Shown here: in pieces, positions 1 to 64,000 of the stretch
Position numbering within the stretch: position 1 is the first letter of the stretch
Layout of the letters: the number at the start of each line of letters is the position of its first letter
NCBI RefSeq assembly: GCF_028769735.1
Contig: NC_088173.1
Coordinates: forward strand, 66,646,463 to 66,710,462
Reading direction: 5' to 3'
Length of the DNA stretch: 64,000 nt
Origin: Zonotrichia leucophrys gambelii
Taxonomy: Eukaryota; Chordata; Aves; Passeriformes; Passerellidae
The notes under the pieces: generated by a model
Database searches by the model: none
What the model saw: the letters and a program-made list of their open reading frames with translations, nothing else
Told to the model about the DNA's origin: nothing
Translations under genes and position numbers: made by a program

Positions 1-3000
1 TATTCTATCATTTTATTGATAACTGTCATCTTAGAGAATGTTTGTGGACAAAGTTTTATTTCCTGTAATGTGTACATAATTAAAGGTAAATACTTCAGAA
101 AAAAAAAGTTTGATAAATTGAATAGTCGTTATAAAACTAATTTGTATTTTTTTCGCTGAAAATGCTGTGATATATTCTGAGTTTTTCTTTCAAACATTTT
201 TTCAACTTTTACATAGAATTCAAAGTAAATGTGCATATATATAAAGTATATAAAATATATAGCCCCAAGGGGCTACCTGTTGAAATCCATCACTAATTTA
301 TAAGGGTGATGTGTGGCTAAACTGCTACTGGGGCAGAGAGGGAATAGGAAATCCTGTTCCTCTGGTTTCACGATTGACAAGCTTTTGTGTAAGAGAACAT
401 TCAATAAATTCTGAAGTGGAAATGCTTTTAGTTGATGCCATTTGCTCTCTGGCCTTTGTAGTCATGTTCTTTGAACTTTGTATTCAGGATTAGGCTATAA
501 ATGTCATGTTGCTGTATAGTTTAATAGTCATTATAGTGTGCTATTTATAAACAGTTATCAAAACCAAATAAATTGTAGAAGTATTCATTGTTAAATGGGG
601 GGAAAAGCATGTTCTGATGCAATCTACTGATCACAACTCTGCACTTGGCAGAACTGGGCCCTACATCATATATTAGGAGGTAGCAAGTTTTCTGTAGCTT
701 GAGAACACTTTGCTTCTAGCCTTGTTTTTGTAGTAGAATATTACTGCCATTGCCACTTTCTCTGCTAAATTTGTCATATTGTTGACTAGGTAAATTTGTA
801 CTCATAAAGGAGACGTAGATCACGGCAGTTAAATCTTTTTTAGTGTGCATATATTTGTATTTATTGCACTGTCCTATAGTAGGGCAAGCAGCCATAAGGC
901 ATGCAAAGCTACATGTAAAATTATATTTCTGTATTGTGTAGTTAAAAAAACAGCAACAACCAACCCCAAGCTTGTGTGGTTGAACACTGACACACTGGTT
1001 GAATGCACTAGCACAATGCACTACAGACTGAAGACCATCTTTGGGAAAATCTCCACCTTTTGAATTTGTCTGTCACCTGACTGGAGAGACTGAGTCGGAC
1101 TCTTGTGGGATCAGTGACAATGGACAAACCTACAAAGTGAGGAGCGAGTCAAGGCACACACATTTTCAACTTCAGATGTGTTTGATACATGTGAAAAAAT
1201 GCAGGTGTGTGATTTTCTGCAAAGCTTCCATTGTATTCACACTGAGTTCCAAACAGCCGCGTTACCAAGTGGTGAAATCAACAATAAACGGGTGAGGATA
1301 TTATTTTCCATGTAGGCTTCCTAGTCTTGCTGAAATTGCTTTTAATATTTGCTTTTGACTGGAATTGCTTAATGCTTTGGATCTATATGAAATGGCACAT
1401 GAAGTAATTAAAAACCCACCAATCCCAACAATAACAAACCCCCACACAGCCAGCCTGAAGTTTGAGTGCTGCATCTTTCTGTGTTACACTGATGGTGTTT
1501 TAGCACTGGTGTCAACACCAGTAAATGTTGATAGCTTAGAGCCCAAGGATGGAACAGCTATGAAATGGGAAATAGGGTAGAAATTCACCTTGGTTATTAA
1601 ATATCATGTTACGGATCCATAGCTAATTCAAAAACTCTGTTCTCACCAGATCATTGCCATTCTTTCCCTGTCATACTTAAAAATCGTTGCCTGCAGTTGT
1701 GCAGCTCCACCAGCAGATGCTGCTCACGGTTCAGTACTGAGAGTGTGTGTGCTCACCCTCGCAGGAGGCTCTGCTGGGCATTTGGGAAGCAGTTCTGCAC
1801 TGTGGCTGGCACAAATAATCCAGTTTGCCCTGTGAGGTGATGTGGATTCTCTCCTGCTACTGCCTGCTGTGCTCCTGGTAACTGGAGAGCAGGCTTGCAG
1901 GGGAAGAGTGAACAAAACTCTGTGGTTTCCATACCTGAAGTATAGTTGGCATCTGGTACGTGTGCAGTGTCCCTAGTGGGGTGGGAATATCCACAGTAGA
2001 AATGGATTTGATTTGGAAGCTGCAGTGGGGCCTGTGATGTGTCTCCATTTCACTTTTGGAGCAGACTGTGAAGCCTTGGACTGGTCCCTGAAGTAGCCCT
2101 GTGTGTGCCAGGTGCCTTTGGGTGCTGCAGGGTGGGAGTGAGGACACTCAGTGTGTTTGTGTCTGTGTCCAGATCAGCCTGTCCTGCTGGGGCTGTGCAG
2201 GGCTGGCACTGCTGCTCCTCCCTGTGCAAGTGCACCCAACTTAGTGCTGTGGGTGGGCACCCAGTCAAGAATTGTTTGACCATGCTTATATAAAGCTTAA
2301 CTTATGGGTGCTTTGAAAGTAATGGGTGTTTATAACTTGATTTTCATACCAGCAGCTTGTTTGCACTGTCAGTTCAATGTCTATTAATAGACTTGGATTT
2401 GAATTTTTGCAAATACCTTAAATAGGAAATGTATTGTGATGTGTTCTTGTGGTGTTTCAGGTCTAACTTGTGTTATAATGCATTATCAAATCTTCAAAAG
2501 AGTAGGAAAGGAAAGTAGCACCTTTTAAACTTCACAGGTATTGTTCATTTTTGGTTGTCATTTACACAAAGTTCATGTCCTCACCTCCTGTTAGTACTCT
2601 GGATGCTCGTCTGCTCTCTGAAGTATTTTTTAATTAAGGCCTTTCCTGCTGTGACCTCAGCACTGCACATTGCAGCTAGGCATGGATGAACTAACAATCT
2701 TCTCCTGAAAGCAATGTTCCTCTGTGGAAACATTGATTTCAGTCTCCTCCTGTGGGGAAGCTGAAGTGGATGCTGTGTGTTCCCAGTAATGAGTCAGAAT
2801 CTCTGATCTGTTAGCTTAGACCTGTCTCCATCCTGTTGCTTTGAATCCTTTTTGTTGCTTTACAGGATGGCTGCTGCTAAAATCCAAGGTTGAAGTTACT
2901 TATCACTCAGAGCCAGCTTGCCAAGGTAAAGGCAGTAAGTTTGGGTTAGATTTTGCTTGCAAGGTTTGTTTGCCCACTGCAAGGTACAGTTTTTCTTTCT

Positions 3001-6000
3001 GTGCTTATCACTTCAGAGGTTGATGTGTCTCTGGGGCAGGGAGGGATAACCTGGTCCTTAATCCATCCCACCCCTTCCTCCTTTCCTTCTGTGAGTAGGA
3101 GACTGAAGTGTAGGGAAAGAAGCTTTTGAAATGAAATTTAAAAAAAAAAGTCTGGCAGCAATGATTTGTAGTGAGTAAAGCAGCAATGTGGTGTTACATC
3201 ACTACTCTGAATTTAATTCAAGCCTTGATATGTAAAAAGGATGAGTGCTTTACAAAAATGTACCTGTGTGAGATGAGAGTGACCTAATCTTTCTCCATGA
3301 CTCCAAGTTTGCATTAAGCCAGCAGTCCTGTGGAGAAATACAGGAACTGGAGCTGTTCACAGCCTCCTGTGAGCTCGTACTGAGTCCTGCTGGGTCTGTT
3401 TGTAGGAACTGGGATTTCACATCACACTGACTTGTACTTATTTTTACAGGGCAGCTGTATCTGTGTTTTCAAATGCAAAAGCCCTGAAGTGTTGTCCACT
3501 TCCTATTCCACCTCAGAACTTTTCACTTTCTGGAGAAAACTTTTCATTTTTTGAAAGCAGCAGTGCAGACTGGAACAAAGCCTGGTGGGTGCTGTGACCT
3601 GGGCTGCAGTGAGCAAACCTTCCCTGAGCTTGGCTTTTGACAGGAGATCCCCTTTTCTCCTGCATTTCCTCTGCCTGGTGTTTATTTTCAGACATTTTGG
3701 TTTCTTTCTTCTTACTAAATGTCAGGTTATGGCAAGGACTTTTCCTCTGGCTGGAGAAAAAGGGGATGGGGAAGGTGTAAATAATGTTTCAGTTCAGTTC
3801 TTGAGCATCATCCATGAGACATTTGCCTGTGGGGAGAGGAAATAAATACATGAATATAGCTATTTTTACTGACAATTCTTTCTCCTCAGAACTAAGAGCA
3901 AATCCACTATTTTCCAAGCTTTCTAAGTTATGTGGGAGGTTTCCAGGAATGTGGAACACAAACAGATGTGGTTGATCTCCCATGACAAAAATTTACAGGC
4001 ATTCAATTTATTCAGCACAGCTCAGGATGGGAATGTGGTGATGGATAGGCAGTGCTGACCCTGCATGTTCTGATGAAGGAAGAAACCTGCTTACAGGGAG
4101 GTTCTTTCACTGCCTATTTGCTGCTCTTCCAGAGGTTTCTGTACTTTTTTTCCTGCCTTATTTTGCTTTTCTGTGTTGAATGCTGCAGAAGCAGCAGCAA
4201 GGGCATGGTTTTGGGGGTGGATTCCAAGCACTTGCACAAAATGCACCACAGAATTAGTCTGAGGAGCTTGGGAGGAGCTTAGGTTACTTCCCTGTGACAT
4301 GTCATCTGTAAATACTTGGACAGACAAAGCTTTTTGACTTTAAGTGACCAGTCCAGTTACTGGCTCTGGTGGGGTAATCTTGGCTGTATTATATATCTGG
4401 AGTTAATTTATCAAAATCCTTTCTCTCTCAGAAAAGTTCACTGAATAATTAAAGCTCTGGTCTAAAAGCAGGGGTCTATCAACAAATTCTGGATGCTCTG
4501 TTTTGGGGGCATCTGATGCCTTTCTCATCTTCATAGACTTTTTCAGCAATCATTTTGTACTCTTTTTTTTTCCTTTATTAGTTGAGGTTATGCTTAAATT
4601 GTGCACCAGCTCTTGCTCTCCCCACCATGAAGTGCTAACTCCTGGCTTGTTTGTCTTTAGCCCCTCAGATCCTGAGTTATGAGCTACTCCATTGTTAGTT
4701 TGGAGCAAGTGTGCAGCTGGGTAACCTTGCCCTCTGAACAAATGCATTCCTTGTGCTCCTCTTTGAATGTCACTCTCCATGCCAGACTCCAGCTTGCCCT
4801 GTGACAGCTTCCAGCCTGCACCCTGCTCTGTCAGCTCGCTGGAACTGGAGCCTCTTCCATGTGCTGTCAGATGTGTAGGGCCTGTCCAACAGCAGCTCCC
4901 TGCAGGCACTGACAACCAACACCTTTGAGCTGCTGCTCTGCACTCCAGCTCAGCCAGTTCTCTTTTTATTAGTGCAAGCAGCAGTCCAGGCTCCTTGCCC
5001 AGACATTGCCACCCAAGCACAAACCCAGCCAGTTTGCCCTGAACTTGCATGATTTGCTAGAGGTGTGTGCATGCAGGGCTGGGGTTGCTCTTGGCACTTT
5101 CCCTTCTCACTGCTGCACTCATATTTGCAATTGCTTCTTAACATTTTAGTGCAAGAGATGTTTTGGGTTTGCCTTCTACTGGTACCTTATTAGTAGGGGT
5201 GCAAAGCCTTCTAAAGAAAATCCAGGTTGTAAGTGGATTATAGAGAGTATTGTTCATCAGGTCTACCTGTTGGTGGAAATCTTTACAGGCTCCTCTAAAT
5301 GCAAGGTGCAGTGCTGGGTGCAGCTGAGCTGAGCTGGAGCACAAACTGATCAGGGGACTGTGTGGAAGGAAGAGCTAAAGGAGAGTCAGTGTTGGTTTGG
5401 AGAGCTGTGCTGGGTCACTGCCTCTGCTGGAGGCTTCTGTGGTGAACTTGGTCATTTTTGGGGTATTCAGTGAGAAACTGGGGCAGTGGCTCCCAAAGGG
5501 TTTTGTTTTGGTGCTCACCTCAAGCTCTTCTGCTCCTCTCAGCCTTCTGACCTGCTGCAGAGAGGATTCTGCCTTTTGCAGCCAAGGTGGAATCAGAGCA
5601 GTTCAGTGCAGTGTACTGGATGTATTTGTAAAACATACTAAAATATAAGGAGCTCAGTGATAGAAAACCATGTGTAAGAGACAGAAGGACAAGTTTTACC
5701 CCCTGGGATGGACAGCAGTCCACAAACATGTAGGACCACTGAAAATCCACAGGTGGAGAGCTGGATTTGCTTTTCAACTCCCTTCCCTTACAGGCTTATG
5801 CTAACTCATGGTATCTGTTACAGTGCTACTGGATGTCAAAAATGGGAAGATTTCACTGTGCAGTGGATTTGGAGCTGTGTTCAGGGGGGTAATTGCCACT
5901 GTCAGCATTGTCATTCTTTCTTAGAGGTTGATTTCCTATGTAAATGAAAGACTGTAGAAAAAGCACCAACAAGCAAACCTGACAAAATGACAAAAAAACC

Positions 6001-6743
6001 CCAAACCCAAAGATTCCCTTCTCCCAGTTCTTCACTGCATCAATCTTGCCTGGATCAATATTGCTTCAGGATTGGGATCTTAGTGCAGCACTGCACAGTG
6101 GAGCATCACTATTAGTAATGTCAGGTATCAATGCCCAAATATATCTTTTTTTATTGCTTGGGGTTTTATTTTTCTCTGTTTATCCTGTGTTAGCATTCCA
6201 TGCAGTAGCAAGGACTTTGTTGTAAATGTGTTCATCTTACTGAAATGCTTTTTTGAATTTAAATACCCATGTCCTGTTTCTCCCCACAGGACTGTCCTCT
6301 GTAGGCTCCCAAGCAGTAGAACAGGCAATAAATAATTAATCTCTGGGTCAGGAGGTAGTAATTTAATTTGGAAGAACAACAAAGTTTACAGGGATTGCAA
6401 TACAGAAGAATGCTTTTGCTCAGTTTTCTGAGCAGCTTTCTGTTCAATGTTCATACATTTAAATTTGGTGTGTGTCACATGTCACATTCAGCAACATTGA
6501 ATAGAGAAAATATATTTTCAAGGCAATGCTTCCCATACAAAACACATGGCCTTTTGTTGGGAAGGAACCCCTGATGCTGCAATCAGATCATTGCACCTCC
6601 TTCCTACAAAATCATGGGAAAGGGCTGGACAGGGAGGGGAAGGGCACTCAGGGAGTGTCAGGATGATTTGTTGGAAGGTGTCCAGGCAGTGACTATTGCA
6701 CTGTGTCCTGTTATCCCACACCTCCCAAAGCAGCAGCACATCC
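1..6743. other. No recognisable gene; AT-rich flank of CD8A copy 1
   Basis: No exon with convincing splice sites or a known protein was seen on either strand. The first 600 bases are AT-rich and carry AATAAA signals at about 403 and 567 on the plus strand, which would fit the 3' untranslated end of a plus-strand gene. In mammals RMND5A lies next to CD8A, so its 3' UTR is a possible but untested identity. I searched this stretch for a CD8A micro-exon with the Cys-x-Cys motif and found none. Confidence 0.3.
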
Positions 6744-9001
6744 TCAGGGACAGGGCTGTGGTTTCAGGCCTGAGGTGCACCTAGAGGGAGTAGGTGCAAC
6801 CTTAAGTTGATGCAGCACGATGGTGGTGGCCAGGAGCTGGAGGAGCAGGAGGCAGAGCCCTGCTGAGGGGAGCCACAGGAAGACAAGGCAGAAGGAATCC
6901 AGGTCTTTCAGCATTCTGCTGTCTGCAGGGATAGAGAAGAAGGAAAGTCCACCAGGTGCTCAGAGCTGGTGTTTCAGCCAGCTCTGGTGGAGCCAGGGGA
7001 GCTGCCAGGGAGGCACAGAGCTCCCCTGGGCCTGCAGTGATGGTGTGCTGCTGGCAGCATTTCCTGGCACCTGGAGGGCAGACACGTGGCCAAAAGTTTT
7101 CCTGTGTCCTTTGATGAGACTTTTTAAAAGCAGACCTGGGCCCTGAGGCTCTCGCTTCCCTCCCCATGTTCCTGGTGTCCCAGGCATGGGATATGCTCAT
7201 GCTTTTTACAGCATCCTTAGCCTTTCCTATGGGGGATGAAATGATGGAATTTAATCCTTCCAACTCTGTTAAAACTGTGTGGATTTTCACTTTCCCCCCC
7301 ATCCCAAAATATTTGCAGGATCCCCCTTGGTACCAGTGGACAAGGGTTCAGCTCTTCCCCTCTCCCTCCCTGCCTCCAGGCTACCTGGATCTGGTGTCTC
7401 CAGGCAGGAGTCCCCTTCAGTGGTGCCCCCCTGGGTGGTGAGTCCTGGAGTGCTAGGTGCCAGTACAGTGGTGTCTGTAAGTGAAATGGATGAACTCAGC
7501 ATGTAGGGAAATAAAATAAAACAGATTTCTGCTGCCTTTCTGCTCTCCAGCCTGGGCAGGGCTGTTCCTGTGCACAGCAAAGGCCTCAGCTCTGGGGGAC
7601 CTTTGTAGAGCCAAGTGTGGATGGGGTCTCCCCAAAGAGGGTCTCCCAAGAGCCAAGAGGGAGCTGCAGCCTGCTTGTTTCTCACTTTGTGACACCATCC
7701 CCACAAAGCCTGAGCCCCCTGAGCTTTTGGGAGCTGCGTGTGCTGAGGAAGGAAGGCAACTGAGCAAAGCTGGACTTTGCTTCAATGCTCTCCCCTCAGA
7801 GCCAAGGGTGGGATGGGGAAGGTGGGAGATGCAGCCCAGTGATGTTTGCCTTTGGGCAGGAGGAGAGGGGGGCAGCAGGGAGGCTCTGGCAGGAGGAGCA
7901 GGGCTTGCTCACAGGATGCCCTGGGCCAGCCAGCAGGGAAATGGGGTTTGTGGAGGGATGGCTGCTCACACAGGGCACGGGCAGGAGGTGCTGGGCATTT
8001 TGGCAGGGCTGGGTGAGGCTGGGGAAGGTGTTGCTGACCTGGGAGGAAGGCTCGCTGGCCAGGGCTGAAGTGCAGCATTTGGTTGAGATTCATCACGCAG
8101 AAATAGCTGCCCTGGTCCTGTGGTGTGAAAGATTTCACTGCCAGCCGATAGATCGTGCTGTCTTTGCTCGCCTCAAAGCGTGTGGACGTTTTCTGTCCCC
8201 CCTCAAACGTGGGCCGGGACATGGAACTGAAGAAGACAATGAAGTGAAGGGTCCCACTGCTGTCCTGGCGGATCCAGGATGCCCCATAGCTCCTGTCAGT
8301 GTGACACTCCAGCTCCAGCTTCTGTCCCACCCGGAGCTGCCCCATGTCCTTGGGAGACCTGAGCTTCATCTCCAGTTTCTGGCCATCGATCCCAGGGCAG
8401 CCTGCAGGAGAGAAACCCTTGCTGGAACCACTTGGGAAAAGTCAAAGGCTTCTCTGAGGAAACCCCCCTTTCTATGTGCTGGGAGTTCAAATGGAAAGGG
8501 AAGACCTCACTGTCTGGAGGTGTGAAGGTTTCCTTGGAGTCCTTGCTGGGATGTGCATGGAGGGTGCTCAGCAATCCCGGGCTTGAGAGATGGGTGCTGC
8601 CCTTCCAGTGTCTTCTCAGGAACATGACACCTTCCCAGCTTCTCTGAAGTGATAAGCTGTGTAAGCTCCCTGTGCAAACTAACTTTTAAACTTCTCCCTC
8701 CCCTCTGGAAGCCCTCATTGGATCCATCTCTGTTCCCAGTGCAGGTGGTGCTGCAGCCGCCCCTCTGGCTGCCCTTTGCTGGCTGAGGTGATTCTGCCTC
8801 TCCCCTCACAACTACTGAGCACACCTCAAGGTCAGCAGTTTTGGTTTGTTTTCTTTCTTCCCTTTAATTATTTTCCCCAGTGTCTTGGATTCAGTAGAAA
8901 GGTTTTCCTTGTCCCTCCCGGTGAAGGGGCTGCAGAGCCCCGTGTCCGTACTCACAGAATCCCAGAGCGAGCAGCAGGAGCAGGGCAGGAGATGTGTCCA
9001 T
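6744..9001 (-). CDS. CD8A: CD8 alpha chain, copy 1 (diverged hinge/TM, altered C-terminus)
   Basis: T-cell co-receptor chain that binds MHC class I. Exons on the minus strand are: signal 9001-8956 (MDTSPALLLLLALGF); Ig-V 8401-8039; hinge 7474-7385; TM 6922-6806. All junctions are phase 1, with GT donors and AG acceptors except the last donor. The V exon shows the B-strand Cys (LELECHTD), the core Trp (ASWIRQ) and the DQGSYFC motif. The hinge is Thr/Pro/Ser-rich. The TM exon encodes a long Leu-rich segment. At the end of the TM exon, where copy 2 has CAAC/GTGAGG, this copy has CAACTTAAGG, so the GT donor is gone. Reading on gives a stop at 6744 and a 225-residue protein with a tail of about 22 residues and no Cys-x-Cys. 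It may be a tailless co-receptor, a gene using an unseen exon, or an early pseudogene. Identity as CD8A is firm; the 3' end is not. Confidence 0.8.
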
Positions 9002-9967
9002 CTTCCCCTGGGGCGCCTGTGCCTGGGGCTGGTGCAGAGCAGCTGAGAAGATCTCTGTCACTTGGCTTGAGAGGTTCTGCCACTCTTTGGGGAGGATGTG
9101 ATGTCACCAGGACCCCAACACCAGCATGCGTTCAGTTCAAGTCCAGAGTCTGGGTCCCTTTAACCTCATCATTTCTTAGAAGTGCCTCAGGGATTTTTCT
9201 GGATGATCTTCCTAGAGATCCAGAGTGATGCTGCTCATGGCTGAGGTGGGATCAGTTCCCTCCCCACAGCTTCTGTGCAGGAGACACAGAACTGCCCCAT
9301 CCTTTGGTGCAGGCCCTGGAACGCTTTTCTTGGCGGGGATTCTGCCTCCTCCTCCTGAGCACATTCATGGAGTCCCGTGTGCCTGCAGAGCCCACAGTGG
9401 CTCAGGTGCTCCTGGTGGAGATCCATGTGTGTTGTTTATCTCCAAGCACAGGTTTCTGGCACACTGATGGTACTTCTCTGTTGTTCTTGTTGCACTTCTT
9501 TGTTCAGCTCTTCTTTGCTATTGCTCGGCAAAAGCCTTTTCATGAAAGGCAGATGGTTTCGGAACTGGAACCTGTTGAGATTGCCCCTTGCACAAGTGAG
9601 TGTTCTGCCTTTTCTTTGTTTTTAAAACTCATGGTTCTCTTCTTTAACCACAGGGTCTTCTGCTCTTCAAAAAACCCTTTTATGGTTCACCAGAGAGGGC
9701 TCTTGCTGCTGCCTCCAGGTCACCACTTGCACATGGGGATGGGTGATGCTTCCTGGACCTTTGCATGCTTAGAAAGAATCATTTCACCAGAGTGCAAGGG
9801 GCTGGGCTGGTGTTTGATTGAACTTTCCTGTTAATTGCTTTTCTGTGTGAGGGTTTATTTTTATTACACCTTTGCAAAGAAGCTCTGTTTTTCCTCATCT
9901 GTCAGAAGCCAAGTGCTGCTGAGTTTGATGCAGTTGCTGTTGGGGCTGATACTCAGAGCATGAGGTG
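9002..9967 (-). promoter_or_regulatory. Upstream block A of CD8A copy 1
   Basis: This is the 5' flank of CD8A copy 1. It is colinear with the flank of copy 2 (18806-19860) and with 9968-10505. Shared landmarks are the TCACTTGGCTTG and TTTGGGGAGGATGTGAT segments just upstream of the start codon, and a distal segment around CTTGCTGCTGCCTCCAGGT. Similarity to copy 2 is very high up to about 9115 and then falls. A regulatory role is inferred from position only. Confidence 0.45.
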
Positions 9968-10505
9968 ACCCAGCCATCTTCTCCTGTGTCTGTCCCTGGG
10001 GACAGTGCAGCACAGCTGAGGTGAACTTTGTCACTCTGTCACTGTCCCTTGGCTTGGGAGGCTGTGCTGCTCTTTGGGGGATGTGATATCATCAGGACCC
10101 TCTTGGGTAAAGTGACAGTGCTTGGCCTCTGTGACAAAACGTTCAAGAAAAAAAGAATTTCTGAAGAAATTAGTTTATAATCCAGAATTTGTGATTTGCT
10201 GCTTCTTTGTTTTATCTGCTTGTGGTTCTTTGGTCTCACCACAGGTTCCTTCCGTCCTGCCCGAGCCCGCTGTGTGCTCCAGTGGCCCTTGCTGCTGCCT
10301 CTGGGTGACCACTGGCACAGGGCAAAGGCTGACATTTCTGGAGCTTTGCAGCCTTTCCTATTGATTACCTTTCTGTGTAAGGTTTTTTGTTTAATTTCTT
10401 TTTTTTTTCTTTGCTAACCCTTTGCCAAGAAGCCTCTTGGTTCCTGGCTCTGTCAGAAAACAGGCGCCGCTCTTTGCGCTGCTGCCGCCAGCTGAGTTAT
10501 GGAAA
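9968..10505 (-). promoter_or_regulatory. Orphan third copy of the CD8A upstream block (block B)
   Basis: Directly behind block A is a further copy of the same 5' flank. It begins at a CCATCTTCTCCTG that matches the start-codon region of the two genes, and continues through the TTGGCTTGGGAGGCTGTG, GATGTGAT and AGGACCCTCTTGGGTA segments to the distal GTCAGAAAACAGG. No signal peptide or V exon is attached. It is either the remains of a deleted third CD8A gene or a tandem promoter duplication. Confidence 0.5.
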
Positions 10506-12047
10506 GTGCTTTGGGAGCTGTGGTTGTATCAAAGTGTGCTGATGAGGGGAGGAAGCTGCTGCTGGGATGTGTGGGGGTCCCTGGGGCTGTGTGAGCTGTG
10601 CCCTGCAGAGCTGGCTTGCAGGATCAGTGTGCAGATGTGCTGAGCCCTCCCAGAGCCTCCCGAGTTGGGCACTGGGCTTGAAGGAGATCAGGTGTGTTCT
10701 GAAATAACAAACAAGCCCTCTGAAACAAATAACAATTCCCAGAGCAAACAGATCCTGCTTCTGTTCCTTCATCTCTTGGGTGTGGGGTCAGTGAGCAGGA
10801 GCTCCCTGCCCTTGTGCCTGGGCTGCAGGAGCGTGGTGTGATGTGTAATGTGAAATGTGGATATGAGAATATGAGGAAAGACCTATAGCTGTTTGGCAGA
10901 AACACTTGGAGTTATAACTTTTTAAGAGAAAATTTTTAGCTCCCACTAATTCAATAAGAAACCACCCAATAATTAAATTGATCTCATAGCCTCAATGTTA
11001 GAGCTTTTCTGTTATTTTTATTTTCACAGTGTGTGTAGTTCTGTGGAATTGCCATTCAGTGTTTGCTTGCTATTGTTTAGGTACACTTATCTAATCCTGA
11101 TTTTTTTCTTTCTTTTCATTCTTACAAACAAGTAAGTTTGGAAGAACTTTGTTTTTCTTTGATTTTCTCTCCATCCCATCTTGTTTACAGAGCAGGAGAC
11201 TATCAAAGGGTTTCTTCCACTCCTCTTTTGGCCAGGTTTTTATCAACCCCGTGACAAGAATTCCAGAGTACCCACAGACTCTTTATCTCAGGCACCTTCT
11301 TGGCAGTTTCCTGGGATGTGGGAGTGTTCCTGGGCCCATCACAAATCCCTGGGAAGATAACTTCAGATGATTCTGGGCTGTGGTAAGCTGGAAGCTGAAG
11401 TCTGCACCCTAATGCTCAGGATGGTGCATTAATCACTGGCTTTTCCCTTAGCCAAGACTTTTTCAGCCCCTTTTTATTATCTTTCTGAAGGATTTTAGCT
11501 TTTCTGAGACTAGGAACTGAAGAAAGAAAGAAATAAATAAAGGTCATTAATCTGACTAGAATAATTTTATTTTATATCTCAGTTTTTCTAAGGAAATATT
11601 TACATGAAATACAGATCTGAGAAAAACAGAACAGTAGTCCATAACATGTCCCCAAAATATCAGCATGGCAAACAACCTGCTTAACCAAAGCAAGTGACAA
11701 AATTGTTTTTTAAAATCACTCAGGCATTTCCCTCAGCAAGAAAGCAAATCCCACTTTCCTTACTTAGGCCAAACTCCTGCAGAAATGGGATCAGAGGTAG
11801 CAGCAGAACAAATGTGAGGGGAGCAGTGAACCTTAGCCCCCAGGACTGTAAAAACCTCAAAAGTAAGGCAATGAATCCATATTTAGCTTCTCAAAGCAGT
11901 CTTGTATTCCATTACATGAAACAACAAAAGCCCTAGGAGAGAGGCACCACAACAAGAAGATGTGTTGAGTGAGGAAAATTATTTCTATGGCTTTGTGTAG
12001 CAAATGGCACCTCTGGCTGCATTTTGGGAGGAAATCACACAGAGCCT
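10506..12047. other. No gene seen between the CD8A copies (proximal part)
   Basis: Non-coding by inspection. There are no exon-like open segments with splice sites, and no repeat family that I can name. Confidence 0.4.
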
Positions 12048-12573
12048 TGAGCTCAGGGTCTGGAAGGAGCTGTGCTTGACCCCTGGCATTGCCCAGGGGA
12101 GCTCAGGGTATGGAAGGAGCTGTGCTTGACCCTGGCATTGCCAGAGGAGCTCAGGTTAGGAAGGAGCTGTGCTTGATCTGGCATTGCCAGGGGAGCTCAG
12201 GGTATGGAAGGAGCTGTGCTTGACCCTGGCATTGCCCAGGGGAGCTCAGGGTATGGAAGGAGCTGTGCTTGGCCCTGGCATTGCCCAGGAAAGCTCAGGG
12301 TATGGAAGGAGCTGTGCTTGGCCCTGGCATTGCCCAGGGGAGCTCAGGGTATGGAAGGAGCTGTGCTTGACCCTGGCATTGCCTGGAGGAGCTCAGGGTA
12401 TGGAAGGAGCTGTGCTTGACCCTGGCATTGCCCAGGGGAGCTCAGGGTGTGGAAGGAGCTGTGCTTGACCCTGGCATTGCCCAGGGGAGCTCAGGGTTTG
12501 GAAGGAGCTGTGCTTGACCCTGGCATTGCCCAGGGGAGCTCAGGGTATGGAAGGAGCTGTGCTTGACCCTGCA
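12048..12573. repeat. Minisatellite, 50-bp unit, about 10 copies
   Basis: Tandem array with the unit GAGCTCAGGGTATGGAAGGA followed by GCTGTGCTTGACCCTGGCAT and TGCCCAGGGG. Copies differ by a few substitutions and small deletions. Open frames across it are by-products of the repeat. A short run of TGTCCGTG units follows at about 12598-12628. Confidence 0.93.
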
Positions 12574-13519
12574 GCTCCCAGGAACTGCTGCTCCCTGTCC
12601 GTGTGTCCGTGTGTCCGTGTGTCCGTGCTCCCTCTCGTCTCCTCAGACCTGCCAGGGCAGAGTGGCTGAGGTGCCGTGGCCTTGTGGATAAGGCAGGAGA
12701 TGGATTTCTGTGCTGACAGCTCCCAGGAGAAGATCCAGCAGCCAGGAGGAGCAGATGCTGATCTGGGCTAGTTTGGCGTCCTGGGTTTGGTGGGAGGTTT
12801 CCCGTTTGCAGGTCTGGAGAGAGAAGAGGGTTTGGATTATTCAGATATAAAGAGAGAGGAGCAAGAAGGCAATCAAGGCTCCTTTAGCTTTGGGCTGCAG
12901 CCAGGGACCTCCAAGAGGAGGCTGCAGAGTGTTCCTAAATCCTCCTTGTGCAGGTGAAAGGCCTGCCTCCATTTCAAGCAGTGACAGATAACAGAAGGGT
13001 ATTCTCAAGATACACTGATGGTCAATTCTTATATTAATTAATAAATAAATTGGGCTTTTATAAATTTACCTCTGACTTTTACACACTCCTGTCCTCTCAT
13101 TAAGCCTTTCTCTACATTCAGAAAAGAATGAAGAAGGAAGAGCTAAGGGTTTGTGGGGTTTTTTTGAGTTAGACAGGGTGTTATAATTTCAGAGAGATTT
13201 TTTCTTGTTGGAACATGTTGCCTGCAGAGAAGTTTGAAAGGAGGCTTTCCAGACAGCCAAATTGCACCCAAAATGATAAAAATGACTGCTCTCCATCAAG
13301 TGAGAGTTTTATGCTGATCTGATGAGTTGGGCACTGGGCGCCCCTTTTTGGGGGATATTAATTGGTGGTGGGAAATGAATCCTTGTGCTGGCAGCAGGGC
13401 TGGCAGGGCAGATCCTGGGGAGCTTTGTGAGGGATGAATTGCACTGTTACCTTCCACAGAGCTCCCTTGCACTGAGCAGGAGCTGCTCAGAGCAGCAGGA
13501 ATTTCCTCTCTAAATCAAA

Positions 13520-13622
13520 CCTGAAATACGGTACAGAGCTAAAACTGAAATATGGTACAATAGCTAAAACTGAAATACGGTACAATAGCTAAAACTGAAA
13601 TACGGTACAAGAGCTAAAACCA
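13520..13622. repeat. 25-bp tandem repeat, four copies
   Basis: Four head-to-tail copies of a unit reading CTAAAACTGAAATACGGTAC plus AATAG, differing by single bases (ATATGG/ATACGG, AATAG/AAGAG, AGAG). Confidence 0.85.
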
Positions 13623-14234
13623 GAGCTCTGTCAAGCTGAGGGCTGCTGAAGGAGAGCCGTCCTTGAGGAGAAGATTTCTGCATCGGGGCAGAGTGGGAGA
13701 GCTCTGCAGGGTGTTTTTCTCCCCACAGAGACAGAACATCCTTGCACAGAGCTGGCAACAGGGTCTGAGATAAGTGAAAAATGCAAACATTCTCCTAAAC
13801 AAGGCTGCATGAAGCGCTCTTCCTTATCGTTTCTCCCCTGGAAAGGCAGAGCAGGATCAGGAAAGCTCTGGGTGTGATAAATATCCCCTGTGAAAATGAC
13901 AGTCTGTTCCATTTTACAGACAGTTTAAAAAATGCCACCTGCCTTTGAAAGAAAAATAAATTTGTAGGGATCCATTTCCTACTAATGTTGGGGAGGGACT
14001 GTATTAATTTGGAGAACTAAATGGCAATTGCCTCTTGTACTAAAAAATCCATGGATGTATAACAGGGAACAGGAATGATCTGGTTTAAAAGATGCTTTGA
14101 TTGGCAAAGAATGAGGCTCCAGAGGTGTGGAAATGCTTCTTGGGCACCCAGCTGTGCCAAGCACCAGCCCAGCCCTGGTTGCCTTTGGGCAGTAATGGGA
14201 ATTTCTTGGTGTCTCTCTTGCCACAAGCCCCAGG

Positions 14235-14640
14235 GTGCACAAATGTAGGGGAATAGAGTATAGGTAAACAAAGGTAGCATAGAAAGTAATTTTACCCCCT
14301 AAAAGGTTGCAGCTGGGTTAATTATTAAAGATTAGGAACAGGCCTGATGTTAACAGGCCACAGCTGTGGCCAATCAGAAGAGTGTTATAAAAGAGTGATT
14401 GGTTGGTTAGGGGGAATTGGAGTCAGTTGGCTGCTGTGAGGACAAGGAAGAGTCAGTGTCCAGAGGAGCTGCCTATGAGAAACATCAAGGAGTACAAAAC
14501 TCCAGCAATGTGGAGCCCTTGCAATGTAATGACAACAGAACTCTTGCACTATAATGACAACACATGGAGTCTGCAGAAGTGGTTTCATTCAGAGCAGGAG
14601 GAGTGACAAACCAGCTGCAGGGAGGTCGATTTGCAGAAGC
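14235..14640 (+). mobile_element. Probable LTR-like segment with CCAAT and TATA boxes
   Basis: Contains GGCCAATCAGAAGAGTG followed closely by TTATAAAAGAGTG near 14390, then a partly repeated segment around GCAATGTAATGACAAC / GCACTATAATGACAACAC. This is the layout of an LTR promoter and resembles avian LTRs that I remember. Boundaries and target duplications were not found, so the span is approximate. It could instead be a unique promoter. Confidence 0.35.
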
Positions 14641-15373
14641 AAAATGTGTGTGGGCAAAAAGCATTTCCTCTCCCAAACGAGGACATTGCAATTCTCATTC
14701 TGATGGTGTTTTCCTGGTCACCCAGGCTGAGCTGGGCAGGCAGGAGGGAAGGCATGAAGAAAAGGTTCCTGTGTGCCCCAGAAACTGGGTTACCCCTCAA
14801 TCCATCCCTGTCTGCACTGGGGTTTCCTGTGAGGCTGCAGCAGCTGCTCCTCAGTGCCTGGGGGGAAACTGAGGCAGGAACCCTGGTGCAGCATGGTGCA
14901 GAGGGGGATTTGGGGTGCAGGAACTTACATGGGAACCATGGGCACATCTGAATAGGCAGCCATGGTTTGGGGAAGGGATGGAATATGGTTGAGTTGGGAA
15001 TGGTGCATTGGAAGCACAGAAATGTGGTGAGTTCTGAGCACTGGGTGATGCACAAAGCTTCTGGGCTGCCACAAACACCTCCTGTCCTTCTGTTTTGTAT
15101 CTGCTGCTGGGTGAGAGCTCAATGATTTGAATGACTTAATAGTTGTAAAACCAAAGAAAAAACCCAAACAGATAAAAAACCCCAAGCAAAACCAAAAATA
15201 GAGAACAGGAGAACCTTCTGTTCCGTTTTGGCCCTTAAGTCATTGCTCAGGCTCCTCCCAGCCATCTCCTATCAGATGAAGCATTTTTAGGTTGCTTTTT
15301 GGCACTGCCTCCTTCATTTCTTGGGGGTGAGATGCTGCCAAGTTGAAAAGAGGAAAATGCCAGTGCCTGTCAC

Positions 15374-18300
15374 TCACCTCTTGCACCTGCATCTTCGTCT
15401 TCTGGTTTCTAAGAAAAGAGAGAAAATGTTTTAGTTTTAAAGGTGCCAAGGGACAGGTCAGGAAAGAAATACTCCAGTGAGGTAGGGCTGGTGCTCCCCT
15501 GCAGCTGATATCTTTAATAACAGATAAACCAAGCCTATTTTTGAGGAAATCCATGCCAGGGAGAGGTGCTGCAGCTCGTGTTACCCCTGTAATGCACTTA
15601 AAACATTTTCATGAAGTAATCTTTGAGGTGAGTAGCAGCAGCAGGGTCAGCCTGGGAACACTGAGGGTGAATTATTTCTGTTTTCTGTCTCCAGTAACTT
15701 TGGGACATTGCTGAAAATTCCTCAGCAGCAATAATTTCTGCAGCAGGTGAGTGGCAGTGATGCCACATCACGTGCACCCAAGGTGACAATGCTCTCCCCC
15801 ATTCTAGCCTCTGTGTTGCTACTTTGGGGTAGATTAAGCCAAATAAATTAATTATTTAAGTATTTAATTATTTCATTATTTCATTATTTCATTATTTCAT
15901 TATGGCCCAGTCATTAATTTTAGACTAAGGTAAAAATCCATCCTGAAGGGCTTGGCAATTGCTGCAGAAATTACCTGCAGCTGAGGGCTTTTCACTGATC
16001 ATAATGTAATGAAGTTTCTCATCTGGTTCCAGCTTGAGATGCTGCTCTCAGCATGTGCTGGAGCAGATTTACTCTGTTAGGTCAGAATGTTTCAGGCTCT
16101 GGCACTTTAACCTGTGACACATCCATAAATAAGCCCAGACAGTTGCTAGAGTTAAGTACCGTCTCTTTCTAATCTATTTTTCTTCCTTGAAAGTCTTTTC
16201 CATCATAAATAATTTCCTGACTGTGTTATTCTAAGTTGATAATTCTTTCTCCTCCTAACCCTAGTGATGAGGATTAAAATGCAGACACTGATTTTAGCAG
16301 TGCTCCTTGTCTTGCATTGGCTGTGTTCTGATTTTCAGCTGCCTCCCCAGAGTGCCAGAACATCCATGTCCCTGAGGGCAGGGCAGGGGGCTCAGAGCAG
16401 AGATGGGTCTGGAGGGGTTTGTGGGGATGGGTCTGGAGAGGGGTGTGGGGATGGGTCTGGAGGGGGGTTTGGGGATGGGTCTGGAGAGGGTTTGTAGGGA
16501 TGGGTCTGGAGAGGGGTGTGGGGATGGGTCTGGATGGGGTTTGTGGGGATGGGTCTGGAGAGGGTTTGTGGGGATGGGTCTGGAGAGGGGTTTGTGGGGA
16601 TGGGTCTGGAGAGGGGTGTGGGGATGGGTCTGGAGGGGTTTGTAGGGATGGGTCTGGAGGGGTTTGGGGATGGGTCTGGAGAGGGTGTGGGGAGCCTCAC
16701 GTTGGCACAGCACGATGGTGATCACCAGGGCAAGGAGGAGCAGGAGGCAGGCACCTGCCAAGGGCACCCAGATGAAGATGTGGCAGAAGAAATTCAGATC
16801 TCCCTGCATTCTTCCCTCTGCAGGAAGAGAGAAGATGGAATGTCCACCAAGTGCTCAGGACACTTCTGGTGTCAGCGTTTTCCTGGGGACTCGAGGGAGG
16901 ATATATGGGCAAAAGTTTTCTCCTGTTTCCTGCTGGGGCTAAAAGCAGCTCCAGCCACCAAGGCTCTCCCCTCCCTCCCCATACCCCTGCTGTGCCCAGG
17001 CATGCTCAAACGTTTTACATCATATTTAGCCATTCTTAGTTTGAATGAAATATTAGCATTTAATCCTTAAAGATAAAGATGATCTGTGGATTTTCACTCT
17101 CCCTCCCAGTCCCAAAATATCTGCAGGATCCCCCTTGGTATCAGTGAAGCAGGGTCCAGCCCTTCCCCTCTCCCTCCCTGCATTCAGGTTACCTGGCTCA
17201 GCAGTTGTGAGGTTGGGCTCCTCAGTGGTGCTGCCCTGGGTGGTGGGTGCTGTTGTGCTGGGTGCCACTGTGGTGGTGGCTGTAAGTGAAATGGGTTAAT
17301 TCAGCATGCAGGGAAATACAATGGAACACATCTCTCCTGCCTTTCTGCTCTCTTACCCCTGCCAGGGCACAGGTGCTCCCGAGTTCAGCTCCAGGAGAAC
17401 TTCACAGAGCCCATCCTGGAGGGGCACCCCCCCAAGGAGGGTCTCCCAAGGGCCAAGAGGGAGCTGCAGCCTGCTTGTTTCTCACTTTGTGACACCATCC
17501 CCACAAAGCCTGAGCCCCCTGAGCTTTTGGGAGCTGCGTGTGCTGAGGAAGGAGGGGGTGGTGCTGGACTTTGCTTCAATGCTCTCCCCTCAGAGCCAAG
17601 GGTGGGATGGGGAAGGTGGGAGATGCAGCCCAGTGATGTTTGCCTTTGGGCAGGAGGAGAGGGGGGCAGCAGGGAGGCTCTGGCAGGAGGAGCAGGGCTT
17701 GCTCACAGGATGCCCTGGGCCAGCCAGCAGGGAAATGGGGTTTGTGGAGGGATGGCTGCTCACACAGGGCACGGGCAGGAGGTGCTGGGCATTTTGGCAG
17801 GGCTGGGGGAGGCTGGGGAAGGAGTTGCTGACCTGGGAGGAAGGCTCGCTGGCCAGGGCTGAAGTGCAGCATTTGGTTGAGATTCATCACGCAGAAATAG
17901 CTGCCCTGGTCCTGTGGTGTGAAAGATTTCACTGCCAGCCGATAGATCGTGCTGTCTTTGCTCGCCTCAAAGCGTGTGGACGTTTTCTGTCCCCCCTCAA
18001 ACGTGGGCCGGGACAGGGAATTGATGAAGACAATGAAGTGAAGGGTCCCACTGCTGTCCTGGCGGATCCAGGATGCCCCATGGCTCCTGTCAGTGTGACA
18101 CTCCAGCTCCAGCCTCTGTCCCACCCGGAGCTGCCCCATGTCCTTGGGAGACCTGAGCTTCATCTCCAGTTTCTGGCCATAGATCCCAGGGCAGCCTGCA
18201 GGAGAGAAATCCTTGCTGGAACCACTTGGGAAAAGTCAAAGGGTCCTCTGAGAATACCTCCCTCCCTCCCTCCCTGTCCATGGGCTGGGAGTACAAATGG

Positions 18301-18805
18301 GAAGGGAAGACCTCACTGTCTGGAGGTGTGAAGGTTTCCTTGGAGTCCTTGCTGGGATGTGCATGGAGGGTGCTCAGCAATCCCGGGCTTGAGAGATGGG
18401 TGCTGCCCTTCCAGTGTCTTCTCAGGGACGTGACACCTTCCCAGCTTCTCTGAAGTGACTCCATTTACACTTCTTGCAAAGCCTTTTTTTCCCCACCCTT
18501 CTCCCTCCCCTCTGGAAGCCCTCATTGGATCCATCTCTGTTCCCAGTGCAGGTGGTGCTGCAGCCGCCCCTCTGGCTGCCCTTTGCTGGCTGAGGTGATG
18601 CCACCCTTCCTTCCAAACTCACTGAGCACACCTCAAGGTCAGCCTTTTTGGTTTGCTTTTTACCCCCTTAATCATTTACCCCAGTGTGTTGGATTCAATA
18701 GAAAGGTTTTCCTTGTCCCTCCCGGTGAAGGGGCTGCAGAGCCCCGTGTCCGTACTCACAGAATCCCAGAGCGAGCAGCAGGAGCAGGGCAGGAGACGTG
18801 TCCAT
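15374..18805 (-). CDS. CD8A: CD8 alpha chain, copy 2 (with Lck-binding Cys-x-Cys exon)
   Basis: CD8 alpha co-receptor chain. Minus-strand coding exons are: signal 18805-18760; Ig-V 18195-17833; hinge 17279-17193 (Thr/Pro-rich, ATTTVAPSTTAPTTQGS...); TM 16817-16701, ending VLCQ; cytoplasmic micro-exon 15408-15378. Introns 1-4 have GT..AG borders in phase 1. The micro-exon has a strong pyrimidine tract (TTTTCTCTCTTTTCTTAG) and encodes QTRRRRCRCK. Cys-x-Cys after a basic run is the zinc-clasp motif with which CD8 alpha holds the kinase Lck. Read straight on, the exon stops at TGA 15376-15374, giving 215 residues. It also ends in a good donor (GAG/GTGAGT), so a further 3' exon may exist that I could not find. 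The V domain has the canonical Cys, Trp and DxGxYxC residues. Intron 4 holds the 16.4-kb minisatellite. Confidence 0.88.
15842..15905. repeat. AT-rich short tandem repeat (ATTATTTC)
   Basis: Low-complexity run of ATTATTTC / AATTATTTAAGT units inside intron 4 of CD8A copy 2. Confidence 0.7.
16400..16692. repeat. G-rich minisatellite in CD8A copy 2 intron 4
   Basis: About a dozen units of the form GGGATGGGTCTGGAGAGGG plus TTTGTG or TGTG, roughly 24-29 bp each. It ends next to the TM exon, only about 10 bases from the donor at 16700. Long open frames in all registers come from the repeat. Confidence 0.92.
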
Positions 18806-19860
18806 CTTCCCCTGGGGCGCCTGTGCCTGGGGCTGGTGCAGAGCAGCTGAGGAGATCTCTGTCACTTGGCTTGGGAGGCTGTGTCACTCTTTGGGGAGGA
18901 TGTGATGTCACCAGGACCCTCTTGGGTAGGGAGGTGATGCTCGGCATCTGCGGCGTACCGAGGACAAAAAACATTCCTGAAGAAATTAATTGTCCAGAGT
19001 TTATACATCCTTATCAGTTCTTAATGGTGCCTCAAGGCTTTTTGCTGGATGCCTTCCCTTGAGATCCATTGATGCTGCTCATGGCTGAGGTAGGACCAGC
19101 CAGCACAGCCTGCTCTGCCCAGCACTCCGGGGACCCACAGCAGCTGCAGCTCTGCAGGAGTTATGGATGAGTCCCATGCTTTTGGTGCAGGCTGCACTTT
19201 GCTTTTCTTGGCAGGGATTCTGCCTCCTCCTCAGCACCCTCAAGGGGTCTCACGTGGATGGCAGAGCCCAGGCTGTTTTGTTACCCAGCAAGTGGGACAC
19301 AGGTGTTTCATGGCATAGAGACACAGATCATTCATCTCCAAGCACACGTGCTGCTGGCACACAGCTGGGTCCTTCAGGTGCCTGACTGTTGTCTTTGCAA
19401 TTCTTCTTTGTTTAATTCTTCCTTGTAATTTCAAAACTCTTCATGCAGGGCAGGTGGTCTGTGAGCAGAAACTTCGTGTGAGAACCCAATGTCCAGCGTG
19501 TGCTTTGCATTTTGTTTGTTTTACCAACTCGTGGTTCTCTTCTCTCACCACAAATGTTTCCTCTCTGCCAAAAATATCCCCTTGTGTGCCTCAATGGCCC
19601 TTGCTGCTGCCTCCAGGTGACCACTGGCACATAGGGATGGGTGATGCTTCCTTGAGCTTTAAAAACACACAGTAACAACAAGTTTTACCAGCCTGCAAAG
19701 GGCTGGGCTGGTGTCTGATTTCTTTCTTTCTTCCTGGCTTTCCTGTTGATTTTTTTCTAATTTTTTTTCCATTACCCCTCTGCAAAGAAAGCCCCTTTTA
19801 CCTGGATCTGTCAGAAAGTAGGTGCTGCTGGGTTTGATGCTGTTTCTAACGGGGCTCAGA
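18806..19860 (-). promoter_or_regulatory. Upstream block C of CD8A copy 2
   Basis: 5' flank of copy 2 and counterpart of blocks A and B. It includes GGCTTGGGAGGCTGTGTCAC, GATGTGATGTCACCAGGACC and the distal CCTTGCTGCTGCCTCCAGGT segment. Presence of three colinear copies marks it as one duplicated unit; promoter function is inferred from position. Confidence 0.45.
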
Positions 19861-22440
19861 GCTGAATCACTGAAAACAGTTTAGGAACTGGGTTTATTTC
19901 TCTGGTCTTCAATGCATGTTGGTGAGTGAAGAAAACTGTTAGGCCTGCTGAAATATGTGAAATTCATGCTTTTGTTAGGCTGGGAGACTTGTGATGTCTA
20001 CCTTAAATTAAGTAGATAAAAGTAAAATGGAAATGAATGTGTTGGCCAATGAGGATGGGACAAAAATGTTGTCAGTTCTGGGTTCTCACTCTGCTGCAGA
20101 GTGAGCACACAGTGCATGTGCTCGAGATGTGGTGCTGGATGTGCTGGCAGAACCTGTGCATTCAAAGGCTCATCCAGAAAGGGCTTCTGCCTTTCTTAAC
20201 AGGGAAATCTCATTTCTTTCTTGTCTCTGGGAAACAGTAAATTTTACATGACTCAGCCCAGGGTACCAAAGTGGTGCCCAGATATTCCTCTCCTCTGTGT
20301 GGAGGTGTTCTTGATCTCAGTCCTCTTTGCTCACAGACTGAGCTGATTTCCAGGCAAGGCCCCATTTTCCCCTGCTAATGAATATATCCTATAAAGGCAA
20401 GGCAAAACCTGGCACATATTGCTTTTTTACTGATTTCTGTGATAAGGCATTGTGTAGTACAAAGCTATTTCTATTTTGCATAGTGACAAAGAACAAAAAA
20501 TAAAGTTGCAGTGACAATCACTTGATTAGGAAAAGCTCCAGAACACAAACAAGACCTCTAGGAAAAAGCTCTGATTTAAAATCAACACCTGTATAAGTAA
20601 TTTAGATTGGTTAATGTAAGTTTATACTGATGACCAGCTCTAAAACTGGGGGGAGAAGGTGGGGAATCAGATTAATTAAGGAACCTCCTTAATTTTTTAT
20701 GTTCTGGTTGGCCTGTTTGTCCTCTATACAGGACTTTAGAATAGACTGTCCTTGTTTGACTGAGGACTTAAGCCAAGTCAATGAACACTAGCATTGTTTT
20801 ATTAGTAATTTAGTTAGTAATTTCTGTTGTAGGGTCACTGGTATGATTTGACTAAGGAAAAAGTAAAAATACTCAACCAGTTACTTCTGCAGAGCATCAT
20901 GTAAGAGAAGTCAGGAGACCAGACAGTTTGATTAGAAAGTAGAAGTAATTTCTTTTTTCTCCCAAACCTACATATAAGTTTTATTTTTCTCACAGCTAAG
21001 GTTACAGGACTCTGATTGCTTTGCACTCCAACCTAAGTTGGTTATGACTGAGGTTTATATTTATGTACTAGGGCCAGCTTAGATCTCTATTTAATTAAAG
21101 TCAAATAATTAGTAGAAGACAGGAGCAAGGAGACAAGAGACAAAATCATGCAGGGATGAGAAGAGTAACAAGGATTCACCTGGTTTTGATCAGAGCTAGC
21201 AGGAGGAGAATTTAGAATTCATTTTCTCTGTTTCCTTACATCCATTTGACAGAGAAGGAACGGGAAACGAGAGGGAGCTGAGGCACCAGACCATGCTGAG
21301 CTTTGGATATGTTTGATTTTGTGGAAAGCTCTCAGGGACCTTTTCCTGGGGTAAGAACTCTCCAGTTTCTCAGTGCCAGCCGTAGCAGACCCTGCCTGGA
21401 TGTGCCCCAGTGTTTTGAGGCTGGAGCTCCTCTGGGGACGGGGCAGCGGCGCTGCCGTGGTTGGTGAACACCACAATGACTGTGCCCAGTGTTCTGCTGC
21501 CCATGGCATCTCCTAGTGCTCCACAAGGACATCCCTTTGCCAGGCAGTGATGCCACCTTCCTGAGGATGAGCAGCTGCTCTTGGATCCCTGTGAGGGGTC
21601 AGTGATGCCAACTGAGGGGTGACACCAGACTTTTCCACAGCACCGCTCACTCTTCCTGTTCCTAACCCTTGGAGGATTGCATTAAAATTTTCCATTCCAT
21701 TTTCATAACCAAGAATGGAAAGTTTCAATGAAGACCTCAAAATTTAGTGGCAAATTACCAGCATTGTTTTTCGAACAGAGGGAAAAAGACCCTGTTGAGG
21801 CTGTAGCACGCAGCTTTTCCGGTGTGAAGCTGTGGTTTGTGAGCCCCTTGCTGCCCCCCTTTCTTTGCAAAGCTGCAGCACTCAAAGGGCTTTGCAGAAT
21901 GTCAAGTGCAACAGCCACCAGCCAGGCACTCACTCTGTTTTTCCACTGCAGCCAGGGTTTCCAGATTGGTGGCCAGTGCTGCCCACTGCTCTGGGTGCTC
22001 TGTGTGCACGTCACTTACCTTAAAATCCAGAATGCAAACCACAAACCCTCTGTGCTCCCACCTCTCCTTGGAGCAGCCTTTAACTGACCACAGGGTGGAA
22101 ACTCTCCACAATCTCCAGGCTTGTTGGTACCTCAGATGAAAGTTTGATAGGAGACCTGGATGTGTTGTGAGTTTTCCTCGTGGGAAACTTCCCCTCTTGA
22201 TGCTGCAGAGCTCATTTGTGCTGGCATTCAGTAAATCAGCAATTTGTGGTGTTGTCTTTTGGGGGCTGGTGACAATGTGCCAGTGCCCCAGCTGCAGTTA
22301 ACAGTGAACAGGCTGGTTTTTCTGCCTCTTTAATCTAAATACCACAGATTCAAACTAGACTTAAAAAAGAACCTTATGTTTTTCTAAGTCTATATAGACT
22401 TAAGAAAAGGTAAATTTTCTGACTGGCTCTAACATATATC

Positions 22441-22471
<31 letters not shown>

Positions 22472-25070
22472 GTCTGAACTGTTCAAGTAGATGAACTGGT
22501 CTCATTTTCTCATTTCCAATTCTCACAATCACATTTCTGTGGGGTTCAAGGCACTGTTTCATTGTTGTCCTCTGAGTCCAGCTCCTTTCCAGGCTCTCAT
22601 AGCCTTGGTGCAATCCCCACAGCTGTTCTGTTGTCACCAATCCAGAGTGTTGTCATGTCAGGTCTCCTTTGCTGCACACTGACCTTCTTCCCCAGCCATC
22701 CTGGGCAGGAATTCCTGGTGGAGAACCCTCAGGGAGGTGGTGGGTCCATTTATGTGGTGCAGGAGGGCTTCCCCAGAGCAGAGTATTGCTGTGCATCTTT
22801 ACTGTTAAAGTCTTTGAAAGGGAACTAATTTCCACAGCAGCTCACAGCTAATGGAAATGGAAGAAATGTTCCCACTTCTGTTCTCCACCTCTCCTACTGG
22901 CAGGATGGAAACCCATGGCTTGCTGGAGACAACTTGCTTCATCCATTTTGTGGTCCTATTAATAGTGTTTGCTGGCTTATACAGCTTATTTCTTCTCAAT
23001 TTTGCATTTATTTGAAAAAACCCCAACCCCCTCTGTCGATTTAGACCTGTAAGGTGCAGCCCTAAGCCACAACTCCCTGTTCAAAAGGGGCAGGGTGGGA
23101 GGGATGGTGGCATCAAAAAGCAGCAGCTGGTTTAATGCTCTCCTGCCATTACAACACAAACTAGATTTGGTGTTGAGTTCACTTTTAACAGCACTGCAAG
23201 AGAAGAGTGTGATTGTTCTTCCCATGCCTGTTCTCCTGCAGGCACCACTGCACTCCCTGTTTGTGAGTGTTGGGCTCAGAGGACAAATGGCAAATCATGT
23301 CTAAACAAATCCTGCAAACTTTATTTTTGTGTACATTAATTTGTTTTCATTTATGTGTTGCAAATACAGAACTGCAGAAGGATTTTATAGAGAGTGAACA
23401 ATACAGGGGAAGGTGAAATTTGGAGTAGGTGGCTATGAAGTGTTGCATGAAAGGAAAACCAGTTCCTGACTTGGTTATAAAATTTGGGTTAAGACAGGTA
23501 CTACCATGGGAATATCAACTCTTTTCCCAGCAGGAAAAGCAAATTGGATGTCAGCAGGTAGGAAGGAAATCAGATATAAAGCAGAGAGCACAGCTTTGCC
23601 ATTGTGTGGTCCATGCACAGCCAAGGCATGGCCCAATGCACTGCATAAATCCTGAATGCTGTGTGCTCTTCTCACCCCTCATCTCACAGAGGGGACTCAA
23701 ATAAGAATAGTAGAGCAAGAGAAGGTTCAGAGCAGGACAAAATGTGGGGTCAGAGGTCTGGGATGGATTTTGTGTGTCAAGCTAGGACTCTTTACCCTGA
23801 AAAGCTGATTTAAATGGATTTACACCAAAGGCCTCCAGGGTAAGGAGTGGCTGGGAAGGAGTGGAGAAGGGTTGATTATTCCCTGCTTTTTTCAATACAG
23901 AAAGGAAGGGGCAGCAGGTGAAGCTGATGTTGGATGAGGCTGAAAGCAAAATAATTCCTCCACCCTGGGATGTCCCTGACAAAGGACACTGTGGATGCAG
24001 GGCCTGGACAAATGCTTGGGAGAGAGGCTCATTGTGGGTTACTCAATGGACAGCAACAGGCTCAGGAAATCTAGTTAGTTAAAAATAGACTGAACATTAA
24101 GGGAGAGTGCCATATGTGATTTTCTTGTCATTATTACTTAGCCATGTGCTCACAGCCAGTGCTGGAGACAGGATGGTTGTCTGCAGGAACCTTTGTTTGA
24201 ACCAAACCTGTCATTTTTATATTCTTAAATGTGGGATCTCATTACAATGTGTCATTTTAAGGAAGCCATTTGTTACAAAACCCCACATCCATTTCCTCTG
24301 AAATGCTATTAATTTTCCAATTATCTCATTCTTTAATGCTGGGCACTTTAATCTTCTTTAGCTGTTCACCCTGCACAAGGACAATTATCCCAACAACAGA
24401 TCCTGTGGTTTTTCAGGAGAACATTTATCCCTCTTGGAAAAGGGATAATGGCCAGCAAAGATGTTTGACCCTGGGCAACCACCTCAGTTTGTGTTCCAGC
24501 TTCAGGAAAGTAAGGATTGCCCAGGTTTGGGGACCAGGAGAATTTGCACAGAGGCATCTTCCTTCCCCTGGCATTTCCTTGGGGATGTCACCTTGGGCTC
24601 TGCACAGTGGGATGTGACCCATGTTTTTAATTGTGTCAAAATTATCCTGGCTATGGCAGTGATGGGTGCCAGATTAAAATGACCTGAGGAAAGGCATCAA
24701 TTATAGTAATGGCTGTTCCACCACTGCTCTGACTCATTTCCTCCTGCATCCAGGTGACTTGAGACATGTGTTTTAATAACAGGAATGTCATTTACAACTC
24801 ATTGCTCAGGGCAGGAATATACAATCCCAGCCCCCAGGAATATTTTGTGCTAATTTTTTAAGTGACTGATAGGAAATACCCTAAGTTAAATTTTGCATTC
24901 AGTGTTGATGTTAAGGCATCATGTTTTGAAGCCCATGAAATTGGGCATCAGTGCAGCCCAGCACCTCTCCCTAAGGCATCAGGCAGTGAGTTTACCTCAT
25001 GCTTGTGCTGGGTGATTGCACTTGGGCTTGGTTGAAGAATGGCAGCAGTTCTTCAGGCCAGGACCCCCCA
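19861..25070. other. Intergenic stretch upstream of CD8A copy 2
   Basis: No supported gene. A TA/T-rich run lies at about 22436-22471. Around 23.7-24.0 kb the sequence vaguely resembles an old LINE 3' region, but I could not assign it. Confidence 0.4.
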
Positions 25071-25074
25071 GAAC

Positions 25075-25361
25075 TCAGAATCTCATCCCTGCTGTGCCTG
25101 AAGAGGGGTCAGATATTGACAGGACAAGGGCAGATGGCCTCAGGTTTAGCCAGGGGAGGTTCAGTTGGGTATTAGGAAAAATTCCTCACTGAAGGAGTGG
25201 CTAAGAACAGGAACAGGCTGCCCAGGGCAGTGGTGGAGTCACCATCAATGGTAGTGCTCAAAAAACAAGCAGACATTGCACTTTGGCATTGAGGCATTGG
25301 GTCAAAGATTGGACTGGAGGATCGTGGAGGTCATTTGCAACTGAAATGATTCTCTGGTTCT
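25075..25361 (+). mobile_element. CR1 LINE 3' fragment, plus orientation
   Basis: Carries the typical CR1 3' block: CAGGCTGCCCAGGGCAGTGG, TGGAGTCACCATC, TTGGACTGGAGGATCGTGGAGGTC, and an end close to AATGATTCTCTGGTTCTGTG. 5'-truncated, as is usual for CR1. Confidence 0.8.
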
Positions 25362-25439
25362 GTGCTGTGGTGGCGCTCAGCTGTGGTGCTGCCATGTGGA
25401 AGAGCAGCATGCACCTCTGAGAATGCTGTGCCTGTCCCC

Positions 25440-26335
25440 AGAGCCCAGCAGGAAGGGTTTGTGTGCATGTCATGGTGCCTGCAGAGCCACAGCCCAGCAG
25501 GAAGGGTTTGTGTGCATGTCATGGTGCCTGCAGAGCCACAGCCCAGCAGGAAGGGTTTGTGTGCATGTCATGGTGCCTGCAGGGCCACAGCCCAGCAGGA
25601 AGGGTCTGTGTGCATGTCATGGTGCCTGCAGGGCCCAGCAGGAAGGGTTTGTGTGCATGTCATGGTGCTGCAGGCCAGCAGGAAGGGTTGTGGCATGTCA
25701 TGGTGCCTGCAGAGCGCCCAGCAGGAGGGGTTTGTGTGCATGTCATGGTGCCTGCAGGGCCCAGCAGGAAGGGTTTGTGTGCATGTCATGGTGCCTGCAG
25801 GGCCCAGCAGGAAGGGTTTGTGTGCATGTCATGGTGCCTGCAGAGCCCAGCAGGAAGGGTCTGTGTGCATGTCATGGTGCCTGCAGGCCCCACAGCCCAG
25901 CAGGAAGGGTTTGTGTGCATGTCATGGTGCCTGCAGGGCCCAGCAGGAAGGGTCTGTGTGCATGTCATGGTGCCTGCAGAGCCACAGCCCAGCAGGAAGG
26001 GTTTGTGTGCATGTCATGGTGCCTGCAGGGCCCACAGCCCAGCAGGAAGGGTCTGTGTGCATGTCATGGTGCCTGCAGGGCCCAGCAGGAAGGGTCTGTG
26101 TGCATGTCATGGTGCCTGCAGGGCCCAGCCAGCAGAAGGGTCTGTGTGCATGTCATGGTGCCTGCAGGCCCAGAGCCCAGCAGGAAGGGTTGTGTGCATG
26201 TCATGGTGCCTGCAGAGCCCAGCAGGAAGGGTCTGTGTGCATGTCATGGTGCCTGCAGAGCCCACAGCCCAGCAGGAAGGGTTTGTGTGCATGTCATGGT
26301 GCCTGCAGAGCCCACAGCCCAGCAGGATGTGTGCT
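25440..26335. repeat. Minisatellite, 43-bp unit, about 19-20 copies
   Basis: Unit: CCCAGCAGGAAGGGTTTGTG, TGCATGTCATGGTGCCTGCA, GAG or GGG. Some copies carry an extra 5-6 bases (CCACAG). The unit length is not a multiple of three and all three plus frames are open, so the 300-codon open frames are repeat artefacts. Confidence 0.95.
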
Positions 26336-26409
26336 GGGTGAGATCACACACCCAGCTCTGGGCACAGAGAAGTCTCCTAAGCCACAGCCCTCCTCCCTGC
26401 TGAGCCCTG

Positions 26410-26695
26410 AGGGGAAGGAGGGTGGCTGCACACCCGATTTAGGTGCCTGCTGAAGGGAAATGTTGAGTTTTGGTGCAGCAAGGATGTGTTGCACACCCGA
26501 TTTAGGTGCCTGCTGAAGGGAGGGTGTTTGCACACCTGATTTTTGTGCCTGCTGAAGGGAAGGAGGGTGGTGCCACCAGATTGGGCCACAAGGGGTTGTT
26601 GACACCCGATTTGGTGCCTGCTGAAGGGAAGGAGGGTGTTTGCACACCCGATTTTTGTGCCTGCTGAAGGGAAGGAGGGTGTCTGCACACCAGAT
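26410..26695. repeat. Second 43-bp minisatellite, about 6 copies
   Basis: Unit: GCACACCCGATTTTTGTGCC, TGCTGAAGGGAAGGAGGGTG, TTT, with some shortened copies. It sits right behind the 25.4-kb array and has the same period and a shared GTGCCTGC core. Confidence 0.9.
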
Positions 26696-26819
26696 CCTGG
26701 AGCCTGGCCTCCTGGCTGGATGCTCTGAGCAGCAAAGCCAGTGTGGTTTGCAGCTGGGGCAGGGTCAGGCTGGCTCCTCTGGGCACTGAGGAGGCGCTGG
26801 CACTGGCAGGGTGCCCGTG

Positions 26820-27085
26820 GTGGTTGGGCACAAGTTTTTATTATTCATTCTTGTTAAGCCTTCTGTCTGTATCCTTCTCTTTAGCATAGTTTTAGTATAT
26901 AATATAATATAATATAATATAATATAATATAATATAATATAATATAATATAATATAATATAATATAATATAATATAATATAATATAATATAATATAATAT
27001 AATATAATATAATATAAATCAGCCTTCTGAGAACATGGAGTCGGATTTTCATCTCTCATCTCATCCTTGGGACCCTCACAAACAT
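26820..27085 (+). mobile_element. LTR fragment with expanded AATAT microsatellite
   Basis: The flanks read TCTTTAGCATAGTTTTAGTAT and AATCAGCCTTCTGAGAACATGGAGTC..TCATCTCTC, matching in opposite orientation the 3' half of the LTR at 33336-33721. Between them the short TATAATA run has grown to about 120 bases of AATAT pentamers (26897-27017). Only the 3' part of the LTR is present. Confidence 0.7.
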
Positions 27086-30000
27086 CCCTGGCTTTGCCAT
27101 CTGAACAAGTTTCCTTTGCTTATTGATTTCCAGCTGAGCCGTTCATCTTAGGGATTTGGGGGTTTTAATTAAATGAACGAAATAATTTTTCTGTGGGAGA
27201 TCCCTGTTGCAACAGCACTTAGAGCTGTTGTACCTGGCAGAGAAAAGATTCTGAGCTTGATGTCATCACTGGGGGTATTTTTTTGGAGTGTTTCATATCT
27301 GGTTTTCATTTATTGCCTAGATCAGAAAGTGTAAATAGCAACAATGATTCTCTCTTTCTTAAAAGTGTGATGCAGCCCCCTTTCAGGCACATGTGCATCT
27401 TACAGGCTAAATGAGAAGTTGAACTTTAGTAGAAAAACACAAATGCCTAAGGGAGGAATGTTAAAGGCTTCTGTCATCTTGCAAACATTTAAAACGTGGG
27501 AGAGTTTTGTTTCATGTGGAAGAACCTCTGGTGTATGAACTCCAATTAACCTTTCTCATAGCAAGGTAGTGGAGGAGCAAAGTACAAACCTTATAAAATT
27601 CATATTTGACTTGGTCCAATATGGGTTCCACTTAAATGAATGCTGGACTAACATATATTTGTTATAATTATATAATATATATAATATATATCTGTAATAT
27701 AATATATATAATATCTGTAATATAATATATATAATATCTGTAATTCCACAGAAGCTGCAGATCTCACCCTGAGTGCACTCATTATGGGTATATTGATATC
27801 CACAAGTACTTTTCAGCAAATACTATATACTTTAATATACAGAAATTATATTAAACAATAATTAGAATCATATATTTTAAAAAACAATTTCTTGTTTATA
27901 TAAGCCAGAAATTTAACACATTGGTATTTTTTATTGATGTCCAGGAAAATAGGGGCAAAAAGTACTAATGCTGCCAGGAGGTAGTTTTTTTATTCCTAGA
28001 GGGTTTTTTGATTTTATACAGTGACAGAAAAAGACATTTAGAAATTCCCACTTAACAAATCTGACCTGAATGATTTGAAGTCCTGGTGTGAATCCATTTC
28101 TCCTGCCAGGACAACATATTTAATAAATAAATTTGCAACATATTTAATAAATAAATTTGCTGCAGTGCATGGAGCTGTTCTGGGCGAGGATAAATCTGAA
28201 GGAATTTAAAGAGCACTCATGGATAAAGTATCTTCCTTTTTTTGCACAGATTTCAAGTTGAATAATTTAATAGAGGTGTTATTCAGCCTTTCTCCATTAC
28301 TGTGCCTTACCCAGCAGTTTCTAACTGAAAAATTGGTTTTTATATATTAGGAGCTTTAAACTCAGAGATAACTTTACTCTTCTGTCAATAATTTGCTTTC
28401 AGCTGAATGTTTTCAACTGCACCTGATTTGATTTACTTTTCTGTATCATAAAAACACAGACCACCCACATAAAAATGACTGAGCAGTTTAAAAGAAAAAA
28501 AGAAAAATTGAGCACTTCCAGTATTAGATTAACAACTGAGCTATTCTGTAAAGACTGGCAAATTTTTAAAAATGCATTTACAGAACCGTAACAAAACCAT
28601 GAAGAATATTTACTGTAATGCCTGAAGTACCTGTGCTTCTGCTCTGTATCTATATCCTAAATATAATATCTTAAAATATCCTTTGAATATTTTAATGGTT
28701 TCAAGATCTGCACTGTTCACTGAGAGAATGACTGGATTATGGTTTTATACTATAGAATATGAATTCTATATATTCTTTGTACATATTTTATATATATATC
28801 TGTTCTATAACATGTTCTATATCAAATATATAATATATGCTATAAAATATAAAAGAAATAATAGTAATAATAAACCAGACTATTGCAACATATAATTTTT
28901 GATCTCTTTTACAATTGCTTGTCCACTGATTTGTGGAGATGAGCACAACATAGGTGAATTTTTTTTCCTGAACCCATACATCTGCAAAATCCTCCTTGTC
29001 CTTCTGCCTTTGTCCAAATTTGGTGGTGTGTCCTTTTGTCATTTAAGAGGAAATAGTTTATTTACATTTGAAGCAAGATATTTGGGTTATATCTATAAAA
29101 TCCTGTTATTTTTCCTTGTAGGTTTGGCTGCTCCTTGCTGCAGGCAGGATGGTGACAGTGGGACACAGGAGAAGGCTGAGCCATCATTGGAAGGAGCCAA
29201 GGAATGAATTAGGGACCCTCATGTGCCAGGACAAGGTGGCATGTGTGACACTGGGATGGACAATTCTGTCACCTGTATCCCTGTGTCTCCATGGATCCAG
29301 GGATCATGATATTTCAGAGAGGGACAGAAACACTTTTCCATTAATTTTCCCAATTATTTTCCCATTCATTTTCAAATTGGGAACATTGCGCCGTGACAGA
29401 ACTTGGCATCCCTGACCCTTGGCTGGCATCATCACTGTGTCTCAGCTAAGAAGCTGCAGGAATTAGGGTATCAGGGAATTGGGATAATTTTCTCAGCATT
29501 TTTCCATTGGGGTTTCTGTTTTGTGCTTATTTATGCTCTGGGAAAAAAAAAAAAGTCTACAAAATGTGAATCTATTTTTATCTATCAGCTCACAATTGTG
29601 AAACCTGCTGCTAAAATCTCTCCCAGTTTTATTGTCTAAAGCACTCTATTGATGATTATAGAAATTACTATTATTTTTTCATAATTTCTACTGGTAAACT
29701 GCCCAGATCTGTGTTTCAACAGGCCAGACAACATCTTTGTCACTGTCCTCTCCTGTTTTCACTGCACACAGGTGATGGAGAGTCTGGGTGGCTTTTGGGT
29801 TGTTATTTTTGGGGTAGGTTTTTTTTTGTTTTGTTTGTGTTTTGTTTTATTTTGTTTTCTCCTAAATACAAAGGAAAAGTGAAGACTAATTGGGGAATTC
29901 AGACGTTGAGCAAATTCTTTGCTGTGGGTGAGCAGAGAGCCAAGGAATAAATCCCTCTCCTTTGTGCTTGTGCTGTTGGAGTTGGGATAAGTGACTGAAA

Positions 30001-31040
30001 TCCACCAAGACAAGGAGGTGCTGTCCTGGGCAGGGGTTTCAGACACTCTGAGGATGTCCTGAGTGTGGAGAAGAAGGAGCAGGAGGGACTGGGCAGGGTT
30101 ATCCCGAGGCTGCTCACCTTCCTGAGGGAGAGGAGGGCTGGGCTGTGCAGCCTGGATTTGCTGGAATATATAATATGGGAATTGCTGAGCAAGGTGTGGG
30201 CAGTGAGGTCAGGACACCTCAAGAGTGAGAAAGGGAGCTGGGATTTCAAAAGCAGCTGCAGGCAGAGGGAAAGCCCCTGTTTTTTTTTAAAAACAAACCT
30301 TTGCTCATGGGAAGTTTCAAAGGGGTTTTCTTACAGCTGTTATAAAAAATGTACGTGCCTTTGTGAGGCAAAGCTGTGCTCGCTACTTGCAGGGCAGGAA
30401 AAGGATGGTTTTAGTTAATCTGAGCTCTTCCAGAGGATAAAGTGTGGTGTGTGGGGGTCAGAGATGCTCAGTCCCCTCCCTGCTGCCCCTGGGGTGGGAT
30501 CTGTGGTGCCCCCACAGCTGGCTGGCCTGAGAGCTTGGGTGAGTGTCACAGCCTGGGAAAGCTGGCTCAGCACGACCCAGTGCCAGCTTTATTTATCCAC
30601 TGCACCATTTAGGGGAAGCACCAACAGCTGGGCCTGAGACCAAGCCCTACAGAAAATTCAGTATTAGAGAGGAAAGCAGCAGCAGCACCTGTGGCTGGGG
30701 GGGGAGGCAGGGGAAGGCCAGAGTGATGCTGCTGTGCCACTGTGATGCTCTCACCCACAAGCTCATGCCAAGACCGTGTTAGCCCCAGCCCTGGGCCTCT
30801 GGACCACCTTCCCCTGGCCCTCCCAGTAGCTGGCACAGGGCTGGTGCCTGTGTGGGAGCAGATGTGGGGCTGGGGGTGCATTTAAGAGTGAGTGCTCACT
30901 GCCTGTGCCCAGCAGGATGCCAAACTTCCAGCTCTGCCTTGGCACCCTGGGCAGCAGCTGAGCCTGGCTGCCATCCCTGGGGAGGCCTTTCCTACATCTG
31001 GCATCCCTCAAGGCTCAGCACCCGTGGGCATCACTCGGGC
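27086..31040. other. AT-rich intergenic stretch
   Basis: No supported gene. It includes TA-rich runs at 27660-27745 and 28780-28870, a 24-bp perfect tandem duplication (ACATATTTAATAAATAAATTTGC) at about 28108-28155, and poly-purine and poly-T stretches. Confidence 0.4.
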
Positions 31041-31043
31041 ATG

Positions 31044-31556
31044 CAGGGGTGTCACACAGGGCTCAGGGCACAGGGGTGTCACACAGGGCTCAGGGCACAG
31101 GGGTGTCACACAGGGGTGTCACACAGGGGTGTCACACAGGGGTGTCACACAGGGCTCAGGGGTGTCACTCAGGGGTGTCACACATGGGTGTCACACAGGG
31201 CTCATGGCACAGGGGTGTCACACAGGGCTCAGGGCACAGGGGTGTCACACAGGGGTGTCACACAGGGGTGTCACACAGGGCTCAGGGCACACGGGTGTCA
31301 CACAGGGCTCAGGGCACAGGGGTGTCACACAGGGCTCAGGGCACAGGGGTGTCACTGGGGTGTCACACAGGGTGTCACACAGGGCTCAGGGCACAGGGGT
31401 GTCACACAGGGGTGTCACACAGGGGTGTCACACAGGGCTCAGGGCACAGGGGTGTCACACAGGGGTGTCACACAGGGGTGTCACACAGGGCTCAGGGCAC
31501 AGGGGTGTCACACAGGGGTGTCACACAGGGCACAGGGGTGTCACACAGGGGTGTCG
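31044..31556. repeat. Composite minisatellite of AGGGGTGTCACAC units
   Basis: Tandem 15-bp units (GGGGTGTCACACA) alternate with a 12-bp insert (GGGCTCAGGGCACA), giving 15- and 27-bp steps over about 510 bases. Long open frames across it are artefacts. Confidence 0.93.
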
Positions 31557-32097
31557 CCTGGGGCTCAGCACCCCCAGGCATCCCTCAGGGCAGCTCCCAC
31601 TGGCCATGCTGGGCTCAGGGCCAGCCCCTGGGGGCCTCTGTTTGCTCTCAGAGGTGGTGCTGACCTTCAGGCTGTGCCAAGTGTTTGGCCTTGTGTGCAT
31701 GGCTTTGTCTGGTTTTCCTCTCCCAGCCCTGGCTGTTTGCAGTCTCTCATGGGAGAAAACACCCTCCCAGATCTGCTCATCCTGGAGATTTTGCAATGCT
31801 TTAACTCTTTCTTGGCTGGAGACCATGGTTCCTCGCTTGCCACACAAAACACACCACCCTGCAGAACAGAATAACTGAGTGATATTTTCACTTTTGGTAT
31901 TGAATAAACCTCACAGGGTCTTTACATGTTGCCTCTGCCCCATCCCTGCTGGTTGCCCTCAAAGTGTTCATTACCAGATTTTTATCAATCAGTACTAACA
32001 GGAGCTAAAAAAGCACCTTTGTGCTGTCCTACAGATGGACACAGAGGAGAGCCAAGGAGCTTTGTGACAGCCTTCCAGCCCATCTGAGTTCTTTGGT

Positions 32098-32509
32098 ATC
32101 GTGGATATTTTTGCCCCTGACGAGGGAGAGAATGATGCATCTGACTCCATCTTATCAGAAGGCTCATTAATTACTTTATTATACTATCTTATTCTATATT
32201 ATATTACACTATATTACATTACATCTAAACTGAATCTGCCAAGCACTCAACTGCCCAGAATCTCATGACTGTCAGCCCACAGTCTTGACACAAACACACA
32301 CACTTGGCCCTGCTAGGCCAAGGAAACAAAACTCCATCACTTTGGGTAAACGATCTCCTTTTTGCTTTCTACTTTTGCACAAACACAGGCACAGCAAATA
32401 AGATAAGAATTGTGTTTTCTTTCTCTGATGTTCAGAGAACGTGAAACCCAGAAATACTCTTGGGAAGAATTGTGCCTTGCTTTTCTCTGTGAAGAGAAAT
32501 GTGGCGACA
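32098..32509 (-). mobile_element. Solo LTR downstream of CD8B, same orientation as CD8B
   Basis: On the minus strand it starts TGTCGCCACATTTCTCTTCA and runs through an A/T-rich segment with AATAAA (plus 32175-32180) to GGGCAAAAATATCCACGATA. Direct repeats CTTTGGT flank it at 32091-32097 and 32510-32516, so the exact edge may shift by one or two bases. No internal retroviral sequence is present. It lies about 320 bases past the CD8B stop codon. Confidence 0.8.
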
Positions 32510-32829
32510 CTTTGGTGCCAGCCCCTTTCCCCCTGTGCAGAGCCAGATGTGGCTTTTGCCCTGCTCAGTGACCTTTGGGAAGTGCTCAGGATGCTGCAGA
32601 ATCCAGCCTGGTCCTTTTGCCAGGGTTGTGTCCAGGAGAATGTTGAAGTCATGCAGGAAAGAAATGTTTGTTTTGTGGTACAAGCCCACATCTGTCCCCT
32701 GCCAGGTCCTTCCTGGTCATGTCCAGGCTCCTGCAGGGGAGGGTCCGTGGCTTCTCCCTGCCTGTCTGGGGCAGGGAAGGCAGTGGGATTTGCTGGGAAT
32801 TACTGGGAATTACTGGGATTTACTGGGAA

Positions 32830-35800
32830 TTACTGCCTGTGGATGCGAAGCCGCAGCCTCCGCCGCAGACCTGGGAAGAGACAAGAGACAGTGTCCGTCA
32901 GTGCTGGCCCCTCTCCCAGCTGTCCATGCCCTCCTGGGCTGTGCCCTCAGGGTGGTGGCAGCAAACTCACGGTGCAGGCGGTAGGCGGTGGGCACCAGGC
33001 TCAGCAGCAGCAGCAGGACAGCAGCAGCCAGAGGGATCCAGACCAGGGGACTGCAGGGACCTGGGGACAGGAGAGCACTCAGCACCTGGCACCACCCTGC
33101 CCCAGCAGACTTGGGGATGGGGAAGGGAGGAAAGCAAGGCGCTCAGAGGGGTGGTGAGGATGTGACCATCACGCTGGGGTGACCTTTGAAGGATGCACCA
33201 CACAACCACAGAGTGGGTGAAGTTGGAAGAGAGCACAGTGGGTCACCTGGGCCAACCTCCCTGTCAATAGGGTCATCCCAGATCACAGGGCACAGGACTG
33301 TGTCCAGGTGGCTTTTGCATATTTTTGATAAGGGATGTGATGGTGTTCACAGGGAGTCTTAGACTGGGGAAGAGATGAGGATCTGACTCCATGTTTCAGA
33401 AGGCTTGATTTATTATTTTATGATATATATTACATTAAAACTATACTAAAAGAATAGAAGAAAGGATTTCTTCAGAAGGCTGGCTAAGAATAGAATGGCA
33501 AAGAATGATAACAAAGGTTTGTGGCTTGGACTCTGTGTCCGAGCCAGCTGGGCTGTGATTGGCCATTAATTACAAACATCTTACATGGATTAATCACAGA
33601 TCTACTTGTTGCATTCCACAGCAGCAGATAATCAATGTTTACATTTTGTTCCTGAGGCCTCTCAGCTTCTCAGAAGGAAAAATCCTAAGGAAAGGATTTT
33701 TCATGAAAGTTGTCTGAGACAAGGGAGACTCCACAACCTCTCTGGGACACCTGTTCTGGTGTTCTGTCCCTCTCACAGTGAAAAAGGCACTGCAGGGAAC
33801 TTGGCTCTGAGGTCATGAGACCCTAAACTGAAATCCATCCCTGTGGAATCCCAGGGAATCCCTCCTAGAGGCAGAAGTCTGTCCAGAGCAGTGCGTCCAT
33901 GTGCACCCAGACAGCCACTCCTGCAGGGTGACCCTGTGGTGGCCCCAGGAGCTCAGCAAAGCCCTTTCCCAGGAGCTGGGACAGTGCCATACCTTCCCTG
34001 CTGGCAGGTTTCCTTTTGGTTGTGCGTGGCAGAGGCTTTTTGGACACTGGTGTCTGCGTGGTCTTTGGAGGCAAAACATCAACTGGGGGAAGGAGAAAAG
34101 GAGGGTGTGAGTGTGGCAGAGACATCTCCAACAGCAGCCAAGAGAAGCAGCCTTGAACCAGCCCCCAGCAGGGACCCCCTCCCTCAGAGGGGTGAGCTTC
34201 ACCTCACATGAGCCTCTTGGGGCTCGCAGAAGTCACCAAGAGCTTTTAAAAGTGTTAATCAAATAATGTACCAGGTAACAAAGGCTAATGCAGAGAAAAC
34301 CCCCAAATTTTCTTCAGTGACATTTGCTGCCGAGCATCATCTCACCGGAACTGCACAAAACCATCGGTAAAACCATTTCAGCAGCACTGAAATGTTTTAA
34401 GGGATCCCTGGATTTTTTTCCTTATTCACATTGCTCTAATCTTTGCTCAAGATTTGATTTTTTTTTTCCTGATAAAATGAGGGTAGGATTTATTATAGTG
34501 TATCTAAATTCAAATGGAACATATTTGTTTCTGAATAAAGTTGGCCAGGAAAATATGCCAGTAATGTCATTAAATAGCTGCATGTCTGACTGCTCAAACC
34601 ATATTTATTCAAAATTTTAGGTGATTGGAAACTATTTTTCAATTCAAAATTTTATTCAAAATTTTAGGTGACTGAAAACTATTTTTTTTCCTGTTTCTAT
34701 CTAAATTCTTACAGAAACTACCATTCTTTTACAGGAAAAGATGAGACATCAGGGCTCTGGGATTTATCTGGACAACTTCTCCCTTAAATGATAATAAACG
34801 TAGGGAAAAGAAACTTAAAGACAAATTGTTTTATCATGAGAACTAAAAGGAAAAAAAGAAAATATCCAGCCAAGCCTATCTTCCCAGAGCACCTGCTGCT
34901 GTTTGCTTTTTAATTGGTGTCCTTGATCGAGCTGCATCTCAAGCCTGTTTTTCATGCTTTGCACAGAGATACGTGCCCAGCTGTTAAAAAACAATTCTCC
35001 TTTATCTTAAACCAGCTTTTCTCCGAGCCTGCAAGAATCCAAAAGGGATTTCTCATCCAGCTTAAGGTACAGAGTGTATTTGCAAAAAAAACCCCAGAAA
35101 AACTGGGACACTGGGTCCGCTTTAGAGCCAGAAGTGGCATTTTGGTTAAATAAGTTATTTGTATCTTAGTTAAATAAGTTATTTGTGTCCCTAAAAGTCT
35201 GCAAAAATAGAGGCTGAATCCCACTTCAAATACATTCTTTTTTCTGCATCAACTACTGTTTTGTGGTCAAAAGGAAAATGGGCTGAAAAGAGCTTCTGTA
35301 TGCCCCAGATGTCTGTAAAGCCTCTCTCCTCCCACAACACCTGCAGAAAAATGTTATTCCTGTTTGGATCTCCCCAGGGATAGTGGGCTGTGAGCTTTGA
35401 AGAAAAAAATCCCATTTCAGTATTTTTATTTTTGGAGGGTGGTCTTAAAAGTTCCATCAGATCCACCCCAGAGATTTCAGGGGTGATGCTTTCTCACCTT
35501 AATGCTGCTCTTGGCACTTGGAGTGAGAGTAAGGAAGAATTATGGGATGTGAGCTGAGCAGGGCACACATCCAGCTTGGGGAATAAATCCCATTTCAGGT
35601 TTTTGGGGTTTTTTTTGAGGGGATGTTCTTGAAAGCTGCCATCAGATCCACCCCAGAGATGTGAGGGGTGATGCTTTCTGGCCTCAATGCTGCTCTTGGC
35701 ACTTGGAGTGAGGGTGAGGGAGAATTATGGCATGGAAGGAGATGTGAGCTGAGCAGGGCACACATCCAGCCTCCCATCCAGAGTACAGCAGGGAGTGAGG

Positions 35801-38800
35801 AAAACACAGGGCATGGCAATACCAGGTCCTCCCAAGGAAATCCTCGAGCACTGGGAGCAATGCTGTGCTCAAGGCAAGCCCACAGCAAAGCAACTGCTGA
35901 TGGCAAAAGGACTATCACACAAAGCTGACCTAAATTTTAGCCATTTTCTGTATTTTCTGCAACTGCTGATGGCAAAAAGGACTATCACACAAAGCTGACC
36001 TAAATTTTAGCCTTTTTCTGTATTTTCTGCTTTATCCGATCTCAGAGACAAAACCCAGAGCCCCAACCTTGCAACTCAAAAATTGGGAAGAATCAAAACA
36101 ACCCCTTTCCCAGGCTCATCACAGCTACTGGTGGCACATTTTGGAAGCCCGAGGGTGCTGCTTACCCACTGTGAGCTGTGTGCCAGTGCCCACGAGCAGC
36201 TGGGAGGCCTGGGACGTGGAGCAGTAGTAGATGCCGCTGTCTGAGGGCTGCAGGTGGCTGATGTGCAGGCTGTAGGAGCTCTGGGACCTCGCCTCATGGG
36301 CACTGAACTTGTCCTGCCTCACCTCTGGGCCATAGGTGGCTCTGCCCATTGTGTTGGAGAACAACAAGAACTGGAATTGTTGCCTCTCCTGGCTCCAGCG
36401 GTACCAGTACACCCCGGTGTGCTCCTTCTTCAGGTCACAGAGGATTTCAGTTTTATTGCTGGTTTGGGTTAGAATATGCCCTGGAGTTTGGGCTAATAGC
36501 AGAGTTGTATAAAAACCTAAGGAAAATGAGAAATATACAGTTATTCTTTAAATTTCATCATTTTTCTTTCGTCCAAAATACAAATTTTATTTATGGGCTT
36601 AATAAAATCACAATAAACACACAGGCCAGAGGGGTCACACGAGTGAGAAACAAGAGCATTTTTTATCAGGATGCTCCCATATTCCCTCAGAGGCCTTTTT
36701 GGGTTCCCCAGGTATTGTTTTGGCCAGGCCAAATTATACAGGCAGATTTTCTCTGTAAACACTCCTATAGGAAGGAGGCAGACTGACAGGGAGAGGGATG
36801 GAGGGATGGTTTGGAGGGTCTCCTGGGGGCTGTACGTACAGGGAAGAGCATCCCTGCCTGCCCCTGTGAATGCCCCTCTCCTGCCCTCCTTACCTTTCTC
36901 ATTTTTCAAACATTTTACCCCTTTTTCAACAAATTTTAGTGCCTCTTAACTGATTTGCCATATTTTATTTCTTGCAGATACAACACCAATAAACATTTCA
37001 GGGGCAGAAAAAGAGACAAAAAACATGCAAAACCTCTCAAAATGAGCCAATTTGATATTAGTCTTCAGACAATAATATTTTTCAAAGGAATTTTGCGACA
37101 TGGGAAAGGAGAGGGAGTGAGGGGCAGCGGTGGGGTTCAAAGCTTTGGTTTGGCATCACATCTCCCTGTTTGGGCTTTGCAGCTTTGTGGAAATTATCTG
37201 AGTCTTGTTTGGCCCAGGCAGATGTGAGGGGTGTCCTTGTGGAAAGGATAACAGGTAACTTGTGATCCTTGCTGTTCAGCAAACAGTCCTGCAAAGCTGC
37301 AGATACTCTGAGCCCGAGTGAAAAACAGCCCTCTGCAGATAAGGGCACTCCTGCTGCCCCCATCTCTTTCCCAGGCTTGTTTTGAAGCTGTGCAAAAAGC
37401 TCAATAATACACGTTTCTTGTCTTTTTCTTTTTAATTATAAAATGTTCCTTTTTCTTCAAAATCCTGAAGTTGCTTACAGCAGTTTTTCAGCCTCATGCA
37501 GCCCTGTGGTGTGGGGATGGATGGGCACGACCCAAGAACATCTAAAGGCATTGATGTGGCACAAAGTCCTGATGTCTCCCATGTTCCCAATGGGACAGGC
37601 AGAGGAGAGGGCTCTGGTGGCTGACAGGGGTCCAGAGCCTTCCTCTGTCCCCACACCAAGGACCCCAGTGCTGCAGAACACCAATATTGTAATGACAATA
37701 TTCCAGAGTTGCACAGCAGCTGTAGCATTTCACCACATCCTCTGGCTCTGTGACAGCATTAATGTCTCTTTTGATTAAAATAGATAGTTTTAAGGCTTTA
37801 GAGAGGTTTAAGTTCTCTCAGATTAAGAAAGAATTAAATTTAAGTTTTAAATTTTCTCAGATTTTGTCCTGGCAAACACCTGTGTTGTTTTTTAGGGGAT
37901 GAAATGTGTGTGGCCACAGCACACGGGGGCTTCAGGGTCTCCCTGAGTGCCCTGAGGTCCAGCTCTGCTGGGCATGGGAAACAAAACTCTCCAAGAAAAA
38001 CTTATCTTTGACCTGGTGGAGACATTGCTATATAAGTCAGAAAAGATAAGAAGAGATTCTGGAAGATCTCAGCTCAGCGTCAGTGGTCAGCCAGGAGTGA
38101 GCTGGGATGGAGACAGAGAAGAAAACTCATCCTCACTCATACCTTCAACCCCAAAACCTCTCTGTTCCCTTTCCTGGTGAATATTCAGGGGCACCATGGG
38201 GAATCACAGTGCTTGGCTAGACCAGCCTGCAGCAACTTAATGATTACCCCTTTTCCTTTTGCATGGGCAAAGCAAACTCCCATTTATTGAGGCTTTCTCA
38301 GTGGGCTCCCCACTTCACAAATCTATAGGATACCAGAACCTGTAAGGCAGAATGGTTTTACAGCACACAAATTCCAGCTGTGGTCCTTGGGAAGTACTCA
38401 GTCTTTGGATGATTTAGAAAATTTGGGATGTTTGTCTTCTTTGTGTTATACCGGCAGTGGAGATTTTAACTTCTCCATTAGCAGCTTCATCTGCACTGAG
38501 GAGTAAAAACTCTGTGGTGTCTATACCACTATGGACAGAATATAGAGTAGAGTAGAATGGAATGGAATGGAATAGAATAGAATAGAACAGAACTATTTCA
38601 ATTGGAAGGGAACCACAGCAACCAGCTGGTCCCACTTTCTGACCAGTTCAGGGCTGACCAAAACCTAAAGCATGATCCAAAGTGATTTGAAATAGGCAAT
38701 AATGCCCTGTAGATCTCTAGTGTGATGGTATATTTAATCTGCCATCATCCAGCTGCTGGAGTGTGGTGGAGGAGAGGCTCCAGCAGGATTTTAGGTGCCC

Positions 38801-38875
38801 CCAACCCCTAGGAGATGTGTTGCTCTTACCTGGGATCTGGAGGCAGATGCAGAGATGGAGCCATGGCCGGGCCAT
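32830..38875 (-). CDS. CD8B: CD8 beta chain
   Basis: CD8 beta, the partner of CD8 alpha in the heterodimeric MHC class I co-receptor. Minus-strand coding exons: signal 38875-38830 (MARPWLHLCICLQIP, start context GCCACCATGG); Ig-V 36516-36166; hinge 34082-33993 (KTTQTPVSKKPLPRTTKRK); TM 33060-32971 (VWIPLAAAVLLLLLSLVPTAY); tail 32870-32830. Exon lengths 46+351+90+90+41 give 618 nt, 205 residues plus stop, with every junction phase 1 and GT..AG. The V domain shows ILCDL (first Cys), GVYWYRW, and DSGIYYC followed by a J-like VGTGTQLTV. The tail RLRRRLRLRIHRQ is basic with no Cys-x-Cys, as expected for beta chains, which leave Lck binding to alpha. Intron 3 contains a CR1 with a nested LTR. It lies upstream of both CD8A genes in the same direction, as in mammals. 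Confidence 0.93.
33200..33806 (-). mobile_element. CR1 3' fragment interrupted by an LTR
   Basis: Complement of CR1: GTGAAGTTGGAAGAGAGCAC, GGCCAACCTCCCTGTCAATA, then after the inserted LTR GAGACTCCACAACCTCTCTG and CCCTCTCACAGTGAAAAAGG. The two halves (33200-33330 and 33727-33806) join into one continuous CR1 when the LTR is removed. Lies in CD8B intron 3. Confidence 0.8.
33336..33721 (-). mobile_element. Solo LTR nested in CR1, CD8B intron 3
   Basis: On the minus strand it starts TGTCTCAGACAACTTTCATG and ends CCCTGTGAACACCATCACA, so it has TG..CA ends and is 386 bp long. It is flanked by the 5-bp target duplication AGGGA (33331-33335 and 33722-33726). The internal TATAATA/AATAAA-rich segment matches the partial LTR at 26.8 kb. 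I recognise it as a common passerine LTR type, family name not certain. Confidence 0.9.
34598..34690. repeat. Short tandem duplication
   Basis: TATTCAAAATTTTAGGTGATTGGAAACTATTTTT appears twice with a short spacer in CD8B intron 2. It is a local duplication with no coding content. Confidence 0.75.
35402..35790. repeat. About 190-bp tandem duplication in CD8B intron 2
   Basis: Two diverged copies share AATCCCATTTCAG, CCATCAGATCCACCCCAGAG, GGGGTGATGCTTTCT, AATGCTGCTCTTGGCACTTG, GAGTGAG and GAGCTGAGCAGGGCACACAT. The second copy begins near 35585. Confidence 0.85.
35889..36030. repeat. 70-bp tandem duplication in CD8B intron 2
   Basis: Two nearly perfect copies of CAACTGCTGATGGCAAAAGG, ACTATCACACAAAGCTGACC, TAAATTTTAGCC, TTTTCTGTATTTTCTG. 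They lie about 130 bases from the CD8B V exon donor. Confidence 0.9.
38535..38705 (-). mobile_element. CR1 3' end with TAGAA tail repeats
   Basis: (TAGAATGGAATAGAA)n followed by CAATTGGAAGGGAACCACAG, CAACCAGCTGGTCCCACTTT and CTGACCAGTTCAGGGCTGAC, the complement of a CR1 3' end. It lies in CD8B intron 1 close to exon 1. Confidence 0.7.
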
Positions 38876-41800
38876 GGTGGCAGACTCGGTGACAGAGGGG
38901 TTTTGTGCCAGCTGCCCCTTTCCCCTCGCTGTCACCTCTTGGTGGCAGGGCTGGCTTCCCCTCAGGAAGTCCTTGCCCCTCTCTGTGCAGGTCTCTCAGC
39001 AGCAGCTGCCAAAGAGCAGCACCTGGAGCCTCAGCCTGGCAGCTTCTTCTGTGCCAAGCCCCAAACCCAAGAGTCCGTCAGGGCAGCACCCTTTGCTCTC
39101 GTCCAGCACTTCACAGGGTACCTTAAATCCCCTTCAGAAAAATAAAACCAAGAAAAATCACTGATTTTTAATTTCTTCAGATTTCTTCATATTTCACCAC
39201 TTAGTTATTCCTCCTTCTTTTAATCTGCTTCTATCCTATCAAAAATTTACGAATGTAGGACCATGGCCTTAAAGATAAAAGAAGGAAAGCATGAATTTTG
39301 GCTGGTTTTCTCCCTGTTGAAATAAAAAAGCATTCAAGACAAGGAAAAGATGCAGTTTGATCTGTGGAGTTGTTTTCTACAGCAGAATTTATAGCAGGTG
39401 TTTTTCTCTGAAAAATGCTGAACACCAGACCAACCCAAGATAAAGCAGAGATGTGAAGCATCACGGAAAGCTTTGAAATCAAGAGCAAGAAACCTCAAAC
39501 AAATTTGTGGCTGAAAAACCACAAAAATGAGGAAATTCTGCTGGGGCTTTCCACCTCAGAGCATGTGCTGCTTCGGTAGCTGTGACAGCATGCAGCTCAT
39601 AGGCAGAAATATTTAAATGATAAAGTATCAGAATGACTTTGAAATGTCTGGGAGGAAGAGGTTTTGAAGCACTTGGGGTTTAGGATTCAAAGACAAGTAC
39701 ATGAGGTGAAATTACAGAGATGAACTGGTGTCAGCAGACTTCAATATTTTCCTGTTTGGGAAAAAAATTGAAATTATTTTTATTTGCTGCCCTCTTGGCT
39801 GCCAGGTGAGATTCAGTTTTCTTCTCTGTCCCTCTCATGCAGATACCATGCTTCAGCATCTCCCCAGAAAAGGAAATCTCACATGGGGGCACTGAGAAAC
39901 CTCCCCCAGGGTTGAGCTGGCAGATGAATGGGAAAACCAATATTGCATCTTGTACACTGTGAGCTTTTGGTCTGTTTTATACCAGATTTTTCCGTGCTGC
40001 TGTAACACATCCTCTCCCCATTTCTGTTTAAATTAATTTCCTGCTCAGAGCGGGTTGCTAGCTGCAAAACCCTTGCCACAAAACACTTACCTGCTAAACT
40101 TCAGGGTGGGCTGAATTGCTCCTTAACTCTTTCCTGGCAGGAGAAGGCAATTTTAGAGTTTTCAAACCCATTTCAGTGCTTTAAGCTCTTGTTTCCAGCG
40201 CTGAGCCCTTGATGTGGGTTGCAGCAACACTTGCCTCTGCTGCCCTGACCTTCTGCTCACCTGTCCCCTTTTGTTTCACATCACCCTGAGATTGAGCCCT
40301 CCCTAGAATGAAGTGAAACATTTCTTTTTATTGAGATGGGGTGGCAGGGAGTGCTTGTTACGAGAAATGCCACAGCAAGGGAATTTTCCCTTCATCCCTG
40401 TGCTAAAGTCTGTGGGGTGAGCCCAAAATCCCCAGCTGCTGCAAAGGCTAAATCCCTCTTTTCCCACTGCTGCTGTCACCTGGAGCAACTTCTGGCTTCC
40501 TGGCCAGGACAAGAGTTTTTCCCAGAGGTGGCTTCTGCCATCATTACAACCTTGGATATGGGGGTGTTACACTGGGCTGACTCCCCAGGACATTACAGCA
40601 ACTTTTGAGAAAGCACAATATATGAAATGTAAAAGCATGGTGTACTGGAATATAGATTAAATATAAATTTTAAAAATTGCTGTTTATGCTCAGTGGAGCT
40701 GTTTACCAGTGGCCAGGCTGTTCTCAGGACTGGCTGTTGTTCCTACAAGAAAACATTTTGGAGGAGGGAAATCTTTGTCTGGCAGCAAAGCTCTGACAAA
40801 AATCAAAGCGCTGTGTGAACGTGCAGGAGGCAGCTGCTGTTTGTAACCTCCCCACATTGTTTGGGGCTGCTGTCCTGGGAAGAAAAGGGGAGGAAAGAAG
40901 GGTGTGAGTCGATGTTATCTGTTCACACAAGCAAGATTTGCTGGTGACCTTGCTGAGGAATAGCAGCTCCTCTAATCACCACTGTTTGGCTCACGGCTGG
41001 GCAGTGCTGGGGGGGAAATTGTTGAATTTTGGTGTATTTGTACTATGTAGCTGCACAATTTCCAGGGGAATTTTATCCTTTTTCTGAAATTAAAGAAAAC
41101 CATCCCTGTCCCCAGCCCAGTTATGTCCCCTGTGAACTCATCCTAGTGGGAAACAGCCCCTCTTCTTTTTTCCAGCCTGCGTCCTGCCCACCTCACCATG
41201 CTGAGACTAATTTCTGGTGCTTTCACCAGATTTTCTGCATTTTTTACTCTTTCTTTTCCCCCTCTTATGAGCTTCCTACAACAAAGTGTTTGTTTTGGGG
41301 GGTTGGAGCAAAGCACTGGTGTAGAAGAACAGGGTTTAGAGCCAAGAAGCAGGACCTGGCTGGGGTTTCATATCTGTGAAACGCCCATGCTGCAGAGGAG
41401 GTTAATTGCAGCTGGGCTGTAAATGCCTGGCTAGAGAAAACAGCTACTACAAAAATAGAGGAAAAAAGTCATTCTCTCTGTGCTTTTGAGGTTAGAAGGA
41501 TTGATTTTGGGGGTCAGGGAAGGCTGCTCAGCCCCCAGGCTAGTCCAACAAAGTATGTAGAAATAGGGGCTGCTCTGGGGGCAAAGGGGTGCAGGATTGA
41601 AACTCCTGGGGCTCCAGCAGCTGTGAACACTTTTTTTTTCTTTTAATTGTTTTTTTAATGGTCTTATTCTAGTGGAGAGTTTAGTTTCTGGAGTATTTAA
41701 TTAGAGGTAAAAGCAGTAATGAAAATGATAGCATTTTCACTGAGTGAGATGATTGGTACCTTTTCCTGAGTGTAATAGCAGAAAAAAATCACCCCAAAAC

Positions 41801-42239
41801 CCCAAAACAAGTGGGCCAAATTTTCTAAACTTCTCCAAGCTAAGATGTGGTTTGTATGGTGAGGTGGGGGGAGTCCATCTGCTTTTGCAAGTGCAGATTT
41901 ACTGCTGCAATTCAGCTGATGCAATATCACAGCTGAGGCTCCTGACATCTCACGGGGTAACCCCAAGGTCCATGTCAGTGTATGATGAGCTGGGCTGTGG
42001 CACAGAAAAATGCTGGTTTTAAAGACCAGATGCCAAAATGGATCTAAATGATGATTTGTGTGAATTTTCCTGTCATTTCATCCCGCCCTGGCAAATAGAT
42101 TTGTGCTTGAGGGTGGTTTGGCAGGAATGTGTTTGTTACAAGTGTCAGGTGTGAGCTTCATGTGTGATCTCCTCACTATGCCCAGGTGCCAATGGGGTGT
42201 GCAGTAAATGAGGGGGCCATGGGGGGATCTGGAAGGATG
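38876..42239. other. Intergenic stretch between CD8B and the endogenous retrovirus
   Basis: It contains the CD8B upstream region. No TATA box is obvious next to the CD8B start, and no other gene or named repeat was recognised. Confidence 0.4.
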
Positions 42240-42254
42240 GACAGCCAGAGGACA

Positions 42255-42690
42255 GGCTCCAGCTCTCCCTCTTCAGGACATTTGGTGCAAGCAGGAGTTT
42301 AGCGTGAGCCATGATAATCCTGGACCTCCCCTAACAGATAAGGGGCAGTGCAGGTGCTGCCGTGTGATCTCAACTTCCCTAATCAGTGTCGAAGAGGATA
42401 AGGAAAGACAAGCAAAGTGTCCTTGGGAAGGCAGCACACGGAGGAGGAAAAGACACCAAGGAAGTAAACACAGGTGTCACCAGCCCCAAACAACGACCTG
42501 CCATGGCTATAAAAATCACCAGGCTGCCACCTCGTCACCACCTTTACCTTAAGGGTGCTGGATCTGCTGGATCTCTGCAGAGACCATCTCCAGACTCCTG
42601 GGACTGCCGGAACGCTCAGCCGAGGATTGGTGAGATCTCATTATTGGGCTCCTACTCCGTCTCTCCTTTGCTTCACCCGCTCCCACATCC
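42255..42690 (+). repeat. 5' LTR of the endogenous retrovirus
   Basis: Colinear with the 3' LTR over about 380 bases. Matching segments include AGTTTAGCGTGAG / AGTTAGCATAAG, AGGATAAGGAAAG / GGGTAAGGAAAG, TGTCCTTGGGAAGG / TGTCTTTGGAAGG, the TATA region, and a perfect 15-base block GGATTGGTGAGATCT. By eye only about 60% of bases agree overall. Edges are approximate. Confidence 0.7.
42508..42515 (+). promoter_or_regulatory. TATA box of the 5' LTR
   Basis: TATAAAAA in GGCTATAAAAATCACC. The equivalent position in the 3' LTR reads GATAAAAG, so only the 5' copy keeps a good TATA box. It would start the gag-pol-env transcript about 30 bases downstream. Confidence 0.55.
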
Positions 42691-42951
42691 CGCATCCCTT
42701 CCCCGTTCCCTCCCGGGAGCCGGCGGCTCGCGGCAGCTGCCGGCCCGGCCGCGGCCTCCTGTTCCTGCCTTCCCCTTCCCTTGTGCCCAGGCTCGGTGTC
42801 CCCCCGGGGCCAGTGCTTTCTGGAGAGGTGGGTTGTGGGGTTGTGGGGTTGTGGCCTTGCTCTGTGGAGGGGCCGAAGGAGTTGTCAGTGCTGGTGTGTT
42901 AGGGTAGTTTTGCCCTGAGTTGGAGCGGTCTCAGATCTTGTTCCCTTTGCT

Positions 42952-44649
42952 ATGATGAGTGACATTGTTAGCAGTTGGAAGCTGGAGCAGTTTGTGCTCC
43001 AGAAGTGTCTCCCCCCAATTTGGTCACCAGGGTCTTTCCAGGGCCCAGATGCTTACCAGCAGCTGTGCCAGCAGTGGGAGAGCTGGTCGGAGGAGAACAA
43101 AAAGCCCAAACCCACTAACAAGTGTAAGAAGCGAGCGGCTTTGCAGGGTTTGCTGATGGTAGGCAGGGAGTTGTCCAAATTGCTGAAGGAGGCTCTTGAG
43201 AATGTGCAGACCTTGGAGAAGGCCAAGGAGGAGCTCAAGGCCCGGGTGGACAACCTGCAGGCGGAGGTGCAGGGTCTGTGTGGGGACTCTCTGCGGAACG
43301 CGGTGGAGATCACCCGGCTGGAAAACAAGCTGGGCTATGAGAAGCTGAAAACGGAGGAGCTGAAAAAGGAGGTTGGCAAGTGGATTGGGGAGACCCACGA
43401 TGCTCAGAGCGCGGTGAGGGCGGTCCTGCAGGACGTCCAGCGGGACCGGGGCACTGGCCCCGATCACAAGGTGTGCCACACCAAGATCCAGGAGCTGGAG
43501 GCAGAGCTGGGGGTGTCAAGGGGCATTGTGGCTGCCATTAAAGGCAAGAGGACTCAGATTGGGACTGGTGATGGGGAGGACTCCCTGGACCTGCACCCAC
43601 CCCACTATGATTATGAGGATGATGTGTGGGGTGCTAACAGCCCCACCAGGCCGTCCCCCTATGCTCCTCTGCGGGAGGAGGTGTGCCAGCTGCAAGTAGG
43701 GGAGGCAGAGGCTTCCAAAGATAAAAAGGTCCCCCACGATGAGCCAGTCAGCCATGTCCCACTCCAACCCATAGACACCAACAGGGCTGTCCTCTGGTTT
43801 ACCCCTGAGCAGCTTAAGACAGTGGGGAAGATGCTGGGGCCACTGACAAAGGAGACAGCAATTAACTGGCTGTCCAGGGTCCAGCGTCTGCCCAAGTGCC
43901 AGAGTGGCAGCTTTGTGAGTGACCTGATAGACATTGTGAGAAAGTCCATGAAACCAGATGATTTTGCGTCACTGCCAGGGGATGTGCAGATGGGCAATGT
44001 CCCGGACATTGGGGATGTCCAGCTGGCCGTGCTGAAAGTGTTCTTCCCAGAGGTCAACCCCTTAGTGCTCTTCCACCAGGAGAAGCAAAACCCTGAGGAG
44101 AGGCCCGATGCCTATGTTAACCGTAAAAAGATGCTCTACCAGATAGCTGGGCTGCCTGGCTCAAAGAACTCCCCTCCTGATTTTGACAGGATTGAATTCA
44201 AGCAGCCTCTGGTGATGGGGCTGACACCCCCACTGCGGGTGATTGCTGGTGGGGATGCAGACAAAAAGCCTCTGTCAGAGCTGGAGCAGTTCCTGAACCA
44301 GAATTTTGAGCTGCAAAAGCAGGCATTCCCAGGGTACACGTCGGGGGGGAAGAAAGGGAAAACCTTGGGCATGCCTTTCCAAAATGCAGGGATGAGAAAG
44401 ATGCAAGGAGACAACCGAAAAGATCCTGACAGCAAGGGGGGGATGGGGAAGGAGAACCAGCAAGGGCTCAGGTTTCAGAAGTCTAACGCTTGGCGGGCTG
44501 AGCTGAGGAAGCGCTTGCTAAAATATGAGAAACCGGAGGACATTGATGGCTTGCCGGAAGCAGAGCTCTTCAAAAAACTGGCCCTGCACGAGACCAAAAA
44601 AACCAGCAGCTCCCACCTGATTGACCCGGGGGCTAAGGCTCAGCAATAG
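42952..44649 (+). CDS. Endogenous retroviral Gag, full-length open frame
   Basis: Structural polyprotein of the element, 565 residues. Residues 72-142 form a strongly predicted coiled coil (repeated Leu/Glu/Lys heptads). PPHY at 216-219 fits the PPxY late-domain type used to recruit ESCRT-linked ubiquitin ligases. Residues about 278-345 look like a capsid N-terminal domain. Residues 376-399 (KQNPEERPDAYVNRKKMLYQ and following) resemble the capsid major homology region. The C-terminus is Lys/Gly-rich and lacks any Cys-His zinc knuckle. It ends in CAA TAG, after which pol continues in the same frame. No frameshift or internal stop is present. The first of two adjacent Met codons was chosen; no upstream in-frame extension is needed. 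Assignment as Gag rests on position plus these motifs. Confidence 0.85.
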   Translation: MMSDIVSSWKLEQFVLQKCLPPIWSPGSFQGPDAYQQLCQQWESWSEENKKPKPTNKCKKRAALQGLLMVGRELSKLLKEALENVQTLEKAKEELKARVDNLQAEVQGLCGDSLRNAVEITRLENKLGYEKLKTEELKKEVGKWIGETHDAQSAVRAVLQDVQRDRGTGPDHKVCHTKIQELEAELGVSRGIVAAIKGKRTQIGTGDGEDSLDLHPPHYDYEDDVWGANSPTRPSPYAPLREEVCQLQVGEAEASKDKKVPHDEPVSHVPLQPIDTNRAVLWFTPEQLKTVGKMLGPLTKETAINWLSRVQRLPKCQSGSFVSDLIDIVRKSMKPDDFASLPGDVQMGNVPDIGDVQLAVLKVFFPEVNPLVLFHQEKQNPEERPDAYVNRKKMLYQIAGLPGSKNSPPDFDRIEFKQPLVMGLTPPLRVIAGGDADKKPLSELEQFLNQNFELQKQAFPGYTSGGKKGKTLGMPFQNAGMRKMQGDNRKDPDSKGGMGKENQQGLRFQKSNAWRAELRKRLLKYEKPEDIDGLPEAELFKKLALHETKKTSSSHLIDPGAKAQQ

Positions 44650-44664
44650 GGCTGCCAGGCACCC
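44647..44664 (+). promoter_or_regulatory. Gag-pol UAG readthrough site
   Basis: The only stop between gag and pol is TAG at 44647-44649, in the context CAA TAG GGC TGC CAG. The next codons stay open in the same frame into pol. Gammaretroviruses make Gag-Pol by reading through such a UAG with a 3' RNA structure. I did not fold the RNA. Confidence 0.6.
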
Positions 44665-47600
44665 GCATCGCCCCTTTTTGTGGCACCGATTAAGACCGAT
44701 TTGTGGGGGCGCCTGATAGTTGATACAACTATTGGAGGGGGGGTGCTTGGACAAGTGATGTTAATTGATATTGGTGCCTCTTATTCAATTCTGAACATGG
44801 TCCCTGGCAGAGCCGGGATCTTCCAAACCTCTGAAATTATTGAACTGACAAGGCCCAACGGCCAGAAATCCTCAGTGCCCTTCACAGGGCCCATACCCTT
44901 TGAAATTGGGGCTGCCAAAGGGTCTGAAAAATTTGGGAAAATAGAAATGAAAGGAAAGCCAGGAATTTTAGCCATCTCCACACTGACAAAGATGGGAGTG
45001 GTGGTGGACCTGGCAAACCAAGCGTTGCTACATTGCCCACAAATTGATTTGCCTGTCATCCCGGCAAGCCACAGGGTGATGTCAGTGAAAGCCCCTGAGA
45101 TCCTGGTCCATCCTGAGTGGGAGCCCCGGGTGAAACGGGTCACAGAGCAGTTCCCCCAGGTCTGGGCAAGGAGCAAGCTGGACTGTGGGCAGACTGATGC
45201 TGCTGTGTCCATCAAAGGGCCGGATCCGCCTCCTCAGCTTCAGCCCTGGTACCCGGCTGAGGCTGAGGACAGCTTGTGGGACACAGTCAAAACCTTGCTG
45301 AACCAGGGCGTTCTGGTGGAGCAGCAGAGCACCAGCAACGCCCCAGTGTGGCCCCTGAGGAAAGCTGATGGGAAAACGTGGAAGCTGACAGTTGATTTCA
45401 GCACCCTGAACCAAGTCACCCCGATGCAGACCTCCACGGTGGTCAGGTACCCCAACATCATGGCAGCCATCGCCCGGGGCTCCGAGTGGTTCTCGGTGCT
45501 CAGCCTGACCAGCCCATCATTTGCCATCCCCTTGCACCCCGAGTCCTGGCACAAGTTTGCCTTCACGATTCGAGGGCGGCAATTTGCTTTCACCAGAGTT
45601 CCCCCGGGTTTCCACAGTGCCCCTGCCATCTGCCACGCCCGCGTGGTGAGGATGTGGGAGCAGGTCAGCCACAGGGAGAGCGTGCTGTCCTGTGCTGGGG
45701 ATATCCTCATCCACACCCGGACCAAGGAGAAGAACCTGGAGGTGCTGGCAGAGGTGCTGGGGGCTGTCCAGAAGACAGGGTTCAGGATCAGCCCCACAAA
45801 GGCCCAGCTGTGCTGGAAGGAGGTTTCCTTTGTGGGGGTGACCCTGGGGGAGGAAGGGCGCTCACTGGAAAAGCAGAGGGTTGAGCTAATACAGAAGATG
45901 TCAGCCCCGTCTGATGTCACCACTCTGAGGTCCTTCCTGTTCCTCCTGAGGTTGTGCCGTGAGTTCATTGAGAGCTATGCAGAGAAAACAGCTCCCCTTT
46001 GCCACCTCCTGAAAAAGAACACCCCCTGGGAATGGGGGCCAGAGCAGGAAGAGGCAGTGAAGACCTTGAAGGAGAGTGTGGCACAAGCCCCCACGCTGGC
46101 ACATCCCTGGGGGGACAGACCCTATGTTCTGCAGCTGGCCAGCACGGGCATGGGGCTGCAGGCCACCCTGGGCCAGCAGCACAGCGCCAAGCTGCTCCCT
46201 GTGGCCCACGCCTCGCGTCTCCTGACGCCAGCTGAGCAACAGTTCAGTGACTATGAGAGGGAGGTTCTGGCCTTAACCTGGGCCCTGCAGCACTGGGAAT
46301 ACGTGCTGGGCTCAGCCCCAGTGCTGCTGAGGACCTCCTGCACCCCGGTGAGGTACCTCTTGTTGGGAAAGGGGGATGAAGGTCCCCTGTGCTGCCCCAG
46401 AATGGCCAACTGGGGGCTGGCGCTGACCAACAAGGAGGTCCCTGGGGACCTCTCCCCTGGCGCCTACAGGGTGCTAATCTGTGCAGAGAGGGATGGGGAG
46501 GAGCTGGGGGTGTCCCTTACTGACCCCAAGCCACGGAGGGCACCCCTCTTTGAGAGCAGCCTCAGCCTGGAGGAGGCCAAGGAGAGAGGCTACGTTGTGT
46601 GGTTCGTGGATGGGTCCAACTACCACGAGGAAGGGGTGCCCTACACGGGCTATGCCGCTGTCAACAGGGGCACGGGGGAGGTGGTGAAGGGGAGGTGCCT
46701 GCCACACTCCATCCAGGCCGCCGAGCTGGTGGCCGTGATGGCTGCCCTGGAAAACACGCCCTCAGACAAGCCACTGGCCATATTTTCAGACTCGGGTTGG
46801 GTGGTGCGTGTGGCACTGGAGTGGCTGCCCCTCTGGAGGGAGAGGGACATGCAGTCTGCTGATGGCAAGCCTGTCACCTATGCCAAAAAGCTGCTGTACC
46901 TTGCCAGGCTGGCAGAGCAGAGGGTGTGCCCGGCACAGATCATCAAGGTCAAGGCCCACAAGAAGGGAACAGAGGAAGCCAAGTGGAACAAGGAGGCAGA
47001 TGCCAAAGCCAAGCAGGGTGCCAAGGAAGGGCTGATGTGGAAGGCCAGCAAGGTATCAGAGAATGGCCCAGTGTTGGTGGCTCCCAGCAGGCATTGGGAG
47101 AGCGTGGATCTGGTGGGCTTGCAGGCACAGGACCCCAGGCTCAGGGAGTTAGTGCAGGGCAAGGAGTACAAAGGGTGCAAGGTGTGGAAAGACGTCTCAG
47201 GGCTGATCCTGGCACGGAGGGAGGGGGCAGATTTCCCAGTCTGGGTGGTGCCTGGGCTGGTCCGGACAGAGCTGGTGGCCCTGGCTCATGAGCAAGGGCA
47301 TCTGGGGACAGACAAGACCATGGTGAAGCTGCAGGGTGCTGGGTGGTGGCCTGAAATGAGAGAGGATGTGGAGAGGTATGTCAGCAACTGCCTGACCTGT
47401 GCAGCCAACAATCCCGATGCCAAAACAGCCAAAGCCATCCTGGGCCACCAGAGGGCTTCTGGGCCGTGGAGCAAGTTGCAGATGGAGTTTATTGGCCCTC
47501 TGCCCCAAACAGCCCAAGGCAATAAGTACTGCCTAGTGGTCAGTGATATCTTCACCAAATGGGTGGAAGCATTCCCAGCCCGAAACAACTCAGCCAGTGC

Positions 47601-48315
47601 CACTGCAAAGATCCTGGTAGAGCACATCTTCTCACAGTGGGGCATCCCAAAGGAGATCCACTCAGATCACGGCCAGCGCTTCATTGGGGAGGTCACAAAG
47701 GGGGTGTGTCAGGCCCTGGGAATCAAGCAAAAGCTCCACATCACAGGGCATTTCCAGAAGCCAATCTCAGCAGAGGGACCCAACCAGCCACTAAAGACAG
47801 CCCTGAGGAAGCTTGTGAGCCAGCAAAGGAAAGACTGGGATCATAAGCTCCCACTGACCTTGCTGGCACTGAGGGGGTCTCTGGCATCTCAAACACTTTC
47901 CCCCACAAAATTTCCTCCTGCAAGAGACCCGAAGTTTCTGGAACACTGGTGGCAAGGAGGGGAGCCCCCAGATGAAATGCAGCCCCGCGTCCTGATGGAC
48001 AGGTGGGTCCAGGACATGCTGAGAACGGTGTCAGCCACCTACCACCAGCTTGCCTCAGTGCAGGAGACCAGCATCCCAAAGATGGATAAGCAGCTGGGAG
48101 TGCTGCTGCGCCCCGTGGAGTGGAACACAGGGGACCTGGTCATATACAGAGGGGTTAGGGAGAAGAACCAGGTGCTGGAACCCCAGTGGCTGGGGCCTGT
48201 TAGGGTTGTGAACAAGGCCAGCCCCTCTGTGTACCAGGTAGAAATCAGAAAAGGGGCAAAAAGGCAGGAGAAATGGTTCCATTCTTCACAATTAAAAGCA
48301 TGGAAGGGAAACTAA
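44650..48315 (+). CDS. Endogenous retroviral Pol (protease, RT, RNase H, integrase), RT catalytically dead
   Basis: Open from the gag stop to 48315. Residues are numbered from the GTG at 44680. Protease: DIGAS at 30-34, Asp kept but Thr of DTG replaced by Ile. RT: motif A reads FSVLSL at 271-276, so the catalytic Asp is Ser275. The YXDD box reads CAGD at 338-341, losing Tyr and one Asp. RNase H: Asp644, Glu682, Asp704 and Asp774 are all present. Integrase: HHCC zinc module (AHEQGHLG...CLTC), first catalytic Asp replaced by Glu936, then Asp996 and Glu1032 with the normal 35-residue spacing. A GPY/F-like segment (EPQWLGPVRVV) lies near the C-terminus. An RT like this cannot be expected to polymerise, yet there is no stop or frameshift in 1211 codons. 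Lacking its own Met start, it must be made by readthrough or from another transcript. Confidence 0.88.
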   Translation, partial: GCQAPASPLFVAPIKTDLWGRLIVDTTIGGGVLGQVMLIDIGASYSILNMVPGRAGIFQTSEIIELTRPNGQKSSVPFTGPIPFEIGAAKGSEKFGKIEMKGKPGILAISTLTKMGVVVDLANQALLHCPQIDLPVIPASHRVMSVKAPEILVHPEWEPRVKRVTEQFPQVWARSKLDCGQTDAAVSIKGPDPPPQLQPWYPAEAEDSLWDTVKTLLNQGVLVEQQSTSNAPVWPLRKADGKTWKLTVDFSTLNQVTPMQTSTVVRYPNIMAAIARGSEWFSVLSLTSPSFAIPLHPESWHKFAFTIRGRQFAFTRVPPGFHSAPAICHARVVRMWEQVSHRESVLSCAGDILIHTRTKEKNLEVLAEVLGAVQKTGFRISPTKAQLCWKEVSFVGVTLGEEGRSLEKQRVELIQKMSAPSDVTTLRSFLFLLRLCREFIESYAEKTAPLCHLLKKNTPWEWGPEQEEAVKTLKESVAQAPTLAHPWGDRPYVLQLASTGMGLQATLGQQHSAKLLPVAHASRLLTPAEQQFSDYEREVLALTWALQHWEYVLGSAPVLLRTSCTPVRYLLLGKGDEGPLCCPRMANWGLALTNKEVPGDLSPGAYRVLICAERDGEELGVSLTDPKPRRAPLFESSLSLEEAKERGYVVWFVDGSNYHEEGVPYTGYAAVNRGTGEVVKGRCLPHSIQAAELVAVMAALENTPSDKPLAIFSDSGWVVRVALEWLPLWRERDMQSADGKPVTYAKKLLYLARLAEQRVCPAQIIKVKAHKKGTEEAKWNKEADAKAKQGAKEGLMWKASKVSENGPVLVAPSRHWESVDLVGLQAQDPRLRELVQGKEYKGCKVWKDVSGLILARREGADFPVWVVPGLVRTELVALAHEQGHLGTDKTMVKLQGAGWWPEMREDVERYVSNCLTCAANNPDAKTAKAILGHQRASGPWSKLQMEFIGPLPQTAQGNKYCLVVSDIFTKWVEAFPARNNSASATAKILVEHIFSQWGIPKEIHSDHGQRFIGEVTKGVCQALGIKQKLHITGHFQKPISAEGPNQPLKTALRKLVSQQRKDWDHKLPLTLLALRGSLASQTLSPTKFPPARDPKFLEHWWQGGEPPDEMQPRVLMDRWVQDMLRTVSATYHQLASVQETSIPKMDKQLGVLLRPVEWNTGDLVIYRGVREKNQVLEPQWLGPVRVVNKASPSVYQVEIRKGAKRQEKWFHSSQLKAWKGN

Positions 48316-48332
48316 CGGGGCTGGAGAGGCCT

Positions 48333-48351
48333 CCTTGCTTATGTTTTGCAG
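48333..48351 (+). promoter_or_regulatory. Likely splice acceptor for env mRNA
   Basis: CTTGCTTATGTTTTGCAG, a pyrimidine-rich tract ending in CAG, stops 10 bases before the env start codon at 48362. That is where a subgenomic env message would be spliced. A plausible donor is ATTG/GTGAGA at 42629/42630 in the 5' LTR region, or GAG/GTGGGT near 42828. Confidence 0.5.
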
Positions 48352-48361
48352 ATAAAGGAAA

Positions 48362-50986
48362 ATGGAAGGCGATTGTGACCAGCGGGAAGGGCGATCTTCG
48401 TGGCATCACCAGCCCTGTTTGTGCTGCGGGGAAAATGCTTTCAAATTTGTGATTGCAGGATTTACTTTGCTTTCTGGTATGTGCATAGTGCTGAGCACCC
48501 ACTGTGTCCAACTGACCCATCAGCATCTTGGTAAAAATGTCACTCATTCTCACTTAGAAAGGCACCTTGACACACAGGCCACAGCTCAGCACAGGCTTAG
48601 GAGGCACACAAAAACTGGGACTGATTGGCCCTGGTCCCAAGCTTACATAAGACACACAGGAATCATGGGATTAAATTCTAGCAAAGGCTTAAATTTGTCA
48701 ACAGTGGTTATGCATGGGGCAGAGGTGTACTTGGAAAATGAGTGGGGCTGGGATAGCACAAACAGACTTCCACAGCTGCTGGGAAAGGTGGGACAGCAAA
48801 TAAAGGTGGGGTGCAGGGTAATTAATGGATCCACTCACCAGCAAGTAACTCAAATCTCTGTCATTGAAATAAAAACTAAGAAGAATCAGAACAAAATCTG
48901 TGCTGTGGAAAATTTGGACTGCTGGTACAATTTTACTTTGGTCCAGCCAGTCTTTGTGGTTTGCCTTTGGGCACACAACAGCATGGGGCTGTCCTTTAAA
49001 TTTAAGATCAGCACCACAGCACCCTCATTTGCTGCCATTAAGATCTCAAAGTGCCATTTTTTGGCCTGGCATGCACCCCGTTATGTTGAAATTGGCAACC
49101 AGGTAAAACTGGAAATTAAATACTCCCAAGAAAGTGTTGCTGACCCAATGCAAATTAATGACACCACCGTGACTGTCACAGCCCCTGACAGCCATAAGTG
49201 GATCATTCCACTGACCTGCCTCTGTGAGACCAAAACACTTGATAGATCTGAATTAGACATGGAGGCTTCGTGGTATAATCAGGATTATGGACGCTGCCCA
49301 CACCTGATCATAACCCTCCAGGTGTGGTGTCAAGGAAACCTGAGCGTAGAAATGTCCCCCAAACTCGGAGGAAAGTGGTGGATAGGAGGCCCCGAAGGAT
49401 TTAAAAAAGAATTTGCCATCATTGCTGTCTTGCCCCCTTTCATTTCCAAAATAGGTCCTTACGTAGTGAAGAAAAATCACATCCAGGAGCTGTTGACAGG
49501 GCCTGTCCGGTCACTAAAGAAGGTGGTGCTGTCTCTCTCCACTGTTAACATTTCCTCTGTCAGCCCACACTGTGCCCCTTTCCTGTCCATTCTGCACACT
49601 GGCTGGCTGGCCTGGCTCCACAGCCGCTCCCTCCAGGCCGCCCGGGCCAGGAGGGACCTGCTGGCCACAGCCCTGGGAGGAGGAGCTGCTGGCCTGGGAG
49701 TCCTCAACAGCATGGACGCTGAAGTCTTGGCAAACAAGCTGGAGACTGTCACCTCGGGCGTGCAGGGCCTCCTCAAGCCCCTGAATTCATCCCTGTCCAG
49801 CCTTGGGATGGGGCAGTGGCTTGTGTCAGAGGTGCTTCCCACCTGGGAACAAATAAGTGAGAAAGACCATCAGATGCTGTTGCGAGCCCTGGGCGAGGAA
49901 CAAAGTAACATCTCTCTTGCTCTTAGCTGCATCCAGGCCCAGATGTGGGTGCAGAGTGTTGTTGCAGGCATCCTGAGAGATGGTGACAACGGCATCCTGC
50001 CCACCGAGATCCGAAAGATCGTGTGGGACGCGGCCACAGAGAAGGAGCGGCAGCTCCAGGCCTGGTGGAGGCTCGTCAACTTCACCCACGACCAGGCCCT
50101 CAACGCGGTCATTGCCCACGTCCTCACTGTGGCAGAGGCTCACATTGAAAAGGTTTACCCCATCGTGGCCCTGGGGGTGAACACCAACGGGTCTGTGGTC
50201 TACCCCCTGGAGCACCGCATGTGGGCCAGGGTGTCTGACGGGAGGTGGGAGACGGTGGATTTGGAAGCCTGCATTTTGGAGAGGGGGCTGGGATTCATAT
50301 GCGAAGATGATGCCCTTAAGGCGAGTGATGTGTGCTTTGACACCAAAGAAGGGGTGTGCCACTTTGAGATCAACCCCCAGAGCAGTAACAGAACCATGAT
50401 ACTGTACGTAGGGAAGGGCTGCGTGTGCTTCAGAACTATGTGTAAATACGTGCAGATTAATGAAGCTTATAACCAGACTGTGTTTAGTGACTCAAATATG
50501 TGTGCTTGCAATGTAGCTACTATTAGAGGTTGTGATTTTGTGTATAAACCACCCGTGCTTACTAGCCAGTTGCTAATCAGAAACTATACCTTGTATCGTA
50601 GTATAACCCCAACCCCCATAGGTATGGATTTATCACTTGTAAAAGAAATGTTAGAGCATGCAGATTTGCAGCAGCTGCTAGAAAATGCCAAGGCCCAAGC
50701 TAAAAAGGTCCTAATAACGGTTCACCACGATGGTAAAGTTATAAAACAGGTCATGGAACGAATTAAGAGGGCGGGAGAGCACCACTGGTGGGAAGTTTTT
50801 TTTGGCTGGTCCCCCACGGCCACTGGCATTTTCAACACGCTGCTGCACCCCATTGTAGTCATCCTGCTGATGCAAATCTGTGTGTGCTTTGCCATGGTAG
50901 TCACTTGTTACCGGATGAGGCAGGTGAAGCTCTGCTTTGATAACCAGGTGAAAGGAGCAGGGCTGGCCAAGAGCCTCCTGAAATAG
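48362..50986 (+). CDS. Endogenous retroviral Env, full-length open frame
   Basis: Envelope glycoprotein precursor, 874 residues. A hydrophobic leader lies at about 27-45 after a 26-residue N-terminal extension. There is a furin-type RLRR at 78-81 and a second at 428-431 (RARR). The second is followed by a Gly/Ala-rich fusion-peptide-like stretch (DLLATALGGGAAGLGVLN), so it should divide SU from TM. The TM part is about 443 residues, long for a gammaretrovirus-type TM. I see no CX6CC motif and no classic immunosuppressive LQNR-type segment. The membrane anchor is at about 819-850, then a 24-residue tail. Many N-x-S/T sequons remain. It starts 46 bases after the pol stop, in another frame, and is probably translated from a spliced mRNA. 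No break was seen. Fusogenicity cannot be judged from sequence. Confidence 0.86.
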   Translation: MEGDCDQREGRSSWHHQPCLCCGENAFKFVIAGFTLLSGMCIVLSTHCVQLTHQHLGKNVTHSHLERHLDTQATAQHRLRRHTKTGTDWPWSQAYIRHTGIMGLNSSKGLNLSTVVMHGAEVYLENEWGWDSTNRLPQLLGKVGQQIKVGCRVINGSTHQQVTQISVIEIKTKKNQNKICAVENLDCWYNFTLVQPVFVVCLWAHNSMGLSFKFKISTTAPSFAAIKISKCHFLAWHAPRYVEIGNQVKLEIKYSQESVADPMQINDTTVTVTAPDSHKWIIPLTCLCETKTLDRSELDMEASWYNQDYGRCPHLIITLQVWCQGNLSVEMSPKLGGKWWIGGPEGFKKEFAIIAVLPPFISKIGPYVVKKNHIQELLTGPVRSLKKVVLSLSTVNISSVSPHCAPFLSILHTGWLAWLHSRSLQAARARRDLLATALGGGAAGLGVLNSMDAEVLANKLETVTSGVQGLLKPLNSSLSSLGMGQWLVSEVLPTWEQISEKDHQMLLRALGEEQSNISLALSCIQAQMWVQSVVAGILRDGDNGILPTEIRKIVWDAATEKERQLQAWWRLVNFTHDQALNAVIAHVLTVAEAHIEKVYPIVALGVNTNGSVVYPLEHRMWARVSDGRWETVDLEACILERGLGFICEDDALKASDVCFDTKEGVCHFEINPQSSNRTMILYVGKGCVCFRTMCKYVQINEAYNQTVFSDSNMCACNVATIRGCDFVYKPPVLTSQLLIRNYTLYRSITPTPIGMDLSLVKEMLEHADLQQLLENAKAQAKKVLITVHHDGKVIKQVMERIKRAGEHHWWEVFFGWSPTATGIFNTLLHPIVVILLMQICVCFAMVVTCYRMRQVKLCFDNQVKGAGLAKSLLK

Positions 50987-51180
50987 TCAAGGGCAAGACT
51001 GGGTTGGCCTCTGTGTTTGCCACCAAGAAGATCTTTTGGCTCCGCTGTTGGCTGCAACCCAGTAGGCGTTGAGCGGTGGGGACACACGCCATGCCAGACC
51101 TTGATGACAGGGATGGCCTTCTCTGTTACCAGAGGGCCACCCAGGAGGGGAGGACAGGCCAAGCAACCTGCAGATGGCAT

Positions 51181-51367
51181 GAGTCACAGAATGGCTGAGG
51201 TTGGAAGGGACCTCTAGAGAGATTTCATTTAGTCTGAACCCACCTGCTCAAGCAGATTGCCCAGGACTGTGTTCAGCTGGGTTTTGACCACCTCCATGGA
51301 TGGAGACTCCACAAATTCTCTGGGCAAACCTGTTTCATTGTTTAATCACCCTCATAGCAAAGAAGCA
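51181..51367 (-). mobile_element. CR1 3' fragment within the retroviral 3' LTR
   Basis: TCACAGAATGGCTGAGGTTG, GAAGGGACCTCTAGAGA, CACCTGCTCAAGCAGATTGC, CCTCCATGGATGGAGACTCC and TCACCCTCATAGCAAAGAAG form a classic complementary CR1 3' end. Confidence 0.88.
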
Positions 51368-51490
51368 AAAGTTAGCATAAGTAGCTTGTTTTTGAACTTC
51401 TCATCCCCAAATAGTAATGTTAAGATGCTGCTCTTGTGTGATTTAAGAGTCCTTAAACCAGGGAGATAGGGGTAAGGAAAGCCATGGACA

Positions 51491-52072
51491 CTCTTGGAAG
51501 GTTGTGGTCTATTGCAGCCTGAGACAAATGAAAAGTCTCTGTTTCGGCCCGCACGTTCAAAGAATGAATTGGAGTTCTTAATTTCTTGTCTCAATGTTTA
51601 TTGTATCTTATGTATAAAAATTTTTCTCCTGCCTTGCTGAGGCCCATCCAGCAGGACAGTTCCAGGCACTCTGCCTGCCCCCGGGGCGTATTTACAATAA
51701 CTTCCCAATACCTATAACCTATGTTAAACAGTGAGCTTCTACTCTAAACCAATCTAAAAGTGCCAGCATCACAGCAGAAGATGGAGGTAAAGAAGAAGAA
51801 GAACAAAGGCTATTCACACCCAAGTCCTTGCATCTTGTCCCCAAAACCCCTATTCTAAAACCCCCAAAATCTACTTTTTCAATTAGTGATGATTTTATTA
51901 TTACACTACTTAAACTTCTGTGGCTTTCAGGTCTTCATACAAAGCTGGTAATTTGCTCCAGGGGTCATAATCAAACCCACAGGTGTTCTGGGCTGTGTGC
52001 CAGGGTCTCTGTGCCCCCTGGCAGGGGTCCTGGCCATCCTGGACACCCAGAGGGATGTACTGAGTTCCAACA
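51491..52072 (-). mobile_element. Solo LTR (second family) inside the retroviral 3' LTR
   Basis: On the minus strand it begins TGTTGGAACTCAGTACATCC. It is homologous along its length to 61210-61821: CTCTGTGCCCCCTG, AAGCTGGTAATTTGCTCCA, CAAAATCTACTTTTTCA, CAGCAGAAGATGGAGG, CTAAACCAATCTAAAAGTGC, CTATAACCTATGTTA. The 5-bp duplication GGACA flanks it at 51486-51490 and 52073-52077. Confidence 0.88.
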
Positions 52073-52367
52073 GGACATTGTCTTTGGAAGGAAAGAGAAG
52101 GAAATTTAACACCTGAGCTTGGAAAAGCACCCATGGAAGACAGCAGGGGTGTGAGCAGCCTCAAAGACTTGGAAAGATGATAAAAGATGAGCAGAACAGA
52201 AGACCCTGTAGTCACCATGGACTTTAAGGAGCTGAATCCACATGGACCTTTGCAGCATCACCTCCAGGTTCCCAAGACTCCCAGCACGCCTGGCCAGCGG
52301 ATTGGTGAGATCTTGTTTTTGGAGCCTGGACTTCACTGCTTTGCTTTGCTTAGTTGTGCATGTACTC

Positions 52368-52373
52368 AATAAA
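52368..52373 (+). terminator. AATAAA polyadenylation signal of the 3' LTR
   Basis: AATAAA in TGTACTCAATAAATCTGTCTG at the end of the 3' LTR, correctly placed to end the gag-pol-env transcript. The matching part of the 5' LTR has no AATAAA. Confidence 0.6.
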
Positions 52374-52400
52374 TCTGTCTGTTAGAGAATGGGCTGTCTG

Positions 52401-53895
52401 TTCCATCACTGCCTCTCACTCACTAGCCAGGCTTGTACCCTTGGCTACCCTGGGAAAGAGAAATCCTGGTTAAAAGAAAGAAATGTGGGTTTCCCCTCCC
52501 CTCTTTCATAAGCCCAGATCTCTCACTTGCTTTTTTGTCTGCAGAATATTCACTCAAACACAAAGATTTCAGCCTTGGGCTGCAGGATGGGGCTCTGAGC
52601 TGATGCACAAACTCACACCCCTCTCTCACTCTGCCCCTCCTCACCTGCATCTCTCCCCTGCCTCTGAATACAGAAAGAGCCTCAAAATACACAAAGGGGG
52701 TCTCAAACAATTTTAAAACATGGGCAATTTCAATAATTAGATTAACTACCTCATTTCCAGGCCATGTTCAATTTAATCTCAGAGGTGCTGCACTCTCTGA
52801 GAATGGGGCAGGGGGTGGGGGGTTACACAGACAAAAAACCCTTTGCAATTTAGGTTGAAATAAATAGATAAAATCCTTTAATCCAGCAGAAACCAAATGA
52901 AAACTGAGAAATAAATTTAAAACCCACTTTTCACAATCACTGGGCTGAGAGGTGCAAAGAAATATCATGGTGCTGCAGCATAGGTGTTTTAAAGAAATGC
53001 AAAACTTTCATAAAGACACTTCCCCTTAAAAAATATACATTATAACTGAGCTCATGAAAATATAAATATATAAATAATGGTCTAAACTCACAGAAATCCA
53101 TTTTTTCCTCTCCAAGAAAAACAAATACACCCCATTCACCTTTGGGATGGGAGGTTGAACTCTCCCTTCACCCCTCCCACCTGGCTGGGAAAGGGCCATA
53201 ATCTGATCCCCTCTATGCTTTGCTGTTCCCTTCAGTTTCCCCATCACAAAACCTCACAGAAAACACAGGGTTGTTTGGTTAAAGCACCTTTCTTACTTGC
53301 TAACACCTCACATGTTTCACGCGAACTAATTTCCCAGTGATTAATTACCCCTTTACACAAAGCGTTTACCCCTTACACCACAGAAAATTCCCATTATCCA
53401 CCCTTCAGTCCCACACATGAGCCCTGGGATGATGGTATAGCCACAGGGAAAGGGTTCCTACAGCTACACACAGCTTTTGGCTGAGCACAGAGCCCTGCAC
53501 GTGCATCCTCTGCAGCTGCACCGAGCTGCTCCCTCTGCACAGCCAGCTCGTGTGTGCATGTGGGTTGGGAAAGTTCAGAAGAATGATGAAGTTTCCCCCC
53601 TTAACTGCCATTTGTTTATCACCACAAACCAAGGAGGGCTGTTTTCACAGCAGCAGCACCACTGCTGTGGCTGTGACACACTTGGGGGTGCAGCCTGGGG
53701 ACAGGACTCCAGGATTTGTCTGCTCTGCCAGCAGTTTCAGTAGATGCCAGAAAAGATTCTACCCAAACCTGCCTGCTCTTCTGAGTCAAGTGGGTAACAC
53801 AACTGGATTTATTCCCTGGTCCTTTTGTCCCTATCCTCTCTGCTTTGGGGCAGAGTGGACTCTGTGCAGCACCTGTGAGCAGTGGCCTGTGGAAG
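52401..53895. other. No gene seen
   Basis: Unique-looking sequence downstream of the retrovirus. No exon or repeat family recognised. Confidence 0.35.
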
Positions 53896-54188
53896 CCATC
53901 CATCCATCCATCCATCCATCCATCCATCCATCCATCCATCCATCCATCCATCCATCCATCATCCATCCATCCATCATCCATCCTTCCATCCATCCATCCA
54001 TCCATCATCCATCCATCCATCCATCATCCATCCATCCCTCCATCCATCCATCCATCCATCCATCATCCATCCATCCATCATCCATCCATCCATCCATCCA
54101 TCCATCCATCCATCCATCCATCCATCCATCCATCCATCCATCCATCCATCCATCCATCCATCCATCCATCCATCCATCCATCCATCCA
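53896..54188. repeat. (ATCC)n microsatellite, about 290 bp
   Basis: Almost uninterrupted CCAT tetramers with occasional ATC triplets and single substitutions. The Ser/Ile/His/Pro and Met/Asp/Gly/Trp open frames here are repeat artefacts. Confidence 0.97.
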
Positions 54189-57169
54189 CCACACAGAGGT
54201 GCCACAGCAGCTCCTCACTCCATTTGGGCAGACACAGTCTCCAAAGCCCAGGTGAGTGGAGATACCTGAGATATCAGATCATGGCTGCATGGGGCCATGT
54301 GCAGAGCCAGCCCTGGGCTAAGGACCTGGCAGATACCCTGAGCCCAAACCTCCCACAGGGGCTCCAGTCAAGTGCAGAAGGGGTTCACACCTGGGTCCTT
54401 CCCTGGCTGGGCTGGTACCTGAGCACACGGCTCAGAAAAAGCTCAGACTTTGATTTCCCATCCCCAAACAGATTACAGCATTGTATTTCCACAAAAATGT
54501 TCAACAAAGCTTGGAGCTTTTTGGCGGGGTTCTAAAAGACCATCAAGGGTAATTTCATATCTCTTTGGGCAGGGCCAGCTGGGCAGATTGCTCTGTCAGT
54601 GCTGCCTCTCAAACCCACCATCAGCATTTTAACCACAGCCACCCTCTGGTGCTAACTTTGCTTTTCAGACTTGAGGCTTGGCCATGGCTCTTTTTTCAGT
54701 CTTTCCTTCTCTCTCTTCCCTCTTTTCCACCTCCAGCTTTCACCCTTTCCTGCTCCAGCTGCTTTCCACCTTCCTTAATACCATTTTTATTGCTTCTCAA
54801 GTGTGACTGTCACTCCAGATCATCCCTCAGGAGTGAGAAAGCCCCAGGGACAGTGATAAAAGGGCAGTGATACATCCTGGCTGACCACAGCTTATGGGCA
54901 TGATGGAAGAAATGAGCTTTAGGCAGAGGAATAAGGAATAGCATCAGGACTGAGAGGCACAATAAGGAGAATTCGTTTGAGAGCTAAAATGCTGGGTAGC
55001 TTATCTGGGATGTGGGACAGATTATGGTTTGTGTTGATTTTGTATTTTGTCATAGAGTCTCAGAGAAATTCTGTGATGTGCCAGCACTCAGCATGAAGGG
55101 AGATGCTTGGTTTATTCCTCACAAGAGCCTCAGGAAGTGATCAGATCTATATCAGCCTGGCTGAGAAGGGTCATGAATAACTCAGCAGGGCATTAGTTTA
55201 CTCTTAGGAGTGGTGAAGTGACTGAAGATGTATCCTGCAGAGGAAATTCTTGTGGGCTCACTCATCTTCTTAAAAATAAAACACAACTGAAACAAATTCC
55301 GATTTTGAGAGATGCCTATCACTAATGTAACTGTTGAATTTGGCATGGCTAACAAAAGAGTGTAATTAAGAATTAGGCCTTCTACAGCATGGGACAATCA
55401 AAGTGTTCTTGTTCCTCTTGCTGCTCTCAGCATCCTACCAGTGGATAGGAGTCACAGGAAAGAGAATAAAAAGTCATGAAGTTACTTGAAATAGTGGAGG
55501 CTAGAAGATATGGGGAGAAAATATCTGCCTTAACAACCCTTAAGTTATCCTTGCTCTCCATGAGCAAATGTTGTAAGGCTACAAAGATGCCTGCTTGCCT
55601 AAGCTTTCCTAAGCAAATGGCATCAGAAAGTCTATTAAAAAATGCTAAAAAAAGAGAAAGAAACAAAGGTTCATTTGTTTTAACAGCCCACCCACCAGTG
55701 AACAAGAAAGCACCACCACAACAGCAGTGGTGTGTGTGTCCCCACTTCCTCCACACTTCATCTGAAACCTCGTCTGTAACCTTAACCCAGCGAGCTGCCA
55801 GAGCAGTGAAATCACACTGGGAGGTGAGGGAGCTGTGAGATGGGCAGGGAGCTGTGAGATGGGTGCTGGGGAGCAGATAATGCCACACAGGCTGAGACAG
55901 AGATGGACAGAGCTTGGGGGCTGCTCAGCTCCTTTCCTTCACCAGCTGCTGCTTCTCTCTGCTTGCAGCAGGGTGCAGAGGTGAAAGGCAGGCTGTGCAG
56001 CCCCTGCTCACAGGGCAGGGCAGGCAGGGGCTGGTGCCACAACACCTCCACCACAGACACCCCCAAACACATGCGGTCAGATTTCTGCACTTGTTGAGCT
56101 CAGAAAAAAAAGCAACAAAGAAGAGATGAAAAAGAGCTGTAAACAAACCTGAAGGCAGGCAGTGAACAGCTGGCATCACCTTCTCCATCTGATGTGAGAG
56201 GGAATTTTCTGAAAGCAGAGCCCCTTCTATAAAATCTCCTAATTTTAAGGGTAATTCTAAAGAAATGAGTCCATCTCCTTCTTTAGGCTATGATACCCTC
56301 AGAGTGACATGGAATAACTGACAGGGAAAAGATGTTCATCCCAAGAGTTTTCAAAAAATATCACAGAACTGTAAGTGCTTGAACAGACTCAAATGCCAGC
56401 AATGCCAGTTGCTGGCCATTCACAGACAGCTCCAAAATGCAGACTTTATTTTTAGTGTATTATAATTATAAATTTATATTTCTTTATAGCAATTTAATTT
56501 AATTTAATTTAATTTATATATATATATATATTAATTTATATTAAATTATAAATTTATATTTATTTATTTATACCTGATGGGACCTTATGCTGCTTTGCAG
56601 GATACAACTCTGCTTTCAGGGTGCTGATTTCACATCAGCTTCCCAGTTATCCTTTTCCATGCTGAGCATGGCAGCATGGAGCAGGGATGGAGCTCACACG
56701 TGAAGAAGCTGCTGGTGCACACTCAAATCTGAACACTTCACACAATACAGGTGAGAAAGGTGCCTTCCCAGGGGCCTGTGAGCTCTCTGCATCACAAGCA
56801 CCACTGACATGAGCTTAAGGCCCAGAGACCTCTGTGCATGCCCAGATGTTGCTCCTGAAGTGGAGCCCAGGTGTTGCCTGAGAGAAACCCACAAAAGCTG
56901 AGCCCACGGTGCCCTGATCTGGGCTTGCATGAAACTGCAGCACCAAAACTTCTATTGGCCTCTAAGAAATGGGCAAAAGAGCCAAACCTTGCAAGCTGCT
57001 GAGAAGTGTCACATTCAGTGGTGACACACCACTTTGCCCTGAGTGACTCATTTGTCCAGGCAGAAATGCAGTTTCCTGGTGCTGCAGCAACAGGGGGAGT
57101 GCAGAGCAAGAGAAGGGGCATTAGTGGGGTGAAGCTGAGCAAGGCAGAGTGATTTGTTGTGGTTTTTTA
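54189..57169. other. No gene seen
   Basis: Non-coding by inspection, with an AT-rich low-complexity run (AATTTAATTTA and TATATA) at about 56458-56572. Confidence 0.35.
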
Positions 57170-57325
57170 AGCACAGCATAAGAAGGATGTGGGTCTGCTG
57201 AAGGGAGTCCAGAGGAGGCCATGAGGATGCTCAGAGGGCTGGAGCTCCTCTGCTGTGGAGACAGGATGAGAGAATTGGGGATGTTCAGCTTGGAGAAGGC
57301 TCCAGGGAGACCTTCTGGCATCTTC
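57170..57325 (+). mobile_element. CR1 fragment, plus orientation
   Basis: GTCCAGAGGAGGCCATGAGG, ATGCTCAGAGGGCTGGAGCT, CTCTGCTGTGGAGACAGGAT, GAGAGAATTGGGGATGTTCA and GCTTGGAGAAGGCTCCAGGG are a typical CR1 segment a few hundred bases from the LINE 3' end. Confidence 0.8.
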
Positions 57326-60300
57326 CATCACCTAAAGAAGCTACACATGTAGTCTGATATAATACATTTCCAAAATAAACATTTTGAGGGAAAAAGCTTA
57401 CCAAAATGCAAGAGGTATCACAGCCAATGTATTTCTCACATATCATGATATTATTGATAAATGTGGCTCAGTTTTTGGAGCTCGAATTTATAATGCAAAT
57501 GGTTTGGAAACATCTAGCACTTAGCTTTGAGGAAAACAACTTCATTTCAACTCTTTGTTAGGTTAGTGCTTGGAACACTGCTGGGAACTGTTTCCTCCTT
57601 AATTCTGAGGAATCCTACTTCACTTTCAAGGTGTCTTTTAAATCTCCCCTCTCCCACACAAACAGATTTTCAGTTTTCTCCACAGCTCTCACAGAGAAAA
57701 AACTCACAATGTACTACTTCTTTCACAATCCCCCCACTGAGAATCCAGTTTTCTGTCAAACTTTCATATCTCAAGTACAGAAGCAGCAAGGACCTGAGCC
57801 TGGCAGTGCAGGAAGAAAAGTTCTGGGACCTGAGGATCTGTGGTTTTGCCAGGTGTTGTTAAGCATCAATTCTGCAATGAAGCCCAAATTGTGCAAGGTG
57901 CTCTCCCACAGGCGTTCAGGACTTGTGGCTATGTCAGTCCCCTGTGGAAACTTTGATTTAAGCTTTATGCCCACTCTCAGTGTTCCACCCTGGAGCAGGA
58001 GTGACTGGCAGCACATTCCTAGGAGCAAATCTGGGCAGGCAGTTTTCTGCAGCCCTCTGAAATCAAAGCAGGGTTTTCCTAAATTCAATAGGAACCAATG
58101 CCTAAACCTTCATTTTGCCAGAAAAAAACCCCAAAACACAGCCCTACCTGGTTGAAATAGCACTTCATTGCTTTCAACTATAAATTGAGCTCTGAAAGGG
58201 AGATGAAGAGCCCTTGGTGCTCCTTTTCCAAAGCTGTCCCACAGGTTTATGGCACTGCACTTATTTATAGTTTCCCATTCATTGGGGGTTTTTGTGATTA
58301 TTTTTGTGACACCTGTATTAGGGTACACTCAAGAACTCTTACAGCTGGTCAGGGTTAAGAAGATGCCATGCTTGGCTGGCTCTGAAAACAGGAGCAGGAT
58401 GGGAAACAGGCACAGCTGGAGAGACACCAGCAGATCTGGCAGGGTTCTGACCTCCTCCCTCAGCCATTTCCACCCCTGCAGGCCCAGAAGAACCAGCAGC
58501 TACAACAGGTTGTGGTTCAGAAAGCTGCAGCTGTCCTACACTGTGATCTGGTTCCATATATAAATGGCACATTTGAGACGCAGTACAAGGCGTTGTATTG
58601 GGTAATTTGTAGTGATTTTGGTTGAATGCCTCTCAGCCTTTAAGGAGACATGCTTGGAAAAGCTGAAAGGTTAAATATGGCAGGGATGTGGCTCATGAGG
58701 CAGCAGTGGGGTTCACTTGGCAGGTGTTGGTGCTCCCTGTGCCTCTCTGAAACCACAGCCTGAGTTCAGGGCACACACGGTGATTCAGGTGATTCAGTGG
58801 CTCTCCCTTCCTTCGGTGAGAACCTTCCACTGTGGAAACAACATTTTGCTCACTTCACTCTGAGATGTTCTGTTTCACTGGTGGACTTTCTCAGGCAGAC
58901 TGTGAACCAGCATCTTGCTGCTTATTCACAAATTATTCACAATCTGCAGCCAGTCATGAAACCAATGCATAAAAAGTCATAAAAGGGAGAACAAACTATA
59001 AAATAGTGACAGTGTTTTGCACATTCATGGCACTCTTCACAGGGCAATGAGTGTGACAGCTGTGTTCAGAGATGAACACATCTATCTGGCCTCCACTGTG
59101 CTCACTGAACAAGCAATTCCACTGCTTGCAGGCATTTGCTGTTATTCCTGCTCCCTCAGAAGGGTGTCTTGCCTCCCTCTGGTGTTGGCTGCCCTTCTTG
59201 GAGAGTTCCAGCAGATCTGTTTGCCTGAGAGGGAGAGCAGCAGACACAGGGACACAAGGATGTCCAAGGAATTGGAATGGAATTCCTTCAGGAGAAAGGA
59301 AGGGAAGAAAATCTGCTTCAGGGGCACAGCATGGCCAGGAGAAATCTGCCAGAATCCCCTTTTACACAATTTGTAGCTGAAACAAGAGGCCTTAGAAGAG
59401 TTACTCAACCCAGGTGACCTGGTGAACTAGGGACAGAGCCAAAATTGAAAATTGAAATGCAGGAGTCTTCCACTAAGCTCAGTTTTAAACAGAAGCTCTA
59501 ACCTTGGTTTTGTGCTCTACATGAACACAGTTTTACCTTGGCCTTTATGTACAGAGCAGGTCTCTCACAAAGCCAAGCAGCACACAGGTTTTCCAGACCA
59601 GGAACAGATCTAATTCAGTGCTGCAGAGAGGAATGATTGTACCTGCCCTGGACACTGTGGTACCCAAGGGGTCTCCAGGAAGATCTGAAAGATTTTCTAC
59701 TCAGATGTGACAAAGATCTGTGGCTCCATTTGCTTCTCCAATCAGAATTGTAATGCTTTCTTGGCTTAAATGGGAGGAACAGATAAGCAGAATTAGGTTT
59801 CATTACTGACATTTGTCTCTAAGAAGTGAAAAAAGATGTGTTTAAGTAAAGAGTAAATAACATCATCAGTCTCTGTGTTTAGCACTTTAAATGTAAAGAA
59901 CTGCTGGCACAAAAGTGAAAGGCCAGGGACAAGGAGAGCAGGAAACACACCAACAATAACCATTATTTATTACTTAGAAAATTGGTTATTGCTTACCTAA
60001 AGTAAAGCTGTAAGCCATTTCTGCTAGATGTTGCATCTCATTTGCAGCATTTACGTCATAGATGAATCATTTTTTTAATGGAAATGTGACAAGAACACTT
60101 CATTTGGGATGTTATCTTTCATGTTTGACACCAAGAACCTTAGTTTAGAGCACAGTTTCTGCAACCACTGTCCAGTGGGTGGGTGAGCAGAGTTCACATT
60201 TGGGAATGACCAGACTAAAACTATTTACTTGTTCTGCCCAATCACACCTTTTCCATATTTTCAGAGATATTAATCTTCTCCTCCTGACTTCCAAAAGTGC

Positions 60301-60544
60301 AATTCTTTTTTCAAAAGTGAGTCAATTGGCACTTATTCCCCTGCAATTAGTGCGTTCACAGTGTACAAGTGGAGTGCTCCATCATGGCCTTTCCATCTCC
60401 TGGGAAGTTTTACAAACTTTTTCCTAAGCAAAGGAGGTCTATGGAGCACATGGAGCAAGGGTGTCCCAGTAATAAATGTCACTGGCCAAATTTGCACAGC
60501 CCTCTGTGACAGAGTGGCAGAAATCCAGAGGGAAGATCAGATCT
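57326..60544. other. No gene seen
   Basis: Non-coding by inspection on both strands. No named repeat recognised. Confidence 0.35.
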
Positions 60545-60778
60545 GAGTGAGAAAAGAGACATTGAAGAAAGCAGAGGCATCATCAGTCTCAAATAAAGAC
60601 TGAAAGAGGAAAGGGGACTGAAACAAGAGCCCCATGGACACCTTGAACTCAAAACTGAATCCTCATGGACCTTGGGTTGAGGTTCCTGGGATTTCTGCCC
60701 AATGAATTGTTAATGGCACCTACAAGTCCCTGCTCAGCTTAGCTTAGTTCAGTTTGTCTGTTAGAGGATGGACTAAAC
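60545..60778 (+). mobile_element. LTR remnant related to the retrovirus LTR
   Basis: CCATGGACACCTTGAACTCA, AACTGAATCCTCATGGACCTT, GAGGTTCCTGGGATT and GTTTGTCTGTTAGAGGATGG align in order with 52220-52393 of the 3' LTR (CCATGGACTTTAAGG, AGCTGAATCCACATGGACCTTT, CTCCAGGTTCCCAAG, CTGTCTGTTAGAGAATGG). The 15-base GGATTGGTGAGATCT block is not conserved here. No coding part is attached. Confidence 0.55.
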
Positions 60779-61209
60779 TACTGACAGCCCAGGTTCTGAC
60801 TACCCAGATTTATAATTTAGCAGTAGCAGGAAAGATCTAGAGCCAAGATTGCAATCAACAACAAAATACAAATTCAAAAAGAAATGAGAAAGAAAAAGCA
60901 GACTACATTATTTTTCAGGGCTTTTCAACCTTCCTCTCATACTCACAAAACCAAAACTAAGAGAAACCAGTCAGAATTCAAGGTTTTGAGGGCGCTGGTC
61001 TGTGCTCTATCCCACAGCACAATAACCCACAACAGAAGGCTTCAGTTGGGCAGATTCACTGAGCACAGCAGCTCAGCACAGGTGGCTCTTCAAACAGACC
61101 CACCCTGGGGAAAGCACACTTGGAGCGCTGCACACCAACACAGTGATGGCTTTCAGGGCCCACATCAAGGCTTACAGAAGCTCTCCTGTGACCTGAGGAC
61201 AACGAGAGA

Positions 61210-61821
61210 TCCCGGGTTTGTTGTTGCTGAAATGGCTCCCGAGGTATATTAAAAAGTGGATTTTTTTCCCAGCCCCGTGCTCGAGGAAGAAGTTGAGATT
61301 CCTCAGATCTAGTTTTCAAGGTTGTTTACTTTCTATTATCTATTACATTCTTTCTCTGACCTGCTGAGGTCTGTCTGGCAGGTTGGGTTGAGGCACACTG
61401 ACCATCCTTGGGGCAGTGTTATTTTTTATACTAAAAACTAAGTGTACTTTATTTACAATAATTATCCAATATCTATCACCTATGTTAGACAGTCTGTCTC
61501 TATCCTAAACCAATCCAGAAGTGCCACTATCACAGCAGAAAATGGAGGACAAGAAGAAGGAGAATGACAAGACATGCCCAGATTCCTCCATCTTGCCTCT
61601 TGAACCCCCATTCTAAATCCCCAAAATTCTACTTTTTCATCCTGTGATAAATTCACTAACATTCTACTCAAACACTCGTGGCTTGTAACTCTTCACACAA
61701 AGTTGGTAATTGTTTCCATGGGTTAAAATTGAAGGCAAAGTGGTTTTGACTCCATGCCAAGGTCTCTGAGCCCCCTGCCAGGGTCTCCAGGGCAGCCAGA
61801 GGAATGTCCTGGGTTCCAACA
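61210..61821 (-). mobile_element. Solo LTR, same family as 51491-52072
   Basis: On the minus strand it begins TGTTGGAACCCAGGACATTCC and is colinear with the 51.5-kb LTR to its far end near 61210. The 5-bp duplication AGAGA flanks it at 61205-61209 and 61822-61826. Confidence 0.88.
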
Positions 61822-62381
61822 AGAGAGACACCAAAAAGCCTCTCATGAAATTGCTTTTAAATGATCAGTTTTCAGCAGGGCTGCTCTCATTCCTTAAAAA
61901 TCATGAATATAGGAAGAAAATCTCCTAGGCATTGCGTATATTACAACCATTTCCATGTTTAATGGACTCATTTTCCACATAGAGCTGGTAACCAAAAAAG
62001 CAAAGCAAACCAAAACCCCAATAGCAAATAACATGAGTAACAATTTTGTTAAACTGCAGATAGGTCAATAGCAGTTTTCTACACTCCTGTTTTGGGGGAT
62101 TGTAATTCTGTTCTAAACAAATATTTAAAATCACACCAGTTCTACATCTGTCTTTTGTACTTTTATTATTATTGTGCCTTGTTGACTTGGTGATCTTTGA
62201 AGTATTTTCCAGCCTTAACAATTCTATAAAATGTTTTATCAAAATGCTTAATATGTAAGCAGCTTTGATATTTAGCCCAGTTGCACAACACTCTCTAAGA
62301 AGTACATCTGAAATCACCACCAAATCAATTTTGCAGTTAACACTTAACAGCCCTCTCCTGGGTAAAAGGGAAGGTACAAGA

Positions 62382-62472
62382 GATTCAATTCAATTCAATT
62401 CAATTCAATTCAATTCAATTCAATTCAATTCAATTCAATTCAATTCAATTCAATTCAATTTATTTCAATTCA
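62382..62472. repeat. (ATTCA)n microsatellite
   Basis: About 16 near-perfect pentamers of ATTCA/CAATT, ending in TTTATTTCAATTCAATAAAT. Confidence 0.96.
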
Positions 62473-64000
62473 ATAAATTTCTTATGCCAAATGTAAAATA
62501 AATCCTGAGAGCAACACAATTGATTCAGACTTGGCACTTTTCAGGATTAAGGTCACTTTTGCCTTGTCAAAGGGAATCTTTAAGTTCAGCTCCGCTCCTT
62601 CTAGACTGAGCACTGCAGATGCTGTGCCAAAATAGGTGCTGCTACCCCCAGAGAGTGGGAAATCAGTGGGAAATCTGCAAAGGTTGAAGGACCTTCTCTG
62701 GGGTTGTTATTGAAGATGTAACTATGAAAAGTCTAGGACTGCATCTCGGTTTAAGTAGACAGTGCCTCTTAAAACCATTAAACCAAACAACAACAACAAA
62801 CCCAATCCAAAACCAAGCAGAAAAAAAAAATCCCCAAGAATTTATTCAAGTCACTTAACAGCAGACATCAGGGCTCATGAAAAAGTCTGAAAGTGCAAAC
62901 TACAGAGGAATAATAACAGAAGAGTTACTGACTTACTTAATCTGGTGTTTATTTCGTTCCATGTGAGAATGGAGTTATGGAATGGATTTACTATGGAAGT
63001 AAGTGTGATATTACAGACAGGGCACAAGTAACAGCCAGCCCAAAGTGCTGGAAAAAAGGAACCTGTAGGTTAGAGACTGTGAAAAAGGCACAAAACTCAA
63101 AGCACACCATGATCCCATCCAATGCAGGAGTCCTGGCACAATGACATGAACAGCATTTATAGATAACAAAGCTCTGCTGCAGTTTTGCACCAGAATTGAT
63201 GAATTTTACACTAGTATTTATGAATGGAGCTGCTAAGGTGTCCTGTTGCAGTGTAACCACGGCTTAAACATTAACAAAGAGTATTTCTGATGTCTGAAGT
63301 GATGCAAGATAATTCCAGCAAAATGCTGTCAAGTGCTGATGAGAATAAACCATTCTGAAAAATTAAACAGTATTATAGATACTCAACCCAAAGCAAGCAC
63401 CAGTAGATACCAATCTAGCCAGTTCAGATTTAATTAAAATCAGTTTAAAAATTATGTGAGACAGTATCACCCCAGGAGTGGGGCCCCAACAAGGAATGAC
63501 AAACTGGGTATCAAAATGCTGCTGAGTGGCATGGAGGGCCATTAGTTTCCAATATAGGAATTAATTTTCCAATTAAAACTTCATTTTCATGACATACAAT
63601 GGGCCTGGTGACTCATGTTTTAAAGATTCTGTATGCTGTGGTGTAAGTCATCCAAAAAAGTTCAATATTCTACTGTCACTGATTTATGCAGCTTAACCCC
63701 TTCAACAGAGGAGTGAGAGATGGACACAATAACTTGAGTTGATTCACGCAAGAAAATGCAGTGATTAAGTTCTGACCATTAGATAAAAGCCCTTCTTGCA
63801 CACAAAATACATGAATTGCCAGTGTTTGTAGCAGAAAAGGCATTTACAGAGGAAAATTGCAATTTGCTCAAGTGTACTGAACTGTAAAAACAGCTACCTA
63901 GAGAAAGATAGAAGGAACAATATTCTCTACTAAAAAACTCCCACTGAGTTATAAAAAGGCCAATTGCAGTTAGGCACAAGTCTGTGAAATGTTACTATCA
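62473..64000. other. No gene seen to the end of the window
   Basis: AT-rich unique-looking sequence with no exon or repeat family recognised. Confidence 0.35.

Follow-up and report, generated by a model that had tools for sequence, protein, structure and literature searches.

An endogenous retrovirus beside SMYD1 in a passerine bird, very probably the orthologue of OVEX1, retained by the host for the proteins it encodes

The endogenous retrovirus in the window (the whole stretch of 64,000 nucleotides of Zonotrichia leucophrys gambelii DNA that was analysed) is, with a probability that we put at about 85%, the passerine orthologue of OVEX1 and has been retained as a gene of the host for the proteins it encodes. 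The OVEX1 locus was already described in 2009 (PMC2717909), and its rediscovery is not new; what is added is a bearing on the date of its insertion. The identification draws on the agreement of the neighbouring genes, the three-ORF layout, an in-frame TAG, strings within Gag and the identity of Env to the chicken protein.

The published address of OVEX1 is between CD8 and SMYD1 (PMC2717909), and here, on one contig, a CD8B-like V-set exon lies on one side of the element and SMYD1 exons on the other. The V-set exon, a host synteny marker outside the element (36,128 to 36,547, minus strand; Pfam V-set, 1.6e-18), is probably CD8B: it matches the CD8 beta chains of the PDB at 2e-13, with some antibody and T-cell-receptor chains scoring better. 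The SMYD1 exons are on the plus strand, about 34 kb past the element, and match SMYD1 at 6.5e-33 (MYND exon; next SMYD, 7e-10) and 9.7e-23 (SET exon; next SMYD, 2e-8). With chicken and zebra finch OVEX1 (Carre-Eusebe 2009; LOC422925 and LOC422926; PMC2717909) the element has in common, besides its location between those genes, a layout of three open frames, a Gag of 565 aa, an ORF3 of 873-874 aa, an in-frame amber codon, the loss of RT and integrase residues, and decayed terminal repeats. Gag-pol is single-copy in that account, and a Gag zinc finger is not reported. That the locus might be the passerine OVEX1 had been suggested in the first-pass annotation. An Env that aligns with chicken LOC422926 over its full length at 80% identity, together with the same neighbours and layout and matching Gag strings, bears it out.

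Orthologues in other bird orders were likewise found, relatives at 78-92% identity being present in crane, stork, hummingbird, woodpecker, hornbill, chicken, kiwi and ostrich. Among the matches listed, Gag has seven such relatives (78-92%), and a named chicken Gag is absent from these matches, as is a named chicken Pol from the Pol matches listed. Pol has 16 relatives at 79-92%, ostrich included, and the next best match is at 31% over most of the length. Ostrich Pol is near full-length and kiwi Env is full-length, at 81% identity; both were seen as proteins. From these two, the insertion is probably older than the common ancestor of all living birds, provided the kiwi and ostrich places are orthologous. 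The 2009 paper left the date open, palaeognath birds being required to settle it (PMC2717909). Read unrooted, the Env tree is not in conflict with bird phylogeny; 4 of its 11 internal branches lack resolution, and the root is not placed by the distant outgroup. OVEX1 homologues are mentioned in four reptiles (PMC5006616); none is among the 47 Env matches listed, for which 7,996 candidates were scored. In published RT comparisons, crocodilian CrocERV37-39 and tuatara SpeV are reported to group with OVEX1 (PMC4299795; PMC2717909). They are ERV groups, not described there as single-copy host genes.

The env-like ORF3 encodes 874 aa (48,362 to 50,986, plus strand; ORF list, relatives and alignment). 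A probable splice acceptor, TTTTGCAG (48,351 to 48,352, plus strand), assigned from the sequence only, lies 10 bases before its ATG. The protein has a hydrophobic stretch near residue 26, a beta-rich outer part and RARR at 428-431, beyond which come a hydrophobic, Gly-rich, fusion-peptide-like stretch and a membrane anchor near 823-850. The cleavage motif, as RxRR or RTKR, is kept in all 16 rows of an alignment of the window with 15 of the 27 orthologue-like matches. In a works-like comparison, the motif, the Gly-rich stretch and the segment at 823-850 would correspond to the SU/TM cleavage site, fusion peptide and membrane anchor of a gamma-type retroviral Env. The CWLC, CKS17 and CX6CC motifs are described as absent from chicken and zebra finch ORF3 (PMC2717909). 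Mean identity is 0.89-0.92 in the inner half, the most conserved part of Env, and 0.75-0.86 in the outer part, a pattern compatible with a defence or a non-defence reading.

The genome has many other open env frames, which share 45-52% identity with the inner half of OVEX1 Env. These envelopes of multi-copy avian ERVs match OVEX1 Env at residues 356-844 (45-52%) and 85-220, with no match to 221-355. Unlike OVEX1, the family has many copies here; it is GGLTR11/TERV-like by description only (PMC2717909). At three loci that carry pol and env together (C42, C82 and C31), the pol is only 27-31% identical to OVEX1 Pol, which fits the mixed origin of OVEX1 proposed in 2009. Judged by these sequences, a related virus family was active in the lineage.

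Such relatives bear on the possibility, less likely than not, that the locus serves host defence. Env would block other retroviruses by taking up a receptor, and Gag by poisoning their capsids on entry or during assembly. This role is favoured for Env in PMC5006616, where expression in many tissues is reported. The many open related env frames of this genome would be consistent with it. Defence genes, however, are usually fast-evolving. The dN/dS values published for the chicken-zebra finch pair are low (Gag 0.08, Pol 0.18, ORF3 0.16; PMC2717909), and those of Gag and ORF3 argue against defence.

The gag ORF (565 aa; 42,952 to 44,649, plus strand) ends in TAG and has a predicted long helix, a PPHY motif and a major homology region. 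In its major homology region and nuclear signal it matches, letter for letter, the strings quoted for chicken Gag (PMC2717909). PPHY, at residues 216-219, is present in 8 of 8 rows. In the island around it 25 of the 28 columns are invariant, compared with 14 of 44 in the flanking sequence (Fisher p 1.9e-6, for an island picked by eye before testing and 8 rows that are not independent). At 371-398, in the major homology region, 24 of 28 columns are invariant. By works-like comparison, PPHY as a late-domain motif and this region are features of a particle-forming Gag. A search of Gag against Pfam gave no family above the cut-off, and the structure model is poor (mean pLDDT 46.9), insufficient to confirm a capsid. 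Residues 50-61 form a basic stretch that does not vary in any of its 12 columns in the rows having it, one of the eight rows being without the region. This invariance favours the suggestion in PMC2717909 that Gag, through its basic nuclear signal and a leucine zipper, is a regulator in ovarian cells. We consider that rather unlikely as the account of the locus, because it leaves the open Pol and Env frames of all sampled birds unexplained.

By the junction sequence, gag and pol share one frame, split by the single TAG (44,647 to 44,649, plus strand), and the pol open frame is 1221 aa long. The TAG is a presumed read-through site, as is presumed for the gag-pol amber codon in chicken (PMC2717909). 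A special read-through RNA structure after it was considered and rejected: the 84 bases have an ordinary fold (z -0.53, 54 of 200 shuffles as good; one sequence, folded without a pseudoknot model).

Both LTRs persist as remnants on the plus strand, the 5' one at 42,400 to 42,673 with TATAAA at 42,508, and the 3' one, which aligns to it, at 52,088 to 52,346, followed by AATAAA at 52,368. They are identical at 182 of 249 aligned bases (73%), with a score of 135 against a shuffle maximum of 42 (n=200). Over all 284 alignment columns, gaps counted, identity is about 64%, and the earlier estimate of about 60% by eye was a fair one. The part before the TATA matches by itself (42,400-42,490 with 52,088-52,165; 58 of 77 bases, score 47 against a shuffle maximum of 41, n=500). 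The 5' remnant is traced here over 274 bp and extends upstream of the TATA, whereas in PMC2717909 the OVEX1 repeats are 120-122 bp and begin after it. A dispersed repeat in the 3' UTR, directly upstream of the 3' remnant (51,689 to 52,075, plus strand), has a 73% identical copy at 61,450-61,824 of the window (387 columns, E 1e-59). In both chicken and zebra finch, the OVEX1 3' UTR is reported to contain an antisense CR1-Y4 fragment (PMC2717909). Of the CR1 piece and other LTR that the 3' LTR was said to have taken up, the first may correspond to this repeat, and no second LTR was found.

Gag, pol and env (565, 1211 and 874 aa) are uninterrupted in the ORF list, as the first-pass annotation had it. 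With neutral divergence put at 0.17 substitutions per site (a hand estimate, half of the Jukes-Cantor distance between the LTR remnants), 11, 25 and 18 stop-creating substitutions are expected in gag, pol and env, and at 0.10 per site 6.5, 14.8 and 10.6. None is present, and the expectation covers substitutions, not indels. The argument that a neutral provirus of such age should carry stops is supported. That only an RNA or regulatory region is used, the frames being open by chance, is accordingly very improbable, even with the LTR-derived promoter and poly(A) signals persisting and the chicken transcripts tissue-regulated (PMC2717909): besides the missing stops, the proteins are 78-92% identical and near-equal in length among birds, and their conservation is uneven and tracks domains.

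Counted from its listed GTG, the pol ORF (44,680 to 48,315, plus strand) has 1211 aa and encodes protease, RT, RNase H and integrase, assigned by Pfam and residues. In all 17 Pol rows (the window and 16 relatives; pigeon P0046, with no RT data, was excluded) the RT active-site aspartates are lost and the first integrase Asp is changed to Glu, whereas YxDD and that Asp are kept in all 13 of the relatives that are more distant (P0064-P0076, including frog and fish). The four acidic residues of RNase H are kept in 17, 17, 16 and 17 of the 17 rows. We reject the claim that RNase H is proven to be retained as an enzyme, since this tetrad is not beyond the domain's background (61% of columns invariant, 73% with at most one deviant). 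Nor does the integrase H2C2 finger exceed its background of 65%, each of its four zinc ligands being present in 17 of 17 rows. The protease motif is DIG here and DTG in chicken OVEX1, and the second integrase Asp is kept here but reported as Glu in zebra finch. P0046 and P0054 (antbird) were not treated as a second virus; they look like gene models joining pol and env of the same locus. Viral contigs searched with the pol query gave no relative.

The 1.12 Gb genome has one full env and one full pol. Its other scored matches are at most 35% identical in Pol (38 of 4172 candidates scored) and 54% in Env, so that no young, near-identical copies were found for either. A younger, still mobile provirus, here by chance, would also have three open frames, but it is refuted by the LTR remnants at 73%, the lost RT and integrase residues, the want of a near-identical pol or env copy, and neighbours that are the same as in chicken and zebra finch; on the first two grounds a replication-competent provirus is ruled out.

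The most likely reading of OVEX1 is a host gene that can no longer replicate and is under selection for the proteins it encodes. Chicken OVEX1 gives an unspliced mRNA for Gag and, presumably, Gag-Pol, and a spliced one for ORF3, most strongly in ovary (PMC2717909). The residues kept and lost would imply no reverse transcription or integration, and possible RNase H activity, ESCRT recruitment and Env cleavage. It is possible, though less likely than not, that the role of the proteins is structural and that none of them works as a replication enzyme. Gag would self-associate via its coiled coil and capsid region and contact the NEDD4/ESCRT pathway through PPxY, Env would be a cleaved membrane glycoprotein, and the two, jointly or separately, would take part in cell contact or membrane traffic in the supporting cells of the ovary. 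A bolder and quite improbable version is a complete domesticated retroviral set common to living birds, in which Gag, budding as vesicles or capsids in those supporting cells, would move cargo between oocyte and granulosa cells, Env would guide contact or uptake, and RNase H would be a kept enzyme, not a relic. RT and integrase would have been inactivated before crown birds, with the protease and RNase H residues, the Gag late-domain motif, and the Env cleavage site and anchor retained.

Beyond the OVEX1 descriptions, in the published parts covered, go the kiwi Env, the ostrich Pol, the losses in RT and integrase in 17 of 17 rows with RNase H residues persisting, and the PPxY island of Gag. 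Syncytins and PEG10-type genes are also retroviral or retrotransposon genes retained by the host. The comparison with them is a works-like one only. In OVEX1, gag, pol and env all remain at a single locus, and a gene that has retained all three for so long is unusual.

The three reading frames singled out in the first-pass annotation are uninterrupted, with gag at 42952-44649 (565 aa), pol at 44680-48315 (1211 aa) and an env-like frame, ORF3, at 48362-50986 (874 aa); gag and pol share a frame and are separated by a single TAG. On either side lie LTR remnants, at 42400-42673 and 52088-52346, which in a pairwise alignment are identical at 182 of 249 aligned bases (score 135, against a maximum of 42 in 200 shuffles). 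When half the LTR distance, about 0.17 per site, is taken as the neutral divergence, 11 stop-creating substitutions are expected in gag, 25 in pol and 18 in env, and a lower alternative of 0.10 per site gives 6.5, 14.8 and 10.6. None is present in the window. The expectation counts substitutions without indels, which would make chance openness harder still. The findings overall support selection on the proteins of a locus no longer able to copy itself.

In chicken and zebra finch, OVEX1 lies between CD8 and SMYD1, according to its description (PMC2717909). A minus-strand V-set exon at 36128-36547 (Pfam V-set, 1.6e-18) is probably CD8B, since it matches CD8 beta chains in PDB (2e-13), although some antibody and T-cell-receptor chains outscore them. 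SMYD1 exons are found on the plus strand about 34 kb past the element (6.5e-33 and 9.7e-23, clearly above other SMYDs). The Env of the window is 80% identical across its whole length to the chicken OVEX1 record, LOC422926, and two strings quoted for chicken Gag occur letter-perfect in its Gag. Together, these neighbours and matches identify the locus, at the level of sequence, as passerine OVEX1, the name that had been offered tentatively at first.

Among the protein matches listed, Env relatives stand at 79-96% identity over at least 96% of the length and Pol relatives at 79-92%. They include two members of Palaeognathae, kiwi (Env 81% identical, 874 aa; chicken Env 80%, 873 aa) and ostrich (Pol 81%, 91% covered). 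According to the 2009 paper (PMC2717909), dating the OVEX1 insertion would require palaeognaths. In the Env tree, passerines are grouped and kiwi joins the chicken pair (100/99); resolution is lacking at 4 of the 11 inner branches and for crane and woodpecker, and the outgroup is too distant to locate the root. Taken as unrooted, the tree is compatible with inheritance along the bird phylogeny.

Pol was compared between the window and 16 relatives (17 rows). The first Asp of YxDD is replaced by Gly in 16 rows and Ser in one, and the first integrase Asp by Glu in all 17, whereas both are intact in 13/13 more distant relatives, indicating that reverse transcriptase (RT) and integrase had probably lost their activity by the time the living birds diverged. 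The RNase H residues are intact (D644, E682 and D774 in 17/17, D704 in 16/17), as are the H2C2 ligands (17/17) and the protease Asp (14/14 rows with data; DTG in 12, DIG in the window and a hummingbird). Taken alone, the RNase H tetrad shows no conservation beyond that of its own domain, 61% of whose columns are invariant. Pairwise identity averages 0.92 for H2C2, 0.89 for RNase H, 0.87 for protease, 0.86 for the integrase core, 0.84 for RT, 0.82 for the connection and 0.66 for the tether. These identities and the residue pattern argue that Pol is constrained even where catalysis was lost.

Among the three proteins, conservation is spread most evenly in Gag, where 385 of 565 columns are invariant across 8 rows. 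In a variable linker of Gag, residues 216-243, which hold PPHY, are invariant in 25 of 28 columns, against 14 of 44 in the flanks (201-215 and 244-272; Fisher p 1.9e-6, a generous value because the island was chosen by eye before the test and the 8 rows are related). PPxY is a late-domain motif in many Gags. The terms PPXY, late domain and budding are absent from the available text of PMC2717909. In Env, all 16 of 16 orthologue rows carry an R-x-(R/K)-R site and, after it, a Gly-rich stretch, and that same text also reports conserved cleavage sites; the inner part (356-822) is 0.89-0.92 alike, the outer part 0.73-0.86. We favor a structural role for the putative Gag and Env proteins, with a probability of about 0.3; a defence role, a tentative possibility, is at most as likely. 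A nuclear role of Gag is the least likely of the three. The published dN/dS of Gag is low, at 0.08 (PMC2717909), which suggests a steady physiological task.

In the bird's own genome (1.12 Gb searched; the window is on contig C5), env has one full 100% match and the rest are at most 54% identical (52 scored of 2,098 candidates), and pol has one full match, with the rest at most 35% identical (38 scored of 4,172). Apart from the full match, the env hits make up a multi-copy ERV family, many with long open frames, which suggests that these ERVs were recently active in Zonotrichia leucophrys gambelii. The family resembles OVEX1 Env at residues 85-220 and 356-844, with 45-52% identity in the inner half and no match to residues 221-355; examples are C35:394750-396195, C60:97467-98912 and C4:113388861-113390303. 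At five loci (C35, C60, C4, C36 and C32), two matches to residues 87-167, separated by about 650 bases, precede the same env, and the outer domain may be duplicated there. Env relatives adjoin pol at C42:132775-138275, C82:138166-144177 and C31:1675871-1681875. The pol at these three places shares only 27-31% identity with OVEX1 Pol, supporting the 2009 proposal that OVEX1 pol and env are of different descent and were joined (PMC2717909).

Elsewhere in the window, a second copy of the OVEX1 3' UTR repeat lies at 61450-61824 (73% identical), and a two-copy 70-base unit (35890-36030) adjoins the CD8B-like exon. Tandem arrays occupy 12049-12571 (49-base unit, 10.7 copies), 16402-16693 (24/74-base unit), 25438-26327 (43/93-base units) and 31044-31555 (27/53-base units), with an ATATA run at 26897-27017 and a CCAT array at 53896-54188. 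The arrays at 25438-26327 and 31044-31555 each have long open stretches in three frames, rejected as genes because tandem repetition produces them mechanically. A plus-strand open frame of 343 codons (17300-18328) has no Pfam match at E 0.01.

OVEX1 is an already known locus, to which the present analysis adds the palaeognath relatives, a pattern of dead and kept residues fixed across many birds, the PPxY island and a longer LTR remnant. The chicken repeat, as described, is only 120-122 bp and begins 3' of the TATA box (PMC2717909). Unlike it, the LTR match of the window extends upstream of TATA, where that part alone scores 47 against a maximum of 41 in 500 shuffles.
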